From Atriophallophorus winterbourni (Eukaryota > Platyhelminthes > Trematoda > Plagiorchiida > Microphallidae), in the NCBI GenBank assembly GCA_013407085.1, contig JACCGJ010018690.1, positions 33,540-97,539 of the forward strand: 64,000 nucleotides of DNA. The letters are read 5' to 3'. The notes beneath the pieces are model-generated. The model made no database searches and was not told the origin of the DNA. It saw only the letters and a program-made list of their open reading frames with translations. Below are positions 1-64,000 of the stretch, one piece after another. Every line of letters begins with the position of its first letter. Positions within the stretch are counted from its first letter, which is position 1. The position numbers and the translations under genes were made by a program.

Positions 1-1130
1 GACAGTGCTCAAACTGACGACCAGTTTGCGCTTAATACACTTTCGTGACTAATCATGTATGCTATCAACATTAAGCAAAAGGTTTGGGCCCATTAGTTGA
101 AGCGCATTAGCCGTAATTCACTGTTTATTCAGTCAGGAGTTCAGCCCTCAACTATTCAGCGCGGCTTTGCGCATCGATATTACTTTTGAGAACATCAGAA
201 AGATCGAACATCAAGTTAGTCTTTTGGCATTTCTAGGCATCGAGAGCTTAGCGGAAATCTAGACAGGTGTCCCAGGATGTCCAACAATTTACTACTCCAC
301 TTACACGCTTTCTTTTTTATGCGTTAGTTTATCTGCTTTATGTTGCTTGGCACCTTGTCTGGCGCCAGACCTGTTTGTATTTGCGCATGAAAACAAGTTG
401 AATCCTAGCAAAGTACCGCACAGTCATAAACTGCACGATGATACTGTCGGGTTGCCAAGGTCTGTACAGAAAGAAAATGAAAGTGAGACTCCGGCATGTT
501 TGAGCATGCAGTTCATCGTCCGTGGCCAATAAATTTAGCACGATATTAGCCGCGCAGCACAGAATTACTGTAGGTTTGCACATCTGCGCTTGACTTGTGT
601 TCCATGATGATGATGATAATTATACTTCCTTACCACGAGCAACTCGTAGCGATGTGATCAGTTTGCATGAATGACTCCGTCAGCGGAGATTTCCAGGTGA
701 AACATTGAAACTTCGAATAGCCAATGTTAGTGGAAAATTACAAGAACCCTTTGGGTTTGCGTTTAGGAGTGACATGTTTATTTTAGCTGGAACCATGAAT
801 GCACGTAAGGCTCATCTATATTCAAAGGAGCATTTAGATTGACAGTTTGGCCTCGTTTGTCATCGAAATGAATATGGCGAAGGGCTGCTTAGCTTTTTCT
901 CAAAGTCTAGGTTGCCAGTAGTAAGTTCCTCCTTTCGAAGCGTCGCTGTTTCGTCTAGAAATCTCCATCGACGACCTCGTTTGCGCAAATTGACCGTATC
1001 GCTATCAGCTACTCTTGGTGCATGAGTGTACAACATTGCCGCTCATACTGTGACTCGTGTCCAGAGCCTGACAGTTCAATTCCAAATTATTTCCACATTA
1101 ATTTTACGCTTTATTGCATCATTCATTGAC
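1..1130. other. Upstream of PSMG1, no gene recognised
   Basis: Contains one SINE-like copy (380-590). I see no other supported gene or promoter element here. Confidence 0.4.
380..590 (-). repeat. SINE-like (CATA)-tail family, copy
   Basis: Near full length, diverged. Family features: sense-strand head GCACGGATGTGCAATCGTGC, middle GGAGTCTCACTACC, then GTCTAGGCCTGGGCAACCTG, CAGTCTCTGACTGTGCGGCA and a TTTCATACATACATA-type tail. Confidence 0.75.
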
Positions 1131-1150
1131 TAAAATCTTCTTATTGTAGG
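1131..1150 (+). promoter_or_regulatory. Splice acceptor just upstream of the PSMG1 start
   Basis: A pyrimidine-rich tract followed by TTGTAG ends at 1149, only 14 nt before the ATG at 1164. Either a cis intron in the 5' leader or spliced-leader trans-splicing, which is common in trematodes, would use this site. I cannot tell the two apart from sequence alone. Confidence 0.45.
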
Positions 1151-1163
1151 TCATTTCTCACAC

Positions 1164-2030
1164 ATGGTTAACCCTCCCAAGCATATTCCTGCATTTTCTC
1201 GCGCTTTGAGCGATTCTGACGAGGAACTTGAACCCGAAATAAATTCGATTTGCGATGCATTCAAATGCTTAAACCAGTCTAACGAACCACTATGCATTTC
1301 CGATATGTCCACGGGTCTTCCTTATAGGAAAATTGTTGTGGCTGTTGGAGCAATCCAGGCGGCATTCGCTGTTTGTACTTTTCATTTAGACATCGATAAA
1401 TACATATTTAAAATTCCATGCGGACATTCTGACAGCGACGGCAAAGCTGGGCTCGATGCTGGTTTTCTTTTGGTCTACTACATTCCTGAACTCGCTGGTG
1501 GCGTATTCGTCATCGTCATACCGGTTGTTGAAGAGAACGTCTACCGCAACCAGAAAATCATAGTGACTACGACAATGACAACACTAATTTCAGCACAATC
1601 GCAGCCACACGAAATTGAACTTATTCTACTATGTTCGCAACCGACAACAACCTTTCAATCATCATTCGCACCAGATGAATCATTTGTGCGAGTCGTTCGT
1701 ACCGGACCACAAAAAATTAACAATTTTCCGCAGCTCGAGCTCCCCAATATCATCACGGGATTTCCAGCGGAATTTTTGGCTTATGCCAAATTACGCAACA
1801 TTTCGTGCAGCTTATACATTTTATATTTTATCCCTCATGCCAATCAATTTGAATTTCGATCAGCGCTCAAGGAGTTATTTAAACTTTTGCAGCCAATCAT
1901 TCATTCTACTGAAGGCTTTCCACCCTCATCTTGTGAATATCGAATCATGGAAAATACTGAACTTGAAAAACAATGTTTCACTGCGGTTTCTGGTAACAAA
2001 TCTGCTCTTTTGAGTAACATGTATATATGA
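1164..2030 (+). CDS. PSMG1: Proteasome assembly chaperone 1 homologue (PSMG1/PAC1)
   Basis: This is an uninterrupted 288-codon frame ending in TGA; human PSMG1 is also 288 residues. The known role of the family is as a heterodimer with PAC2 that helps form the 20S proteasome alpha ring and prevents wrong alpha-ring dimers, in cytosol and nucleus. Family landmarks are visible in order: an N-terminal SRALSDSDEE acidic stretch, a KIVVAVGAIQAAF strand like the family's KFIIAIG segment, LELPNIITGFPAEFLAYAK matching the LEQPNIV..LPA..LSY block, a hydrophobic SLYILYF strand, and a C-terminal NKSALLSNMYI matching the family's conserved NEIQSNIYT tail. The middle third is weakly conserved. An intron-like acceptor ends at 1149, 14 nt before the ATG. 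The reading frame stays open through those 14 nt, so a short extra 5' exon cannot be excluded. The gene is tail to tail with the SBF homologue. Confidence 0.85.
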   Translation: MVNPPKHIPAFSRALSDSDEELEPEINSICDAFKCLNQSNEPLCISDMSTGLPYRKIVVAVGAIQAAFAVCTFHLDIDKYIFKIPCGHSDSDGKAGLDAGFLLVYYIPELAGGVFVIVIPVVEENVYRNQKIIVTTTMTTLISAQSQPHEIELILLCSQPTTTFQSSFAPDESFVRVVRTGPQKINNFPQLELPNIITGFPAEFLAYAKLRNISCSLYILYFIPHANQFEFRSALKELFKLLQPIIHSTEGFPPSSCEYRIMENTELEKQCFTAVSGNKSALLSNMYI

Positions 2031-2900
2031 TCACCCGTTTGAACTTTTTATCTTTTTGGGGGTTTAGTTTATCATGCTGCATAGTCGTACTGTGTGGTGG
2101 CTCCTCAGCTAGGTCATTAGCCCTTAAATTTGCCAGATTTATACTACGTAATTCAGCTCCCCCCAAATCTAGTACCGATATATTCCACAGAACCATGAAT
2201 AACTTTGCACCAATGTGACTTAAACGTTGGCCACGATATAATGTATTGAATGTTACGAAATTACCTTAAATCCGATTATCAGTAGTGTAGAAAATTTTAC
2301 AAATTCTAATATCACATTATCTGGAAAAGCTGCAGCATGTTGTGTGCGTGTAAGTCTTCCAAAAGCAAACCTAACTCACTGAGTCAATTCAATTAGCAGC
2401 CACGAATTTACGCAAACTTGCGTCTACCGGTAATTATCGCAAAAACTGATTTCGCTACAACTATTACGATCCTAGACTTGGGTCATTTATAGGGCTGTAC
2501 TACACACATACGGGATTGTCCATTAATTGGAATTCCCGATAACACGTGTTTGTGACTGAATTTAATGACAATTGCACTGTGAACGCATTCACCAACCCAT
2601 ATTGGACGAAACTATGTACGTTTCCATAAATATCATACATTAAATTAAGAAAGTCATGATAGCACCGAGGAAAGAAACCAAAGATGATTTGTCAATAAAA
2701 ATGATCGTTTAAGGTATATGATACAATTCCTTTCTGTATTTCTATGGTTGATAAAAGGAAAAAATACACGAATAACGATAAAAGGTTGAAACCCTGTACA
2801 TGAACAAAGAAGCTATTTATACACAATACATTTAGAGATCAATAGCGATGGGGGTGATGATCACATATCATTTGGGGGCAAAATGTCGCATGAGTCGGTT
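2031..2900. other. Convergent 3' intergenic space, PSMG1 / SBF
   Basis: AT-rich with no supported coding frame. An AATAAA lies at 2694-2699 (+), about 660 nt after the PSMG1 stop. I see no convincing poly(A) signal for the minus-strand gene. Confidence 0.5.
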
Positions 2901-2993
2901 TCATTGAATGGTATTTTGTATTTGCTCCACCCATTCCACGGCCTCTTTCATCGACTCCGCTGCAAACCGGTAGGTTCGCGTATTTGTTTCAAG
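2901..2993 (-). CDS. SBF1/SBF2: SBF homologue exon 31 (PH C-terminal helix, stop)
   Basis: Residues 2470-2499 then [23 protein letters not shown] carries the invariant PH helix Trp (Trp2490) and matches [20 protein letters not shown]. The acceptor TTAACATACAG fits the open phase of exon 30. This exon is too short to stand out by length and was found by homology. Confidence 0.9.
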   Translation of the reverse strand, partial: LETNTRTYRFAAESMKEAVEWVEQIQNTIQ

Positions 2994-5900
2994 CTGTATG
3001 TTAAGATATGTGTTGGATTAGAAAAGAGAAAACATATTCATCGTCATGATGAAAATTGAGAATTAGAACAGCGTCAAGTTGAGCTTATTTCAGCATAAAC
3101 AGAATGATGGTACTAGTATGTATGTATAGAATCACAAGCCTGATCCAGCCAAAGTGCCGCATGTGGGCTACGATACTGCCAGGTTGCAAAGGCCTAGACA
3201 TATGAGAGAAACGAAAACAGAAATGACAGCGAGACTCCGGTGAATGCAACCCACTACCGGAAGTAAAATAATTTAGCATGGTGTTAGCCGTAGAGCACAG
3301 AAGTATCACACGATTGCAAACTCGTTGTCCCACGGTGCGTTTGTCCTTTAATGACGTCGAATGCTACAGAACTCACACTTATTACGGTATGGTATGAAAC
3401 CACAAGCTTGACCCAGGCAAACTGCCGAACAGTCAGAGACTGCACGTGGGCTAAGATACTGTCAGGCTGCTCAGGCTTAGACACTTGTTAATCTGCAATA
3501 AGTTGAGCTTAGCAGAAAATTTTGTAATTAGCGATAATCTGATGTGATAAATAATCATTACTAAGTCAGTATAAGCTTGAAGGTGTGTTATATGAGGTCT
3601 ACTGAATCAAGTGCAACGCGTGAACTGTCACAAATAATTGACGGCGAAGCGTTTTGTTGGGAACAAAAACGTCTTTCCAATCGGTTTTACATTCGCGGGA
3701 ATGTGGTCAACGCCGATTCTCCCCCATTTGCGGATAGCAAATGGGTACCGACAGCAGTCGGCAAATTAACGGCGACAACCCGGCATTCTGTACAGTGAGT
3801 GAAAACATTACCAGTATCGCTACGTGCCTATCGGCCCATATACATGGCACATGAAATCACAAATCTCGATCCAGTCAAAGTACCGTCTGCAGTCAATGGC
3901 TGCACGGGGGCTATGATACTGTCTGGTTTCACACCCCCAGACAGATATCAGAATGCAAAAATGGCGGTTGGACTAGTGCAACTAAATACCGTTGGGGAAT
4001 CAATTTAACACGGTTTCCTGTACAGTCGGGCCGAGAAGCGTGAAAGAAGAAAGCGAATTTCTAATCGCGCAATACGCTCGAGCTATAAAGGCTTTGGTAG
4101 TCTCTCCGCTAACGTGTTGTCATGACCTGAGTAGTTTGTTCAGCACCAATGTGGTGATGGGTTCCGACTCTGGAATGACGGTAGCCCATTCTCAATTTTC
4201 GGTTCATGGTTAGGCGACACAGTGGTATGACAAACTTAATTTTTTTTAGATACGTACGAAGCCAACATTTGGGGCTTAATTACAGACTATTAAAGTATTA
4301 AAGCTACTGTTATGCACAAGTATCCAAAGAAACATTAATTTGTATAGATATTTATGAATAATGATAGTCATACCTCAAACACCCCGCCGTCTAGCAAACG
4401 TCGGTTATGGGGGATCAGGTTCTTCACGAGTTTAACCGAACGAACTTCTTGCAGGTCCACCGTGCCACGAGGCATTGAATCACTGCAACTCTCGTAGTAC
4501 CGAAGTTGATGTCGGTTGGTGTCCAACACAAAGTACCGTAGTTTCCATTGTTGCAGGATTTTTCGATGACCCAATTTGTACAACATTCCGGAGAATGTGA
4601 CGTTCTTCGACTGGTTCTGAAGTAAGACTGTCCTCCTATCGAATTGTTCTGCTTCGGTATTTCGCTTCGACTTTTGGTCATGCCTGTATATGGTCAAAGT
4701 GGAAAACAAGCACCTGGCATTAACGTCGATTGATGAAAATGCGAACGAATATCATTCACATTCAAAGACGCGTTCGCGCTACTCAAGGTAAGTAATGAAA
4801 ATTCTAGCTTCGGTAACGTAACAACGACAAATATAGAGCCAATACTTACAATGAAACTACGGAGCCCGTAAATCGTGCCGTTGCACTGCGACCATTTCGC
4901 CATGGAAGATTCGGACTCAGCACTCCTCCGAGCGCAGGACGATCGGCTAGAAAACTTGTCGTGATAGTCCCTCTTTGATATTCGCCCGGCTTCTGTTCAG
5001 CTGCCACGGCGGTACCGTTCTTTTCGGAAAACGAAGACCTATGCGGTTTACACGTTTTTGACATCAGTTTAACGCAGGTATCATGACACAGTGCACCACA
5101 GTTCAAACAGCTGACAGCCACGTGACCTAGCCCCAGCGTGAGGATTAGATTTTTGCAGAATGTGCACCTCAAGGTGGACTCGCTCAATGTCGTTGGAGCG
5201 AAATTATGTCGCTGTAAAGTGAAAAAAGAGCAAAATTAAAAAAATCAATTGAGAAAGTACGGGAAACTGCAGCGGTACTTACAGTAGTAAATCCCAAATT
5301 TGAAGCGAGGAAGTCAGAAACATTGGTCCCACGTTTTGTTGTTTGAGAAAACATGTTTGTGTCATCGACGTCAGAGTCGGCACGAGATGAGGCATCCACG
5401 TTAAAGTTGCGCATACTTTGGCGACCAATTCGGTTCAAGGTAGTCGCGCAATGATGATTCAGAGCTGCCGAACGTGCGGCATAACATTCGTCTGAAGAAT
5501 CCGTACTGCTACTTGAGTGGCATTCAGACCAGCAAATTTCCTCACTATTGATTGCATGGACAGGTAGCGTATCATCCTGTAATCGAGCCTGGTGCGAATT
5601 GTAGACTTCCGCTTCGGAAAGAGCTGATTTCATTTCACGAGCTTCTTTTCTTTTAAAGATGAACTGTTCTTGATTCCTCGGTGTTGTTCGATTCGATCGG
5701 GGTATGGTTCCTATGGCAGAATCATCAAGTGTGTCTGAATTGGCGAATTTTGAAGTAAACCCACATTCGGACAGGGTAACAGAAGAGATGGGTTCACTAC
5801 CCTCTCTATGATGATGATGATTACCTGGAAGTACGGAGGTTTCAAATTGTGATGATTCGTTTGAACACAATGTTTTTTCAGGCCCAGGTTCGTGAGGAAG

Positions 5901-8900
5901 GTACGGACGGTAGTCGATATGTTTGCGAACACGCGTGTCGGATTCAGCACAGGCCCATGCTGCTCGCCAGCCAACTACTTCTTCGCCTTCTCGAAGCCCC
6001 AAAATCGCATAAATTTGTTCCTGATAAAAAGAAATTTAGGCTATTAAAATGCTTATGGTGCTAAACGGATATAAATAACCTCGGACCTAATTAAAAACTG
6101 CGTTACCTATAGAAAGTATATTGATCAATGCACTTAATTGGCTTGAAATGAAGCTATCATTATTTGAAGTACGTTAGCACGTGACTGTGTTTTGTGATCA
6201 GCGTCGGCCTTCCACGAAAGTATCCTTCGCTTCGACCAGAGAACGGGTGATTTTTATCGATTAACACGAGGTGTGACGTGTGAATACGCGAGAACGAATC
6301 AGCACTGCAAGATCGCAAATTATTGATATAAGCAAAGAGGGCATTGCAAAATGAAACAGGCGGAACCAATTCAACAGTGAACAGAGAGCACTTACGACAT
6401 ATGTGTTGTTCAATCCATGTCGAAGAATAGGCTCGTAGGGTCGATTGTTTTGTTTACGATAACTCGGGGAGAAATGATCCAAATCAAACACTGGACCAGT
6501 GGCCAAGTTTTCTCCCAAGTACAATGACCAAATTCCGATAGAAGCCAAATTCGTTGCAGGGCGAAGGACCTGAACAAAAAGAAATCAAAATTTATATCCG
6601 TTTTTTGTTTCGCATTTAGGGTGTAACATTCGAAAATCAATACGGCCAATCGACGACAAATGGCTTGCTGTTATTTAAATTCATTCTAAATAACGTAGCA
6701 TCACAATAGTGAAATATTTACAGAGATTTGATCGCCTAAACTAGATGTCATTTACCGAGCACATTCTTGGTTGACCGTGTCAATCTTATGAAACAGTGGT
6801 TTGAAAATTTGATCCTGTTTGTCACACTACCATCGTTCTAGTCTGGCTGAACTCAAACTTGCTGTCATCAAATGGAGTAGAACCTCAGAGTCCTCCAGCC
6901 CTCAACCTAGTCCGAAGAAGCTTCTGTGTCCAAATCTGCTCTAACCGATACATTGCAAACTTTCTTATCATGGCTATGGATTACCGATTGGTCTCAAATA
7001 GATTCAAATACCTTGCTAGAAGAAAACCTGTTGCGCCTCCATATTATGTTGGCCTGCCTCGGACTATGTCAACCGAGAATGTGCATCACAAGCGCGCGAT
7101 TATTTTATGCTCCATAGCGTTTCGAATGACTAAACAGTCCGATTCGGGAAGAACAATTTCTCCCGCACCCCTCACAGCGATAAGCAGGACTTGGTGGATC
7201 GATGTCAGTTGCACGCTGACGGCGTGATCTACGATCACCAGAGCAGTATCTGCTCTTGTTCAGCTTGTAGATGGCGCACCTTCATATGACACAGCTCAAG
7301 CACAATGCAAAATGCTTATTAATGAAGCACCACAAACATGAAACTGACGATTAATACAGCACAACCGTTTCAAGTGTGACGTCATTCTTAACATTGCATT
7401 CAGGAAAAGGACCAGCAAGTTCAGGACAGTCGAGCAAAAAGTGGATGCTAACCTTTTCAGCTAACTTTGGGCAGTACCGGAAATTGAAGAAAATCGGCCA
7501 TTCCTCATGTTGACGTTCGATGTACGACCACAGCGAATTCGAGGTAAGTGAATACTGCAGGTTAGACCGCGAGGCATCACTCACGTCAGACCACGAAGCC
7601 AATCGGTCTGCCTCACAATCATATTTGAAGTCTTTGAAACGGTTTGACAAATGATGGTATGCAAGGAACTGAAGGAAAAAGTCACTAAACTCAAAAGACA
7701 ATGGGAATTGTCTGAGAAGTTGGTGAACCGCATCCAGGAACTGGAGGAAAACGGGTGCAAGAGATTCCGTTTTCGAAGAAACAGTTTGCCGTAGTCGCTG
7801 TCCAAACCGATGGCCAAACAACAACCATTCCTTTTCGACCAAAGCCCAGAAACCGTCGATTGTGCGGTAATGAGGGTCCATCATCACTTGCGCTAAGGCG
7901 ACAACCTGCAAAGGATCAATGAAGCTATAACGTAAGTCTTGTGGACACTTCGGTTGAAAATAGCGACGGTAGTTTACTACTAGGTAGTGCATGCAAATCG
8001 TCAAAGATACGTTCCGGGGAAGAATTGAACAATATAGTTGACTGGGTATATTAGTTAATCTCCAACATCACGGGTGTGGGAGCTCATTTTTCTGCATTTG
8101 AAAAACAATTCTATTCACTTTCAATCAATCAATAAAAAAATAAGTTATTGCCAAAGTATTCAAACATCAAATTCGGTTTGTGTGTGATGGAAATGCAGGC
8201 AAATGCGCTTTTTATTCAAGGTCATGGGTTTAAACCCTATCTACAAGAGTGTGGGCTCATGCGATTGAACAGGTTGGTCGTATTAACCTTATCCAACAGT
8301 GGCATACAAGCACAACAGAACAGAAGCTGAGTACTTCCCACTGTTTATAAAATGCTCCTATATGGTGCGCGTCTCAAATAGGCCCTGACAACCAAGTCCA
8401 GCTTCTGGCCTGCACGAGCCCGGCGGAACTGCTTCTACCAACAGAAGAAGGGGCGAGGGCGAGTGACTGGCACCTGAAAACGAGTTTGCTTCGGGCAGAT
8501 GGAGCTCGTTAGCCTGGGAGGGCATTTCATCAAAGGGAAGGGAAAAAAACCTGATTTTAAACCCCCACTGCCTTGCGGGAAAGCTGATCGCGGGAAAGGC
8601 TTCGGGAGAAAACCGATGAAAAACCTGGATGGTAGACGGTTAGTGGGTGCACACCACCTCTTTCTGGCAACTCCCTGCTGCCTTGCAGGTCGCACTTGGT
8701 TGTGCGAGGGCTAGAGAAGCTGACTCGAACAAACGCCGAGTGGTGCTGGTGATGCCGCTTTGTACCCAAATTCCCAAGAATCTTCATTGAAGCCGACTCA
8801 TCCTCCAGGAGGAGATAGTCGCACACAAGTAACTTCCCGTTTACGAAGTGAGAAATGCACAAGTGTTCTCTGGAATCAATCTATATGGTCTATCGACGAC

Positions 8901-11900
8901 GGTCTCTGTAACAGATTTGTACATATTAAATGAACACAAAGCTTTAAAAAAATGTTGGACGTAACATGTTCCAACATCCAATGAAGAGTAGTAGATAATA
9001 ATGATTCCGGAAATGCGCACCTAAAATGCCAAACATGCTGCAAAATCCGAAAATTTTCAATAAGCAAGTGTTTTGGGGTCTCAGTATAATACGGATAGCT
9101 GATATCTCAAAAACCAACCTGTGGGACTACGTCCATTCCATCTTCCAGACAAACTGCTACCGTCGCCCCTTGCAGATCCATCAAATCCACAATTATCCCA
9201 GCAGTTTGCATAAGTGATTGTAACTGCAGCAGCCACCCAGAATCAGAAACAGCTGTTTGAATCGTGTTGGGAGATTGACTGCTACTTGGAGGTAGATTCG
9301 AAGGCATACCGATATTGCCGGGATCTTTGGGGTCGGGATTGTGCTGCGGGGCGACTACATTCAAACCGGCAGTGTTCGCGACTGACGCGAATATATTATG
9401 TTGAATTGAGTGTTTCATCGCGTCGATGGGTAAACATGCTTTGAGTAAGGCTTTGAAGCTTGTGGCTATTTCCGATACAGTGGTATACTCGATGGGAACA
9501 AAATCGACAGAACGTAAACCGGAATGCTTGGCGATCGTCTGTAGGAGAAAGAGGGAAGAGTAATTGTTCAAAGGGAAAAGGGATCATTAACAATTAACGT
9601 GTGATTATCGATAAACAGTACGCTTCTGTAATCAACAGTTACGCATCAGCTAAAAGATTACCGAAATTACGCAATCGGAATATCCATTGTACAAACAATG
9701 ATGATTAGTTTCTGTCACAATCCATTCAGGTCACCTACTTGTTTCATGTTGTTTGCAACGTGACGAAAACATTCGCGTAAACTGAAGCTACAAGCACACA
9801 TTCAGCATAAGCACAAAATCGATACGACACACAGATGCTCGATGACCGCACAAACACGATAGAATTATATCTACAAAGAAAGACGAAGGGGCGCCTTAAC
9901 AAATACTGTACCAATTCACTAGCTTGGATCCAGTCAAAGTGTCACACAGATGGAAACTGTGAATAAACCGAATAATAGGCGCCTATAAACATAGAAATCA
10001 TACAACGTGGGCCGAGGCATCTACACATCTAACGCAACTAACAACAATCAATTAGCGTGGATAAGTACAGCGATGATAGCAGGCAGTTACTTCGGGTGTA
10101 TGTTCATTATGCTTACCCCCATCATTACATTTATCAAGGACGTGACGCTATACAAATATACCTATAAAATACTTATAAAAAGGCCGCCACGGGGGAAGGA
10201 AGCGTTGCGACATATCCTCAAGTGTAACTGAGCATCATCGAAAGGACCTCGATTAGAAGACAGATTGCTTATTTCAACACGTCAGGGACTTCAGCTGTTG
10301 ATGCCACACCTGGGTTTGATCGAGCAAGGCCGGCAACCATTGAGATGCAGCGCAGAATGTCATTGTCGGAATCTAGTAGCTCGTGATGCACTAACTAAGC
10401 AGCGTAGCCTGTGCAGGTTGCTCAATGTGGGCATCGCAGGTAAAAAGAAATGCGGCACAACTAGCTACGTAATTGGCAACATCTTCGCGTTGTGAATAAG
10501 TTACGAATGCTGTTGGGACTACTTTTGGGTAGCAAGTAAGAAAGGTTTTCTGTGAGTTGTATAAGAAAATTATCCAATGACACGCGAGGTAAAAACTCAA
10601 CAGCTTCTAAATCATGAGCAACACAGCAGCCCTTCGTATCAAGTAAGCAAACAGTTGATTGTCACGTTTCTATACAAACGTATTATATGATAGATTGTTA
10701 GCGTACGTGTATGTGCACACACACAGGCGTGTGGGCAAAGAGGCATGATTGTGTGAAAGCACACATCAGGGGCGTTTTGTACATTGCCGTCAAAGAAGAA
10801 GCATTTAATGCTGAGTAATCTTTCGGTGACAATGAATTGTAGGGAAAATAGTTCCCAGCAAGGAAGAACGGGAAAGTATTAAAGTATTACACAGATGTGC
10901 GATCGTGCAGTACTTCTGTGCTGTGCGGCTAACACCTTACTAGATTGATTGGCCACGGGTAGTGATCTGCATGCTGAAACACGCTGGAGTCTCACTACCA
11001 TCTTTATTCTCTATTTGTGATATCTGTCTAGGCCTGGGCAAACTGACAGTATCTTAGCCCAAGTGCAGTCTCTGACTGTGCGGCACATTGCCTGGATCAG
11101 GCTTGTGCTTTCATACCATACCATATATTATATAATAGTAGGCCGGTTTGACACCCGAGTGTATGCATGTTTGTATGAATTCACAAGCCTAGAGCCAGGG
11201 TAGTGTTGTAAGTCATACACTGCGCATTCACTAAGATATTGTCAGCACGAGAAAGATATCAAAAGAGTACGATTGGATCACGACACGCTGAGCGTCATGC
11301 CAACTCTTGAAAGATGGCGATGTTAGTAAAAACTTGGATAGGTCGTATGGTTGAAGTGGCAGTTTTTTGCCTGAACTTCGATGAGTGGCATCATAAGAAC
11401 ACAGTATCGATAAATTATCGCATAGCCATCAGATTCGCGCAAAATCATTAATGAACGGAGAATATCGATCAAGCATGAACCTATCATAGATTGGATGCGA
11501 AAGAATGAAAAATGAAATTACCTTGGGCATAGACTTTTCGCTTAATATATAAAGCGTCGGTGATGTTCGTGCGCCGCGGTGAACAGGAACGCCACCTGCC
11601 GCATTTGACGACGATAGGTCAAGCCTTGATCCATCGTTTGTAACTGGAGAGTCACACTCGTCTGAGATCATGCTTGCTGACGACTGACAGTTTTTGTGTC
11701 GAACAGACAAACCAGGCAACCTCCCAAGTGCTGAAATAGAATCCGTGCACACAAAGAACTAAAATTATGCGTTAAAAGGAAGAATACAAAACGAATTTGT
11801 TGGATCAATATTGGTAGAAGTGTCCACATAGTTTAGAAGTTTAAGATATGGAATTTGAGAGCCACCGAATGGACAACAGCTACTCGTTTGGTATTTGAAA

Positions 11901-14900
11901 TGAACATTGAGCGCAGATAAAAAATACACACGGGAACTAAAGCTTGCATAATGGAAATGCCGTTTATTTTCAGAGGATGAGTGTGTGTGGGGGGTGATAT
12001 TGTCAATATAAGTCTAGATGCAAATCCTTAGGTTGAACTAAAAGAAATGAAGACCACCGTAAAATAATAATAACTGGTAAAATCGTATGACAAAAGGAAA
12101 TGGACAAAAACTGGATTTTCTAAAACAACAACACTGTGCTGCCTTGCAGTCAGCCAAGTGATACTGATACTGCGAAAGTACGCAACGGGTTGAATGTAAC
12201 GATTCACAGTAACAAGCCTGTAAACACGGTTTTTGCCACGAGAACCGAACACGTTTGGAAATATTCGCCTGGTCAAACTTAGGAGGCAATACGGCTCTAC
12301 CAGCAAAATGGAAAACAGTTTACGTGTTCCGGTTACAGAAAATATGGTTACCGCCTGGTCGGTAACATCGTGGCTTGACTATGAACAATAAGGGTAGTCC
12401 TACCTATACATGACGAAAGGCTGTGTCGGTAAATCATTAAAGCTCGACATGGGTGGTTCGTTAGGTTAGGCCACTCAGCTTCCAAAGAAAGACATGATGT
12501 GATACTCAGCTCAGCAACACAGATGAATTCTGGCGTAACAGACACGCGATCCGTTTGTTTGTTTATTAAGCCACTGCAAATCATAAATTACACATACATG
12601 CACAATTACATTCCACAATGATGAGCAACAGATTATGTGACTGTCTATTTTAAACGACCACGAAGCCGAGTATGCGCAAGTGAAACAACGTGAGATTTCA
12701 AACATCGATCAACCCTAAGAATGCATTTTCTTCGACACGAACATTGGTAGAATAAGAATCTCGGTAACCGACAAACAACTCTTTTGACGTTCGACAAGGT
12801 ATAGATGTGTGAAATCACGGGCGCAAATCAAAGAAAGCACAGCATCGTCAAAGACTGCCGTTGAACTGAACGTAATACTCCCAAGTTGCCTAGAAAAATG
12901 TCTGGGAAGCCATTATAGGTTAAAATCGGCACTGAAAAAAATTCATGCGAATTTTAGTTCAAGAGAAAGTTGATGACCAAAGTACAGAGGATGTGACAGG
13001 AACAATGCAAGCACCGAATGATTCGAAGCACCAACGGTTCGACAACTCTAGGTGTAAAACGCTAATATTAAGCACCATGTGATTACGAAACAGAATCAAA
13101 TTGTTAACCATCGTTGAGCGAAAAATAGTGACAGTTCTAACGTGATTAACAAACGAAACAACGGCTAGACACGAGGAATAAATCCAGCTGATTTGGGGTT
13201 GAAAATTCGTGTACTCGAATAAAGCCATTTTTCTTTCTTACTTTCTTTCATATGAGCCTAGAGAAGCAAGCGGAACCATCGGTTATGCACCAATAGACAT
13301 TCACTACCTGGGGAGTGTGTGGAATTACTGATTTCACTGCTAAGGACTAAATTTAATTTTGAAATCGATTTTCAACTACATGATTAATGAATTGTTTGCT
13401 GTAGCAACACGTAGTTTGTCCTGATTACGTGGAAGACGTTTGGGAAGTAACGGAAAACTGCGAGATCAACAGATTATGGATTACTAATGGTCTTTAAATG
13501 ACTATCAAAACTAAAACCAAATATTTAACACAAAGAGTTCCATAACACATCGCACAGCTTGGCATGACTAACAATCGCTCCGAGGTTTCAATATTATCAT
13601 CACCCTACCAAGGGTCCAAGTTCCCCAAAGTTTCAACAAATGGCCATCAAACGAGACAACATTAGCAAGTGCTCAGAGATAAGCCAGGCTAGATGACCAA
13701 CGACCAGTTGTCGGCAAATAATTAACAGAGCAATTCAATAATCGAGATGTAAAAGATTGGAACTCTTTGGATAGTGGAGAGAATGAAATGAAACGCAGTT
13801 GCGATGTTGTGATATGTGAGATCAAACAGGCGACAACGCATACATCTTTTTCCAGTCCTGCGATGTGGGCGGTATTTATGCGGGGAGGTAACCAGGGGGT
13901 CGTGTGAACCATTCACCACTTGCACACACCAAGGGTAGGAAAATACACGTCATATTTAGGAAATGAAAAAGGTTATTTGTGAAAAACAGCAACCGGGTGG
14001 GAACATCACCAAGAAAAAGACGAAACAGCAAATTAATCGTGATACGTGTGAAAATATAAGCAGCATAGATAGCTTTATTTAAGGTTTTTTGTTATATAAA
14101 CTGAGTAATTTTTCATTAGACGAGTACGTCTATAAGTTTTACCATTTTACTATGAGTTGTATACAGTACTACATTACTGCAAACGTAACGCTGTGATACA
14201 TTGATTTGCCGCTAGAAATTGTTTGCATATGGAAACAGGCAGCAGTATCACTGCTATCTTTTATTTGCTCTTATAATTACCACCTGGCAGTATCACAGCC
14301 TACGCGCAGTTCGGCTATAAACTTGTGAGTCCAGATAGATAGTCGACGAGTTTCTGTTCAATTCTAGCCTCAACCTTTTGGCGAAAATCTTACATTGATT
14401 CTGCATATACATGAATGACTACAGTCTGACAGATATTTACGAAGTGATGTATGGAATCACAAGCTTGGAGCCAAACAAAATGCCGCACAGTTAGGCTACA
14501 CATTGGCTGAGGTACTCTAAAACACATTTGAGAAACAAAAATGGTAGTAAAACTCCAGCATGCTTCCACATGCAGCTCACTACCGGTGGCAAATCAATTT
14601 ATCGTGGTCAGCAATAAAGGAAAATATTCTTATCTCAGAGTGTGGATGGTATTCAACTTGTGTTCGCAGGGCTTGCGTAGTTAGTGTTGGACGTTTCATC
14701 ATCGGGCTAGCTGACATTATCAGCAAAACTTGTTTCAAAGCGTCTTGTAGTTGGAATTCTTTGGTATTTATACGGCTTGTCTGTCCGTTCACCATCACTC
14801 CCGCGGATTGGTCGAGTTCATGTTATGCCTTCACCGTAAGCGGTTTCTCATTGGTCCATATGTTGCAGCCAATTGGAGATGCTGCTTAATTGAATTTGTT

Positions 14901-17900
14901 GTTGAGTGCCACGCTCCCAGAAATTCTCGCGCCCGTCGATCGTTTTCTCTGGCTAATATTCTTGTGCGGTCCCATTCGAACTGATGCCCAAATTGATCAA
15001 CATGTATTGAAATCAGTGAATTCCAGTCATATCTGCGTACGGCCAACTGGTGTTCATGTAGTCTTGTGCTGAATTTCCGACCTGTTTATCCAAATAGGTC
15101 TTTTCGCAATCTCTGCATTCAATCTTGTACACGATATTCGACTGTTCTTCTTTCTCAAATTTTCTTTCATGTTGTAGAGATGGTTGTGAAGTGTTGATGT
15201 GGGTTTATGCACGATGTTCATTCCATGTGGCCGAAGTACCCGAGCTGCAATTTCGGAGATATGTTGAATATACGGCAGAGTGCGTCTGGTTCTGTTTTCT
15301 GTCGGATTTCTTTGTTGGGGTCGGTTGAACCTGTTGCGTAATATGAAGCTTCTTGGATATCCATTTTTAGGGAAAACAGTGAACAGATATTCCTCTTCTT
15401 TTCTTCTCAGTTCATCTGTACTGAATAGGGTTCTGGCGCAACTGCGTTTGTGAATGTTCGGGTGCTTGCTGTGAAAGTTCAGTATTTGATCCGTGTGTGA
15501 GGTTTTCCGGTAAGTCTCTAGGCCGAAATCTTCACAACGACGACCCCCAATTAACAAAACCCGTGCATGGAAACTAATGGAACATCAAAACCGAGAATGG
15601 CTGGAAATGCTCATTTCAGATGCACACAATCGTTTGAAGAAATACGCAGAAATAAGTAATATTGTAAGACAAAATTGTGAAGACCGAATTGAACTTGAAT
15701 TGACGCAACGATTAGAAAAACCATCACAACAACGACCCGAAAAACTAAGGCCAACAAGCGACGTGACCTGGAAAACAAAATTCACAATATCACCCCTTAT
15801 CAGGACACTACCAGCGGGGAACATTGGGTCAAGAACGTGTCCCACAGACCCCTTACTAAGAAGGAACAACACATTCTCGAACGTGGCCTCAACTTCAACT
15901 TGAAAGACGCTGATCACACTCGATTCGTGGCTAATTTGGAGTTTCGTGTTAGCCATGTGTATGCTTGAGCTCCATTTAACAAAGAACAGTGCGCAAACAT
16001 AAGGGTTTTTCCCGCACAATCACGCGTAGCGTAAATTGTCACGCAATATTAATGTACTTTAAAAAAGTCCAGGGTAAGGTAAAGAAGATGATCCTGATGA
16101 TATACTTGCTACAGAAACTGTAACCAAGCACACTTCCACCTGAGATCAAGAAGTTAATTAAAAATCGTTATCATAACAATTCTGAATTTTACGGTCAAGT
16201 AATTTTGAGACTGTGGTGCTCACATTTCGATCACATACACGTGATCGTGAGCAAACTGACCACTGCGGTTAGGCAAAAAGAATGTCGTAAAAAGCATAGA
16301 TATCGAAATGGTTACATAAACCGTTTATTATATTCATCATTTTGAAGGCAAATTTCTATGAACTCTAATGTTTGATCCAAATTGTGTGTGAGAGGGATCA
16401 AATAATCAGTTTGTAAAAACGGGTTGAAATAAGTGGCACATTTTCAGTCCTTAGTAGTTGCATATCAATTTATTCGTAATCGCTCAAGATTCCTTTATTT
16501 TCACGAGAAAAAGCTATACGCATGAGTCAGGTGGTACATATCGATTGTTCAACCCTATCATTAGAAAGGACCAGTGATAAATGCTCACATCGGACTTTAC
16601 CCTCCATCGTACGTAACGAGAGCCCACCCAAACGACTTTTTGTCTGCCGCGAAACGTCTAGATTATTATTGGCCATCGCAGTTGCATTCGTTGCGGGGAC
16701 AAGATCGTTTGAATCAGGAGCATGATACGTTGATGTCGATAACATACCGTTTCCAACTTCCGTGGAAGCCACCAGGGAGAGTTCGAGAAGGGCCAGGAGA
16801 TATCGTGCGTTTTCTTTGCTAGTAGAACTGTGAGAGCTGGTTGTTTCGCCAGATTCACCTGAATCTAGTAAAGAAACAAAACGCATTACCAATGTACAGA
16901 ACATAGTATGGTGTAGTGGTGTCGGAGAAAATCGCTGGATAGCAAATAAATTGCAGTACACCAAACCTCAGAATAACCCAACAGCTGTAGCTAGAAGCAG
17001 AATAGATGTTATGTTATCAGTATCTAAACTGGATGCGAGACTGTCGCGGTTATTAGTGTCTCGCCAATGGCAACTTTACGTCCAGTTTGAGTTGAGAAAC
17101 GGATTTCTGAGTCCATTTAGCTATGCACCTATATCCCCTCACTTACATACCACAGCCGTTTTCTGGCTGGTTGCCGTAATCAAGTGATACATTATTCGTG
17201 GTCTGAAAATTTCGCAAGAAAATTGGATGCATTGTGAAACAGTCACTCCATGTGGAACAACGAAACGAAACGCTCAACTACGGAGTGGGAAAATTTTTGT
17301 TCATATAAGCGAGGAAGGACACCGAGTTGTGTACTGGCCAGGGGTAACCGGTTATAGATTACCGGAACTGGGCGAAAGAAGTTTTTACGTGAAAACGGAA
17401 AACCCATTTCTATCCGTTACTCGGTCTGCGTAAACGACACAGCGATTATCGGTCCGAATGCAGACAGCTTTCCATATCGTTTCACGTTGCTCGACATTAA
17501 CAAGAAAAGATTGACGCATGATTGAACATACCGCGTCTGTGATTTCAAACATTGAATTTGTAGTTTCTCGAATGGCAACAAAACGAGTTTCTTTAGCATG
17601 TGTTGGGCAACATTCTGCTGGCCACAGATAAAAAATTTACGTTTTAGAAATACCGGTTCTCACGTAGTTTTTAATTTGACGTGATAATGAGCGCAAACAG
17701 TCGAAAACGGTCGAGGCGTGTGTTTGATTAAAATGCACGTAAATATAGATTAGTTTAAAGGTTCGATTTATGCAGTGTAAACCCAACAAAACACTGAACA
17801 CAAACGCAGAATTTACGCTCCACGGAATTACTGACAACTTGAATCGATATAGAAACCATACAACAAGTACCGGAATAAGAAGAAACGCAAAAACCAACAT

Positions 17901-20900
17901 CAAGCCGAAATTCGATAACCAGATGTGTAAAATATGGAACGTCGAAAACGAATAAAGATTTAATCCCGGTAGATTCACCTTCTTTATCTGTCAAGTGAGC
18001 CGTTGACCCGGTAGACGAAGTGCCAGCACGTTTCAACGCATTGATGATGGATTTTGTATGGAAACCTCCACCTCGAAGTAAATAAGCGCCCGTTGATGGA
18101 TGTTGCCAGACGATAACGGGAAAACGCCCGCGACGATACACGCGTGTCAATTTGAGTAGACACGTGTGGTTGATTGACTGGAATTGAGACAAATAGTTTT
18201 GGAGATTTTGACAATGAAGCGACTATTTCCGAATCGTAAATGTTAAACTATGGAAAACGCAAAATAGGTTGTTGACGAAAAACAGCAAGTACAACATGGC
18301 TGTTCAAGATAAAGCAGACTGGATGGTTAGAAAGAGACAGCGAGGTGACCAACAAGGCATCCCGAGAACGTGAGGCAGTTCACTGCAAACGGGAACAATA
18401 AGCTGAATTGAGCTAATCCTCATCATATAAAGCATTACATCGATAGCAAGTACCGATTGCTTAACTGCCATGCAACCATGACACGTTAAAATTCAGAAAA
18501 AGATGGATAAAGGTGGGGCGTAGAAAAGCTACTGAAACTGTAGAAGATTAGGCACAGACAGAGTTGCGTACATCTCGAATCAACCAAGCGTTCAATCAAG
18601 TGTGTGTGTGTGAACGAGTAGAGGGGCATCAGTATGACAGATTCCTTGTGGCATTCGCTGTCACGCATCATAACAAGCTTCCCTCGCCACTTCATTTGAC
18701 AACATACAAGATTATACAAACTAGTGAAGCAAGTGCAGACGTGAAGTTACAAGCTGAGGCACTTCAATTAGGATGAAAGTTTGGCATAAGTGGATAAAGC
18801 ATAGAACAATCAAACAACGCATCAAATCACAATAGGATATTGATTCATAATACACACATGAGGATTTATCCTTAAATTCGAAAATTAATGGGTTTAGGAC
18901 AAAGTCAGAACGACGTTCGAATGTCAGGTCACGGATAGGCATACCTGATGAGCGGTAATGACCGCGAAACCGGTGGTGTGCTTCCGTCCTGCTTTTCGAA
19001 CGTCATATACTATTTATTAATAAAATCTGACTTTAAACTAAAACTAGAACCATGCTGTTATTGAAATGTTGCAAAAAATATTCCAAACAGTTACCGGTGC
19101 TGCATTGCAACGACCGTGGGACTTAGATTAGTCCCCACATGAAAGCTAAATTTCAATTGGCAAATGAGGATTTATCCTCAAAGTCGCAAATATATATCTG
19201 AGCAGAGCCAGGTAAAAATGAAACCACAAATACAAACTAAGCCCACCTGTGGCACGACTAACAGTGCTGGATAAGATTTGCACAAATCGTGGCGCGCGTT
19301 GTACGTCACCACACGGGTATTTGTGTACGAAAATTGACTGCTACCATGTGTACCGACACTGGATCGATCCGTCAGACTGGGTGTAGACAGACTGACTCCG
19401 AAACGAACCAAATCCAAATAGCCCGGGGAAGTGGGGATAATTGATCGCAGGGTTGGGTCGATGGCTCCAGGCCCGAGAGTGGACAACACTGACATGATCG
19501 CAGTTGCGGAATCATCCGAGTGTCGAACTTTTCGGGGGGGGAGAAAAAGGGGAAATGTTGTGACCTTTATGCATCATACAGGTCTATGTAGTTGCCAAAA
19601 CGCACTAGGTGCGGAAGAGAATGTTAAAACATGAATATCGTAATTGGGGCAAGGTGTGAAGAAGTCGAAATCGTTAGGGACAATTTATATCTGGGATTTT
19701 AATTCATGAAAACTGAAGTTTTGTAGCACGTGGATGACTTAACATCTAGGTGAAATAAATGCGTACGAGAAATGATTCGACATGTTTAAAAAGATGAATG
19801 TCCGATTTATAATTAATTCATTTTATGCCATTCAAATGAAAAACTGATAAAGGATCTTCAGGTAGAGAGCTCGACATGTATTTTTCACACCTGTTGTTGG
19901 CCTCCGTCGGTCGATTTCGACCACGGATGTACATCACAATCGCATGAATTTTCATGTTCTACAGCTTTTTGAATGACTAAACAGTCCGATTCAGGAGGAA
20001 CAATCTCTCCCGCAGCGCTTGCCAACATAAGCAGAAAAACATGTATGAGAGATTGGTTACACAAAGTGAAATGTTCAATGTACAGCCAGTTAAAATTATT
20101 ATCCAGAAGTATCTTTTCTTTTATATCGGCTCACCTCTGTGACCTATCAGACAGGGTGCGGGTTTTGTGTATATGCGAGCAAACAAATCAACCTGGTCAA
20201 ATACTCATGAATGGAAAACATGAGATTCTTCTAAGAACTCTTAGTGATACAGACTAGTATGTATTACTAAATTGCAAAAACGTAAAATTAGGAAATATCG
20301 CATACACATCAGTCTTAACCAACTAAAGCATTAAAGTGTTCTGCATGATTATATAATCCGATTCAGGGAATAGCAATATCTCCGACAGCGCTCACAGCGA
20401 CAGACTATACACTAACGATGGGCACGCTATAGACGTGATCTACGTTCCGCATCAGAGAGCAGTAGGAAATATTCACCAGCTTGAGGGTGACCTTTCACAC
20501 TGCGCCTCCAAAGTGAACGGTCAAAAGCAAGTTATTCCCAACTCCTCGAGTCAATGTCTAGAGTGTTCATATTTCGTTTAGAAGCATGAGCGTGGAGTGA
20601 TCAAAGGTCAATCCCCTGATGCTAACTATCTACAGAGTAGACCGTTTAGAATACGATGGTTTTCCATTCAGTAAACATAATCCACCCATCATAAGCGGCG
20701 CTGTTCCATCAAGGTGAACATCCACTGTAGACCAACTTTCGAGAGCTATTCAGTATTCATTACTTTCTGTATCCACCATATGTTCAACATGCGGTGGATG
20801 CTCCTTAAATGAAAAGCATTGAGCTTCCGTCCGTGTGTTGCGTGAATCGCCCAGGTTTCAATTCCATACAGTGAAGCATCATTCTTGTCTTTACAGTTAG

Positions 20901-23900
20901 TCAAACGTGATAAGATGACAATTGATTTGCCGGTCCGCTTATCAATCTCTGTATCTAGTGAGAGGTGATCCGCAACAGTTCAACCAAAATATGTGAACCG
21001 TTGTACTATTTGCAACATAATAAAATGAAGATTTTATTGAGTAAGCTGGCCACGGCATTATCCGAATCTAGTAGTCGATAGGAGCGCTAAGATTAAGAGC
21101 ATATTATTCACACGATCCTGCCAGAGACCAAACTGTGACAGACTATTCTTTGGTGTTTGCGCAACCAAACAGATTTCACTGCGTCACATTGACTGGAGTT
21201 AACGGTATGTGCCAACGACGTGTTTATGTTCGATACTAACTTGATAACTGCTACCCTTAACGAGAACCGGAATTCATTTCTACAGTTTACACGGCCACTA
21301 ATCGTCGTCCATTGGGGCTTGAGTGTAAAGTAGGCGGATAAGGTGTCACCTACAGAAATGCTCTTCAAAGCTGATACACAACGCAACTTCACGTTACATC
21401 GAGTGTTGCATACCTTACATGAATCACGAGTAAAGAATGTATTTAAAAAGAGCTGACATTAGCAAGTCGACATTTAAGTATGAAGCAAACGCGATAACAA
21501 TGCTTGAAAATGGCGTGAACACCCCGGATATCGAACCCCAGTCGTGAAAAGTTATAGCTCTCGTCTCATCGGATTAAAATAGCAAAACGTGCCAGCTTTA
21601 AACTAGGAACTGGCCAGGGATGAAGCTAAATGATGAATGATGAACGCACCAACACTGAACATGTGGTACTGCTTATCGCTGAGTTCGAAGAGATTGCTGC
21701 GACCGAATCGGACTGCGTCTGTATCAAGTGTTGTGGATAAGGATATCATCATGCATTCAAAATTTAAACATATGGTGGACATCAACCGAGCCAATAAATC
21801 AAGTGCACAGTGAGAGACGGTGGTCGAATCTATCATGTCTTTGCCGAAGATTTTCCACGAGGACGACAACAATAAAAAAACACACAATTGGAATGTGTGA
21901 GCCAAGCTGTCAGGCTTTGGGAAAAGTGGCAATATTAAAAATGAAATTTAACTAACATCCACTGCCCAAAGTGGCCGAAATTCGAGACGACACGGCATGT
22001 TCGGTTGCGGAACGAATGCTGTCACCACGGGGTAGTGTTCGCCCAGTCAGAAGGTCAAAGCCCGGATTCACGGGACGGATGCTGAAAGAATAGAGTGAAT
22101 CAGTCGGAAAGGTGTTGGCCATTAAAAATGCTAATGCGTATATAGTTATTAAAACGGGGCGGCTTAAGCGGATTAATGACACGCAAATAACCTCTTATAC
22201 GAACGTAATAATGCATTTTAAAGCTCTATCAAGGGTGTGCTCAAATGTGCAATTGGGCTGTAAAACCGCGTTAGATTGATCTGCCAAACGAAGTGAAGTG
22301 CATGCGAGGACACGCTATGATCTCACTGACATTTTCCCATTTTTATAACCATCAAAGAAGCATGTAATCTATGATTGTGAGGCCCTTTGCTGGGTCCCAG
22401 GGATGTAATTCCACGCATACATCATTAATTGTTCTATCGCCATAGGCTAGAATGCGGAATCGCTTACATTGTGCGAAAGTGGTAACATTAGTACAGCTAG
22501 TTTGATAAAGAAAACAAACATTCTGAGATAATGGCTACAATTTGATTGTACCCGTGTATTAACTCACGGTAAGTATTCAACTGGACTACACGTGATATTA
22601 CATGATTATGAATTATTTGTTGTCCTTGAACGAATATTTACAATGCCATGTTAATTGGGAAGCTATGCAATTTTTGTCATCATAAAATCTTTGAATCCCT
22701 CTCTCGACCAGTATCCTCCGTTATTATCCCGGTGTACGAAATGTATCAGATTTTGTTATGACCCCCAAGTCAGCACAGCCCAGAAGTACAGAATACTGAA
22801 GAAAATTGAACACCTTTCCAATAAATTCTTAGGTTTTACCGCACTCGACCTGTTGAATGTTTGCACAGTGACAGACTTCAGTCGAGTTTGGTAACCATCA
22901 GTAGTTTATACCAACGATATGGTATGATGGTATGAAAGCACAAGTATGATCCAGGCAAAGTGCCGCACAGTCACAGACTGCACATGGGCTAAGATACTGT
23001 TAGGTTGCGCAGGCCTAGACAGATAAGAGGAAGAAAAAAAGAACAGGAACAGGTAGTGAGAGGATTGTAAATTTTAATAGTGCAGATAGGAACCAAAGTA
23101 TCCAAGTTAACGTCAACAGGTTCACAACGCAGAATAATGTTTACCCAAATTCTCAGACCATATTGGCATCGTCGTGAATGCTGGACAATAAAAAGATTTC
23201 ATGTAAGCGCGCACGACGTATAAACGGCGGTCGAGTTCAGGTTGACAAGGGATGGCACTTGTGTCAAAAACAAAAACAAAAAACAATTCTGTGCATCCAT
23301 ACATGAAGTTGAATGTGTATGTACATATGTATGAAAGCACAAGCCTGATCCAGGCAAAGTGCCGCACAGTCGTAGATTGCACGCGGGCTAAGATACCGTC
23401 AAGTTGCCCAGGCCTAGACAGATATGAGAAACATAGTAGAAACGGAAATGGAATGCGCAAAAACGTTTAAACTAATCTCCTGGCATCTGAACGACAGATA
23501 TGACGATCATGACGCTGTTCCTATAATAGAAATCAACGAAAAGCACGGGAAGGAAAACGCAAATGTGATTTACTTCACCTAAGTTGTTTGATTGACAGGA
23601 GGTGCGACATAGTTCTATCATTCAAGCTGTGCACCGAGGAGCCAAGGTAAAAAAATCAATAGAACAAGTCTCAAGGAAGCTTTCCTGGTTTTGGAAATGT
23701 TTTATACTTCATTACATAAAATTACCTTGCCATGCTACTTTCACTTGTAACATCACCGACGACCATCTGCGGGGGTTTGGACAACTGATTGGATCGGGAG
23801 ACAGGAGATTGATCAGGCAAGAAATTTAAACTAAGCGGGAGAGAGACGGGGTAACGCAAACTGGTAAGCAAGCCACGAAGTTTATCCCGTGTGTCCTGGG

Positions 23901-26900
23901 AAATTTCATCCGGATCAAATCCAATTTTAAGCAACTGGAACGTGAGCGAGCGTAAACAAATAACGTCGAAATTCTCCTCGATCCGCACCAGCCCATGACG
24001 CGTTTGGTTATCGTGCACCGAGTTTCGATGACGAGCACGTCTGCGATGTGCCTTCGTTTCCCCGGAGACCAAGGGCCGATTGGAATTTGCTATATGGTGA
24101 TTGGGTACCGTTGAACTCACCGCGGGGAAGGTCGTAGTGATTCGCATCAAACCCAACTTTTTGACCGAATACATGGCGGAAATGGGGAAGCTTCGAATAA
24201 TCGTCCGATTGGATTCTAGAATGAAGAAGAAGAACGAATCAAGTAAAGGTTTTATTCGAAAATATTTGAAATTTCAGCTTTGCGTTAATGTTTAACACAA
24301 GGAAAGAAACAGAATTACAAAATATTAACGAGATAAATATTTTCTCAATGGTTCTATGACTACATCCTTTTGACAGAGATAATTTGAGGCGAAAGGGGTC
24401 CATGATCGCCGATATCGTGATGTAGAAAAAGATTTGGCCAGTTCAGTGTGGAGTGGCTGGAAATAATCGGCTACAATAAAATCAACAAGTCAATCACAAG
24501 AAGCAAATTGATGCTTCATAATAATTTCCAGGCTGCGTTCGTAGGAGATAGAACTTCAGAGGAAACGAAGAGAAGTGGGTCTGGATGAAGCATACAAGAC
24601 GGGATGTGGCCGGTAAAATGAATCGTCTTGGAAGGGATGGACGAGTTTAAAACCCGTATGAACCTGAGGGATTTTACTAACACCAAGATATTTTCGATTA
24701 AGTCTTTTGCATTATAACTGTTTATAGAAAATGCAGGCAAAAGACATTGGCTACACTCACCGGAATTACTCATAACAGCTTCGTGTGTTAGCCAAATTTG
24801 AGCAGTTAGAACATTTACAGTGACCTTAATGAGCTGTTCTGGGCTCAAAATATAATTACAAATTCTTATTGCATGGAAACTTCAGTGCACAGTAGACCAA
24901 AAATGGACTCACGATAAGGATCTCTGGGAAACCCGGTAAAGATGACACGATAATTCGTAACGAAGAGTGCGCCTTGTGCCGGTAAAAGCGAAGGAATCAT
25001 AGCATCCACATCAGACTCCAGTTCATCAAGCTGTGAGCGCTCGCTGTTGACAGTCGTCCGTGTGGCATTGCTGCTAAGATCACTGGCGGCATCCAAGTTT
25101 TGGCAATCCGTGAACTCCAGGCGGCCATCAATCAGCAGTTGGCAACGAACACAGTCGTAGCCGTCGATGGAAAGCACGATTTCGTTCGGAAGCAACGTTG
25201 GACTTAATATCTCGGGCTGCGGATGAGGTGAAACAACGTGAACAAACCGCACGTTCTATTCGGTTGGTACATACGATTAAAAAGACCAGGAAACTTGTAT
25301 AAAATAGCAAACAGAAACAAATGAATTCTCTCAAGAGGTCAATAGTATTGACGAGATTATCTAACGCGCAAAATAGTAAGGAATCGGGATTTAGGTAGGA
25401 AAGACGGCTATGATTACACGGTGAGATCAGCCTGCACGATTGGTATGAATGAAAAACTAAATAATGTGAGCATTCATCATCACTTCTATTCTGGAACAAT
25501 AGACACAAATCAATTCGCAAATGAAAATTCGACTGCTACGAAAGATAATAAAAGCGTCCGTGCAAAATAATCAGGCTAGCTTTGGCGAATACCCGTGTTA
25601 AGTTATAAATAAGCTTGCTGTCTTCACCTGCTGAGGACAGATACCAAAACCTTGAGTGGAAAGTGAGTGCTGGGGGTATGAGTAAAACAATACAAACAGT
25701 TTCAAACAGTTCATTCTGCTGCATCGTCGAAACACAAACTTTCTCCAAAATCAATACCATCGATTTGTAGCGATATAATAGCATCCTCGTGGTCCGCTGG
25801 GTAGCGCATCTAAACATAAGACGCAAAGCGTGCAAGGATCGACTGGCAGTAGATTAGTTTTGAGCACGCATATTCCTAGGCAACCTAAATGGTATCCGAA
25901 AGCGAACACTTACAGGCCATAGAGCGGGAATAAAAATTTCAGCAAAGTGGAACATGACGCTTACCTTTTTAGCTTTCGGGATATTCTTCACTTCAGGATA
26001 GATGGATTCCAAGTTCAACAAATGACCTTCAATGATGTCTGCGTAGAGATGAGACAAAATTGGTACACACATAATAACCAAACACATTACAGAATTTCAT
26101 CATCGCAAAATACATCACAATTTGTGGCACGCTGTGTCTAGGCCAGAGCAATCAGACAGTATCTTAGCCCATGTACAGTCTCTGACTGTGCGGCACTTTG
26201 CTTGGATCAGGCTTGTGCTTTCATACATTATACATACATACGCTGGCGAACATGTAGACATCAATAAGAACTTTGCGTGACTAGATTCGATCTGTGGCCA
26301 ACCTACGGCTGAGCTACGAACTCTTGCTACTGGAACCAGCTGATAGCCCCGCAAAACAAAATTGCCTGGTGCATGGTGAAGAGATCAAATTAGCACGGGA
26401 TATGACGAGTGGTGGGTGTCATGATAGTACAGCAACCGAACCCAAAACCAGGAATAAGAAATATAATTAATCAACTTCAAATGAATCAAAATGACTTGAA
26501 CAACATGTGCCATCATAAACACCATGGAAAGATGCCGTGAGGCACGACATGTCGTGAAATGTTATGCGAATGAAATGGTAGAACTGCAATTCTGCTACGG
26601 CTTACCTTCGATCTTTTTAAGAATCTTGTTTGCACGATCGCTGTGTAAATTATTCTGGTCAACAACTTTTTCCACAAAGCGACGGAGCCAAGTTTCAAGG
26701 CGAAGAATATACTCTAAAGCAACTTCCGAAGTTGGCTCTTGAAATCTCCCACGACCATGGCGACTGAGAAAAAATATGAGCATGGGATGGAAGAACAACA
26801 TGACCGGGATAACAAACCAGCTATAAACTAAATAGACATTGTGATTATTTGGTATAAACATAAATTTTTGTGACCACATAGATGAAATACGATTGGACTC

Positions 26901-29900
26901 AGTCGGCACAGATTTCGGATAATTCTGAAGTGATCCAAACGCATTCAGAATATTAATAATGGTAAAATGTATTGAAATTGGCTGCACTGAAAGACAGAAA
27001 ATAAAGCTAATTCACCGTGCACCCGCGATATTCATTATCAAAATGTAAATATCGGAATGAAAGCATATGTTGCGGATTGGTGGGCCGGAATAAAACATCA
27101 AGAGGTAGTCGTTTATTTAAAAACAAATCTAGCATATGACGTAAACAAACCATAGAGATACGCGATTACTGGCATTGTGTAATCCAGGGCACCGGTGTAC
27201 GGCAAGCGAGGTAAGGCGAATTTCAACCGAGACGTAAACAGGAAAAATCAAACAAAGAACAGTACACGCGATCGTCATGCGTGTCACTTGTCAGAACAAG
27301 CATCAACCACTGAGAGCCGAAAAGGTGTCACCAAACGATAACTAATTCATGTCTAAAGTTGGATGATGAATAATTACCGATGTCTAGCGTCTGAGATAAT
27401 CTCACAGACCTCGTGTGTTGCATCAAGGGTAAACGTAACAAAATGACCGAACCCAAGGCAAAAGTACGATTGAAGTTAGTTTAAAACGAGATTGACTGAC
27501 AAGTGAAAATTAGCCACAGTCTAACTTATTATTAAAATGCTAGATTCGAAATAAACTGAACTCACTTATCACCGGAAGCTAGTTGTCTGTCTAACTCTTG
27601 CATTCTACGTTTCTTTTCGTTAATCGCTGCATCTGGGTCTCGAGTAAACGCACGGTGGCCGAATGCAGCTGTTGCTTCAGCAGACGATAGGTCGGGATGT
27701 TGTTGGTCATTCGAGACGGCTGGTTCGCCATACACACCAGCAGCGATTGCTCCCAATTCGACCGGGATACGGAAATTCACAATGAGGTTGATGAAATGAA
27801 TGATCTCGGCGTAAACGGTATTTTCCTCCAGTTCCTCCAATTGATCTTGCACATCTTTCGGTCGTGACTGGCCAAGCTGCATTTCTTCCGCAGCGATTTC
27901 CAAAGCGGAAACATTGGCTGCATAAACCGGCTGTGGTTAAAATGTGACATCCGTAAGGGTGATGCAAAGGTAGTAAACCAATCGAGATGTTGAAGGATTG
28001 TATAGGGAATGACGTTAATTAAGCGAAAGAGTTGATGTGCTTTTTTGAGGATAACTCCCCAGCACATGTAGCCGAGAATTCGTTAATACCGATACGAGCG
28101 TTGGAGTCTCACTGCTATAACTGCTTTCCTTTCCAATAACTGTCCAGGCCTGAACAACCTAGCAGTATCTTAGCCAACGTGCAATCTATAACTATGCATG
28201 GATCAGGCTTGTGATTTCATACATACATACATACATACATCATAGGTACAAATCAAAGAAGCTGTGCACAAACACATCGAAAATCACCTTTGACATGTAT
28301 GAGGCATCAATGTAGATAACATGCTCCTCCGAGGGTTTCAAGGAACCAGGTGTCTTGCATCGAAACCGTGAGCGTCTGTTAACGACCCGTGGAGAACGTT
28401 GATGTTTGTCTGGATTAGAACGTATGGATTGATCGAGCACGGAGCGAGTCAAAGGCCGTTCCTGTTCCTGTTCCGAAAAGTGCAAGTAGAGCAAACGAAT
28501 TTGATTGTTCACGTGTTCATTGAAAACGTTCTCCCAAAAGGATATTTGCTCCCACACTTGATGGCGCTGAATATGATTGGTCATGTTTGCGTAATAGCGT
28601 ATGTTATTGATTTCCTGGATAAAATTAAGAGCGAAAGCGGTCAGATATGCTTGTACACTAGCATTCAAATACAATAATGGTGAGGGCAATACAAAAAATT
28701 AAAGCACTGTAAAGAAAACATTGAAGTGAAATATGGCGGCAGGTCACCCATCCTTCTGCGTTGGATGAAGTCGTAAAAAAAAATACTATAGTGAATAGAA
28801 TCCCGGATATCAACACCCAAGACGGACATGTAGCTGTGGAGTATATGTATGTATGTATGTATGCTCATTTCATACAGATGTATATATAAAAAAACACAAG
28901 CTTGATCCAGCCAAAGTGCCGCACAGTAATGACTTGATGTGAGCTAAGATGCTGTTAGGTTGGCCGGGTCAAGACAGGTGAGAAATGAAAATAAAATAGA
29001 AACGGTAGTGAGACTAGGGCGTAATTTCGCGAGAGAAGTTCATTTTATTCGCGACAAAATAAGATTTTGATTTGCAATTCGTAACAGAATGTAGGGGGTT
29101 ACGTGTAGAACCACAGGTTTGGGGTTAGACAAATTGACACACAGCATGCGATTTGAGATAGTGCCAGGTTGATCAGACCTGTATTTTGCAATAAAATCAG
29201 AGGCCTGATTCAGGCAAGATGCCGCGCAGCCAGAAAGTGCACGCGGGAGCAGATACTGTCAGGTTGTCCAGGTCTAGACAGATAGCAGAAACGAAAATAG
29301 AAATAGAAATGACAGTGAGACAGCAGCGTATATCCGCATGCTGATGGCAAATTAATTTAGCGCGGTTAGCTATACAGCATAGAAGTACTGTACGACTGCA
29401 TATCCGTGCCCGGACCTAGACAGATATACAACGAAGGGACAATCGCAATAAGATCACAGATTGTTCTCGCGTGCAGATTAGTACCGGTTAGGACGGTGCT
29501 ACATGCTAATACACTGAAAGTGTTTACTTTCATATCCGTGTGATGTTTGAACAATATCAATGAAGCAAAGTGGTAAGCCGATTCGAAAGTCGAAATGGAT
29601 ATAGCAAGCCAACTGGAATCTCACAAGCGGTAAATAAGCGCAAACATCGATATGAGTTTGATCACGGAAACTCACCGTACTGAACTTTGTACACAAATCC
29701 ATCACCAGCGGAGCAATGCCACTGTCTTCCGATTGACTTTCTTGACACAAGGCTTCGTCAATTAGGTCCACGATGAGTTCGAATTGTTCCCACATCAACG
29801 TGCCGCGCCGCTCACCGCCGTTGCTCTCCCGCTGACGGTCGGGTGAATTGGTGTCACTGGAGGTAGCGTAGCGCTGCAATTCGTCGACAAAAAGTCGCCT

Positions 29901-32900
29901 GATAGGACGAGATTTCAGATCCTGACGGATCGTATTCCTCCTCTAAAAAGACGTAGGTTTACGGATTGCTTGTACATAACCATCTTATATATAGTGGGAG
30001 ATTATCGCGAATAAAAATCACTTCATATGAAAGTTAGCCAAAAAACATTTTGACAAAAATGTGATCTTGTTCGTGTGAAGCAGTAAGACGAGGTTGAAAT
30101 GCTTAATTCACACTGTTTGAAGTTGAAGTCAGAAATGTACAACTATTCTTATTAAAAAAGATCCATAGTCTCATACATTATCATCACACACAAACACCAC
30201 GACCGGTTTCATGCTATTTGCGTCGATCAGGTAGGGACGTAGGATCAGAATCTGCATGCCTTGCAATAGTGGAGAAACGGTAAACAAGATATAAACTTGT
30301 AAGCCATTGATGAGAAAGGATGGAACGATCAGTCCTTGAGATTGAACAAACATCCTCGTTTGTATGCATTTCCATCACACACTGGTGAACTCTTTTCAAG
30401 CAACCGCCAACTTTAAATAATTGTCAAAGCTTCAGTCAATAATATACCAATATAAAAAAGAACACGGACACGAATGAACTTAAATGATTTGTAATACGAC
30501 AATATAGATGACATACACGAATGGGAGCACCAAAAGAGTGGTGATGAACAGTAGATTCACAGGGAAACAAACCTTGAGAGCTTCTGTGAGATGGTTGTTG
30601 AATATGTCTGCAACGAACTCGCGTATGACGCGACTTTTTTCCGAGTACATATCGGACCTGAACAGCTGTCTATCCAAAATCAATCCTTGGGGGACGAAGC
30701 GCGGTTCCGGTACATGATGTTCAACATTTCTGAACAAAAACAATCACGCCCAGCATTCAGGTGAATAAAATAGAGGTCTTAGTAGCAAAATAGAAAACTG
30801 GTTACAAGTTTCTACATACACACTGTTACCGTTTCTGATTGACCACGTGCTGTGTGTGAATTGTGGTTAACGGATGCATTTGAATGCCGAAAACAGCCGC
30901 ATGAACGCAACAATGGTGACTTGCGGAGCTTAAGATTTCGAATGTGTGTCCAGATAACCCAAACCCAGAAGACAAACAAAAACGATCGAATCCAGTTGAG
31001 TGAAGAGAAGTCGATTAATTTTTTGAGTGGCGGCATGCCATTGTTTTTAGCATATGGGTCATAACCGGATCGGCAATAAAAATCGATAAGGGGAATTTTC
31101 TTGTTGTCTCAAAAATAGGACGTGGTGGTTGTCCCTGCTGTCCATGCAGTTAACGAAATGTTAAGGAAAGGTGGTTTTGATCAGAAAACCGGTATACTAA
31201 AATCAGCAAATGTGAAAGGTATTCTCAAACGAACCAACCGCTTTTACGAAGGTTCTAATTCAACGTGGTCAAACACATTATGTACGAGAGGCGGTGTGCA
31301 TGAGTTTACGAAAGCACAGACCTGAAATCAGGTCAGACAGGCATGAGTGCTTTTAAACCTGACAATTCTCATCCACGCTGGGAGTTTTACCGTGGAGGAG
31401 CTTGTCTTTGCAATGGCATTTACTTCTTCTTGCTCCATCAGTCATATTTACCTTCCTATCGCTGGTGTTTGTGTGCGGGCATCCCCTTCAATGAAAAGCA
31501 AACTTTCTTCCCAACCGTTCGCGCTTTAATCTTATCTTCAAACGAGTGATGACTAACGAGTTAAACGGGTGCATAGCAGCTCGTTGTGCACAGCGTGCGC
31601 TAACGTAGTACTAAACAGTGGATGCCAATTGAAAGCTAACAGACGCCAAGGGTACCCAGGTTTTACCAAAAACATCCCTTTAATTAATCCGGTCTTCACA
31701 GCATAGAACATATTATTCAACAATTAGGCTGCAAACTATGTTCAATAGTGAATATGAGTGGCAAAAATGCCCGCAAACAGAAACAGGCGATATATTTCGG
31801 AATTCGACAAAAAACCTGACTAACTTGTGCTGCTTTTTCGCCATCGCCTCGGTGATGAGTTGATCGACCAGACGAGCGTCTAATTGTGGGAAAGGAGTTG
31901 GGTGAATTCTTTTGTGCGCCTGTGTGGCCTCATTTGTAAGCGTGTGTTCGACCGGCGACTCATCGCATTCCTTGAAAAAAACAATAAAATTGACTGATTA
32001 CAACGAATGTGTGGTTGTACTTACCGGCCAACACATTTCAAGCAAGTGGGCGCATGCGAACAATTGAGACGTAAATATTGATTAATGATTTCATACAAGG
32101 ACGATCAAAAACAGCTGGTTCGCGGAATAACGCAGATACAGTCCATGAGCCATGTGGATTTAGCTTAATGCCATTCTTAGAATTCAATTCTGAATTGGGA
32201 CGCAGAAAATTTTGGCAACAACATGACAATTTAGTCAGATGAACAATCCCGGCTCAGCTATTAACAGCCCGTAATTAGACCTGGGCTCACATTTGTGTAT
32301 TTTCGGAAAGAATCCCGGGAAATCTACCTGCACGTAGAGAAGAGGGAAGATAAATCGATATCAGCAATTGTGTTTAAGCGCGTTGACCCAATCAGGAAAT
32401 GGGCACTAAAGGACTAAAGAACAGAAATCGATTATGCAGATAAAGCTATACTGCAAGATTTCAACATCGATATGTTGTGGACAGCATCAAACAGTTTCCG
32501 TAACTTTACAAGAAAAGTCAGTCACGTAATGAAAACCTCAAATATCTGGAACACCTTCATCCGGTTTGCCGCCAGCTATTTAAAATTCCGTGCATGTAAC
32601 GCTTTACAATCGATGTCCCAGTCTTTAAGTACCTTGGTTCTAGTATTCTGACAGTTGGTACTAAACACAAGTTTTGCTCGCGCGTGTGATGTGCCTTTAC
32701 AGTTGAAATCTAGTCTCGGTGACACAATGAGATAAGTTTTAAAGTAAAAACTTACGTTTACCAAGAAGCTGCTCACCTTACTAACTCTAGAACGAAAGAG
32801 CATTAGAGTGTTCGTCCATTACTTTTGACCAGTATGTAATAAAACGGCGGGTTATGATGTAGTGGAATGCCACGAACATTCATTTTTCATCAACGGAAAA

Positions 32901-35900
32901 AGAAACATGGTTTTTGCGTTGCTCGCTAGACAGACCCACACACACTAAACATGACATCGTAATGGTTTGTCCTATAATTTGACCACGGTGTCCTGTAAAG
33001 ATGTGGTTGTTAATAGTGCAAGTGCTGCTTATCGTCCACGGGAACAAATGAACGGAACTAGTTAACAAATACCTCAGGTAGACACAAGTGGTCCGCCAAC
33101 GGGGACGACCAATCCATCCATGGAGCCAGCCACAAGTACCACAGTCGAGCAATGAAGTAAAAGGAAAATTTAGTGATAAACGTTTCCGGGCCTTTGATTT
33201 GAGAGCAATCGTGAACTGCAATTGGCTGGAAATGACCTGACGCAATCAATTACGGTTTCTCTCCCCAACCCCCACTCGCTACAGTACGACATCGATACAC
33301 TGGATATGAACTCATTAAAACAAAACAAATATCTGGTAATAGTGGCAGTTTTCACGAAACTAATTGGTGGTGAGGATTGTAATAAAATTTGGGTGACACC
33401 CATTTTAGTGAAAACATCATCGTCATGGTCATCTTGAAGCAAAAGTCTGGAGCCAAACAAAGTGCCGAGTGACAACACGGATAACCGATTAAAAAACGCA
33501 CACTGACAAGTGAGAATATGAGGGGAATTTAAAAAATGAAAACAGCGCAAACAGTATAACACAAAATGTGAGATTGTACATCAGCGGGGTGTAATTTAAT
33601 ATTTTCACACGGTTTGCACTTGATGAATCACAATGGTGGAAATCGCGCATACAAGTAAATCTCAGTGTTTAATAACAATTTTAACACCCTGAATTCGCTT
33701 TGATTATTGAAAAGTGTTGCCCACATTCCACACACTTTATATTGGTCATCCATCAGCACCTCGAGTGCTTGGTCAGGAAGCACTTTGTGATTCCGTGTTT
33801 GAACATTGTGGCTTTGATTATATTGTTGACTAACCTTGCTAACGAAAAATCCACCAACAATCAAGACTTACGTTTTGCAGCAACTTTTGCGCAACATGTT
33901 CGATTGATAACACATCGGGGCCGGATTCCTCGTGGAGTGACGTCGAAAAACTGGACTCCACCGAATGAGCGAGTGGCAAAGAGACATCGTAAACTTCATC
34001 GAACACGTCACATACGCGGAAAGGTGGCCCGCGCTCCAAAATGAATTGTTGAAAGCGCATGGTTGAAAGAAGTCGTTCGAAAAACTCACAGTGTGAAGGG
34101 ATACCGCGAAGCATGAGGAACATGGACTGAGAAAAGAAAACTGGTGGTAAGCAGGACGAAACCTTTGTGTTCTTTTTTTAAGTAAAAAACCCAGTCAGTC
34201 AAAACATAATGTTTGGCAAAACAACACGATGGCAAATCAGATAACTACAGTTAGCTGGTAAAAAAAACCTAACTTTAAACTATAGTTGAGCAGGTTGATA
34301 GATCAATTATTACGTAAGTAACATCGTACTTACGACGCCGGCGTGCAACTGATGCAATACAACCGAGTTCTGGCTGTCGTTGCCAGCGCTGCGGGAGAGA
34401 TTATTCCTCCCGGACTGTTTAGTCATTCAAAAAGCTGTAGAACATGAAAATTCATGCGATTGTGATGTACACCCATGGTCGACATCGACCGAAGGAGCCC
34501 AACAACAACAGCATCCTACATAAGTGGTCTGCCGTAAGCATTGAGCTGCACGCGAAAATACGTTAGAATCTAATTGCCATTTCTTCTCTCCTTACTCAGT
34601 ACGGACTTGGGCAAGCTGGCAGTGCTGACTGTGCGATATTGCCTGGATCAGAGTTTGGCTTTCCATACATAAATTGATTATTGTCAACTACATATTTAGA
34701 GCCATCAAAACGCTATTCAAAAACCGTCAAAATCCCGTTTTAATTTAGTAAGACATTACAAAGAGTTATTAAAAAACTGAATTCATTTGTGAGCAACTGG
34801 AAATCATAGCTAGCAAATTTCTTCCAAAACATCTAACAACCTTGGCTTACATCCACGTCAAATCCCGAAGTGTCCCCGCAGCGTTTAAACGCGAATATAA
34901 AACATTTGGCAAAGAGCCTGTGAGCTGCCAGTAATTAGTCAAACGTGGGAGAGATTTTCACGTGCTATGGTGATTAAGCTAATCAATGTAGTCGCCGCAA
35001 ACATTCACGTGGTACATGGTTCAGTTGACGACAGTGGAAACCCAAACCACCGTTGTTAGCCAAACCATTGACTACCAGTAAAATCATAACCGAGTAATAC
35101 GGAGTATGCTTGAGGATGCTCCCAGGACACGGTTAAATAATTCTCCCTAATTTTATAGAACGAAATCTCAAGCATAAAAGCCAAAAATAGAATTTTCGTT
35201 TATTTAACAAATTAGCCACATTTTTCAAGCAGCTCGTCAGAAAATTTAATCTAAATAAATCACTAGAATGGAAAATAGTGAGTTAGGTTTCATTATCGAG
35301 CTATCAAAACGAAACAGCCGGTGCTGAAGACGGAATTGAGGTGAAAAAAGATGTTGCAACAACACCAAGCAGCGCCAGTAATTGATGTAAAAGAACGCGA
35401 TAAATACATCCTAAATCAATATTTTTATGGACGTGTTAAATTAGAATAATGATGTTGAACTGGAGGCCATGTTGTGTAATGAACTGCATGCGGGCTGAGA
35501 TAACGGTAAGTTATCAACACGTAAACCTGATTTATGAAAGCACAAGCCTGATCCAAACAAAGTACCGCACAATCATTGACTGCACGCGAGCTAAGATACT
35601 GTAAGGTTGAGAAATAAAAATAAAATAGAATTGGGAGTGAGACTCCAGCGTGTTTGAGCGCGTAGCTCACTGCTGGTGGCACGGATGTGCAATCGTGCAG
35701 TATTTCTGTGCTATGCGGCTAACACCGTGCTAAATTGATTGGCCAGAGGTAGTGAGCTGCATGCTGAAACACGCTGGAGTCTCACTACCATTTCCATTCC
35801 CCCCTCATATCTGTCTAGGCCTGGACAACCTGACAGAATCTTAGCCCACGTGCAGTCTCTGGCTGCGCGGCATTTTGCCTGGAACTGGTTTGTGCTTTCA

Positions 35901-38900
35901 TACATACATACACACCGGTGGCAAATCAAGTTAGCAAGGTGTTAGCTGCATAGCACAGAAGTACTGCACGATTGCACATCCGAACTGAATCAGGCAAGAA
36001 TTAATGATAGTGAGGTGGCAACAAGTTTCGGATCGTGACCAATAGCAGAAGGACGCTTGGGCCTTACTTCGTAAATAAAACGAGACGAGATAATCAATAA
36101 ATGGCAATCACGAGGTAAAAACGCTGCACAGGTGTACCTACTGACCTGATTGAAATGCAACACAGGTTGGGGATGAATTCGCGTTATATTGAGACAAGAC
36201 CGATAGCCCGCGAAGAGGGAAGCAAAGAGCTTCAGGAAAACCGCACGCAATTTCTTGTCTCGCACCGCTGGATTCATGTCTTTCGAATGCGAATCAGATG
36301 GATAAAGGTGATCTGCCGTCAGTAAATCTGGGCTGAGAATCTGAAATTCAGCGAGGAGCAAAAGTAAGCGAACGTGGGAGTAGAAAACGTGTAATGTATG
36401 AGAACATAGAACGAGCAACAGATAACTAAGGGATGGACAGCACCCACCTGGAAAAGCGAGTCCACCACTTCTTTGAAATATGCTGGGGGAAGCTGAGGAA
36501 CTCGGATACCGTCAGGACAGTTTACGCTACCTCCATCGAGATCTGCGATGAACACATCCACCTGTAAAAAAATAAGATAGGTAATCGATTATATTTTTGA
36601 TAACAGAACAGTGAATAAATGATAAAAAAGCTAAGAATCCATGGACGAGAAAACAGTAACTAGAAGAAAATTCTAAAATTATTGACACCAAATATTAAAA
36701 AACGTTTGAAAACGCCTAGCGCAAACAGTTCATTAAGCAACGCAGCATGGAAAACAGAATAAATCGATTAGTAACGCTAATGCCAAGCAAAGTCAGTGAC
36801 CGAAAACGAGAGGGCGTCGCGAAAATGTAATACAATTCGTTGAAAAACCTCCAAGCCAATTGCTCAATTGCTAAAATAATCGACCAGAAATGAAACATTC
36901 AGCGATCAGACGTGAATGTGAAATGGCAAGCGAGTAGCTGGAACAGGTATCGATTAGAAAATGTGGTGAAATTTATTGAAAAACTATAAAAACAGACCGA
37001 CGGAACGAGGAGGAGAGAAGAATTCAGGGATTGCGCATCCAAGTGTGCACGTAAAAATTTCCGGATATATAGAAAAGGATGATTTTCTAAAGTTAGCATC
37101 GTTGTGGACAGGATTTTATCAGTAGCATGCACCAAGTGTTTAACAGCCATATAGCCATGAAGCAATTAAAGTAGAGATAGACGAGGGAGGGTGGGAACTA
37201 ATAAGCTACGGAACTGTAGAATATTAGACACAGACACGCTGAGATGAACTACCTACACCTCGAATCAAACACAAATTTCTTTAAGCAAGTAGAGTGGCGT
37301 CAGGTTTACCAGAGGAGAAATCGCGTGCGTAATAAAGGTAGGACGTTCGTTCCACTGGAAAAAAGAAAACTGAAGCAAACACACGTTTGTGATGTGGAAA
37401 GAATAATCAAATGTTTAAACAGAGTACAAACGATTACACAGTTGTGCAGACAAAGCGTAGGCAGTTTCCCTATGCAGGAAAATGGAAATGAGCGTGAAGG
37501 CAATCGCTCACACATAGCTGACCATGAATGTACATTCTAAACAAAATAAAACACAGTAATCAAAGGTTCGATATTCAGAGTTACTGATACTACAGTCAAA
37601 ACAACGCGCAACGTGGCACACGATGATTAAAAACCACCGACGTGCACGTTTGAACAAAAAGTTGTAAGCCGAAAACTATTATCTAGGGACCAACTTGTGA
37701 ACTACAACAGTAGATATCATATAACTCATAAGTGGAGTTGCGTCAAGATCAAATTCAACCACGAATAGCTGCGGTAAGCTACGACTATAGAGCCAAGAGT
37801 AGAAACAGCTGTTAATCTTAATTGTAAAACAATGTCCCAACGCAGGATATCTTAGAGACATGTCAGACAGGTTTCAGAACCGCAGCATGAGCCCTTTCGA
37901 GATTGATGGTGTGCACAAAAGCTGAAAAATGCGTCCGATGCAATTGTCAAAACCAGTGATTTAGCACTGAAAGAACAGCAAAAGAATATCATCTACGAAA
38001 TACCCAAGTCAAATTGAGAATTGCAGAACGTCGGACAGACAGAAACGAGGTTGGATACAATACTATACGAGCGTCAAACGGGATGAACTCAAGACTCTAG
38101 AACGGATACACAGAGATTGCGAAGAACATGAATTATATTGGAACCAATGTTTATTCCTAACCACGATGAACACGGAAAGTTCTCGACGCCTGGCCTGATT
38201 GGAAGCAATCTACTGACCAATGCTTTAATTGCGCGATGCCTATAAATTAATGAGATGCCGTTTCTTCTACATGTTAAAGAGGAATCGTAGCGATCTCACG
38301 ACTCGCAGCACAGGTGAATAGAAAAATATGGTACCGTACTTCTCTACCGTGTAGGTAACACCGTATTAAATCGATCTGACAACAGCAACGAGTACAATGT
38401 GTAAACACGCTGGAGTCTCATTGCCGTTTTTGTTTTAACGGCGTGGCATACTTCCTGGATCCAGACTTGCGATTTTATAAATAATACACTTTGTTGCCTA
38501 AACATCCTCAACCAATGACGATCACACTGGACTGAACTTACCAAGTTTGGTAAAAGATGCAGGTACGAGGTGTGAATGCCGTAGAGAAAAGGCGTCGGAG
38601 CATTGAGGTATTCCAGCAAGGATTTCGGCATTATTGGGACGAACGTGTGTCTGGATTGAAAATAGGATGGAGGTTGAAAACATAAATAAAAGCAATTGAG
38701 GGTAACAAATGAGCGATCATGTGTTAGCAAAGAAATGCACATTAGAGAATCAGATGGGTACAACGCACAAGTTTGGTGCTACTGCATTATCATCCTCATC
38801 ATGGCGCCATATGGTATGAAATCACAAGCCTGATCCATCCAAAGTGCCGCACAGTCAGAGACTACACATTGGCTAAGATACTGTCGGGTTTCCCAGGCCT

Positions 38901-41900
38901 AGACATATATGAGAAAGAAAGCAGAAAGGGTAGTGAGACTCCAGTGTGTTTCAACATGCAGCTTACTACTGGTGACCAATCAGTTTAGCAAGGTATTAGC
39001 CGCAAGGCGGCGGTAGCAAGTAGCAACGAGTGCCTAACTGCCATACAACTGTGTCAAAATAAAATTCTAAAATAGATGTGGAAGGGCTGGACCTAGAAAC
39101 TAGGGAATCTGTAGGACATTAAGGATATGCATACCGGGATGAGGTACATACACCTGGGATCAAACATGCATTTAATCGATTTTTTAAGTGAGAATAATGT
39201 ACAAGAAGAATCTGGACAGAGCAGACCATGACATAATTTCGATATTACGTTATGTGATCATTAGATCAGTAATAGGGTTAGGATGATTTCATTAGGTTCT
39301 GTAAAGAAATGAAAAACAGAAGCGCAATTAGAGAATGACATGCAATTTTGATAGCTTGTTGGCTATTGTTTCTTGGGAAGGTAACTTTAAAACCGTTGTC
39401 AAAAAATGTTCAACACAACATGAACAACTTTTTATTATTTTTGCTGACATTTCGCGTCTACTACAAGCGCTTCAGGTATGGTATGATGATATGAAAGCAC
39501 AAGCCTGCTCCAGGCAAAGTGCCGCACAGTCAGGGACTGCACGTGGGTTAAGATACTGTCAGGTTGCCCAGGCCTAGACAGATTTGTGGAAGAAAAAAGA
39601 ACAGGAAATGGTAGTGAGACTCCAGCCTGTTTCAACAGGCAGCGCACTACCTCTGGTCAATCAATTTAGCACGTTGTTAGCCGCACAGCACGAAGTACTG
39701 CACGATTGCAAATCCGTGCACAGCGCTTCAGGTGAGAAGACAATGGGTTAGAACCCTGCAAGGGTGCGATTAAACCTAGTTCTCTACCATGCCAGATGGC
39801 CTTAGCGACCTAGCAAGAAAATTTGGCTTTCTTTGAAGATCAAATACTCGGTCAAAATACAATTTACTGTCCTGTTGAAATTGTCTATCAGTGTCCCTTC
39901 ACTACAATTGCCTTCAATTATCATTGTCCAAGGGGGGCTGAAGTCCAGGTTACAATGCGAACATCACACTAATGTTTTCGACTTATATTACTTTCTCAAG
40001 GTGTATGAGCTTGTGAATGAAAGCGAAAGCATGGATTCAGACTAATATAGTACTATCACACATTGTACGTGATTTGAGATAGTGTCAGGCTGCACAAGCC
40101 TAGACTAATTTATGAAAATTCCGCGGTGTACGCGCGGGGGGTGAGCACCACAGAACATTGCTCCAAATATTTCAATTAAAAATTTTCCCTCGATTCATTC
40201 AGTTGTTCTACCCCGATAGTTTGACCACCATTACGGAAACCCACACTGAGCTTTTCATTTTTTTAAAATTTTCGAGGTACCCAAACGTGTCTCATTAATA
40301 AGAATTGAATGGGTCTTTAGCAGATTTTATCAGATGTTTCAAGGCCGTGGTTCAGAACTTTTACCACAATCACGTTTCAGGATCGCATGCGTTGGTGAAA
40401 AAACGAGCAAGCTCAGTGGCGGTTGACATGATCTCTAGTTGTTTGCAATGAGTGCGCTACGAAAAGAGTACAAACTTACCCATATTTCAAAGGGTATAAA
40501 ATGTTCGCAAGAGCTTGGCACGATTGGGTAAGACGATTAAGACTACGGGAACATAGCAGCACTTTTTGATCGCTGAGTATCGCCGTGAACAAGAGGATAA
40601 CATTGTAGATACCTGGAATGGATGAAAAGACGTTGTTTAGTACTGAACACAATCAAGAAACACCAGGAATTACTTGGTAGATTGAATAGTAAGCAGAATA
40701 GTGGTTTAGATTTCGACAGAAGCCTTGCAGCAATTTGCTGATAGACTTTGAAAATGGCGTATTAGTACTGTCGTTTGCATACCTCAAAGTGTAAAGCTTT
40801 AACTGCTCATACAGTGCAATAAACAATAAAATGTATCCTCAATTTCATTCGGTTAAACACCGAATTAGAGTTTAAATTTAGATGACATCGTGTAGAACTT
40901 TGCAGTATATACCATGTACAGTAGCATAGTGAAGGAACAACACAGGGGCAAGAACACCTAGTTCGACGTTTCTTTGAACTTCGCTTCAGGAAACAAGCTA
41001 GGAAGCGTGATGCTAATCCATAAATTGGTGTTTGTCTATGCAGCCATCACTGCACATTGCCGAGAGCAGCTGCGGTCACTAACACATTGTCTTTCGTCGG
41101 AATGCTTTGGAAAAACAATTAGCTTGAACAAGACAAACGTTCGTGGTCAACGGACAGTGTCGTCCGCCATTGTCACGATTCAAAACCGTCAGCCTGAACT
41201 AGTGAATCTCTTGATTAATCTCGATTCAACTATTCAAGACACTGTCATCAATGATCGCGTATAGCAGCGAAACGTGTATCGTTGACCCTTTTAGGGAGCA
41301 CTCGTCACATCTTGAACATATCGTGGGTGGACAGAATAACAGATACAGGAGTGCTCCGTAAAATCATGTCCAGATTACTTCGACAGCGTTATCTACACTG
41401 GCTGAGTAAAGGATATAGCATTGAAAACCGTTGGATTCCCAAAACTTTATAGGGAAGACGCTTTCGATATCGAGCTAAACGGTTCGCCTTAGAGACAGAG
41501 ATAAGGCATCAGCTGTTAAACAAAGATGAAATAGTCACCTGACATGCTGTTCCAACGGAGTTCTTATTGTTTATCGCTCAGAACACTGTCAAAGAGACTG
41601 CTACACCCTAAACGGATTATATGGTCCTGCGAAGTGTTGTCGAATATGGAATCGTAATGTGTTAAAAATCTACCTCCGTGGTCAAGATCAACACACAAAG
41701 TGAACCGTGAGTAAACGGAAAATACAAAAAGCTTACCCAGATGTTTGAACAGAAGAGCTACGTAATTTCGTGTCACCGGTATCGTATCGCAAAGGGGAGG
41801 TTGAATAATGTGGCGGTCGCCGGCTCCAAGACTAAAGGACAGACGAGGTCCTCCTGAAAGAAAAAATGATCCACTGAAACGAGGCATAGCATAAATCGCT

Positions 41901-44900
41901 AAAGCTAATATCAAAGGGCAAACAACAATATCTGGCTGGCACGTAATAGAGAGGCAGGTGAAACATTGCTATCAAAATTTTGAACTGACAAAACAAGCTG
42001 CGGAAATGAAGCGGTGTCGAATTTCGGGTTGTCGCAATAATTTAACCACATTGATAAGCTATCAGCTAGAAATGAAGTTAGTAGTAACAAAAAGTGACGG
42101 GTAATGGAGTTTCTACGGGCAAACTTAAGAAGTTATTGACAACACCTGAGGTACTAAGGTAAAAATCTACAAGAATTATGCTAAGTATTGAACGTCGATC
42201 TATAACGGGATCAAACTGTAAGATGATGTGATGTGAAAGCACATGCCTGATCCAGGCAAAGTGCGCACAGTCAGAGACTGCACATGGGCTGAGATACTGT
42301 CAGGTTGCCCAGGCCTAGACAGACATGACAGAAATAGACAGAAAATAGAAATGGTAGTGAGACTCCAGCGTGTTTCAGCATGCAGTTTATAACCGGTGGC
42401 CACTCAATTTAGCACAATGTTAGCCGCACCGCACAGAAATACTGCACGATTGCACACCCGTCTCACTTATGATACCTTTTGGCATAACGTTCCCCAGCAT
42501 ATGCTTGGTCATAGGATAGAACATGCCTCCAAGGGTTAATGGACAACGTATGCGGTGCGTATCCGATAATCGTTTTCAACACATTTAGTGTAGCTACATG
42601 ATAACCATCGTAGTATTATCAGTGGGTTATATTCATAGTGATACAATGCTTCACATAGCTGTCTGGTATGTAAACTGAGGTATAGACCTGTATGTTTCTT
42701 CATTATGTTCAAGTTCACTGTCCTATTATAAAATGCTGTGAAATGACCGGATAGTGAATTGATAGGTCGAAAAATAAATCGGTTATAGTCTTAATTCAAT
42801 GACACGAAACTTTGGCCAGATGAGTGAGCCCACAACTCGCATAGCGCTTCAAAGAGCACCTTATGATGTACCTGCGAAAGCTTACTTTTACTTTACTTTT
42901 GTGCGACTATCTCCAGCTGAAGGATGAGTCGGCTTCAATGAAGGTTCGTGGGGATTTGGATACAAAGCGGCGTCCCCAGCACCACTCGGCGTTTGTTCGA
43001 GTCAGCTTCTCTAGCCTTTGCACAACTAAGTGCAACCTGCAAGGCAGCAAGGAGTTGCCAGAAAGAGGTGGTCTACCAGACTCTGTTCTAGGTTTTTCCT
43101 CAGGGTTTTCTCCCGAAGCCTTTCCCGCGATCGGGTATCCCGCAAGGCAGCGGAGGTTTAAAATCAGAGTTTTCCTTCCCCTATATAAAATGCCCTCCCA
43201 GACTAACGAGCTCCATCTGCCCGAAGCAAACTGATTTTCAGGCGCCAGTAACTCGCCTTCCCCTTCTCCTTTTGGTAGAAGCAGTACCGCCGGGCTCGGG
43301 GAGCCAGTCGTGCAGGCCAGAAGCTGGACTTGGTTGTCAGAGGCTATTTGAGACGCGTGCCATATTGGAGCATTTTATAAACAGTGGGAGCTTATCCCCA
43401 CTACCACCCCCGGGTATGACAACCTTTGGAACCTGCGAAAGCTTGGAAGTAATTGAGCCATGAACCGGACGGTTTATGTTTCTTCAGGTAATTTTTGCAA
43501 CTATTGCTAGAATAAAAAGGACCGCGGCGGGGTAGCGTTAAAGTACACGTCTATCAAGCAAGAGCTTCCGGGCTACATCACCACTGTGGTATACAAGGGC
43601 GCACGGCCTTCAAATCGACCGAGCACAACATTAATTTTACCACACATTTTCATTTATTCTTACGCAATCTGTTTGCTAATTACATCATATTTTCGTATTA
43701 ACAAAGGAGATTGCGTGACGGACAATGGTTAAGAGAATTACGAGAAAATTCCGACCAAAAATGTTCGGCTACGGCATTTGAAAAAACTCAGTCATGTAAT
43801 GAAGCAATCAAACATCATGCTAATGTCGAGAGTTCTTTGTTACATTTTTTTAATTTTTGGTGAAATAAATTTGATTGCTCAAAATTCGTGTACAGTAATA
43901 AAGCAATCTTCTCCATCTTCATAAGCCCTACGGTCTAATGATGGAAATGCCATTTATTTCTCTGTGCTGACAACGTAGTTGAAAAGCCTATGGACTCTAG
44001 ACCTTTCATTAAACATGGTGGGTGTAAATATAGATAAAAGTAACAAGAAATCCATATTATCGACATACAGATAAGGTTTACTCGTATGCACCAGACCAAC
44101 CTAAGCTTACTTATGAGAGTTTAGTAATGCTGAGAAAATTTATTGGTGCTAAAAGTGGCATACAAAAAAATAAAGTAAAACTAACCTGAGAAAGGAACAT
44201 CAATTGCCCCCAATAATGTCGCAATCATTTGCTCCAAGGAATACTGACCAAGCGAATCCGCAAAAACCGTATATAGCAGACTCAAACAGTTCTGAAAAAG
44301 AATCACCAAACGGTACGCGTTTATAATGAGAAAATCACAACCGTGATCCAGGCAAAATGGCGCACAGTCAGACTGCACATGGGCTAAGATACTGCCAGGT
44401 TGATCAGGCATAGACAGATATGGTAAAGGAAACTAGCAGTGGTAGTGAGACTCCAGCATGTTTCCGCATGCAGTTCACTACCGGTGGAAAATCATTTTAG
44501 CAGGGTGTTATCTGCACAGCACAGACGTGCTGCACAATTGCACATCCGTGGCTCAAGTGGGCTAAGATACTTTCAGGTTGCCCAGGTCTAGAAAGAAATG
44601 TGAGAAAAAGTGACAATGAGGCTCCAGCATGTTTCTGGATGAAGATGTAAATCACACGGGATTAGAAGTACTACATGGTTGCACATCCGTGCCAAGAAAG
44701 TAAGGAACAGCAGCGAATTTTCGACGCGTTTGTTAACTAAGTCAGAAAATTACCGGAATTATTGGGGATAGCTTAAGATAGAAAATGTGGAAAAGCCTGT
44801 AACAAATGCCGTACGCAAAATATGTGGGCAGCGGATGTAATCGATCAGTTATCGGTACTGGTCAAAAGTATTTGATCAACATGAGTCAATGCATCGAGTT

Positions 44901-47900
44901 GGAAACCTTCCAGACAACTCATAATAGCCATAATCGGGATGATTAAAATAGCTGCAATCATTGAGGCATCAATGTTCGTAGCCCAACAATAAAACAACGA
45001 GTCAACACGAAATTCATTTGAAAAATTTGCGAGATTCATGTTGCTTCTCTGAAAACTGATTCGCGTTTGTGGTTTCGAGAGATTTAACGATCAAAACTTG
45101 ATTTTTCACAATATAGATTAACTGTTTTAGTCCCGTTGACATGGGATTGCCGCGATTTTTTCTGTGACAAGCATGCATACTCGAAAGGTACGGATGAAAC
45201 CGTGATTGTTGAACCTAGTGTTTGAACATAAGACATTTTTCTGGCTATTATGGCTAAGCGAACCAAAATTTGATAATATGGGGAAAGAAAATCCCGGAAG
45301 ACGCATGAAACATAGCTTACGGTCAGCAACAGATTGAAAACGTTTATTCTAGGTTATTCTCACTAATAATAATCACAAAAATGGAAAATGAAAATCGATA
45401 CGAGAACATTAGGGATGCAAGAGTTTGGTTCATTTACCTTGAGCACATCAAAATGCTGGTGTCTAGATAACAAAACCAAGCATTTGGGGGCATATAACTC
45501 GGCCGGCCGAATAAGATTTGGATCATTGATTTCTTGATCGGACGAAAGTGTATGGGACGCCTGTCGAGTGCGGGAAATTTTTATCTGACCGAGGTCACAG
45601 CTCGTGAGACTTTCGAAGCTCTGAATGCTGCTACTTGCTGGGCTGCATTTTGTGAATTTGGGCCCGATATGACCATTTGGTAAGTTGGCTTCCGTCTTCC
45701 TATCTAGATTTAGCATTTGCTGCTGTGAAACGGCTTCAGAAAAAGTCAAGCAAGCAGCAAAATACGGATTTCCAGATGTATCCGTCAAATATGCAACGAA
45801 GAATGTCGGAGGTGACTTGTATGAATTAAGGTGCCAGCCGCATGGTTGACAGAACTAAAGGGTAAATAAATAAGGAAATCGTTTCTTACTGTTTCTAGAT
45901 GAAATTCATACGGATAATCGGACCATGATTTTGCGGGAAAACGTTGCAAAATCCGCCCCCGACCTTCCGGACCTAGATAGCATCGGAAAAGGTAGTCATG
46001 GTTTAGAAAAATGTCTAGAATCAATAATTCTCGCTCAGCAAAAGTGAAACAAATTTCTTAAACGATATAGATTGAGAACGCCACACTAACAACTGAAGCG
46101 AAAATGGCATCAATAATTTTAGAGTTGGGAAAAAGCTGTTATATGTAGAGATTTCAATTGCGTTATGGGAATGCTAACAATATGGTGGTACACACGGGAA
46201 AATTTGTTCATATTATTTATTCACCGGGGCTACGTAGCAGGTTACGAACTTTCAGTATTCGAGCAGAATCGCGAAAAGAATACATTTTGGAAGTCGGTAG
46301 TCCGGCATATGTAACGCGAGACCCAAATAGTGTAAATGTGCAGGTTGATCTGCTGCTCTAGATTAAAATTATTACCGAAGAGCATTAGAAGGAGAGCATC
46401 GTGGAGTATGCGACGGTAACAGCTAACTCTCAAAATACTACGGAGAGCCGTTGTCGAATAATTTGAGATGCTTTACCATTGCTTTGTAAACACTACCTTT
46501 GGGCAATACAGAGACAGTCATTTCTGACTAAGGTTGCGCAAAGCTATAGTCGCCTTAGAAATTCGTGCCAAAACATAGTCATTTAGCTATGAATTGATAC
46601 AACAAACGAGATACATAAAACGATTTAAAGATTCATGCACCAGATTTTCAAGTAATGAAATTTTGTTCGATAAATCGATGTCCTGTAGCAGAGCACTGGA
46701 CTTCGTTGGTGCAAAATGCATTCAAATTTCGGCACAATACTAGATAGGTTGTTTAATAAAGCTGGTACATCTGTGTGTGAGTCTAGTGCAGAACTATATC
46801 ATCAGTATAGTCGAAATAGAGAAGCTTGAAACCATGGCATGATGTGAGCTCCTTTGTTGTATAATTCCATAATTGCATCCATCACAAAATGAAATAGAAA
46901 AATAGCGGACATCCTTTTCGAACGCCACTAGAAGTGGGGAAGTCGAGAAAACTGTCGCTGTAAACCCTAAGAAAATATACGTGAGCACAAAGCGTACGCA
47001 GTATGTTAACAAACTTTGGAGGAACACTATTTCCAAGCAAGGTCTTAAACAAGTTATTTCGTTCAACTGAGGCAAATGCCCCTTTGAAGTCTAAACAGAT
47101 GGCTATAGTTGGTTGGCGATAAGTATGCCGCAATTCTAAAACCTGTTAAAGAGTAAAAATGTGGTCGACACAACCTGTCAGAAGCCAGCTTGTTGCTCTC
47201 GGACCTGCGATTTACTAAGCGATATTAATCTTTAAAGACATATTGGCGCCAATAATCTCGTTTTGCTGGGAGTGAGACTTATCTCTCGGGGACTTGAGCA
47301 GTTACTTTCGCGAAACTTTTTGAATATCAGTATGATAACTAATACTCTTCTATTCTGAGGAATCGATTCTGATAATCACATCTCATAAAAATCGCCTAAT
47401 GTACTAATTGTTAGGCACTGAAAACACTGCAGAGGGCAGCCAAACCGATATTGAAAATGTTTGACCCAGCATCAGAGGCGGCGATTCTTATTAGTGATGA
47501 GAGTAACGTCGATTCAGTAAGAGCCTGACTCACTCTTTTGTTTTTAAGACCTGTTGATCGAAAAATTTGAAAGAATATGAGGACATTTTCATTTGTTCGA
47601 CCTCTTTAGATACGAACTTTCGCTATCCAGTCACAAATTTCGTTTAGGTTCGTTCTAAACTTTCTATTGTGCTCAGAGGCAGAATTTATTCGACAACGTT
47701 GGTGAAGAAGCTTAGTTGAACGCTGTGAAATCCAGTGGGACCTTGTGGCTGATTGGTTTGTCACGCTGGTTGATATTGCGGCATCCCGCATAATCCCCGA
47801 TATCATTTCCATTTTTGATCGACAGTTGCACACGGAGCAACTGGGAGTAAGGTGCTCCCGTAAATTTCTTGGAATGCAGGCTGAGTTATCTTTGACCGCA

Positions 47901-50776
47901 ATCAGATTTTCATTTAAAGGCTTAGTACCGGAGAACTTTAACGCGAACTTACATCGTACAAAAACATGACCAGAATCTATGCAGATATTCCAAAAGGAGT
48001 GGCAATTCTTAATGAAACCTTTCCGGTGAACACTGACGGCAATATGGTCGATCTGGACAGGCGACTTCCATCCGGCAAGCGATAGGTTGCAAATTGACAC
48101 CAGTTCATAGTAAAAGGAAGTAATTTTAATAAATAATCGATATTGCGAACAACATTGTATGATTTGTTCACAAATGGTATGAAAGCACAAGCCTGATCCA
48201 GGCAAAGTGCCGCAAAGTCAGAGACTGCACGTGGGATAAGATACTGTCAGGTTGCCCAGGCACAAATACCTGTGCACTGATCGTCAAGACCATACAAATC
48301 ATCTAATTGCGACTCCGATACATCTAGGTGACCCAGACTGACATTCAGTTCTTCCGCTAAGACAATAAAATCGGAGATTTTTGCACGTCACAAAAGAGTA
48401 CATTGATTGTCGTACAAATGTTTTTCTTGTCGTAGCAATCGGTATTGTTCGAGACATAAGCTGACACAATAAACAAGCAGATTTTATATCTTATCTTTGG
48501 GTTCAATATTTGTGGTAAGCCTAACTGCGCACATCTTCCATTGCAACCAATAAAATCAATTAGCAAGGACACCACACGTGAATTCTGCACCATATTACCA
48601 CCTAACACCCCTAGATAACAGTTACGGAATCACCTGAGTGGCAAGTCAAAAGGTTTGAACGGATCATATATGCGAGTTTCTGACAAACAGTGAATATCAA
48701 AACTTAAACTATCTAAGGTAAGAGCCAATTCATATCTGTTTGGTCGTGTTAATAATCAGGGCTTCAATGTGAGAAGGGTTGTTGGGTTTCAAAATATGAT
48801 ATGAATGGGATATGTTCCGACAACTTCAACGCGGTCATTGCTAACGCTGAGATTGAAAGGGAGAACTCTTAAGAATGTAAGTAGAAGAGTCAGAAACAGG
48901 GTAAAGAGTGGGGGCAGCAGTAACTTGTTCTCGCTTACTTGCCCTATGTATGCAGCAGATGTTTATCGTGTGCACTATGGAGTTGGGTTTTGTAGTAAGA
49001 ATCGTGGTTGTAATCGAATCGGGACCCTGACATCGCTTTTTCCGAGGCAAGTGGATAATTAGGGTTCTTGACCAGTCTTTGAATAATAAACTTGACCACC
49101 AATGCAGCGAGTAATCGACAAAATTATATTATTGTTCAATAAGGTTTAATCACGTAAGCCGATTTGGGATAAGGTTAGCAAGACCAACCTGTTATATGCC
49201 CAAACGCATGTATATGGGGTTACACCCATAAGCGGTGTGTGATAACAATGCCTAAATATCCTTTTCTATTAAATTTTGTATTTGATGCTGCTATGGATTT
49301 AGGCAGCAAAGGCAACCCAACTTTCGGTCACATCCTGCAAGTTGGCAAGCTCCTTGGTTTAGAATATGTTGATGATGTAGTCATGCTTTTGACGCGTACT
49401 TCACTTTTGTGTGTGCGACTATCTCCTTCTGGAGGATGAGTCGGCTTCAAAGAAGGTTCTTGGGAATTTGGATACAAAGCGGCGTCCCCAGCACCACTCG
49501 GCGTTTGTTCGAGCCAGCCTTTGCACAACCAAGTGCGACCTGCAAGGCCACAGGGAGTTGCCAGAAACGGTGGGGTCTATCAGAACTCTGTTCCCAGGTT
49601 TTTTCCTCGGGGTTTCTCCCGAAGCCCTTTTTCCGGGGGGGCGATCGGGTATCCCGCAAGCAGCGGAGGTTTAAAATCAGGGTTTTCCTTCCCGTAGATG
49701 AAATGCCCTTCCAGGCTTACGAGCTCCATCTGCCCGAAGCAAACTGGTTTTCAGGCGGCATTCACTCGCCCTCGCCCCTACTCCTGTTGGTAGAAGCTGT
49801 TCCGCCGGGCTCGGGGAGCCACTCGTGCAGGTCAGAAGCTGGACCATGGTGTCAGACGGCTATTTGAAACACGTGCCATATTGGAGCATTACTATAAACA
49901 GTGGGAGCTTATCCCCACTGCCACCCCCGGGTATGACAACCTTTGGACGCTTACGCAGATGTTCAGTCTACACTCAAAAAGCTAACAATTATTGTATCAG
50001 CATTCGGAATGTGTTTGGCACTTTTCAAGTTCAGTGATATGTTGCTGATCATCGATTAATAAATAGCAATTTAAAGGTGATAACAAGTTGCTTTAAAATA
50101 AAGATCACTTTACATACCTTAGTAGTTGTATTAATAATAAAGTATTGTAAAATGATGAGGTTTTGTTCAAAATTTCCAAGACGCTCATAACAATCGGCAA
50201 CCGAGATCACTTCTAGCATCAATAATCAAATTATGAGTCTACGATGCGATAGCTTGAGTTGTATTGCTTCACGCGTGCTAAACTTGTACCCTGCATTAAA
50301 TGCATAGGCTACGTCTCAAAATATTTGTTAATTAGACTGTGTAACATTTTGGAAGTACCTGGTAAAATTATAAAAAAACGACGCTATTTGTATTCAAATA
50401 TTTTGGAGTAGAAATAATATCTAGAAGCGAATATAATAGGGAGTCTATGGTAAAAAACGGCGGGATTTACCCCTCTCATTAAAAAATACTAACAGCTAAT
50501 CCTTTAGAAATTGAAGCGGAGGACGAATCTTGTATAGTTAATTTATGTATAGCAAATCGCAAAAAAAATTCAAAGTATATAACTATTAAAAATACGAAAT
50601 ATATAAAAATAATTATGATCAGTTCACTACAGTTCAGTTTGCACAGGACAGTGAGTGGCTAACGAGCTGATAATTACGCTGACCGAACAAAAATAAATAG
50701 CACGTTAAAAGAATGACTTACTTTTGCTATCGAAGTCATAACCCACCAAAACCACATAATCCACCAAACGTGGCAT
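2901..50776 (-). CDS. SBF1/SBF2: SBF1/SBF2 (MTMR5/MTMR13) homologue, 31 coding exons, 2,499 aa
   Basis: Exons in transcript order: 50722-50776, 45890-45972, 45438-45854, 44186-44291, 41737-41853, 40480-40612, 38542-38650, 36448-36561, 36146-36340, 33872-34126, 31825-31970, 30573-30729, 29676-29942, 28288-28614, 27566-27930, 26606-26763, 25965-26038, 24913-25216, 23726-24215, 21957-22081, 19247-19527, 17979-18177, 16601-16864, 11522-11730, 9119-9538, 7453-7905, 6396-6569, 5283-6020, 4850-5211, 4374-4683, 2901-2993. The sum is 7,500 nt, all borders are GT-AG and every phase agrees. Approximate residues: uDENN 1-70, cDENN 176-345, dDENN 410-520, SBF2 region 590-1000, GRAM 1040-1240, myotubularin-like 1395-1960, C1 2247-2299, PH 2393-2498. 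The family acts as Rab exchange factors through DENN, and the dead phosphatase domain binds active myotubularins such as MTMR2. The protein is about 630 residues longer than the human proteins (about 1,850-1,870); the extra length is mainly Ser/Thr-rich linkers. The C1 domain is typical of invertebrate Sbf. No transcript data were available, so alternative exons would be missed. Confidence 0.9.
3114..3327 (-). repeat. SINE-like family, near full-length copy
   Basis: Tail, middle and head blocks are all present, with a deletion of the CAGTCTCTGA block. It is in SBF intron 30. Confidence 0.8.
3389..3485 (-). repeat. SINE-like family, 5'-truncated copy
   Basis: Only the tail half is kept, as expected from incomplete reverse transcription. 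It lies just after the 3114-3327 copy. Confidence 0.75.
3845..4040 (-). repeat. SINE-like family, strongly diverged copy
   Basis: Recognisable only at the tail block and around the GGGAATCAATTTAACACGG segment. Confidence 0.55.
4374..4683 (-). CDS. SBF1/SBF2: SBF homologue exon 30 (PH domain)
   Basis: Residues 2366-2469 contain [20 protein letters not shown] then [16 protein letters not shown] and GTVDLQEV, the classic PH start and the family's WFVLDKTKHQLRYYD and GVIDLAEV. Donor GTATGA. Confidence 0.95.
4850..5211 (-). CDS. SBF1/SBF2: SBF homologue exon 29 (C1 domain)
   Basis: Residues 2246-2366 contain a full C1 zinc pattern: His2247, Cys2261, Cys2264, Cys2280, Cys2283, His2288, Cys2291, Cys2299 (CxxC, CxxC, x4, H, xx, C, x7, C). 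The spacing is one longer than canonical between the first His and Cys. It is probably an atypical C1 for membrane or protein binding; diacylglycerol binding is not established. Donor GTAAGT. Confidence 0.9.
5283..6020 (-). CDS. SBF1/SBF2: SBF homologue exon 28 (linker before C1)
   Basis: The largest exon, residues 2000-2245. It begins [20 protein letters not shown], in the place of the human helix with W.DTW, then a long disordered-looking linker with a His run (HHHH) and a Ser run ([10 protein letters not shown]). Donor GTAAGT. Confidence 0.85.
6396..6569 (-). CDS. SBF1/SBF2: SBF homologue exon 27
   Basis: Residues 1942-1999 begin [20 protein letters not shown], matching [20 protein letters not shown]. 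Donor GTAAGT. Confidence 0.9.
7050..7330 (+). repeat. Unassigned dispersed repeat A, copy 1
   Basis: Shares GAATGACTAAACAGTCCGAT and AACAATYTCTCCCGCA with 19885-20035, 20345-20500 and the reverse of 34385-34515. The 3' part (GGCGTGATCTACG, CAGAGCAGTA) is shared with 20400-20500. Confidence 0.65.
7453..7905 (-). CDS. SBF1/SBF2: SBF homologue exon 26 (myotubularin-like)
   Basis: Residues 1791-1941: [68 protein letters not shown]. These are the best-conserved blocks of the gene, with only a few changes from human SBF1. Donor GTTAGC. Confidence 0.97.
8168..8336 (+). repeat. Partial array-related monomer
   Basis: GTGTGTGATGGAAATGCA (shared with the 30.2-kb copy) and a downstream CAGTGGCATACAAGCA match the post-ribozyme part of the array monomer. 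The GC-rich repeat at 8337 interrupts or abuts it. No ribozyme core is present. Confidence 0.4.
8337..8834 (-). repeat. GC-rich ~547-bp repeat, copy 1
   Basis: Inverted relative to copies 2 and 3, and lacking the terminal GGGTATGACAACCTTTGGA. GTACTTCCC and GTAACTTCCC at the two sides may be a worn target-site duplication. Confidence 0.78.
9119..9538 (-). CDS. SBF1/SBF2: SBF homologue exon 25 (inactive P-loop)
   Basis: Residues 1651-1790: [20 protein letters not shown] then LLKACLP, a long variable insert, [20 protein letters not shown], and [12 protein letters not shown] at the end. The last block sits where active myotubularins have HCSDGWDRT. Leu1781 and Val1787 replace the catalytic Cys and Arg, so the domain cannot act as a phosphatase. 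Donor GTTGGT is weak. Confidence 0.92.
10890..11128 (+). repeat. SINE-like family, full-length copy
   Basis: A good reference copy on the plus strand. It starts at GATGTGCGATCGTGCAG and ends GCTTGTGCTTTCATACC. It is in SBF intron 24. Confidence 0.85.
11163..11265 (-). repeat. SINE-like family, truncated diverged copy
   Basis: Tail half only, close to the full-length copy at 10890 but in the opposite orientation. Confidence 0.55.
11522..11730 (-). CDS. SBF1/SBF2: SBF homologue exon 24 (myotubularin-like)
   Basis: Residues 1581-1650 end in [14 protein letters not shown], matching RAALYILGDKAQLK. The upstream intron (11731-16600, 4,870 nt) is one of the two longest and contains PLE debris. Donor GTAATT. 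Confidence 0.88.
13199..13245 (+). repeat. LINE-type 3' terminus, copy B
   Basis: AAAATTCGTGTACTCGAATA then AAGCCATT and a TTTC-rich tail. Same end as at 54.75 kb, in SBF intron 24. The element body upstream is not recognisable. Confidence 0.5.
14446..14615 (-). repeat. SINE-like family, copy with internal deletion
   Basis: Tail block and CTCACTACCGGTGGCAAATC are present; the GGCCTAGACAG block is lost. Confidence 0.7.
14820..15557 (-). pseudogene. Penelope-like element relic: C-terminal half with decayed GIY-YIG domain
   Basis: On the minus strand, pieces in two frames resemble PLE proteins: [60 protein letters not shown], then [19 protein letters not shown] in the place of the GIY..YIG core, [17 protein letters not shown] and [11 protein letters not shown]. 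The YIG triplet is lost and the frame is broken, so the element is dead. It faces 15577-16030 head to head. Confidence 0.8.
15577..16030 (+). pseudogene. Penelope-like element relic: N-terminal part, inverted
   Basis: Plus-strand frames give [20 protein letters not shown] then [20 protein letters not shown], the conserved PLE N-terminal motif (V.NLS.RPLT..E..VL..GLNF). A stop and a frame change follow. The opposite strand to the C-terminal half suggests a 5' inversion at insertion. Confidence 0.78.
16601..16864 (-). CDS. SBF1/SBF2: SBF homologue exon 23 (Ser/Thr-rich insert)
   Basis: Residues 1493-1581 carry a [20 protein letters not shown] stretch, then [13 protein letters not shown], in the place of the human SSLEQEKYLQAVVSSM region. 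Conservation is low; phase fits both neighbours. Donor GTAAAG. Confidence 0.78.
17979..18177 (-). CDS. SBF1/SBF2: SBF homologue exon 22 (myotubularin-like)
   Basis: Residues 1427-1493: [20 protein letters not shown] then [14 protein letters not shown], matching VSRCYRQNRFPVVCW and AVLLRSGGLHGKGV. Donor GTGAAT. Confidence 0.93.
18440..18610 (+). repeat. Unassigned dispersed repeat B, copy 1
   Basis: Shares CTTAACTGCCATGCAAC, ACTGAAACTGTAGAAGATTA, GGCACAGACAG and CTCGAATCAA with 37125-37300 and 39015-39195. Confidence 0.5.
18856..19195 (+). repeat. Possible single retrozyme-type monomer with partial second copy
   Basis: ATGAGGATTTATCCT followed by an A-rich TCG-containing tail occurs at about 18858 and again at about 19164, roughly 306 bp apart on either side of the hammerhead. 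That fits one monomer plus the start of the next. The segment also holds a GTGGGACT/AGTCCCCAC hairpin near 19111-19139. Confidence 0.45.
18912..19004 (+). ncRNA. Hammerhead motif with very long helix I (cleavage site G)
   Basis: The core CTGATGA is at 18945-18951. Helix II is a perfect GCGGT/ACCGC with an AATG loop, followed by GAAACC and GGT. Helix I has several paired blocks: GCATAC/GTGTGC, ACGG/CCGT, CAGG/CCTG, and an outer GACGTTCGAA/TTCGAACGTC of 10 perfect pairs (18912-18921 with 18995-19004). Helix III is the loopless palindrome ACCGGT, as in the 62.6-kb array. Position 17 (18975) is G, which normal hammerheads do not cleave at. It lies in SBF intron 21, antisense to the gene. Confidence 0.8.
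19247..19527 (-). CDS. SBF1/SBF2: SBF homologue exon 21 (start of myotubularin-like domain)
   Basis: Residues 1333-1426 end in [18 protein letters not shown], matching NRMYAICRSYPGLLIVPQ. The acceptor is preceded by a long C/T tract. Donor GTGGGC. Confidence 0.9.
19885..20035 (+). repeat. Unassigned dispersed repeat A, copy 2
   Basis: Includes the upstream CGGTCGATTTCGACCACGGA palindromic stretch and CACAATCGCATGAATTTTCA, shared with the inverse copy at 34.4 kb. Confidence 0.7.
20345..20500 (+). repeat. Unassigned dispersed repeat A, copy 3
   Basis: Diverged copy with TCCGATTCAGGGAATAGCAA and CGTGATCTACGTTCC, just before the RTE-like fragment at 20.64 kb. Confidence 0.55.
20640..21000 (-). 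mobile_element. RTE-like LINE RT C-terminal relic
   Basis: Minus-strand [20 protein letters not shown] then [20 protein letters not shown] resembles LLYGSETW...RR..KRLNAFH.RCLR.ILGI.WQ.K. Stops are present. It is in SBF intron 20. Confidence 0.68.
21510..21600 (-). repeat. tRNA-like relic with a strong box B
   Basis: On the minus strand, GGGGTTCGATATCCGGGGTG is a good Pol III box B. About 50 nt upstream is a poor box A-like TGGCACGTTTTG. No cloverleaf can be drawn, so this is probably a tRNA-derived SINE head or pseudo-tRNA. Confidence 0.35.
21957..22081 (-). CDS. SBF1/SBF2: SBF homologue exon 20 (linker)
   Basis: Residues 1291-1333 are a Ser/Arg-rich linker ([20 protein letters not shown]) with little family conservation. 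Support is mainly the clean GT-AG borders and exact phase on both sides. Donor GTTAGT. Confidence 0.72.
22917..23065 (-). repeat. SINE-like family, 5'-truncated copy
   Basis: Good match over the tail half, ending at GGTAGTGAGA. Confidence 0.82.
23320..23460 (-). repeat. SINE-like family, 5'-truncated copy
   Basis: Good match over the tail half. It is about 400 bp from the 22917 copy, in the same orientation. Confidence 0.82.
23726..24215 (-). CDS. SBF1/SBF2: SBF homologue exon 19 (GRAM end)
   Basis: Residues 1128-1291: [19 protein letters not shown], a basic loop (AHRRRARHR), then [15 protein letters not shown] and LRYP, matching VVVRSFPVAALTKEKRI, LRSCTFQLLKMAFD and LRYP. Donor GTAATT. Confidence 0.92.
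24913..25216 (-). CDS. SBF1/SBF2: SBF homologue exon 18 (GRAM start)
   Basis: Residues 1027-1128 begin [12 protein letters not shown] and reach [20 protein letters not shown], the diagnostic GRAM strand of this family ([20 protein letters not shown]). An acidic insert of about 35 residues lies between them. Donor GTGAGT. Confidence 0.95.
25965..26038 (-). CDS. SBF1/SBF2: SBF homologue exon 17
   Basis: A 74-nt exon, residues 1002-1026, reading [20 protein letters not shown] then KAKK, matching [20 protein letters not shown]. Donor GTAAGC. Confidence 0.88.
26128..26245 (+). repeat. SINE-like family, 5'-truncated copy with CATA tail
   Basis: Starts at GTCTAGGCC and ends in TTTCATACATTATACATACA. 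It lies about 90 bp before SBF exon 17 in genomic terms. Confidence 0.82.
26606..26763 (-). CDS. SBF1/SBF2: SBF homologue exon 16
   Basis: Residues 949-1002: [20 protein letters not shown], then [12 protein letters not shown], matching VVRFINRFVDKV..ESGVTSDHLKGL. Donor GTAAGC. Confidence 0.87.
27566..27930 (-). CDS. SBF1/SBF2: SBF homologue exon 15 (SBF2 region)
   Basis: Residues 828-949 contain [19 protein letters not shown], matching EESTVFSQAIHYANRMSYL, then a variable tail with [16 protein letters not shown]. Donor GTGAGT; the last codon is split. Confidence 0.88.
28090..28242 (+). repeat. SINE-like family, 5'-truncated copy with (CATA)5-6 tail
   Basis: The clearest tail in the window: TGATTTCATACATACATACA and on. 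It supports reading this as the 3' end. Confidence 0.85.
28288..28614 (-). CDS. SBF1/SBF2: SBF homologue exon 14 (SBF2 region)
   Basis: Residues 719-827 include [18 protein letters not shown] and QIRLLYLHF, matching QEHVVWSTPQFWEAMF and HIRALYL, followed by a charged low-conservation linker. Donor GTGATT is weak, but phase fits. Confidence 0.85.
28842..29020 (-). repeat. SINE-like family copy with long (TATG)n tail
   Basis: The tail side begins with a TATGTATGTATG run, followed by a diverged body to GGTAGTGAGACT. Confidence 0.75.
29190..29412 (-). repeat. SINE-like family, near full-length copy
   Basis: All main blocks to CATATCCGTGCC are present. It is in SBF intron 13. Confidence 0.75.
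29676..29942 (-). CDS. SBF1/SBF2: SBF homologue exon 13 (SBF2 region)
   Basis: Residues 630-718: [31 protein letters not shown] and [16 protein letters not shown], matching ARRCLAQELHLHV, DHQQFDFVVRMMNCCLQ and HGIAAALLPLVTAFCRKLS. Donor GTGAGT. Confidence 0.92.
30171..30400 (-). repeat. Diverged monomer related to the 62.6-kb array, with a broken hammerhead
   Basis: Read on the minus strand, it shares CTTGTTTACC, TCCACTRTTKCAAGGC and a hammerhead-like block with the array. The core reads CTGATCGA, one base too many for CTGANGA, then a GC/GC helix II with an AAATA loop, GAAACCGGTC and GTGG. Here the cleavage base is C. It lies in SBF intron 12 in the sense direction. Confidence 0.65.
30573..30729 (-). 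CDS. SBF1/SBF2: SBF homologue exon 12 (SBF2 region)
   Basis: Residues 577-629 end in [21 protein letters not shown], matching the family's [23 protein letters not shown]. Donor GTTTGT is weak, but phase and homology agree. Confidence 0.86.
31825..31970 (-). CDS. SBF1/SBF2: SBF homologue exon 11
   Basis: Residues 529-577 include [19 protein letters not shown], matching [20 protein letters not shown]. The exon is under 50 codons and was found by matching the family and the phase. Donor GTTAGT. Confidence 0.88.
32400..32850 (+). mobile_element. Possible LINE RT C-terminal relic
   Basis: [16 protein letters not shown] resembles the FTYLGSSIS..G block after the YADD region of RTs, and a degenerate IDYADDVALQ-like stretch lies upstream. 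It is in SBF intron 10. Confidence 0.45.
33640..33860 (+). repeat. Array-related monomer without a recognisable hammerhead
   Basis: GCATACAAGTA at the left and TTGGTCATCC, CTCGAGTGCTTGGTC, CACTTTGTGATTCCGTGT at the right match the 62.6-kb monomer. The segment between, where the ribozyme should be, is unrelated or decayed. It ends about 10 bp before SBF exon 10. Confidence 0.55.
33872..34126 (-). CDS. SBF1/SBF2: SBF homologue exon 10 (dDENN)
   Basis: Residues 444-528: [20 protein letters not shown], then [17 protein letters not shown], and VAQKLLQN at the end. These match F..FVSERGVPYRPTDLFDE and LAEQLYKN. Donor GTAAGT. Confidence 0.92.
34385..34515 (-). repeat. Unassigned dispersed repeat A, copy 4 (inverted)
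   Basis: Reverse complement of the 19.9-kb copy over about 125 bp. It is in SBF intron 9. Confidence 0.68.
34590..34672 (+). repeat. SINE-like family, short diverged fragment
   Basis: Tail block with GACTGTGCGATATTGCCTGG and TTTCCATACATA only. Confidence 0.6.
35530..35985 (-). repeat. SINE-like copy interrupted by a second copy of the same family
   Basis: The host copy is 35530-35682 plus 35912-35985. Its body stops at CTGGTGGCA and resumes at CCGGTGGCAAATC after the insert, so the target is duplicated. Confidence 0.85.
35683..35911 (+). repeat. SINE-like copy nested inside another, opposite orientation
   Basis: Full length, from GATGTGCAATCGTGCAGTAT to TTTCATACATACATAC. It is flanked by CACTGCTGGTGGCA on the left and CACACCGGTGGCA on the right as a probable target-site duplication. 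Confidence 0.85.
36146..36340 (-). CDS. SBF1/SBF2: SBF homologue exon 9 (dDENN)
   Basis: Residues 379-443 contain [19 protein letters not shown] followed by [12 protein letters not shown], matching DKELRAVFLRLFAQLLQGY and RIHPEPVIRFHK. Donor GTCAGT. The intron to exon 8 is only 107 nt. Confidence 0.95.
36448..36561 (-). CDS. SBF1/SBF2: SBF homologue exon 8
   Basis: Residues 341-378 begin [19 protein letters not shown], matching VIVADLDGGTV in human, then VPQLPP. Donor GTGGGT. Confidence 0.94.
37125..37300 (+). repeat. Unassigned dispersed repeat B, copy 2
   Basis: GGAACTGTAGAATATTAGAC, ACAGACACGCTGAGATGA and ACACCTCGAATCAAACACA match the other copies. Confidence 0.5.
37890..38262 (+). pseudogene. 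Second Penelope-like relic (GIY-YIG remnant)
   Basis: [15 protein letters not shown], a stop, then [19 protein letters not shown] resembles the PLE nuclease core (NVIYEIPC..C...YVGQTGR.L.TRL.EHQ). Further on, [19 protein letters not shown] resembles the REFLEAWYSTDQSINRH tail. It is in SBF intron 7. Confidence 0.6.
38335..38490 (+). repeat. SINE-like copy with large internal deletion
   Basis: The head part to GCTGGAGTCTCATTGCC is joined to GGCATACTTCCTGGATCC, losing the middle. Confidence 0.6.
38542..38650 (-). CDS. SBF1/SBF2: SBF homologue exon 7 (cDENN end)
   Basis: Residues 304-340 read [20 protein letters not shown], the invariant VPILP..LLE.L..PTP cDENN motif. Donor GTAAGT. Confidence 0.94.
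38810..39010 (-). repeat. SINE-like family, near full-length copy
   Basis: Good match through GGTATTAGCCGCA; the head end is missing. The unassigned repeat at 39015 adjoins it. Confidence 0.82.
39015..39195 (+). repeat. Unassigned dispersed repeat B, copy 3
   Basis: GTGCCTAACTGCCATACAAC, GAATCTGTAGGACATTA and ACACCTGGGATCAAACATG match the other copies. It abuts the SINE-like copy at 38810. Confidence 0.5.
39476..39723 (-). repeat. SINE-like family, full-length copy
   Basis: A reference-quality copy, from a TATGGTATGATGATATG tail to GCAAATCCGTGCAC at the head. Confidence 0.87.
40050..40115 (-). repeat. SINE-like family, short fragment
   Basis: AGATAGTGTCAGGCTGCACA and AGCCTAGACTAATTTATG match the middle block only. 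Confidence 0.45.
40480..40612 (-). CDS. SBF1/SBF2: SBF homologue exon 6 (cDENN core)
   Basis: A short exon of 43 whole codons plus two bases at each end. [18 protein letters not shown] is the conserved cDENN helix (ALTEHKVLFLSRSYQRL in human), followed by [11 protein letters not shown]. Both phases fit the neighbours exactly. Donor GTAAGT. Confidence 0.9.
40950..41500 (+). mobile_element. RTE-like LINE RT C-terminal relic
   Basis: Plus-strand pieces [20 protein letters not shown] then [13 protein letters not shown] resemble the RTE C-terminal block (RILGI.WQD...NTEVL.RAG...R..QLRWLGH). The upstream part is poorly preserved. It is in SBF intron 5. Confidence 0.6.
41737..41853 (-). CDS. SBF1/SBF2: SBF homologue exon 5 (cDENN)
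   Basis: Residues 221-259 contain [16 protein letters not shown] and [16 protein letters not shown], nearly identical to the family's SLGAGDRQVIQTPL and VALLF.QLG blocks. Donor GTAAGC. Confidence 0.94.
42222..42463 (-). repeat. SINE-like family, full-length copy
   Basis: High similarity throughout, ending GATTGCACACCCGT. Confidence 0.87.
42884..43430 (+). repeat. GC-rich ~547-bp repeat, copy 2, with 14-bp TSD
   Basis: ACCTGCGAAAGCTT occurs at 42870-42883 and again at 43431-43444, a perfect target-site duplication that fixes both ends. The repeat is clearly more GC-rich than its surroundings. It has an open frame of about 120 codons, but copies differ by frameshifting indels, so I do not call it coding. 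Confidence 0.88.
43880..43920 (+). repeat. LINE-type 3' terminus, copy C
   Basis: AAAATTCGTGTACAGTAATA then AAGCAATCTTCTCC. The palindrome is partly decayed and AATAAA is kept. It is in SBF intron 4. Confidence 0.45.
44186..44291 (-). CDS. SBF1/SBF2: SBF homologue exon 4 (cDENN)
   Basis: Residues 186-220 begin [14 protein letters not shown], matching NCLGLIY in the family, and end in VPFSG with the Gly codon split. Donor GTTAGT. Confidence 0.9.
44322..44552 (-). repeat. SINE-like family, full-length copy
   Basis: It starts 30 bp from SBF exon 4 in genomic terms. All blocks to TTGCACATCCGTGG are present. Confidence 0.85.
44553..44693 (-). repeat. SINE-like family, partial copy in tandem
   Basis: Directly abuts the 44322 copy in the same orientation. 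It lacks the tail block and ends GCACATCCGTGCC. Confidence 0.72.
45438..45854 (-). CDS. SBF1/SBF2: SBF homologue exon 3 (uDENN/cDENN junction)
   Basis: Residues 47-185. It opens with FCQPCGW, then [14 protein letters not shown], an ACLTFSE motif, a divergent linker of about 80 residues, and ends with [21 protein letters not shown] at the start of cDENN. Donor GTAAAT. Confidence 0.93.
45890..45972 (-). CDS. SBF1/SBF2: SBF homologue exon 2 (uDENN)
   Basis: Residues 19-46 include [14 protein letters not shown], the most conserved uDENN stretch of this family (GQGQILQRFPEKDW in human SBF1). The donor is GTAAGA. It is followed by an intron of only 35 nt. Confidence 0.92.
46780..48660 (-). mobile_element. 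RTE-like LINE relic (endonuclease + reverse transcriptase), split by a SINE
   Basis: Minus-strand frames give, in order, [15 protein letters not shown] and [16 protein letters not shown] (endonuclease, 48265-48660), a SINE at 48174-48262, [17 protein letters not shown] and [10 protein letters not shown] (endonuclease end), [24 protein letters not shown]-like fingers, [20 protein letters not shown] (RT palm, D..GAF), [10 protein letters not shown] and a decayed YTDD. It has many stops and frame changes. It sits in SBF intron 1. Confidence 0.8.
48174..48262 (-). repeat. SINE-like family, 5'-truncated copy inside a LINE endonuclease
   Basis: A clean 89-bp tail fragment splitting the RTE-like endonuclease frame at 47.6-48.66 kb. 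Confidence 0.85.
49200..50045 (+). mobile_element. LINE RT fragment interrupted after YVDD by the GC-rich repeat
   Basis: [33 protein letters not shown] and MLLTRT (49239-49400) are RT palm motifs. The frame resumes after the insert as [20 protein letters not shown] with GMCL (49946 onward), exactly as in intact RTs. It is in SBF intron 1, plus strand. Confidence 0.75.
49403..49946 (+). repeat. GC-rich ~547-bp repeat, copy 3
   Basis: It matches 42884-43430 and the reverse of 8337-8834. It starts TTTGTGTGCGACTATCTCC and ends GGGTATGACAACCTTTGGA. Imperfect duplications GACGCGTAC (left) and GACGCTTAC (right) flank it. Confidence 0.8.
50722..50776 (-). CDS. SBF1/SBF2: SBF homologue exon 1 (start, uDENN)
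   Basis: Residues 1-18, starting [12 protein letters not shown], which matches the family start (M-A-R-L-A-D-Y-F-V-L-V). An in-frame TGA lies eight codons before the ATG (bases 50801-50799), so this is the first Met of the frame. The donor is GTAAGT and leaves one base, which completes the first codon of exon 2. Confidence 0.85.
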
Positions 50777-51070
50777 TACAAATTCACAGGACAAGCATCA
50801 GTTTTATTTAGCCCAGAAATTTGGCAAGGTCAGGCTGATGTTCAAGTTCACGTTGCATAGGGCTGGAGGTGGCTAAAAGCCAATCACGCGCCCAGATTTC
50901 ATTCGACGCTATGCGGTTGAGCACCTGATAGTTTAATATTGAGTATACAGTTCGTACGGTTCACAAGTTTTTGCTCCCGGACATTTGGAAAGTAAGTTAG
51001 GGTTATTTTCACCAGAACGGTGAGAGGTCATCGAATCAGGAAATAATGCAATAATATGCGTGAACAATTT
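50777..51070. other. 5' flank of the SBF homologue
   Basis: This must hold the 5' untranslated region and perhaps the core promoter. I see no clear TATA box or other motif worth calling. Confidence 0.35.
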
Positions 51071-51071
51071 A

Positions 51072-51180
51072 TTGTGTATGAAATCACTAGCCTAATCAAG
51101 GCAATGTGCAGCAAAGTTATAGACTGCACGTGAGTTAAGATGCCGTCAGTTTGCCCTTGCCTAGACAGATTTGAGTAGGA
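51072..51180 (-). repeat. SINE-like family, 5'-truncated copy
   Basis: Tail half with moderate divergence, upstream of the SBF gene. Confidence 0.75.
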
Positions 51181-51189
51181 AAATGGAAC

Positions 51190-53250
51190 AATACGATTTT
51201 TTATTTTCAATTTTTTTTATTTTCATAAGACAATGTGTGGAAATATTGTAGTCCATTTATCATCTAATTCCCTCTTTAGGCTTAACACATTAGAAAGGTT
51301 TACTGAAGCATTTGGGAGCTTATTTCAGGAGTTGACCACACGGTTGCTGTAAAAGTGCTCACGTATCAGCAACCTGGTTCTACCTTAGAGAAGTTTCATA
51401 GAATTACCCCTTGTAGATGTTTTAAGGGCAAGTTTCAGTCATTCAGTAATATCATCACCCATAAGACCCTCGAGAATCCTAAAGGCTTCTATTAGGTCGC
51501 GTCGCAGCCGCCGTCTCTTAGGTGAGAACATAGTGAGGTCTTTTAGTCTTGCCCAATAGGTTTTACCTGTCTGACCATCAACCATCCTAGTCGCAAGGCG
51601 CTGGAACCTTTCGAGACTTGTGATATATTTTTTCAAGTACGGTGCCCAGGAATGAACACAATATTCCAAGTGAGACCGCATGACCACCTTGTATATGGGA
51701 TGAAGATTGAAGGTTTTCAGGATGACAACGCTGAGCGCATTCTTAACAATTATCAGCGAGCGTTGTTTGATGCTTCGGCACATTAGGTAGACCACTTAAA
51801 ATTTCCTGGTATAGTAATACTAAGATCCATTACTTTCTGAGAAGCAGCTATTCTAATATTTCCTTCACCGACTTCTAATAGTGTTGTCGCCAAATGGGTC
51901 ATTTGAACGCAGCCCCTTCAGACGTTTGTTGACAAGTTCCATGTCTTTGTCAATTCAATTACTGTATCCAAGTCTGAGATAAGTGGATCTCTACCGTCGG
52001 TTCCTAGGATCTTTACCTCATCAGCAAACAGGACTTAATGAGAACTCAGGCAGACTGCCAGTTGGCATCATCCAGCATTAACGTACCTATTTCTTCTATT
52101 AAAGATCGATTGAATTGAACATAGCCATAAAAAGACTTCAAGTTAATCTTTGCATTTTGGCAAGTCAGTATGCGAAGTCCATTTTAGCTTTCCTTTTCAT
52201 CTCAACAGCTGAATTTTTGGTCTGTATGTACTGCAGTCTAGATCTGTAAGTTCCAGAGAATTTGTAAGCCCTCCAGCTACGGTCACGCCATCTGATAGCC
52301 CCAAGAATAGACGCATTTCACCATGGGGTTTTCCTCGCGTTCTTACTAGTTGCAGAGGAGCAGAACTTTCCGGAAGTTTTAAAAGGTGCATTTTTATAAT
52401 ATTTCACATGATTTCTACACAAGGTTCTAATTTGTCTGGTTCCTAAATTAGACTCATTGCCTTAATTTGTAGTTGGACGATGTCCGTGCCACCAAAGCTG
52501 CGGCCCATCTTCACTTGGTGATTAGGATGCACTAATGTGTAGTTAAAAAGAATTTCGGCGTGGTCGTTTTTGCCTAGTGGCGAAAGGTATTTTATCCCTT
52601 AAATATCTCTTTAATGAGACGATAGAACCAAATCCAAAGCGGACGAATTTTATCCTGACCTAAATATTGTATGTTTACTGACATGCTGATAAAAGTCCTT
52701 GACATGAAATCAGTCAAGATAGTGCGACTCAGCTGACTTTGTTAAATAAATTTCGGTACGCTATCGATGCCTCTGGATATTAAAATCTCAATCAGTTAGT
52801 AATGTGTTGCATTGCCCTTTTAAGTACTTCCAATGTCTTCCTCTGTAATTGATCGTCTAATGGTGAAGCATTCAGGATTTTATAAGCACATGCAAGTGCT
52901 GGTCTCCTTCTAGCGACAGTACGAAATATCGATGTTTGTTTGGTTATGAGAAGCAATCTCTATCTATTTCTCACTGTGGGGAATGTCTTTATTTATCATA
53001 ATTGCCACACCCCTTTTTGTTTTTTGATTGATACAAATGACGGTAGATGTTCTTCTGATTACATCCATGATTCGGAGATGGCAATTATATTTACCGTATT
53101 TTCCTGGACAGGAAGCTGCAGCTCTCCCTGCTCATTACGTATAATGCAAGCATTTGTGTACAGTGAACGTGCATTTCTCTGGTGCACACATTTTGAAAAA
53201 CTTTTACTCGGTGTCGGATCACGTTCGTTGGTACCCCATTTTTTTAGACA
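51190..53250 (-). mobile_element. CR1-like LINE relic (endonuclease start to RT end)
   Basis: Minus-strand pieces: NARSLYTNACIIRNEQGELQ then NIIAISESWM (endonuclease start, about 53.2 kb), LFADEVKILG (decayed FADD, about 52.0 kb), VVMRSHLEYCVHSWAPYLKK, ERFQRLATRMVDG, PKRRRLRRDLIEAFRILEG (51439-51795), then STRGNSMKLL and NRVVNS.NKLPN to about 51.24 kb. Stops and frameshifts break it throughout. The 52.15-53.0 kb part is not clearly assignable. Confidence 0.75.
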
Positions 53251-53720
53251 GAAGCAGTGAATAACTGGTTGGACTGTGCATGCGAATAGAGGATGTACCG
53301 GCCTGATGGCAGATATACATATATTTTAGTCGTTCAGAAGCTTGCCGAAAGCGATTCTTGCTTATTTTCTGGCGTAGTGTCTTGATATCCTGAGAGGCTT
53401 TTGCCTGCCAACGAGTTTTCCACGCAATCGTTTTTATTAAGGGGCCATTTTGAAGTACATCTTAGATGATCACTACAGCATATGGCTTATATAAATTATT
53501 TTGCCTAATGTTGATTCCTTTATGGGAGTTTTCAACTTTGTAATGGGCTTGTGAACGCATAACATGGATGTGTCGTTGAGCCCCCCTTGCTTTTGCGAAT
53601 CAGTGGCTCTTCCCGATTTAGAATGAGCAGAATACGAGTTGGCATCGTTTCTGCCATTTTATCTGGCCCAGCAAGCTAACTAACTTGCTTAGTCAATGCA
53701 TTTAGTTGCCTTCCTAAATC

Positions 53721-53785
53721 GACGTAGTTCAGTTCAATTCAATTCAATGGTCTAAAAAGCACATAGCTTTATTTGAACCACAGAA
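53721..53785 (-). repeat. LINE-type 3' tail with (TTGAA)n
   Basis: On the minus strand, CAAATAAAGCTATGTGC is followed by TTTTTAGACC and four to five TTGAA-type repeats. A poly(A) signal followed by short tandem repeats is typical of a non-LTR 3' end. The parent element body (53.8-54.7 kb) is not recognisable. Confidence 0.4.
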
Positions 53786-54749
53786 TAATTTGGGATTTAA
53801 CATACATAGTAAAAACGGGATTTGTTTGCGTACTGATCAGTTCAAGAATCACATAGGGCAGATATTGTTTTTGACCGGTTCGATGGGGCAAAGGTATATA
53901 GTTTACTTTGATGCATGGGTTCAAAGCTTTCATGATGCAGAATATATAGTTTCAATGTTTGGATTGGTCGGCATGAAGTTGTCCAAGTTCGATTTGAATA
54001 TATTCAAGTTGGGTGAATGTGCAACGTTGCGGGGTAGGGAGTTCCAGGTAAAACATACACGTACAGAATAAAAATACCTTCGACAGTCCAGTCTCGAGTC
54101 GGGAATAAGTACTATATATTTACGACTCCGGCTTGTTCGTGGTGGTAGTCATGTGAATAGTTTATCTAGGGGATGTCTAGGTTGGGCTGTGAGTTTATTG
54201 AGTAACTATTCTTTGCGACGGTCTAATTTATACGGTTATTTTCACCTCCCAGTGTTGCCTTTATCACTGCCGATGGAACTTCGGACAAGACCCGATTTAA
54301 TTGACGGGGTAGTTTTGCTTTGAACAACTTCGGCGTATGACAATGGAGATTTTGTACGTTCTGATACAAAGTCGTTGTTCATAATATGGCCAGATATCCT
54401 TTAAAATAATTTCCTCGCGTCCTACTTACAGTCCCCACACCCATTCAAGGCAACTATATTTGCAATAAGTTTGGCTGGAATGCCAGAGTGTTATGGATGC
54501 GCCCATCTCTGGCTCACAACACAAGCTATGCCCTTAACTAATTTTTCTCCCACATTCGACTTAAATATAGTGATATGACGCTTTTGGCATAGTCTTTAAA
54601 TACAAAATTTGAATATTTATAGATATATATATATATAAATAAGTGTTTTCCAAGACGATCGCTTAGCATCGCCGTATTAGATTCAAGATTCGCGAATTCA
54701 TGGTATAAAATGCTTGTTGCTGTACAACACCATGGGATATTCGTATATG
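53786..54749. other. No recognised gene
   Basis: It has an open plus-strand stretch at 53790-54071 with no family resemblance, and an AT dinucleotide run near 54624-54640. It is probably decayed mobile DNA. Confidence 0.3.
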
Positions 54750-54790
54750 AAGAAGAAGAGAATGACTTTATTCGTGTACACGAATTTTCG
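54750..54790 (-). repeat. LINE 3' terminus: palindrome + AATAAA, copy A
   Basis: TTCGTGTACACGAATAAAGT on the minus strand. The perfect palindrome overlaps the poly(A) signal. Related ends are at 13199-13245 and 43880-43920. Confidence 0.65.
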
Positions 54791-54841
54791 GCAATACATT
54801 AATTTCTCCGCAAAATACAAATATGATAAAAATGCATAAAG

Positions 54842-54935
54842 TGCAGCACAATAAAATGATACTTGAGCTAATAAAGTGTCAGGCTACCATAGGCTGGACA
54901 AATGTGAGACGAATTATAAAAATAAAATTGGAGAA
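54842..54935 (-). repeat. SINE-like family, eroded fragment
   Basis: A weak match (GTGTCAGGCTACCATAGGCT) in the 3' untranslated part of the 54.75-55.66 kb LINE. Confidence 0.4.
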
Positions 54936-55696
54936 TAACTGGAACATTTCAGCGTCATTTAAAAAATTCTCAAGCGCTTCTTCAACTCCATGACAGCTTT
55001 CGACTGATCAACCATGTATCGAGCCAAGTATGGAACAAAAGAGTTTCTAAATTTGTTAGTTCTCGAATAGGGAATAACATAGTAACTTCGGGTGGAGGAA
55101 AATAATTACAAGAAGCAAGGCTTTTGTTCAGTGGATGTGAACAATCAAAAGAAATAGTTGCGATGAACCTGTTGCATTCACGAAAGTGACGATCGAGAAT
55201 AGTGTCTCGAATGTCATCAGCGGGAACCCAACTCAATCTTGAGATGAGCTTAATACTTATTCTGATCATCATAAAATCCTTTTCCAAAAGGCCAGGAAAA
55301 ATTACGGGGGAAGCGTAAAGCAGATGTGGGATGATGCGAGAAAAAACAAAAAGTTGAATAACTTTTAGTGGTATAGAGAGAGAACGGAGGCATAGTGCAT
55401 AGAATACCATTTAGCGCGTCTTTTTAAATTGATTTGTTACATGTTTGGTCCAGCTATTATTGTCAGATATTGTTATGCCAATATACTTGAAGCTGTAACA
55501 TCTTTCGAACACAGAGCCGTTAAAGGAAACGCGAGAAATTTCATCATGAATGACTAGATAGCGCTGTCCAGTCATGTTGGAAAATACAATCTCGTTGCAT
55601 TTTGAGGGATTCAGAGATAAACCAAACGTGGATGATCATTGAACATTGACGAAAAATATCTGTGAAAAGTTGAGGCGTTGGGAAGATGGACATTTC

Positions 55697-55975
55697 ATTT
55701 AGTTCTAGACTTTTCCTCGCAATATCTGTGTTTCCGTACTATATCAGATCACGTACCGATTACCTAAAAACAAATTTAAATACCGTTACCTTTATATTTA
55801 TTGAATGTTAAATTCCGCTGAAACAAATGACCATGAATGAATTGTTTTTGCAAATATATATACTATAATTTTATTGCACTAAGCTTTTGGAAATTCTTGA
55901 TCATGTTTAAAATGCCTTGGATTTCTAAGAATAAAATTTATTTATTTACTTGAAAAATGTCATGTATATTCTCGG
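55697..55975 (-). repeat. Left arm of a ~280-bp inverted repeat
   Basis: This is the reverse-complement partner of 62326-62605, differing by scattered substitutions and small indels. It lies directly upstream, in LINE orientation, of the minus-strand LINE relic at 54.75-55.66 kb. Confidence 0.75.
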
Positions 55976-56149
55976 TGTGATTAAAAAATATTCATTAGGA
56001 TATATTTCATGTGAAGTTGGTTAATTAAAATAATAATGATGTATATTCTTGGATACACCAAGTCATGCCATGCATGATCATTTGTTATATAAGTTATAAG
56101 TTATATAAACGGGACGTTGTGTGGAATATTCACTTTATTCTTAAAAATT

Positions 56150-57320
56150 CTTTCACTAGATGATTGTACAACATTTTGCGCGCAATATAAACTCATTGCT
56201 GGTGACTTCAACCAATCGATCCTCATATGTTAGGCTGCGGAGACAGCTAACCATTTTAGTTGCTCTGTGATAAATCCTCTTAAACAGCTTGATTTTCTTT
56301 TGTATCCATGTTGCAATGGCTCGAACTGAGTAATCCACCACTGCAATAATACATGTATTTATGAGCATGTGGAATGTTTCACGGGAAAAGCGTCCGGAAA
56401 TTCGCCGAAGTATAACTAGCATGCTGCTAGCTCGGTTGTACAGTGCTCCGCATTGCATACTATTCTGAAAACTTCCACTAATCGACAGGCTGAGGTCCTT
56501 TACTTATGTTGTCTATTCCAGTTTTTGCTATCCAAAGATGTAGGAGAATGGAAAATCGTCGATTATTTGCAAAATTTTGCACCTCCTGAATTTGAATGGA
56601 AAATTGTTTTGCTCTGGGTAGCAGTTAAATATATTCATATTGCTTTGTAAGAGTTAACAGCCCATGATTGACGTGATTCGAATCCAAAGAGAACCATTTT
56701 GCTGGGAAAAAATGTTGAAGGTCGTTGATGTAAACGATAAATGAACCGGACTGAGTACCGAAGCTTGTGTGAAACCGCTAGTGGCCTTGATGTCAGTCAA
56801 CATCAACAACATACGTACAGTTGTCTTGCGATCAAGAAAGTAGTCTCTCAGCCAAGTAAGAAGGCACCCAGTGATACCAACATCCTGCAGCTTGCTCAGG
56901 AGTATAGAATGGTCCATCCGATAAAACGTCTTTGATTTGTCCAAGTAACACCCATGCACGAAACCACCCTAATCCACTGCCTGCGTCAAATGGTTCATTA
57001 TCTTCAGTAGTTCAGTCAAGCGAAAACGAGTCTTCCGAAATCCATGTTGCTCTCTGGACAATAAGTTTTGGGTTTCGAGATGACTCACAATTCCTTCGCA
57101 CACAATTTACTTCATAAGTTTGAACATCACTGGAAAAAGTGTAACGAGGCGGTAATCTATTGGGTCTGAACGAGTTCCAACTTTGTAGATTGATGTTTTA
57201 AATCCTCTCTTCCAGTCAGTCGGTAGAACACCTTCCCTCAAAGAGTAATTAAATAAATCACAGAGTGTTCAGCATGATTGACTGCCGCATAAACTTACGA
57301 TTGCAGGTGTGAGAACATCA
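56150..57320 (-). mobile_element. CR1-like LINE relic, reverse transcriptase
   Basis: Minus-strand pieces in order: DLFNYSLREGVLPTDWKRGF, KVGTRSDPIDYRLVTL, HLETQNLLSREQHGFRKTRF, VHGCYLDKSKTFYRMDHSIL, TGCLLTWLRDYFLDRKTTVR, then ISGRFSRETFHMLINTCII and RIYHRATKMVSCLRSLTYED. The order is that of an RT from fingers to thumb. Stops and shifts show it is dead. It probably continues the endonuclease at 57.59-58.07 kb. Confidence 0.8.
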
Positions 57321-57588
57321 GCTCCCTAGGACATGCGGATATTCCACTTGTTTAGATGGTGCTGAATGTTTCATGAATCGATGCATATATATTATGTCAG
57401 GGTTGTGAAATGCGAGCCCGGATCACTGAAATTCATAATATTTTCATCGAAAGCCCTCATTGTTCCCGTCATACTAATGTAATCCACCTTTCTATTCAGT
57501 TTTGTTTGCTCTCACCATTCTACTGTAGTTGCACGTTTATTGAAAGAGCAGAACGGAGTGTTTGCTTTAACCCAGCGCTGGGTGATAC

Positions 57589-58070
57589 TTAACATCTACA
57601 ACGGCCGTCGCTTCGGAGGTTAAGACTAGGTCTAGAACAAGTCTGTTGTAAATTTCGTTGTCGAGTATATTCGAAAACATTATTATACAAGTGTATGTAA
57701 TCGAACAGTTCGTGAAATTTGTAGCCTAGTGATCGGGGTGAATGATCTTCTCGGTTATATAGTTGAGGCAGATTGAAGTCTCTCATATTCAGTAATTGCG
57801 ACTTGCGCTGTTTTCCGACGCACTGCTTTGCTTTCACAAGTTTTGTTATGCGCATCAGATGGAGTTTTTGAACAGTAAACTGCACCAACGATACAACTGT
57901 TTTTTAATTCGAGCTTCCAGTTACACCATATAATTTTTTCTTTATCCAGATCAGTGTCTGTAAGTACCATGCTGTATAAACGTTCGTGATGATGAACAGC
58001 TACTTCATAACCTGTTTTTAAGTGGTCTCTCCGAAAAATGGTCATGTTAAAATACATGGACTGCAATCGC
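57589..58070 (-). mobile_element. CR1-like LINE relic, APE endonuclease part
   Basis: IFRRDHLKTGYEVAVHHHE, IIWCNWKLELKNSCIVGAVY, then MRDFNLPQLYNREDHSPRSL and YKFHELFDYIHLYNNVFEYT resemble the middle and C-terminal parts of CR1-type endonucleases (GDFNLP, HDLFDYIHLYNHV). The parts are in two frames. It lies upstream of the RT pieces in the same orientation. Confidence 0.75.
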
Positions 58071-61000
58071 TTACGTAAATCACAGTTATTGCTACGACGT
58101 AGAGTTAGTGTTAATTACTGTGATCCATCATTTCAGATAGTTTGTTTTCCAGGCATTGTGCGTTTGATCATAGGCAATTGATTGTGGTATTCGTATACAG
58201 TGATCGAGCTAAAAGCTTTTCTATTTGTCTGACCCATCGAGAGGCGGATATTGTTCGCTTTTTTGGGCTGCATCAGTGTTTCCAATCTGAATCTAGTCCG
58301 ATTGTAGGAATGCGAGTTGCTTGGCGGGTTTATTGTAGAAATTCTGCGGTCACTCGTTCTGACATCCTTCTGGAGAATCCTATGATTTGCTTTTAAGTTA
58401 GCCCTAATTGAATACATCATTCCTCACGTTGAAAACGGTAATTTCATAGGTTATATCCGGTCATCTTTATAGTTTTGTAATCGAGGTCTTCTAAACATGT
58501 CCACCGCGACTGACTCGTGAGCTCCGATTCTGATGGCAACGTAGACCCCATATTTATTATTCTGGTGCAGCATCTTACTTATCGAAACAGTGTTCGTGTG
58601 TTCGGGATAACCAAAAAAACACACTGCGTTTGTCAGATTTATTGCTATTGTTTAAATCACCTTGACTCTCCAACAACGGAATATCGACACGAATGCGACA
58701 TTTAGTCTGTAAACATGTATGAAGCTAGTAAGAGTTGGAAAATAACGCATTTAAACTGTTTTTGGCTTTACAGTGTAAACCTCAGTAAACGCAGTTTGTT
58801 TAGATGAGAAGAATTAGATGCCGACTTAGGCAAATTATTGACTCAGGCAGTTTGAAGCTCATACCCATAATTAAACACAGCTGGTACCGTTGTTCAATGT
58901 CGTGAGTTCGTCAACTTGAGAAAAGTGTCCCTGATTTCCCTGACACATTGGTGAAGATTGAACTGAGATTTTTCAAATTTATTTTTATTTTAATATTATT
59001 ATTAGAGATTAAGAAATTCTGCTGATAGACATTCAACAAATTCCAATTCGACTTTTTAATGTGACTAACTTCTGAATCGCAGCTAGTGTTTGCATTACTC
59101 AGCTGTTAAGCCTCCCGCAAATTCTCTTCACGTAGAGGAGCATCTTGTACAGATAAGGAATTTAGCGTTGGATTTAGGTTGGCTTCACTTTTAAGTAAGT
59201 TATGGTGGGCATTTACTATCTAGTTCAATGTTTTATCTCCGAGTATTTGATGCGATTTTTAGCTTTCTCTTTATGATGCATTCGTCTCGACGCCGTTTCA
59301 AGTATTTATTCTACAGACGCTTCACATATAAAAGACACCTGAAAATTTAGCATTATTATTAAGCAAAACTGTCTCTCAAGTCCATCATTTATCGCAGTCA
59401 GTATGTATCTTATTAGAGCACAAAAACACAGGACTACATTAGACTTCGCACTTACCCCCTGGTTGCGAATTTTGCATAAATCAAGCGTTATTTTCTTCGG
59501 TCTAGACATCAGATGTCACTTAAGGTCAAGTTCGTCCGATATTTGATTGTGGGTTTAGGCAGCTTTCATAAAAACAATCAGGCGCGTATCTTTCGATCAA
59601 CGTTATAGCGAAAACATTTATGGGGTTAGTAGGGAGACGCGTCACAATATAATGCATGCGAATTACCAAGTCAAATACTCGTGGTGACCGTAGATTTAGT
59701 CTTGCACAAAGGAAACCGATTATTTGATTCAACAGAAGACTTAGCGAATGATAGCGGTCCAGGAGAAGTTGAAACAGCGACAACAAATTTTGCACGCGAA
59801 CAAAATTTTCACGGTGATTTGGAAAATAGGAATTTCCGAAATATTGATTGGCGCTAAAAATGATTGAGTTTAATAGATCTCTTCAAGAAAAAGCGAATCG
59901 TGTAAGAATGATCAACATAAAATCAGCGAGTGATGAGACATTGTCAATAGTATCACAGCACAAAATTATGCGTCCTCACGTAGACAATCGCTTGTACTGG
60001 TTAGTGCATTCAGATTGATGTGACTCATATGTGTTTGACGATCTATGGTCACTTGAGAAGAAGACGAAGAAGAAATTAGAAAGATTTATGAGTGATTGCG
60101 TTTACATAAAAAACTGAGGTAGAATATATTTTCACACAAATTTTGAGTAGACGACCATATAAAAAATATAAATTCCGTTGCGCGAATTTAAAGAAGTGAT
60201 TACAAATAATTTATTTCACTATGTTTTTTCATAAATGTATTTGTGAGGAGATTTCTTACATCTTTACCTAAAAAATGAGCATCTGTCGCTAGGCGAAAAT
60301 TCAAGGATTATTCATTGCTTAAGGAAACCATCACAGACTTTTCATGATGGAGCCCTTATTGACTCATACCACTAATTAAACTATTCAAAATTTTAATGAA
60401 GTAGTTTGTTGATACAAATGCTAAGATATGTTTTAACTTTAAACGAAGCAAAAAGCTAGTGAAATATTCTTTATTTTCAGATATTACTGACAGTTGATCT
60501 GGCCATTTGATCATTTTTCGCAACCGGTATTTAAATTTCCATACGGTATACTTTTAATCCTTTCTCATTTGACAGTAGTAAACTCGGAATTATTCTGTTT
60601 CTGAAATGAAGAATTGAAAAATTATATTTAATCGCAAATGAGATCACATATACAGTTGAATAAGTAATCTGACATGCTTTTTCCTGAATATTTTCTGAAT
60701 TCTACCACAAATTGAGTGTGTATCAGTCAGCTTACAGCGTACTCATAATAGATTATCTGAACCCCAAAGATGTAGTCTGGTCAGCTCCTAAAGGTGTTTT
60801 CAATTGGTTATCCGAATCATCTCTCGAATGGTTTTACAATTATGAGTCGCACCAACATTTGTGTGATCCTTCGACTTTTGATCATGAATTCACTCCATAA
60901 CACAGTTAATTGTTTTCCATCGCGCCTGCTTGAAACCATCATGTATTTAAAATACTTACTATCACTCTGCCAAAGAAATAGCCTATTGTGAGTCTCAAAC

Positions 61001-61289
61001 AGAAATTCGTTTTCACTAGCCTCTCGCTCGATCTATGAGCATTTGTATCTTCTAAGGTTAATACAACTAGCTTATGAATCTTTAAATCAATTTCTTAATG
61101 AGTCCAGGTCAGTTAAAATGTAGTTTCAAATTCTAGGCAACTAAACAAGTAACAAAGCAAACAGTCTATGCAGCAGCGTGTGAGAAAGCGTCAGATTCCG
61201 CCTTCAGGATACCGAATTCTATAAGGCAACTGCCTACTCTAGTTTTTGTTGTAGCGTTCAACGAGGTGAAACGGGATCGAATGCACACT
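58071..61289. other. AT-rich stretch, no gene recognised
   Basis: The 58133-58420 part may belong to the 5' region of the CR1-like element. Beyond it I see only short frames without recognisable domains and no dispersed SINE copies. Confidence 0.3.
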
Positions 61290-61840
61290 CTTGCTGCCTA
61301 ACATCCTGCGTTCAAATGCTTCACTAAATGAGTTGACCTTAAATGAGACAGTGGTGCATGATGCACTTGGTAATGTTCCCGTTAGCACAGCTGAAGGAGC
61401 TGATGGTGTCCACTCAATCATGCTGAAACATCTAGCTCCAGTGCATACCAGACCGCTGTGCCAGCAATTTAATTCATGTTCGCATATCAGAGTGGTTCGC
61501 AGTCATTCATTCGAAGCCGTAGTAGTACTTTTGCAAATAGACGGTTGGAGGTGAACGTTTCCTAAATATGAAAATGGCTATTGTTCAAGAACTTCGCCTA
61601 TTCCACGCGGAGTCATAAAAGGAAGCGTTGTAGGTCCATGACACTTATTGATTTTTATGAACGATATAATATCTGTCACAACAAACTGTAAGATTTTTTT
61701 GTTTGCAGATTATATAAAAGTCGCCATAGCCTTTCCATCTAACCATAATGGTGATTATATATCAAAATTAAACCCAGAGCATACATTTTCTACTCAAATG
61801 GAGTACCCGGAACGGTTTCGTGTTTTCCACAATTAAATCT
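61290..61840 (+). mobile_element. LINE RT relic (plus strand)
   Basis: PVSTAEGADGVHSIMLKHLA then PVHTRPLCQQFN, SPIPRGVIKGSVVGP, LIFMNDIISVTTNCKIFLFA then DYIKVAIAF match RT motifs (S.A.GPDGI...LK.LAP, GVPQGSVLGPLLF, FADDIK). The catalytic YADD/FADD has become FADYI. Confidence 0.72.
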
Positions 61841-62325
61841 ACTTCCATACATTTTGAATGTATTATTCCAAACGATTCGATCATCTTTAATAATACAATA
61901 CTTTAGCCTGCACAGTGTGTACGTGACTTGTGTTATCAATATTCTGGATCACTTTCATTTCATGAACAAATTTACTACATAATATCTAAAACAAAAACAT
62001 AGGTTAACTTCATAGATTATTCTCTCTACCCCAGTGCAAGCTTTAACATTACAAATAACATACACTGCCTTTATTAGACTAGTGCAACATTCTATCTAGC
62101 AACATAAATCGGACTGATTGTTATGCTTTAAAAAGCACCCAACGATCTTTCACACGATCCATTAATTTAGGGTTCGGATTAGCATATATACAAGGAAAGA
62201 TGTGAGATCCCATGATTGAAACAATTATGGTTTTGTAGAATTGGACAAAATCTTGCAGCTTTTACAGAATGGTTAAAAAGTTTTACATTGATTTACAATA
62301 AAATTTCACGAAGTCTGAAAATATA
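61841..62325. other. AT-rich spacer before the inverted repeat and ribozyme array
   Basis: No coding signal or known repeat is recognised here. It lies between the plus-strand LINE RT relic and the inverted-repeat arm. Confidence 0.3.
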
Positions 62326-62605
62326 ATCTTTGCCCTGAAAACGGAAAAACTTCAAATAAATGAATAAATTTAATTTTTTGGAAATCCCAGGCGTTAAACA
62401 TGATCAATAATTTCCAAAAGATTTGTACAATCAGATTATAGTATGTACATTTGCAAAAACAATTTGTTCAAGGTCATTTGTTTCAGCGGAATTTACCGTT
62501 CAATAAATATGAAAGTAACGGTATTTGAAGTTGTTTTTAGGTTATCGGTACGTGATCTGATATAGAACGAAAACACAGGTATTGCGAGGAGAAGTCTAGA
62601 ATGTT
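62326..62605 (+). repeat. Right arm of a ~280-bp inverted repeat
   Basis: It matches the reverse complement of 55697-55975, including ATCGGTACGTGATCTGATAT and CATTTGTTTCAGCGGAATTT. The match ends in GTCTAGA, just before the ribozyme array begins. Confidence 0.75.
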
Positions 62606-62620
62606 TTCGAACTGAACCTG

Positions 62621-62680
62621 ATCTTACTGTCTCCACCTGACGATGGCGAACAGCCTGAAACCGGTAGTGGTGTGTAAGGG
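62621..62680 (+). ncRNA. Hammerhead ribozyme, array copy 1
   Basis: Core CTGACGA at 62637-62643. Helix II is GGC/GCC with a GAACA loop, then GAAACC and GGTA; predicted cleavage is after A62666. Helix I is CCAC/GTGG, an internal loop, then CTTAC/GTAAG. Helix III is ACC/GGT with no loop, so it can only form well between two ribozymes (ACCGGT is a palindrome). Weak point: positions 10.1/11.1 are U/U, not the usual G-C. Confidence 0.78.
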
Positions 62681-62863
62681 ATGGGGATGTGAGCAACACA
62701 TTACTTTGGTCATCCATAAGCGCCTTGAGTGCTTTGACCAAGAATCACTTTGTGATTCTGTGTCTGAACATCGTGGTTCGTTGTACGAACCCTATATAAC
62801 AGTTGGCATACAAGTATAACCTTGTTTACCTTTAATCCACTGTTTCAAGGCTCACTGAACCTG

Positions 62864-62923
62864 ATCTTACTGTCTCCACCTGACGATGGCAAACAGCCTG
62901 AAACCGGTAGTGGTGTGTAAGGG
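62864..62923 (+). ncRNA. Hammerhead ribozyme, array copy 2
   Basis: Same core and helices as copy 1, with loop II AAACA instead of GAACA. Core CTGACGA is at 62880-62886, GUA cleavage triplet intact, 10.1/11.1 are U/U. Confidence 0.78.
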
Positions 62924-63105
62924 ATGGGGATGTGAGCAACACATTACTTTGGTCATCCATAAGCGCCTTGAGTGCTTGACCAAGAATCACTTTGTGATTC
63001 CGTGTCTGAACATCGTGGTTCGTTGTACGAACCCTATATAACAGTTGGCATACAAGTATAACCTTGTTTACCTTTAATCCACTGTTTCAAGGCTCACTGA
63101 ACCTG

Positions 63106-63165
63106 ATCTTACTGTCTCCACCTGACGACGGCAAACAGCCAGAAACCGGTAGTGGTGTGTAAGGG
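63106..63165 (+). ncRNA. Hammerhead ribozyme, array copy 3
   Basis: Core CTGACGA intact with the GUA triplet. Helix II GGC/GCC is kept; 10.1/11.1 are C/A in this copy. Confidence 0.78.
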
Positions 63166-63347
63166 ATGGGGATGTGAGCAACACATTACTTTGGTCATCC
63201 ATAAGCGCCTCGAGTGCTTGACCAAGAATCACTTTGTGATTCCGTGTCTGTACATCGTGGTTCGTTGTACGAACCCTATATAACAGTTGGCATACAAGTA
63301 TAACCTTGTTTACCTTTTATCCACTGTTTCAAGGCTCACTGAACCTG

Positions 63348-63407
63348 ATCTTACTGTCTCCACCTGACGATGGCAAACAGCCTGAAACCGGTAGTGGTGT
63401 GTAAGGG
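63348..63407 (+). ncRNA. Hammerhead ribozyme, array copy 4
   Basis: Core and GUA triplet intact. It carries the U/U variant at 10.1/11.1, like copies 1 and 2. Confidence 0.78.
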
Positions 63408-63590
63408 ATGGGGATGTGAGCAACACATTACTTTGGTCATCCACAAGCGCCTTGAGTGCTTTGACCAAGAATCCCTTTGTGATTCTGTGTCTGAACATCG
63501 TGGTTCGTTGTACGAACCCTATATAACAGTTGGCATACAAGTATAATCTTGTTTACCTTTAATCCACTGTTTCAAGGCTCACTGAACCTG

Positions 63591-63650
63591 ATCTTACTGT
63601 CTCCACCTGACGACGGCAAACAGCCAGAAACCGGTAGTGGTGTGTAAAGG
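63591..63650 (+). ncRNA. Hammerhead ribozyme, array copy 5
   Basis: Core and GUA triplet intact, C/A variant at 10.1/11.1. The outer helix I strand reads GTGTAAAGG, with one A replacing G compared with the other copies. Confidence 0.77.
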
Positions 63651-63835
63651 ATGGGGATGTGAGCAACACCTTACTTGTGGTCATTCAATAAGCGCCTTGA
63701 GTGCTTTGACCAAGAATCACTTTGTGATTCTGTGTCTGAAAATCGTGGTTCGTTGTACGAACCCTATATAACAGTTGGCATACAAGAATAATCTTGTTTA
63801 CCTTTTATCCACTGTTTCAAGGCTCACTGAACCTG

Positions 63836-63895
63836 ATCTTACTGTCTCCACCTGACGACGGCAAACAGCCAGAAACCGGTAGTGGTGTGTAAGGG
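63836..63895 (+). ncRNA. Hammerhead ribozyme, array copy 6
   Basis: Core CTGACGA at 63852-63858 and GUA triplet intact, C/A variant at 10.1/11.1. The rest of this monomer is cut by the window edge. Confidence 0.77.
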
Positions 63896-64000
63896 ATGGG
63901 GGATGTGAGCAACACATTACTTTGGTCATCCACAAGCGCCTTGAGTGCTTTGACCAAGAATCACTCTGTGATTCTGTGTCTGAACATCGTGGTTCGTTGT

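What the first reader, a model, noticed from the sequence alone, without database searches (positions are those of the whole stretch)
62612..64000. Tandem array of hammerhead ribozymes in ~243-bp monomers
Six successive monomers each contain all invariant hammerhead positions: CUGACGA, GAAA, a U16.1, and a GUA cleavage triplet. Both helix I strands and helix II are present. The homogeneous unit size, the tandem layout and the type I topology are the known hallmarks of metazoan retrozymes, which give self-cleaved circular RNAs. If the array is transcribed from the plus strand, unit-length RNAs would be expected. The family and its link to this worm are my inference.
Basis: partly seen in the sequence, partly recalled or inferred. 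Interest (0 to 1): 0.9.

Follow-up and report, generated by a model that had tools for sequence, protein, structure and literature searches.

The report
Flatworm retrozyme-like paired hammerhead ribozyme array
A flatworm chromosome carries a row of near-identical 243-letter repeats, each holding a self-cutting RNA motif that looks built to work in pairs, so multi-unit RNA could be cut while finished single RNA rings stay intact; it is an untested example of a known kind of animal mobile element.

Summary
From 62611 to the window end lie five complete 242-245 bp units and one cut unit, each with CTGACGA, GAAA, U16.1, a GUA triplet, a two-part helix I and a short helix II. A descriptor fitted to the motif found nothing in 50 simulated 64-kb strands. 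Five older partial copies lie upstream, three covering the ribozyme region.

Amphibian retrozyme hammerheads with similar weaknesses cleave well only as dimers (PMC7229834). The double-hammerhead fold beats two single ones in 5 of 5 neighbouring pairs, but is not the energy minimum in any.

Against: no Rfam model detects the array; unit circles are not unusually structured. The right end lies off the window, and the genome search did not complete.

Verdict: probably a flatworm non-LTR retrozyme with a dimer-type hammerhead; a new member of a known kind.

The parts
62611..62853 (+). array unit 1 (243 bp), U·U type
62854..63095 (+). array unit 2 (242 bp), U·U type
63096..63337 (+). array unit 3 (242 bp), C·A type
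63338..63580 (+). array unit 4 (243 bp), U·U type
63581..63825 (+). array unit 5 (245 bp), C·A type
63826..64000 (+). array unit 6, cut by the window end, C·A type
62623..62678 (+). hammerhead of unit 1: helix I CTTAC/GTAAG and CCAC/GTGG with internal loop TGTCT/TGT; core CTGACGA; helix II GGC/GCC with U·U at its base, loop GAACA; GAAA; helix III ACCGGT; predicted cleavage after 62666
   Evidence: pairing counted
62866..62921 (+). hammerhead of unit 2, predicted cleavage after 62909
63108..63163 (+). hammerhead of unit 3, predicted cleavage after 63151
63350..63405 (+). hammerhead of unit 4, predicted cleavage after 63393
63593..63648 (+). hammerhead of unit 5, predicted cleavage after 63636; outermost helix I pair broken (G to A)
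63838..63893 (+). hammerhead of unit 6, predicted cleavage after 63881
30189..30306 (-). old partial copy of the unit (about 77% identical), with a decayed hammerhead: extra base in the core, ACCGGT intact, GUC triplet
   Evidence: E 1.9e-16; model R1 E 3.6e-7
17142..17196 (-). decayed hammerhead region of the same family
   Evidence: model R1 E 7.2e-6; alignment score 49
25614..25667 (+). decayed hammerhead region of the same family, weak
   Evidence: model R1 E 2.4e-4; alignment score 35, between the control 95th (24) and 99th (41) percentiles
33732..33811 (+). old fragment of the unit outside the hammerhead (unit positions 86-166, 83%)
   Evidence: E 1.6e-17; alignment score 100
8272..8316 (+). 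old fragment of the unit outside the hammerhead (78%), borderline
   Evidence: E 5.8e-4; alignment score 41, at the control 99th percentile

Best explanation
The array is a genomic copy of a non-autonomous non-LTR retrozyme of a flatworm, with a type I hammerhead that needs a partner. Shown by the sequence: the tandem units, the core, helices I and II, a loopless self-complementary helix III (ACCGGU) and old dispersed partial copies. Inferred: read-through of the + strand gives multimeric RNA; neighbouring hammerheads pair through ACCGGU (6 bp) and exchange helix I strands to form a double hammerhead; cleavage after GUA releases 242-245 nt RNAs; a host RNA ligase closes them; the circle, now with a single weak hammerhead, is stable and serves as template for a reverse transcriptase supplied by another element, giving tandem copies.
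For: All core positions in 6 of 6 units. No descriptor hits in 50 simulated 64-kb strands. Type I HHRs in 150-450 bp, low-GC tandem repeats are the published hallmark of metazoan retrozymes, and retrozyme-like repeats are said there to occur in platyhelminths (PMC7229834); units here are 242-245 bp with GC 0.437-0.455. Old copies at five upstream places show dispersal. The two-molecule minimum-energy fold of the U·U ribozyme is the double hammerhead at -31.9 kcal/mol; one molecule alone prefers at -13.3 a fold that pairs core bases over the hammerhead without helix III at -10.7. In adjacent-unit transcripts the forced double hammerhead beats two forced singles by 2.1 to 8.5 kcal/mol in 5 of 5 pairs. 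[quoted passage not shown] A review names a palindrome in the stem III loop and tandem arrangement as requirements of double hammerheads in eukaryotes (PMC6466107 passage).
Against: No Rfam hammerhead model hits the array. For C·A with C·A the minimum fold is a different structure 0.8 kcal/mol better than the double hammerhead, and for U·U with C·A the minimum is 0.4 better. In adjacent-unit transcripts the double hammerhead lies 2.5 to 6.4 kcal/mol above the unconstrained minimum in 5 of 5 pairs. Forced singles lack helix III because the energy model cannot close a loopless hairpin, which favours the double form. Circular folds are unremarkable (z -0.6 to -1.9) and the minus-strand circles are predicted more stable in 5 of 5 units. 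One review says most invertebrate type I hammerheads have a stable helix III and cleave as monomers, though it also says a weak helix III is common in type I motifs (PMC7761336 passages). The two interleaved unit types are not what one copied circle would give. No RNA data and no view of the right end.
Confidence: 0.72

Rival explanations
1. The array is the terminal repeat region of a Penelope-like element (PLE), whose hammerheads lack helix III and can act as dimers; the reverse transcriptase gene lies beyond 64000 or is lost here.
For: PLE hammerheads are described as lacking helix III, occurring in tandem and possibly cleaving as dimers (PMC7761336 passages; PMC6155905 passages). The right side of the array cannot be read.
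Against: No reverse transcriptase or GIY-YIG domain in the 29 stop-to-stop frames scanned with Pfam: 21 of the 35 frames of 120 aa or more listed, plus 8 shorter ones; the rest were not scanned. This motif keeps a two-part helix I with internal loop, whereas PLE motifs are described as minimal and without loop-loop contacts. The unit size fits retrozymes.
Confidence: 0.15
2. An inert satellite: the array derives from a former retrozyme but is now spread by DNA-level unequal exchange, and the ribozyme is too weak to matter.
For: Two unit types are interleaved (U·U, U·U, C·A, U·U, C·A, C·A) and units share several variable sites. Rolling-circle copying of one RNA circle would give near-identical units. 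TRF scores a two-unit period of 485 slightly higher (2599 against 2571). Rfam is silent.
Against: All core positions are kept in 6 of 6 ribozymes while 20 of 246 columns vary; but 4 of 56 ribozyme columns vary, about the same rate, so this is weak evidence. Exchange after insertion does not exclude activity.
Confidence: 0.12
3. A SINE-like pol III element with a hammerhead, as Sm-alpha of schistosomes is described.
For: A-box-like TGGCATACAAG and B-box-like TTTCAAGGC, 39 nt apart, on the same strand as the ribozyme in the 3 of 3 units tested and not on the other strand (box consensus recalled). Sm-alpha is described as a SINE-like element with hammerhead and a relation to tRNA-Gln-derived repeats (PMC8490949, PMC2770079).
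Against: 47 of 1000 shuffles of one unit contain such a pair on one strand, so it may be chance; no tRNA found in the window.
Confidence: 0.05
4. A chance hammerhead look-alike in an ordinary repeat.
For: No Rfam hit. The descriptor had to allow for the ribozyme's weak points (loopless helix III, mismatch at the base of helix II, 3-bp helix II).
Against: 0 descriptor hits in 50 simulated 64-kb strands. A separate hammerhead 44 kb away with the same GAAACCGGT matches Rfam HH9 below its gathering score (E 0.055 in 64 kb), and model R1 built only from the array also finds it (E 0.021, rough).
Confidence: 0.03

Closest known systems
Metazoan non-LTR retrozymes (coral, mussel, axolotl; Cervera and de la Pena 2020, PMC7229834, parts 1-4 of 6 read)
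   Same: Tandem 150-450 bp low-GC units with a type I hammerhead, dispersed in the genome; the paper mentions platyhelminths among hosts of retrozyme-like repeats
   Different: No circular RNA shown here; helix III is loopless, unlike what is said of most invertebrate examples; circular fold less paired; not found by Rfam
Amphibian satellite/retrozyme hammerheads (newt, axolotl Amex1 and Amex2; PMC7229834 part 3, PMC6155905 passages)
   Same: Palindromic minimal helix III as in Amex1; U·U at the base of helix II as in Amex2; tandem array; dimer action in those species
   Different: One motif combines both weaknesses; 3 of 6 units carry C·A instead of U·U; 243 bp units against about 330-350; flatworm host
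Schistosome Sm-alpha and W-element hammerheads (PMC8490949 passages and section 11; PMC2770079 passages)
   Same: Flatworm tandem or SINE-like repeats with type I hammerheads, some shown to cleave in vitro
   Different: Unit 243 bp against 335 bp for Sm-alpha; no tRNA found here; the sequences were not compared directly
Hammerheads of Penelope-like elements (PMC7761336 and PMC6155905 passages; two primary papers are not held)
   Same: Reduced helix III, tandem, possible dimer cleavage
   Different: No PLE ORF in the frames scanned; two-part helix I kept here

Membership tests
type I hammerhead ribozyme | CUGANGA, GAAA, A15.1-U16.1, H17 other than G (numbering recalled) | tested here: met
   6 of 6 units
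type I hammerhead ribozyme | three helices with helix I open | tested here: inconclusive
   Helices I and II present. Helix III is ACCGGU without a loop, so it cannot form a normal hairpin in one motif; it can form between two
type I hammerhead ribozyme | match to a curated covariance model | tested here: not met
   0 Rfam matches for the array at gathering, at E<=10 in 1.5 kb and at E<=1 in 64 kb
type I hammerhead ribozyme | loop 1 - loop 2 tertiary contacts | not tested
   Internal loop TGTCT/TGT and loop 2 AAACA or GAACA exist; contacts were not modelled
type I hammerhead ribozyme | self-cleavage | not testable with these tools
   needs in vitro transcription
metazoan non-LTR retrozyme | tandem units of about 150-450 bp, GC below 50%, each with a type I hammerhead motif | tested here: met
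   242-245 bp, GC 0.437-0.455
metazoan non-LTR retrozyme | dispersed family | tested here: met
   Five older partial copies in the 62.6 kb upstream; those at 25.6 and 8.27 kb are weak. Genome-wide copies could not be counted
metazoan non-LTR retrozyme | target-site duplications where present | tested here: inconclusive
   right end of the array lies beyond 64000
metazoan non-LTR retrozyme | highly self-paired unit RNA (above 70% paired, PMC4918200) | tested here: not met
   55-62% paired, z -0.6 to -1.9 in 5 of 5 complete units
metazoan non-LTR retrozyme | no LTR, PBS or PPT | not tested
   not searched for
metazoan non-LTR retrozyme | circular and linear unit RNA in tissue | not testable with these tools
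   no RNA data
Penelope-like element | ORF with reverse transcriptase and endonuclease domains | tested here: inconclusive
   not in the 29 frames scanned; right flank unseen

The most novel reading that the evidence does not exclude
This flatworm retrozyme has an obligate double hammerhead that acts as a length sensor. Each motif is crippled twice (loopless helix III and a non-Watson-Crick base of helix II, kept as U·U or C·A), so multimeric transcripts cut themselves while the unit circle cannot easily reopen. That would give one concrete answer to the question, raised in PMC7229834, of how metazoan retrozyme circles escape their own ribozyme without being blocked by self-pairing.
Probability: 0.27. 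Interest if true: 0.6.

Novelty: new member of a known kind. Interest (0 to 1): 0.42.

Why it matters
Retrozymes with type I hammerheads are known in several animal phyla, and retrozyme-like repeats are mentioned for platyhelminths (PMC7229834). Dimer-type hammerheads are documented in amphibians and reported for PLEs, while one review says most invertebrate ones cleave as monomers (PMC7761336). A flatworm unit with a purely palindromic helix III would widen that and give a small natural system to test whether dimer-only cleavage protects finished circles. It also shows that Rfam models can miss such an array, so counts made with them may be too low.

Tried and rejected
Rfam at gathering and relaxed thresholds for the array: nothing. 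A degenerate ribozyme pattern in viral and prokaryotic contig collections: 0 exact matches in each, expected for an animal sequence. tRNA scan: none. Covariation within the array: no information, since only 4 distinct ribozyme rows exist; the facing change U·U to C·A never makes a standard pair. Circular-RNA stability as support: rejected, z only -0.6 to -1.9 and minus circles more stable. Pol III promoter: kept only as a weak hint (47 of 1000 shuffles). Left-edge target-site duplication: cannot be judged without the right edge; the left flank 62351-62601 is itself a dispersed repeat. The random-stretch control did not exclude the relic places, so its maximum (100) probably is one of them. Papers: searches (2 papers; 8; 0) gave schistosome elements and general hammerhead or retrozyme papers, among others; one search showed 12 of 3,360 papers, none of them holding 'hammerhead ribozyme', so it was uninformative; some searches gave general papers. 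This says nothing about papers outside the held library; Lunse et al. (PMC5785218) and Cervera and de la Pena 2014 (PMC4209133) are not held.

Full report
Observation. TRF finds one array from 62611 to the window end, period 242 with a slightly higher score for the double period 485. Cutting at the predicted cleavage site gives units of 243, 242, 242, 243 and 245 bp, GC 0.437-0.455; counted from the array start there are five complete units and a sixth cut by the window end. Each unit holds CCAC-CTGACGA-N-GGC-(A/G)AACA-GCC-N-GAAACCGGTA-GTGG. With CTTAC/GTAAG outside an internal loop TGTCT/TGT this makes a two-part helix I. A descriptor written after looking at the motif finds the six cores on the + strand, none on the - strand, and none in 50 simulated 64-kb strands. 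A looser version, one core mismatch and any base at position 17, also finds in the window two chance-like sites (24221 + and 54985 -) and the solitary hammerhead described below; in 20 simulated strands it gives one imperfect-core hit and no perfect-core hit.

Helix III consists of A15.1-CC-GG-U16.1 with no loop, which is its own reverse complement. The base of helix II is U·U in units 1, 2 and 4 and C·A in units 3, 5 and 6; it never forms a standard pair. The two bases change together. One further variable site, alignment column 227, follows the same split in the five complete units, so two unit types are interleaved in the array.

Why this suggests a dimer. [quoted passage not shown] the single-copy repeats cleave 6% and 22% in one hour and dimeric constructs cleave much better (PMC7229834 part 3). 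A review names a palindrome in the stem III loop and a tandem arrangement as requirements of double hammerheads in eukaryotes (PMC6466107 passage). Here the two-molecule minimum fold of the U·U type is the double hammerhead at -31.9 kcal/mol; one molecule alone has its minimum at -13.3 in a fold that pairs core bases, against -10.7 for the hammerhead without helix III. For C·A with C·A the double hammerhead is -30.9 and the minimum, a different fold, -31.7; for U·U with C·A -31.4 and -31.8. In transcripts of two adjacent units the forced double hammerhead is better than two forced single ones by 2.1, 5.7, 4.9, 5.6 and 8.5 kcal/mol, 5 of 5 pairs. It lies 5.1, 2.5, 3.2, 5.8 and 6.4 kcal/mol above the unconstrained minimum. 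The comparison favours the double form somewhat because the energy model cannot close the loopless helix III of a single motif.

Family and surroundings. BLAST of a doubled unit against the 62.6 kb upstream gives three regions with E below 1e-3: 33732-33811 (+), 30306-30194 (-) and 8272-8316 (+); all its other matches have E of 0.3 or more. A covariance model built only from the six array ribozymes (R1; E-values rough) finds, besides them, 30189-30243 (-) at E 3.6e-7, 17142-17196 (-) at 7.2e-6, 25614-25667 (+) at 2.4e-4 and 18932-18986 (+) at 0.021; the other 14 of its 24 matches have E of 1 or more. Against 300 random 401-bp stretches (95th percentile 24, 99th 41, relic places not excluded) the unit alignment scores are 100 (33.7 kb), 97 (30.2 kb), 49 (17.1 kb), 41 (8.27 kb), 35 (25.6 kb) and 22 (solitary hammerhead, so not a copy of the unit). 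The family is thus dispersed and partly old. The 30.2-kb relic keeps ACCGGT and has a GUC triplet but an extra base in the core.

A second hammerhead. Rfam at E<=1 over the window gives one match: HH9 at 18924-18998 (+), 25.4 bits against a gathering score of 52, E 0.055 (0.0003 in a 351-base search). It has CTGATGA, a GC-rich helix II, GAAA and the same loopless ACCGGT, but G at position 17, which by the recalled NUH rule should not cleave. It sits at the tip of a long predicted hairpin between two 31-bp direct repeats 306 bp apart (87%). The window has eight GAAACCGGT sites on both strands: six in the array, one in the solitary hammerhead, one in the 30.2-kb relic; base composition predicts 0.41.

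Host. The - strand from about 45.9 to 4.4 kb encodes an SBF/MTMR13 gene: uDENN, DENN, SBF2, myotubularin and PH matches above the Pfam cut-off, and a GRAM match below it. Joined frames match, among the candidates scored, flatworm proteins best: Fasciola gigantica, Paragonimus kellicotti, then Schistocephalus solidus. One conserved exon is 58% identical to Fasciola and 59% to Schistocephalus, so the class is undecided. A PAC1-like ORF has one hit, in Calicophoron daubneyi (a fluke, recalled), 29%. The array lies 5' of the detected exons and its ribozymes are on the opposite strand to the gene.

Results against. The solitary hammerhead shows that an Rfam model can score a loopless helix III when helix II is strong, so I attribute the miss to the weak helix II together with the missing helix III loop; that is inference and was not tested. 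Circular folds of the five complete units are 55-62% paired with z between -0.6 and -1.9 (100 shuffles each), and the minus-strand circles are more stable, -65.3 to -72.5 against -59.4 to -63.5 kcal/mol. Transcription is unsupported apart from a weak pol III box pair (47 of 1000 shuffles have one). The ribozyme columns vary about as often (4 of 56) as the unit as a whole (20 of 246), so conservation within the array is no argument for selection.

Comparison. Unit size, GC, tandem layout and type I topology match the published description of metazoan non-LTR retrozymes (PMC7229834 parts 1-4 of 6; PMC7761336 passages; PMC4918200 passages). PMC7229834 names platyhelminths among the phyla with retrozyme-like repeats, so the host group alone is not new. 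Other papers seen in part: PMC6155905, PMC6466107, PMC11722881 and PMC2770079 (passages), PMC8490949 (passages and section 11). The helix III state is more like amphibian and PLE hammerheads than what is said of most invertebrate ones. I file it as a probable retrozyme, with a PLE terminal repeat as the main rival because the right end is out of view.

Mechanism, step by step. Shown: motif, tandem units, dispersed relics. Inferred from relatives: read-through transcription, cleavage by paired hammerheads, closure by a host RNA ligase (RtcB closes such RNAs in vitro in PMC7229834), reverse transcription by a helper element. Novel but unproven: the paired requirement would leave the finished single-unit circle uncut.

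Noticed in passing
18924-18998 (+): Solitary hammerhead matching Rfam HH9 below its gathering score, with the same loopless ACCGGT but G at position 17, at the tip of a long predicted hairpin (GACGTTCGAA/TTCGAACGTC, AAAGTCAGA/TCTGACTTT).
   Followed up: partly
18855-18885 and 19161-19191: 31-bp direct repeats (87%) 306 bp apart on either side of the solitary hammerhead: a possible long target-site duplication or a one-and-a-bit copy of a second retrozyme-like unit.
   Followed up: no
62351-62601 and 55703-55954: 250-bp dispersed repeat (87%, inverted) that ends about 10 bp before the first array unit.
   Followed up: partly
10890-11121, 35679-35911, 39481-39719, 42223-42461, 44332-44550, 38810-39004, 29191-29410 and others: Many copies of a SINE-sized repeat of about 230 bp, both strands, pairwise about 67-94% alike; no tRNA found in the window.
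   Followed up: partly
8336-8832, 42889-43430, 49397-49947: Repeat of about 500-560 bp, 81-86% identical, three copies.
   Followed up: no
about 4368-45854 (-): Large intron-rich flatworm SBF/MTMR13 gene; the hammerhead relics lie between its domain-bearing frames, on both strands.
   Followed up: partly
62611-64000, alignment columns 34, 46 and 227: Two interleaved unit types; not what copying a single RNA circle would give.
   Followed up: partly
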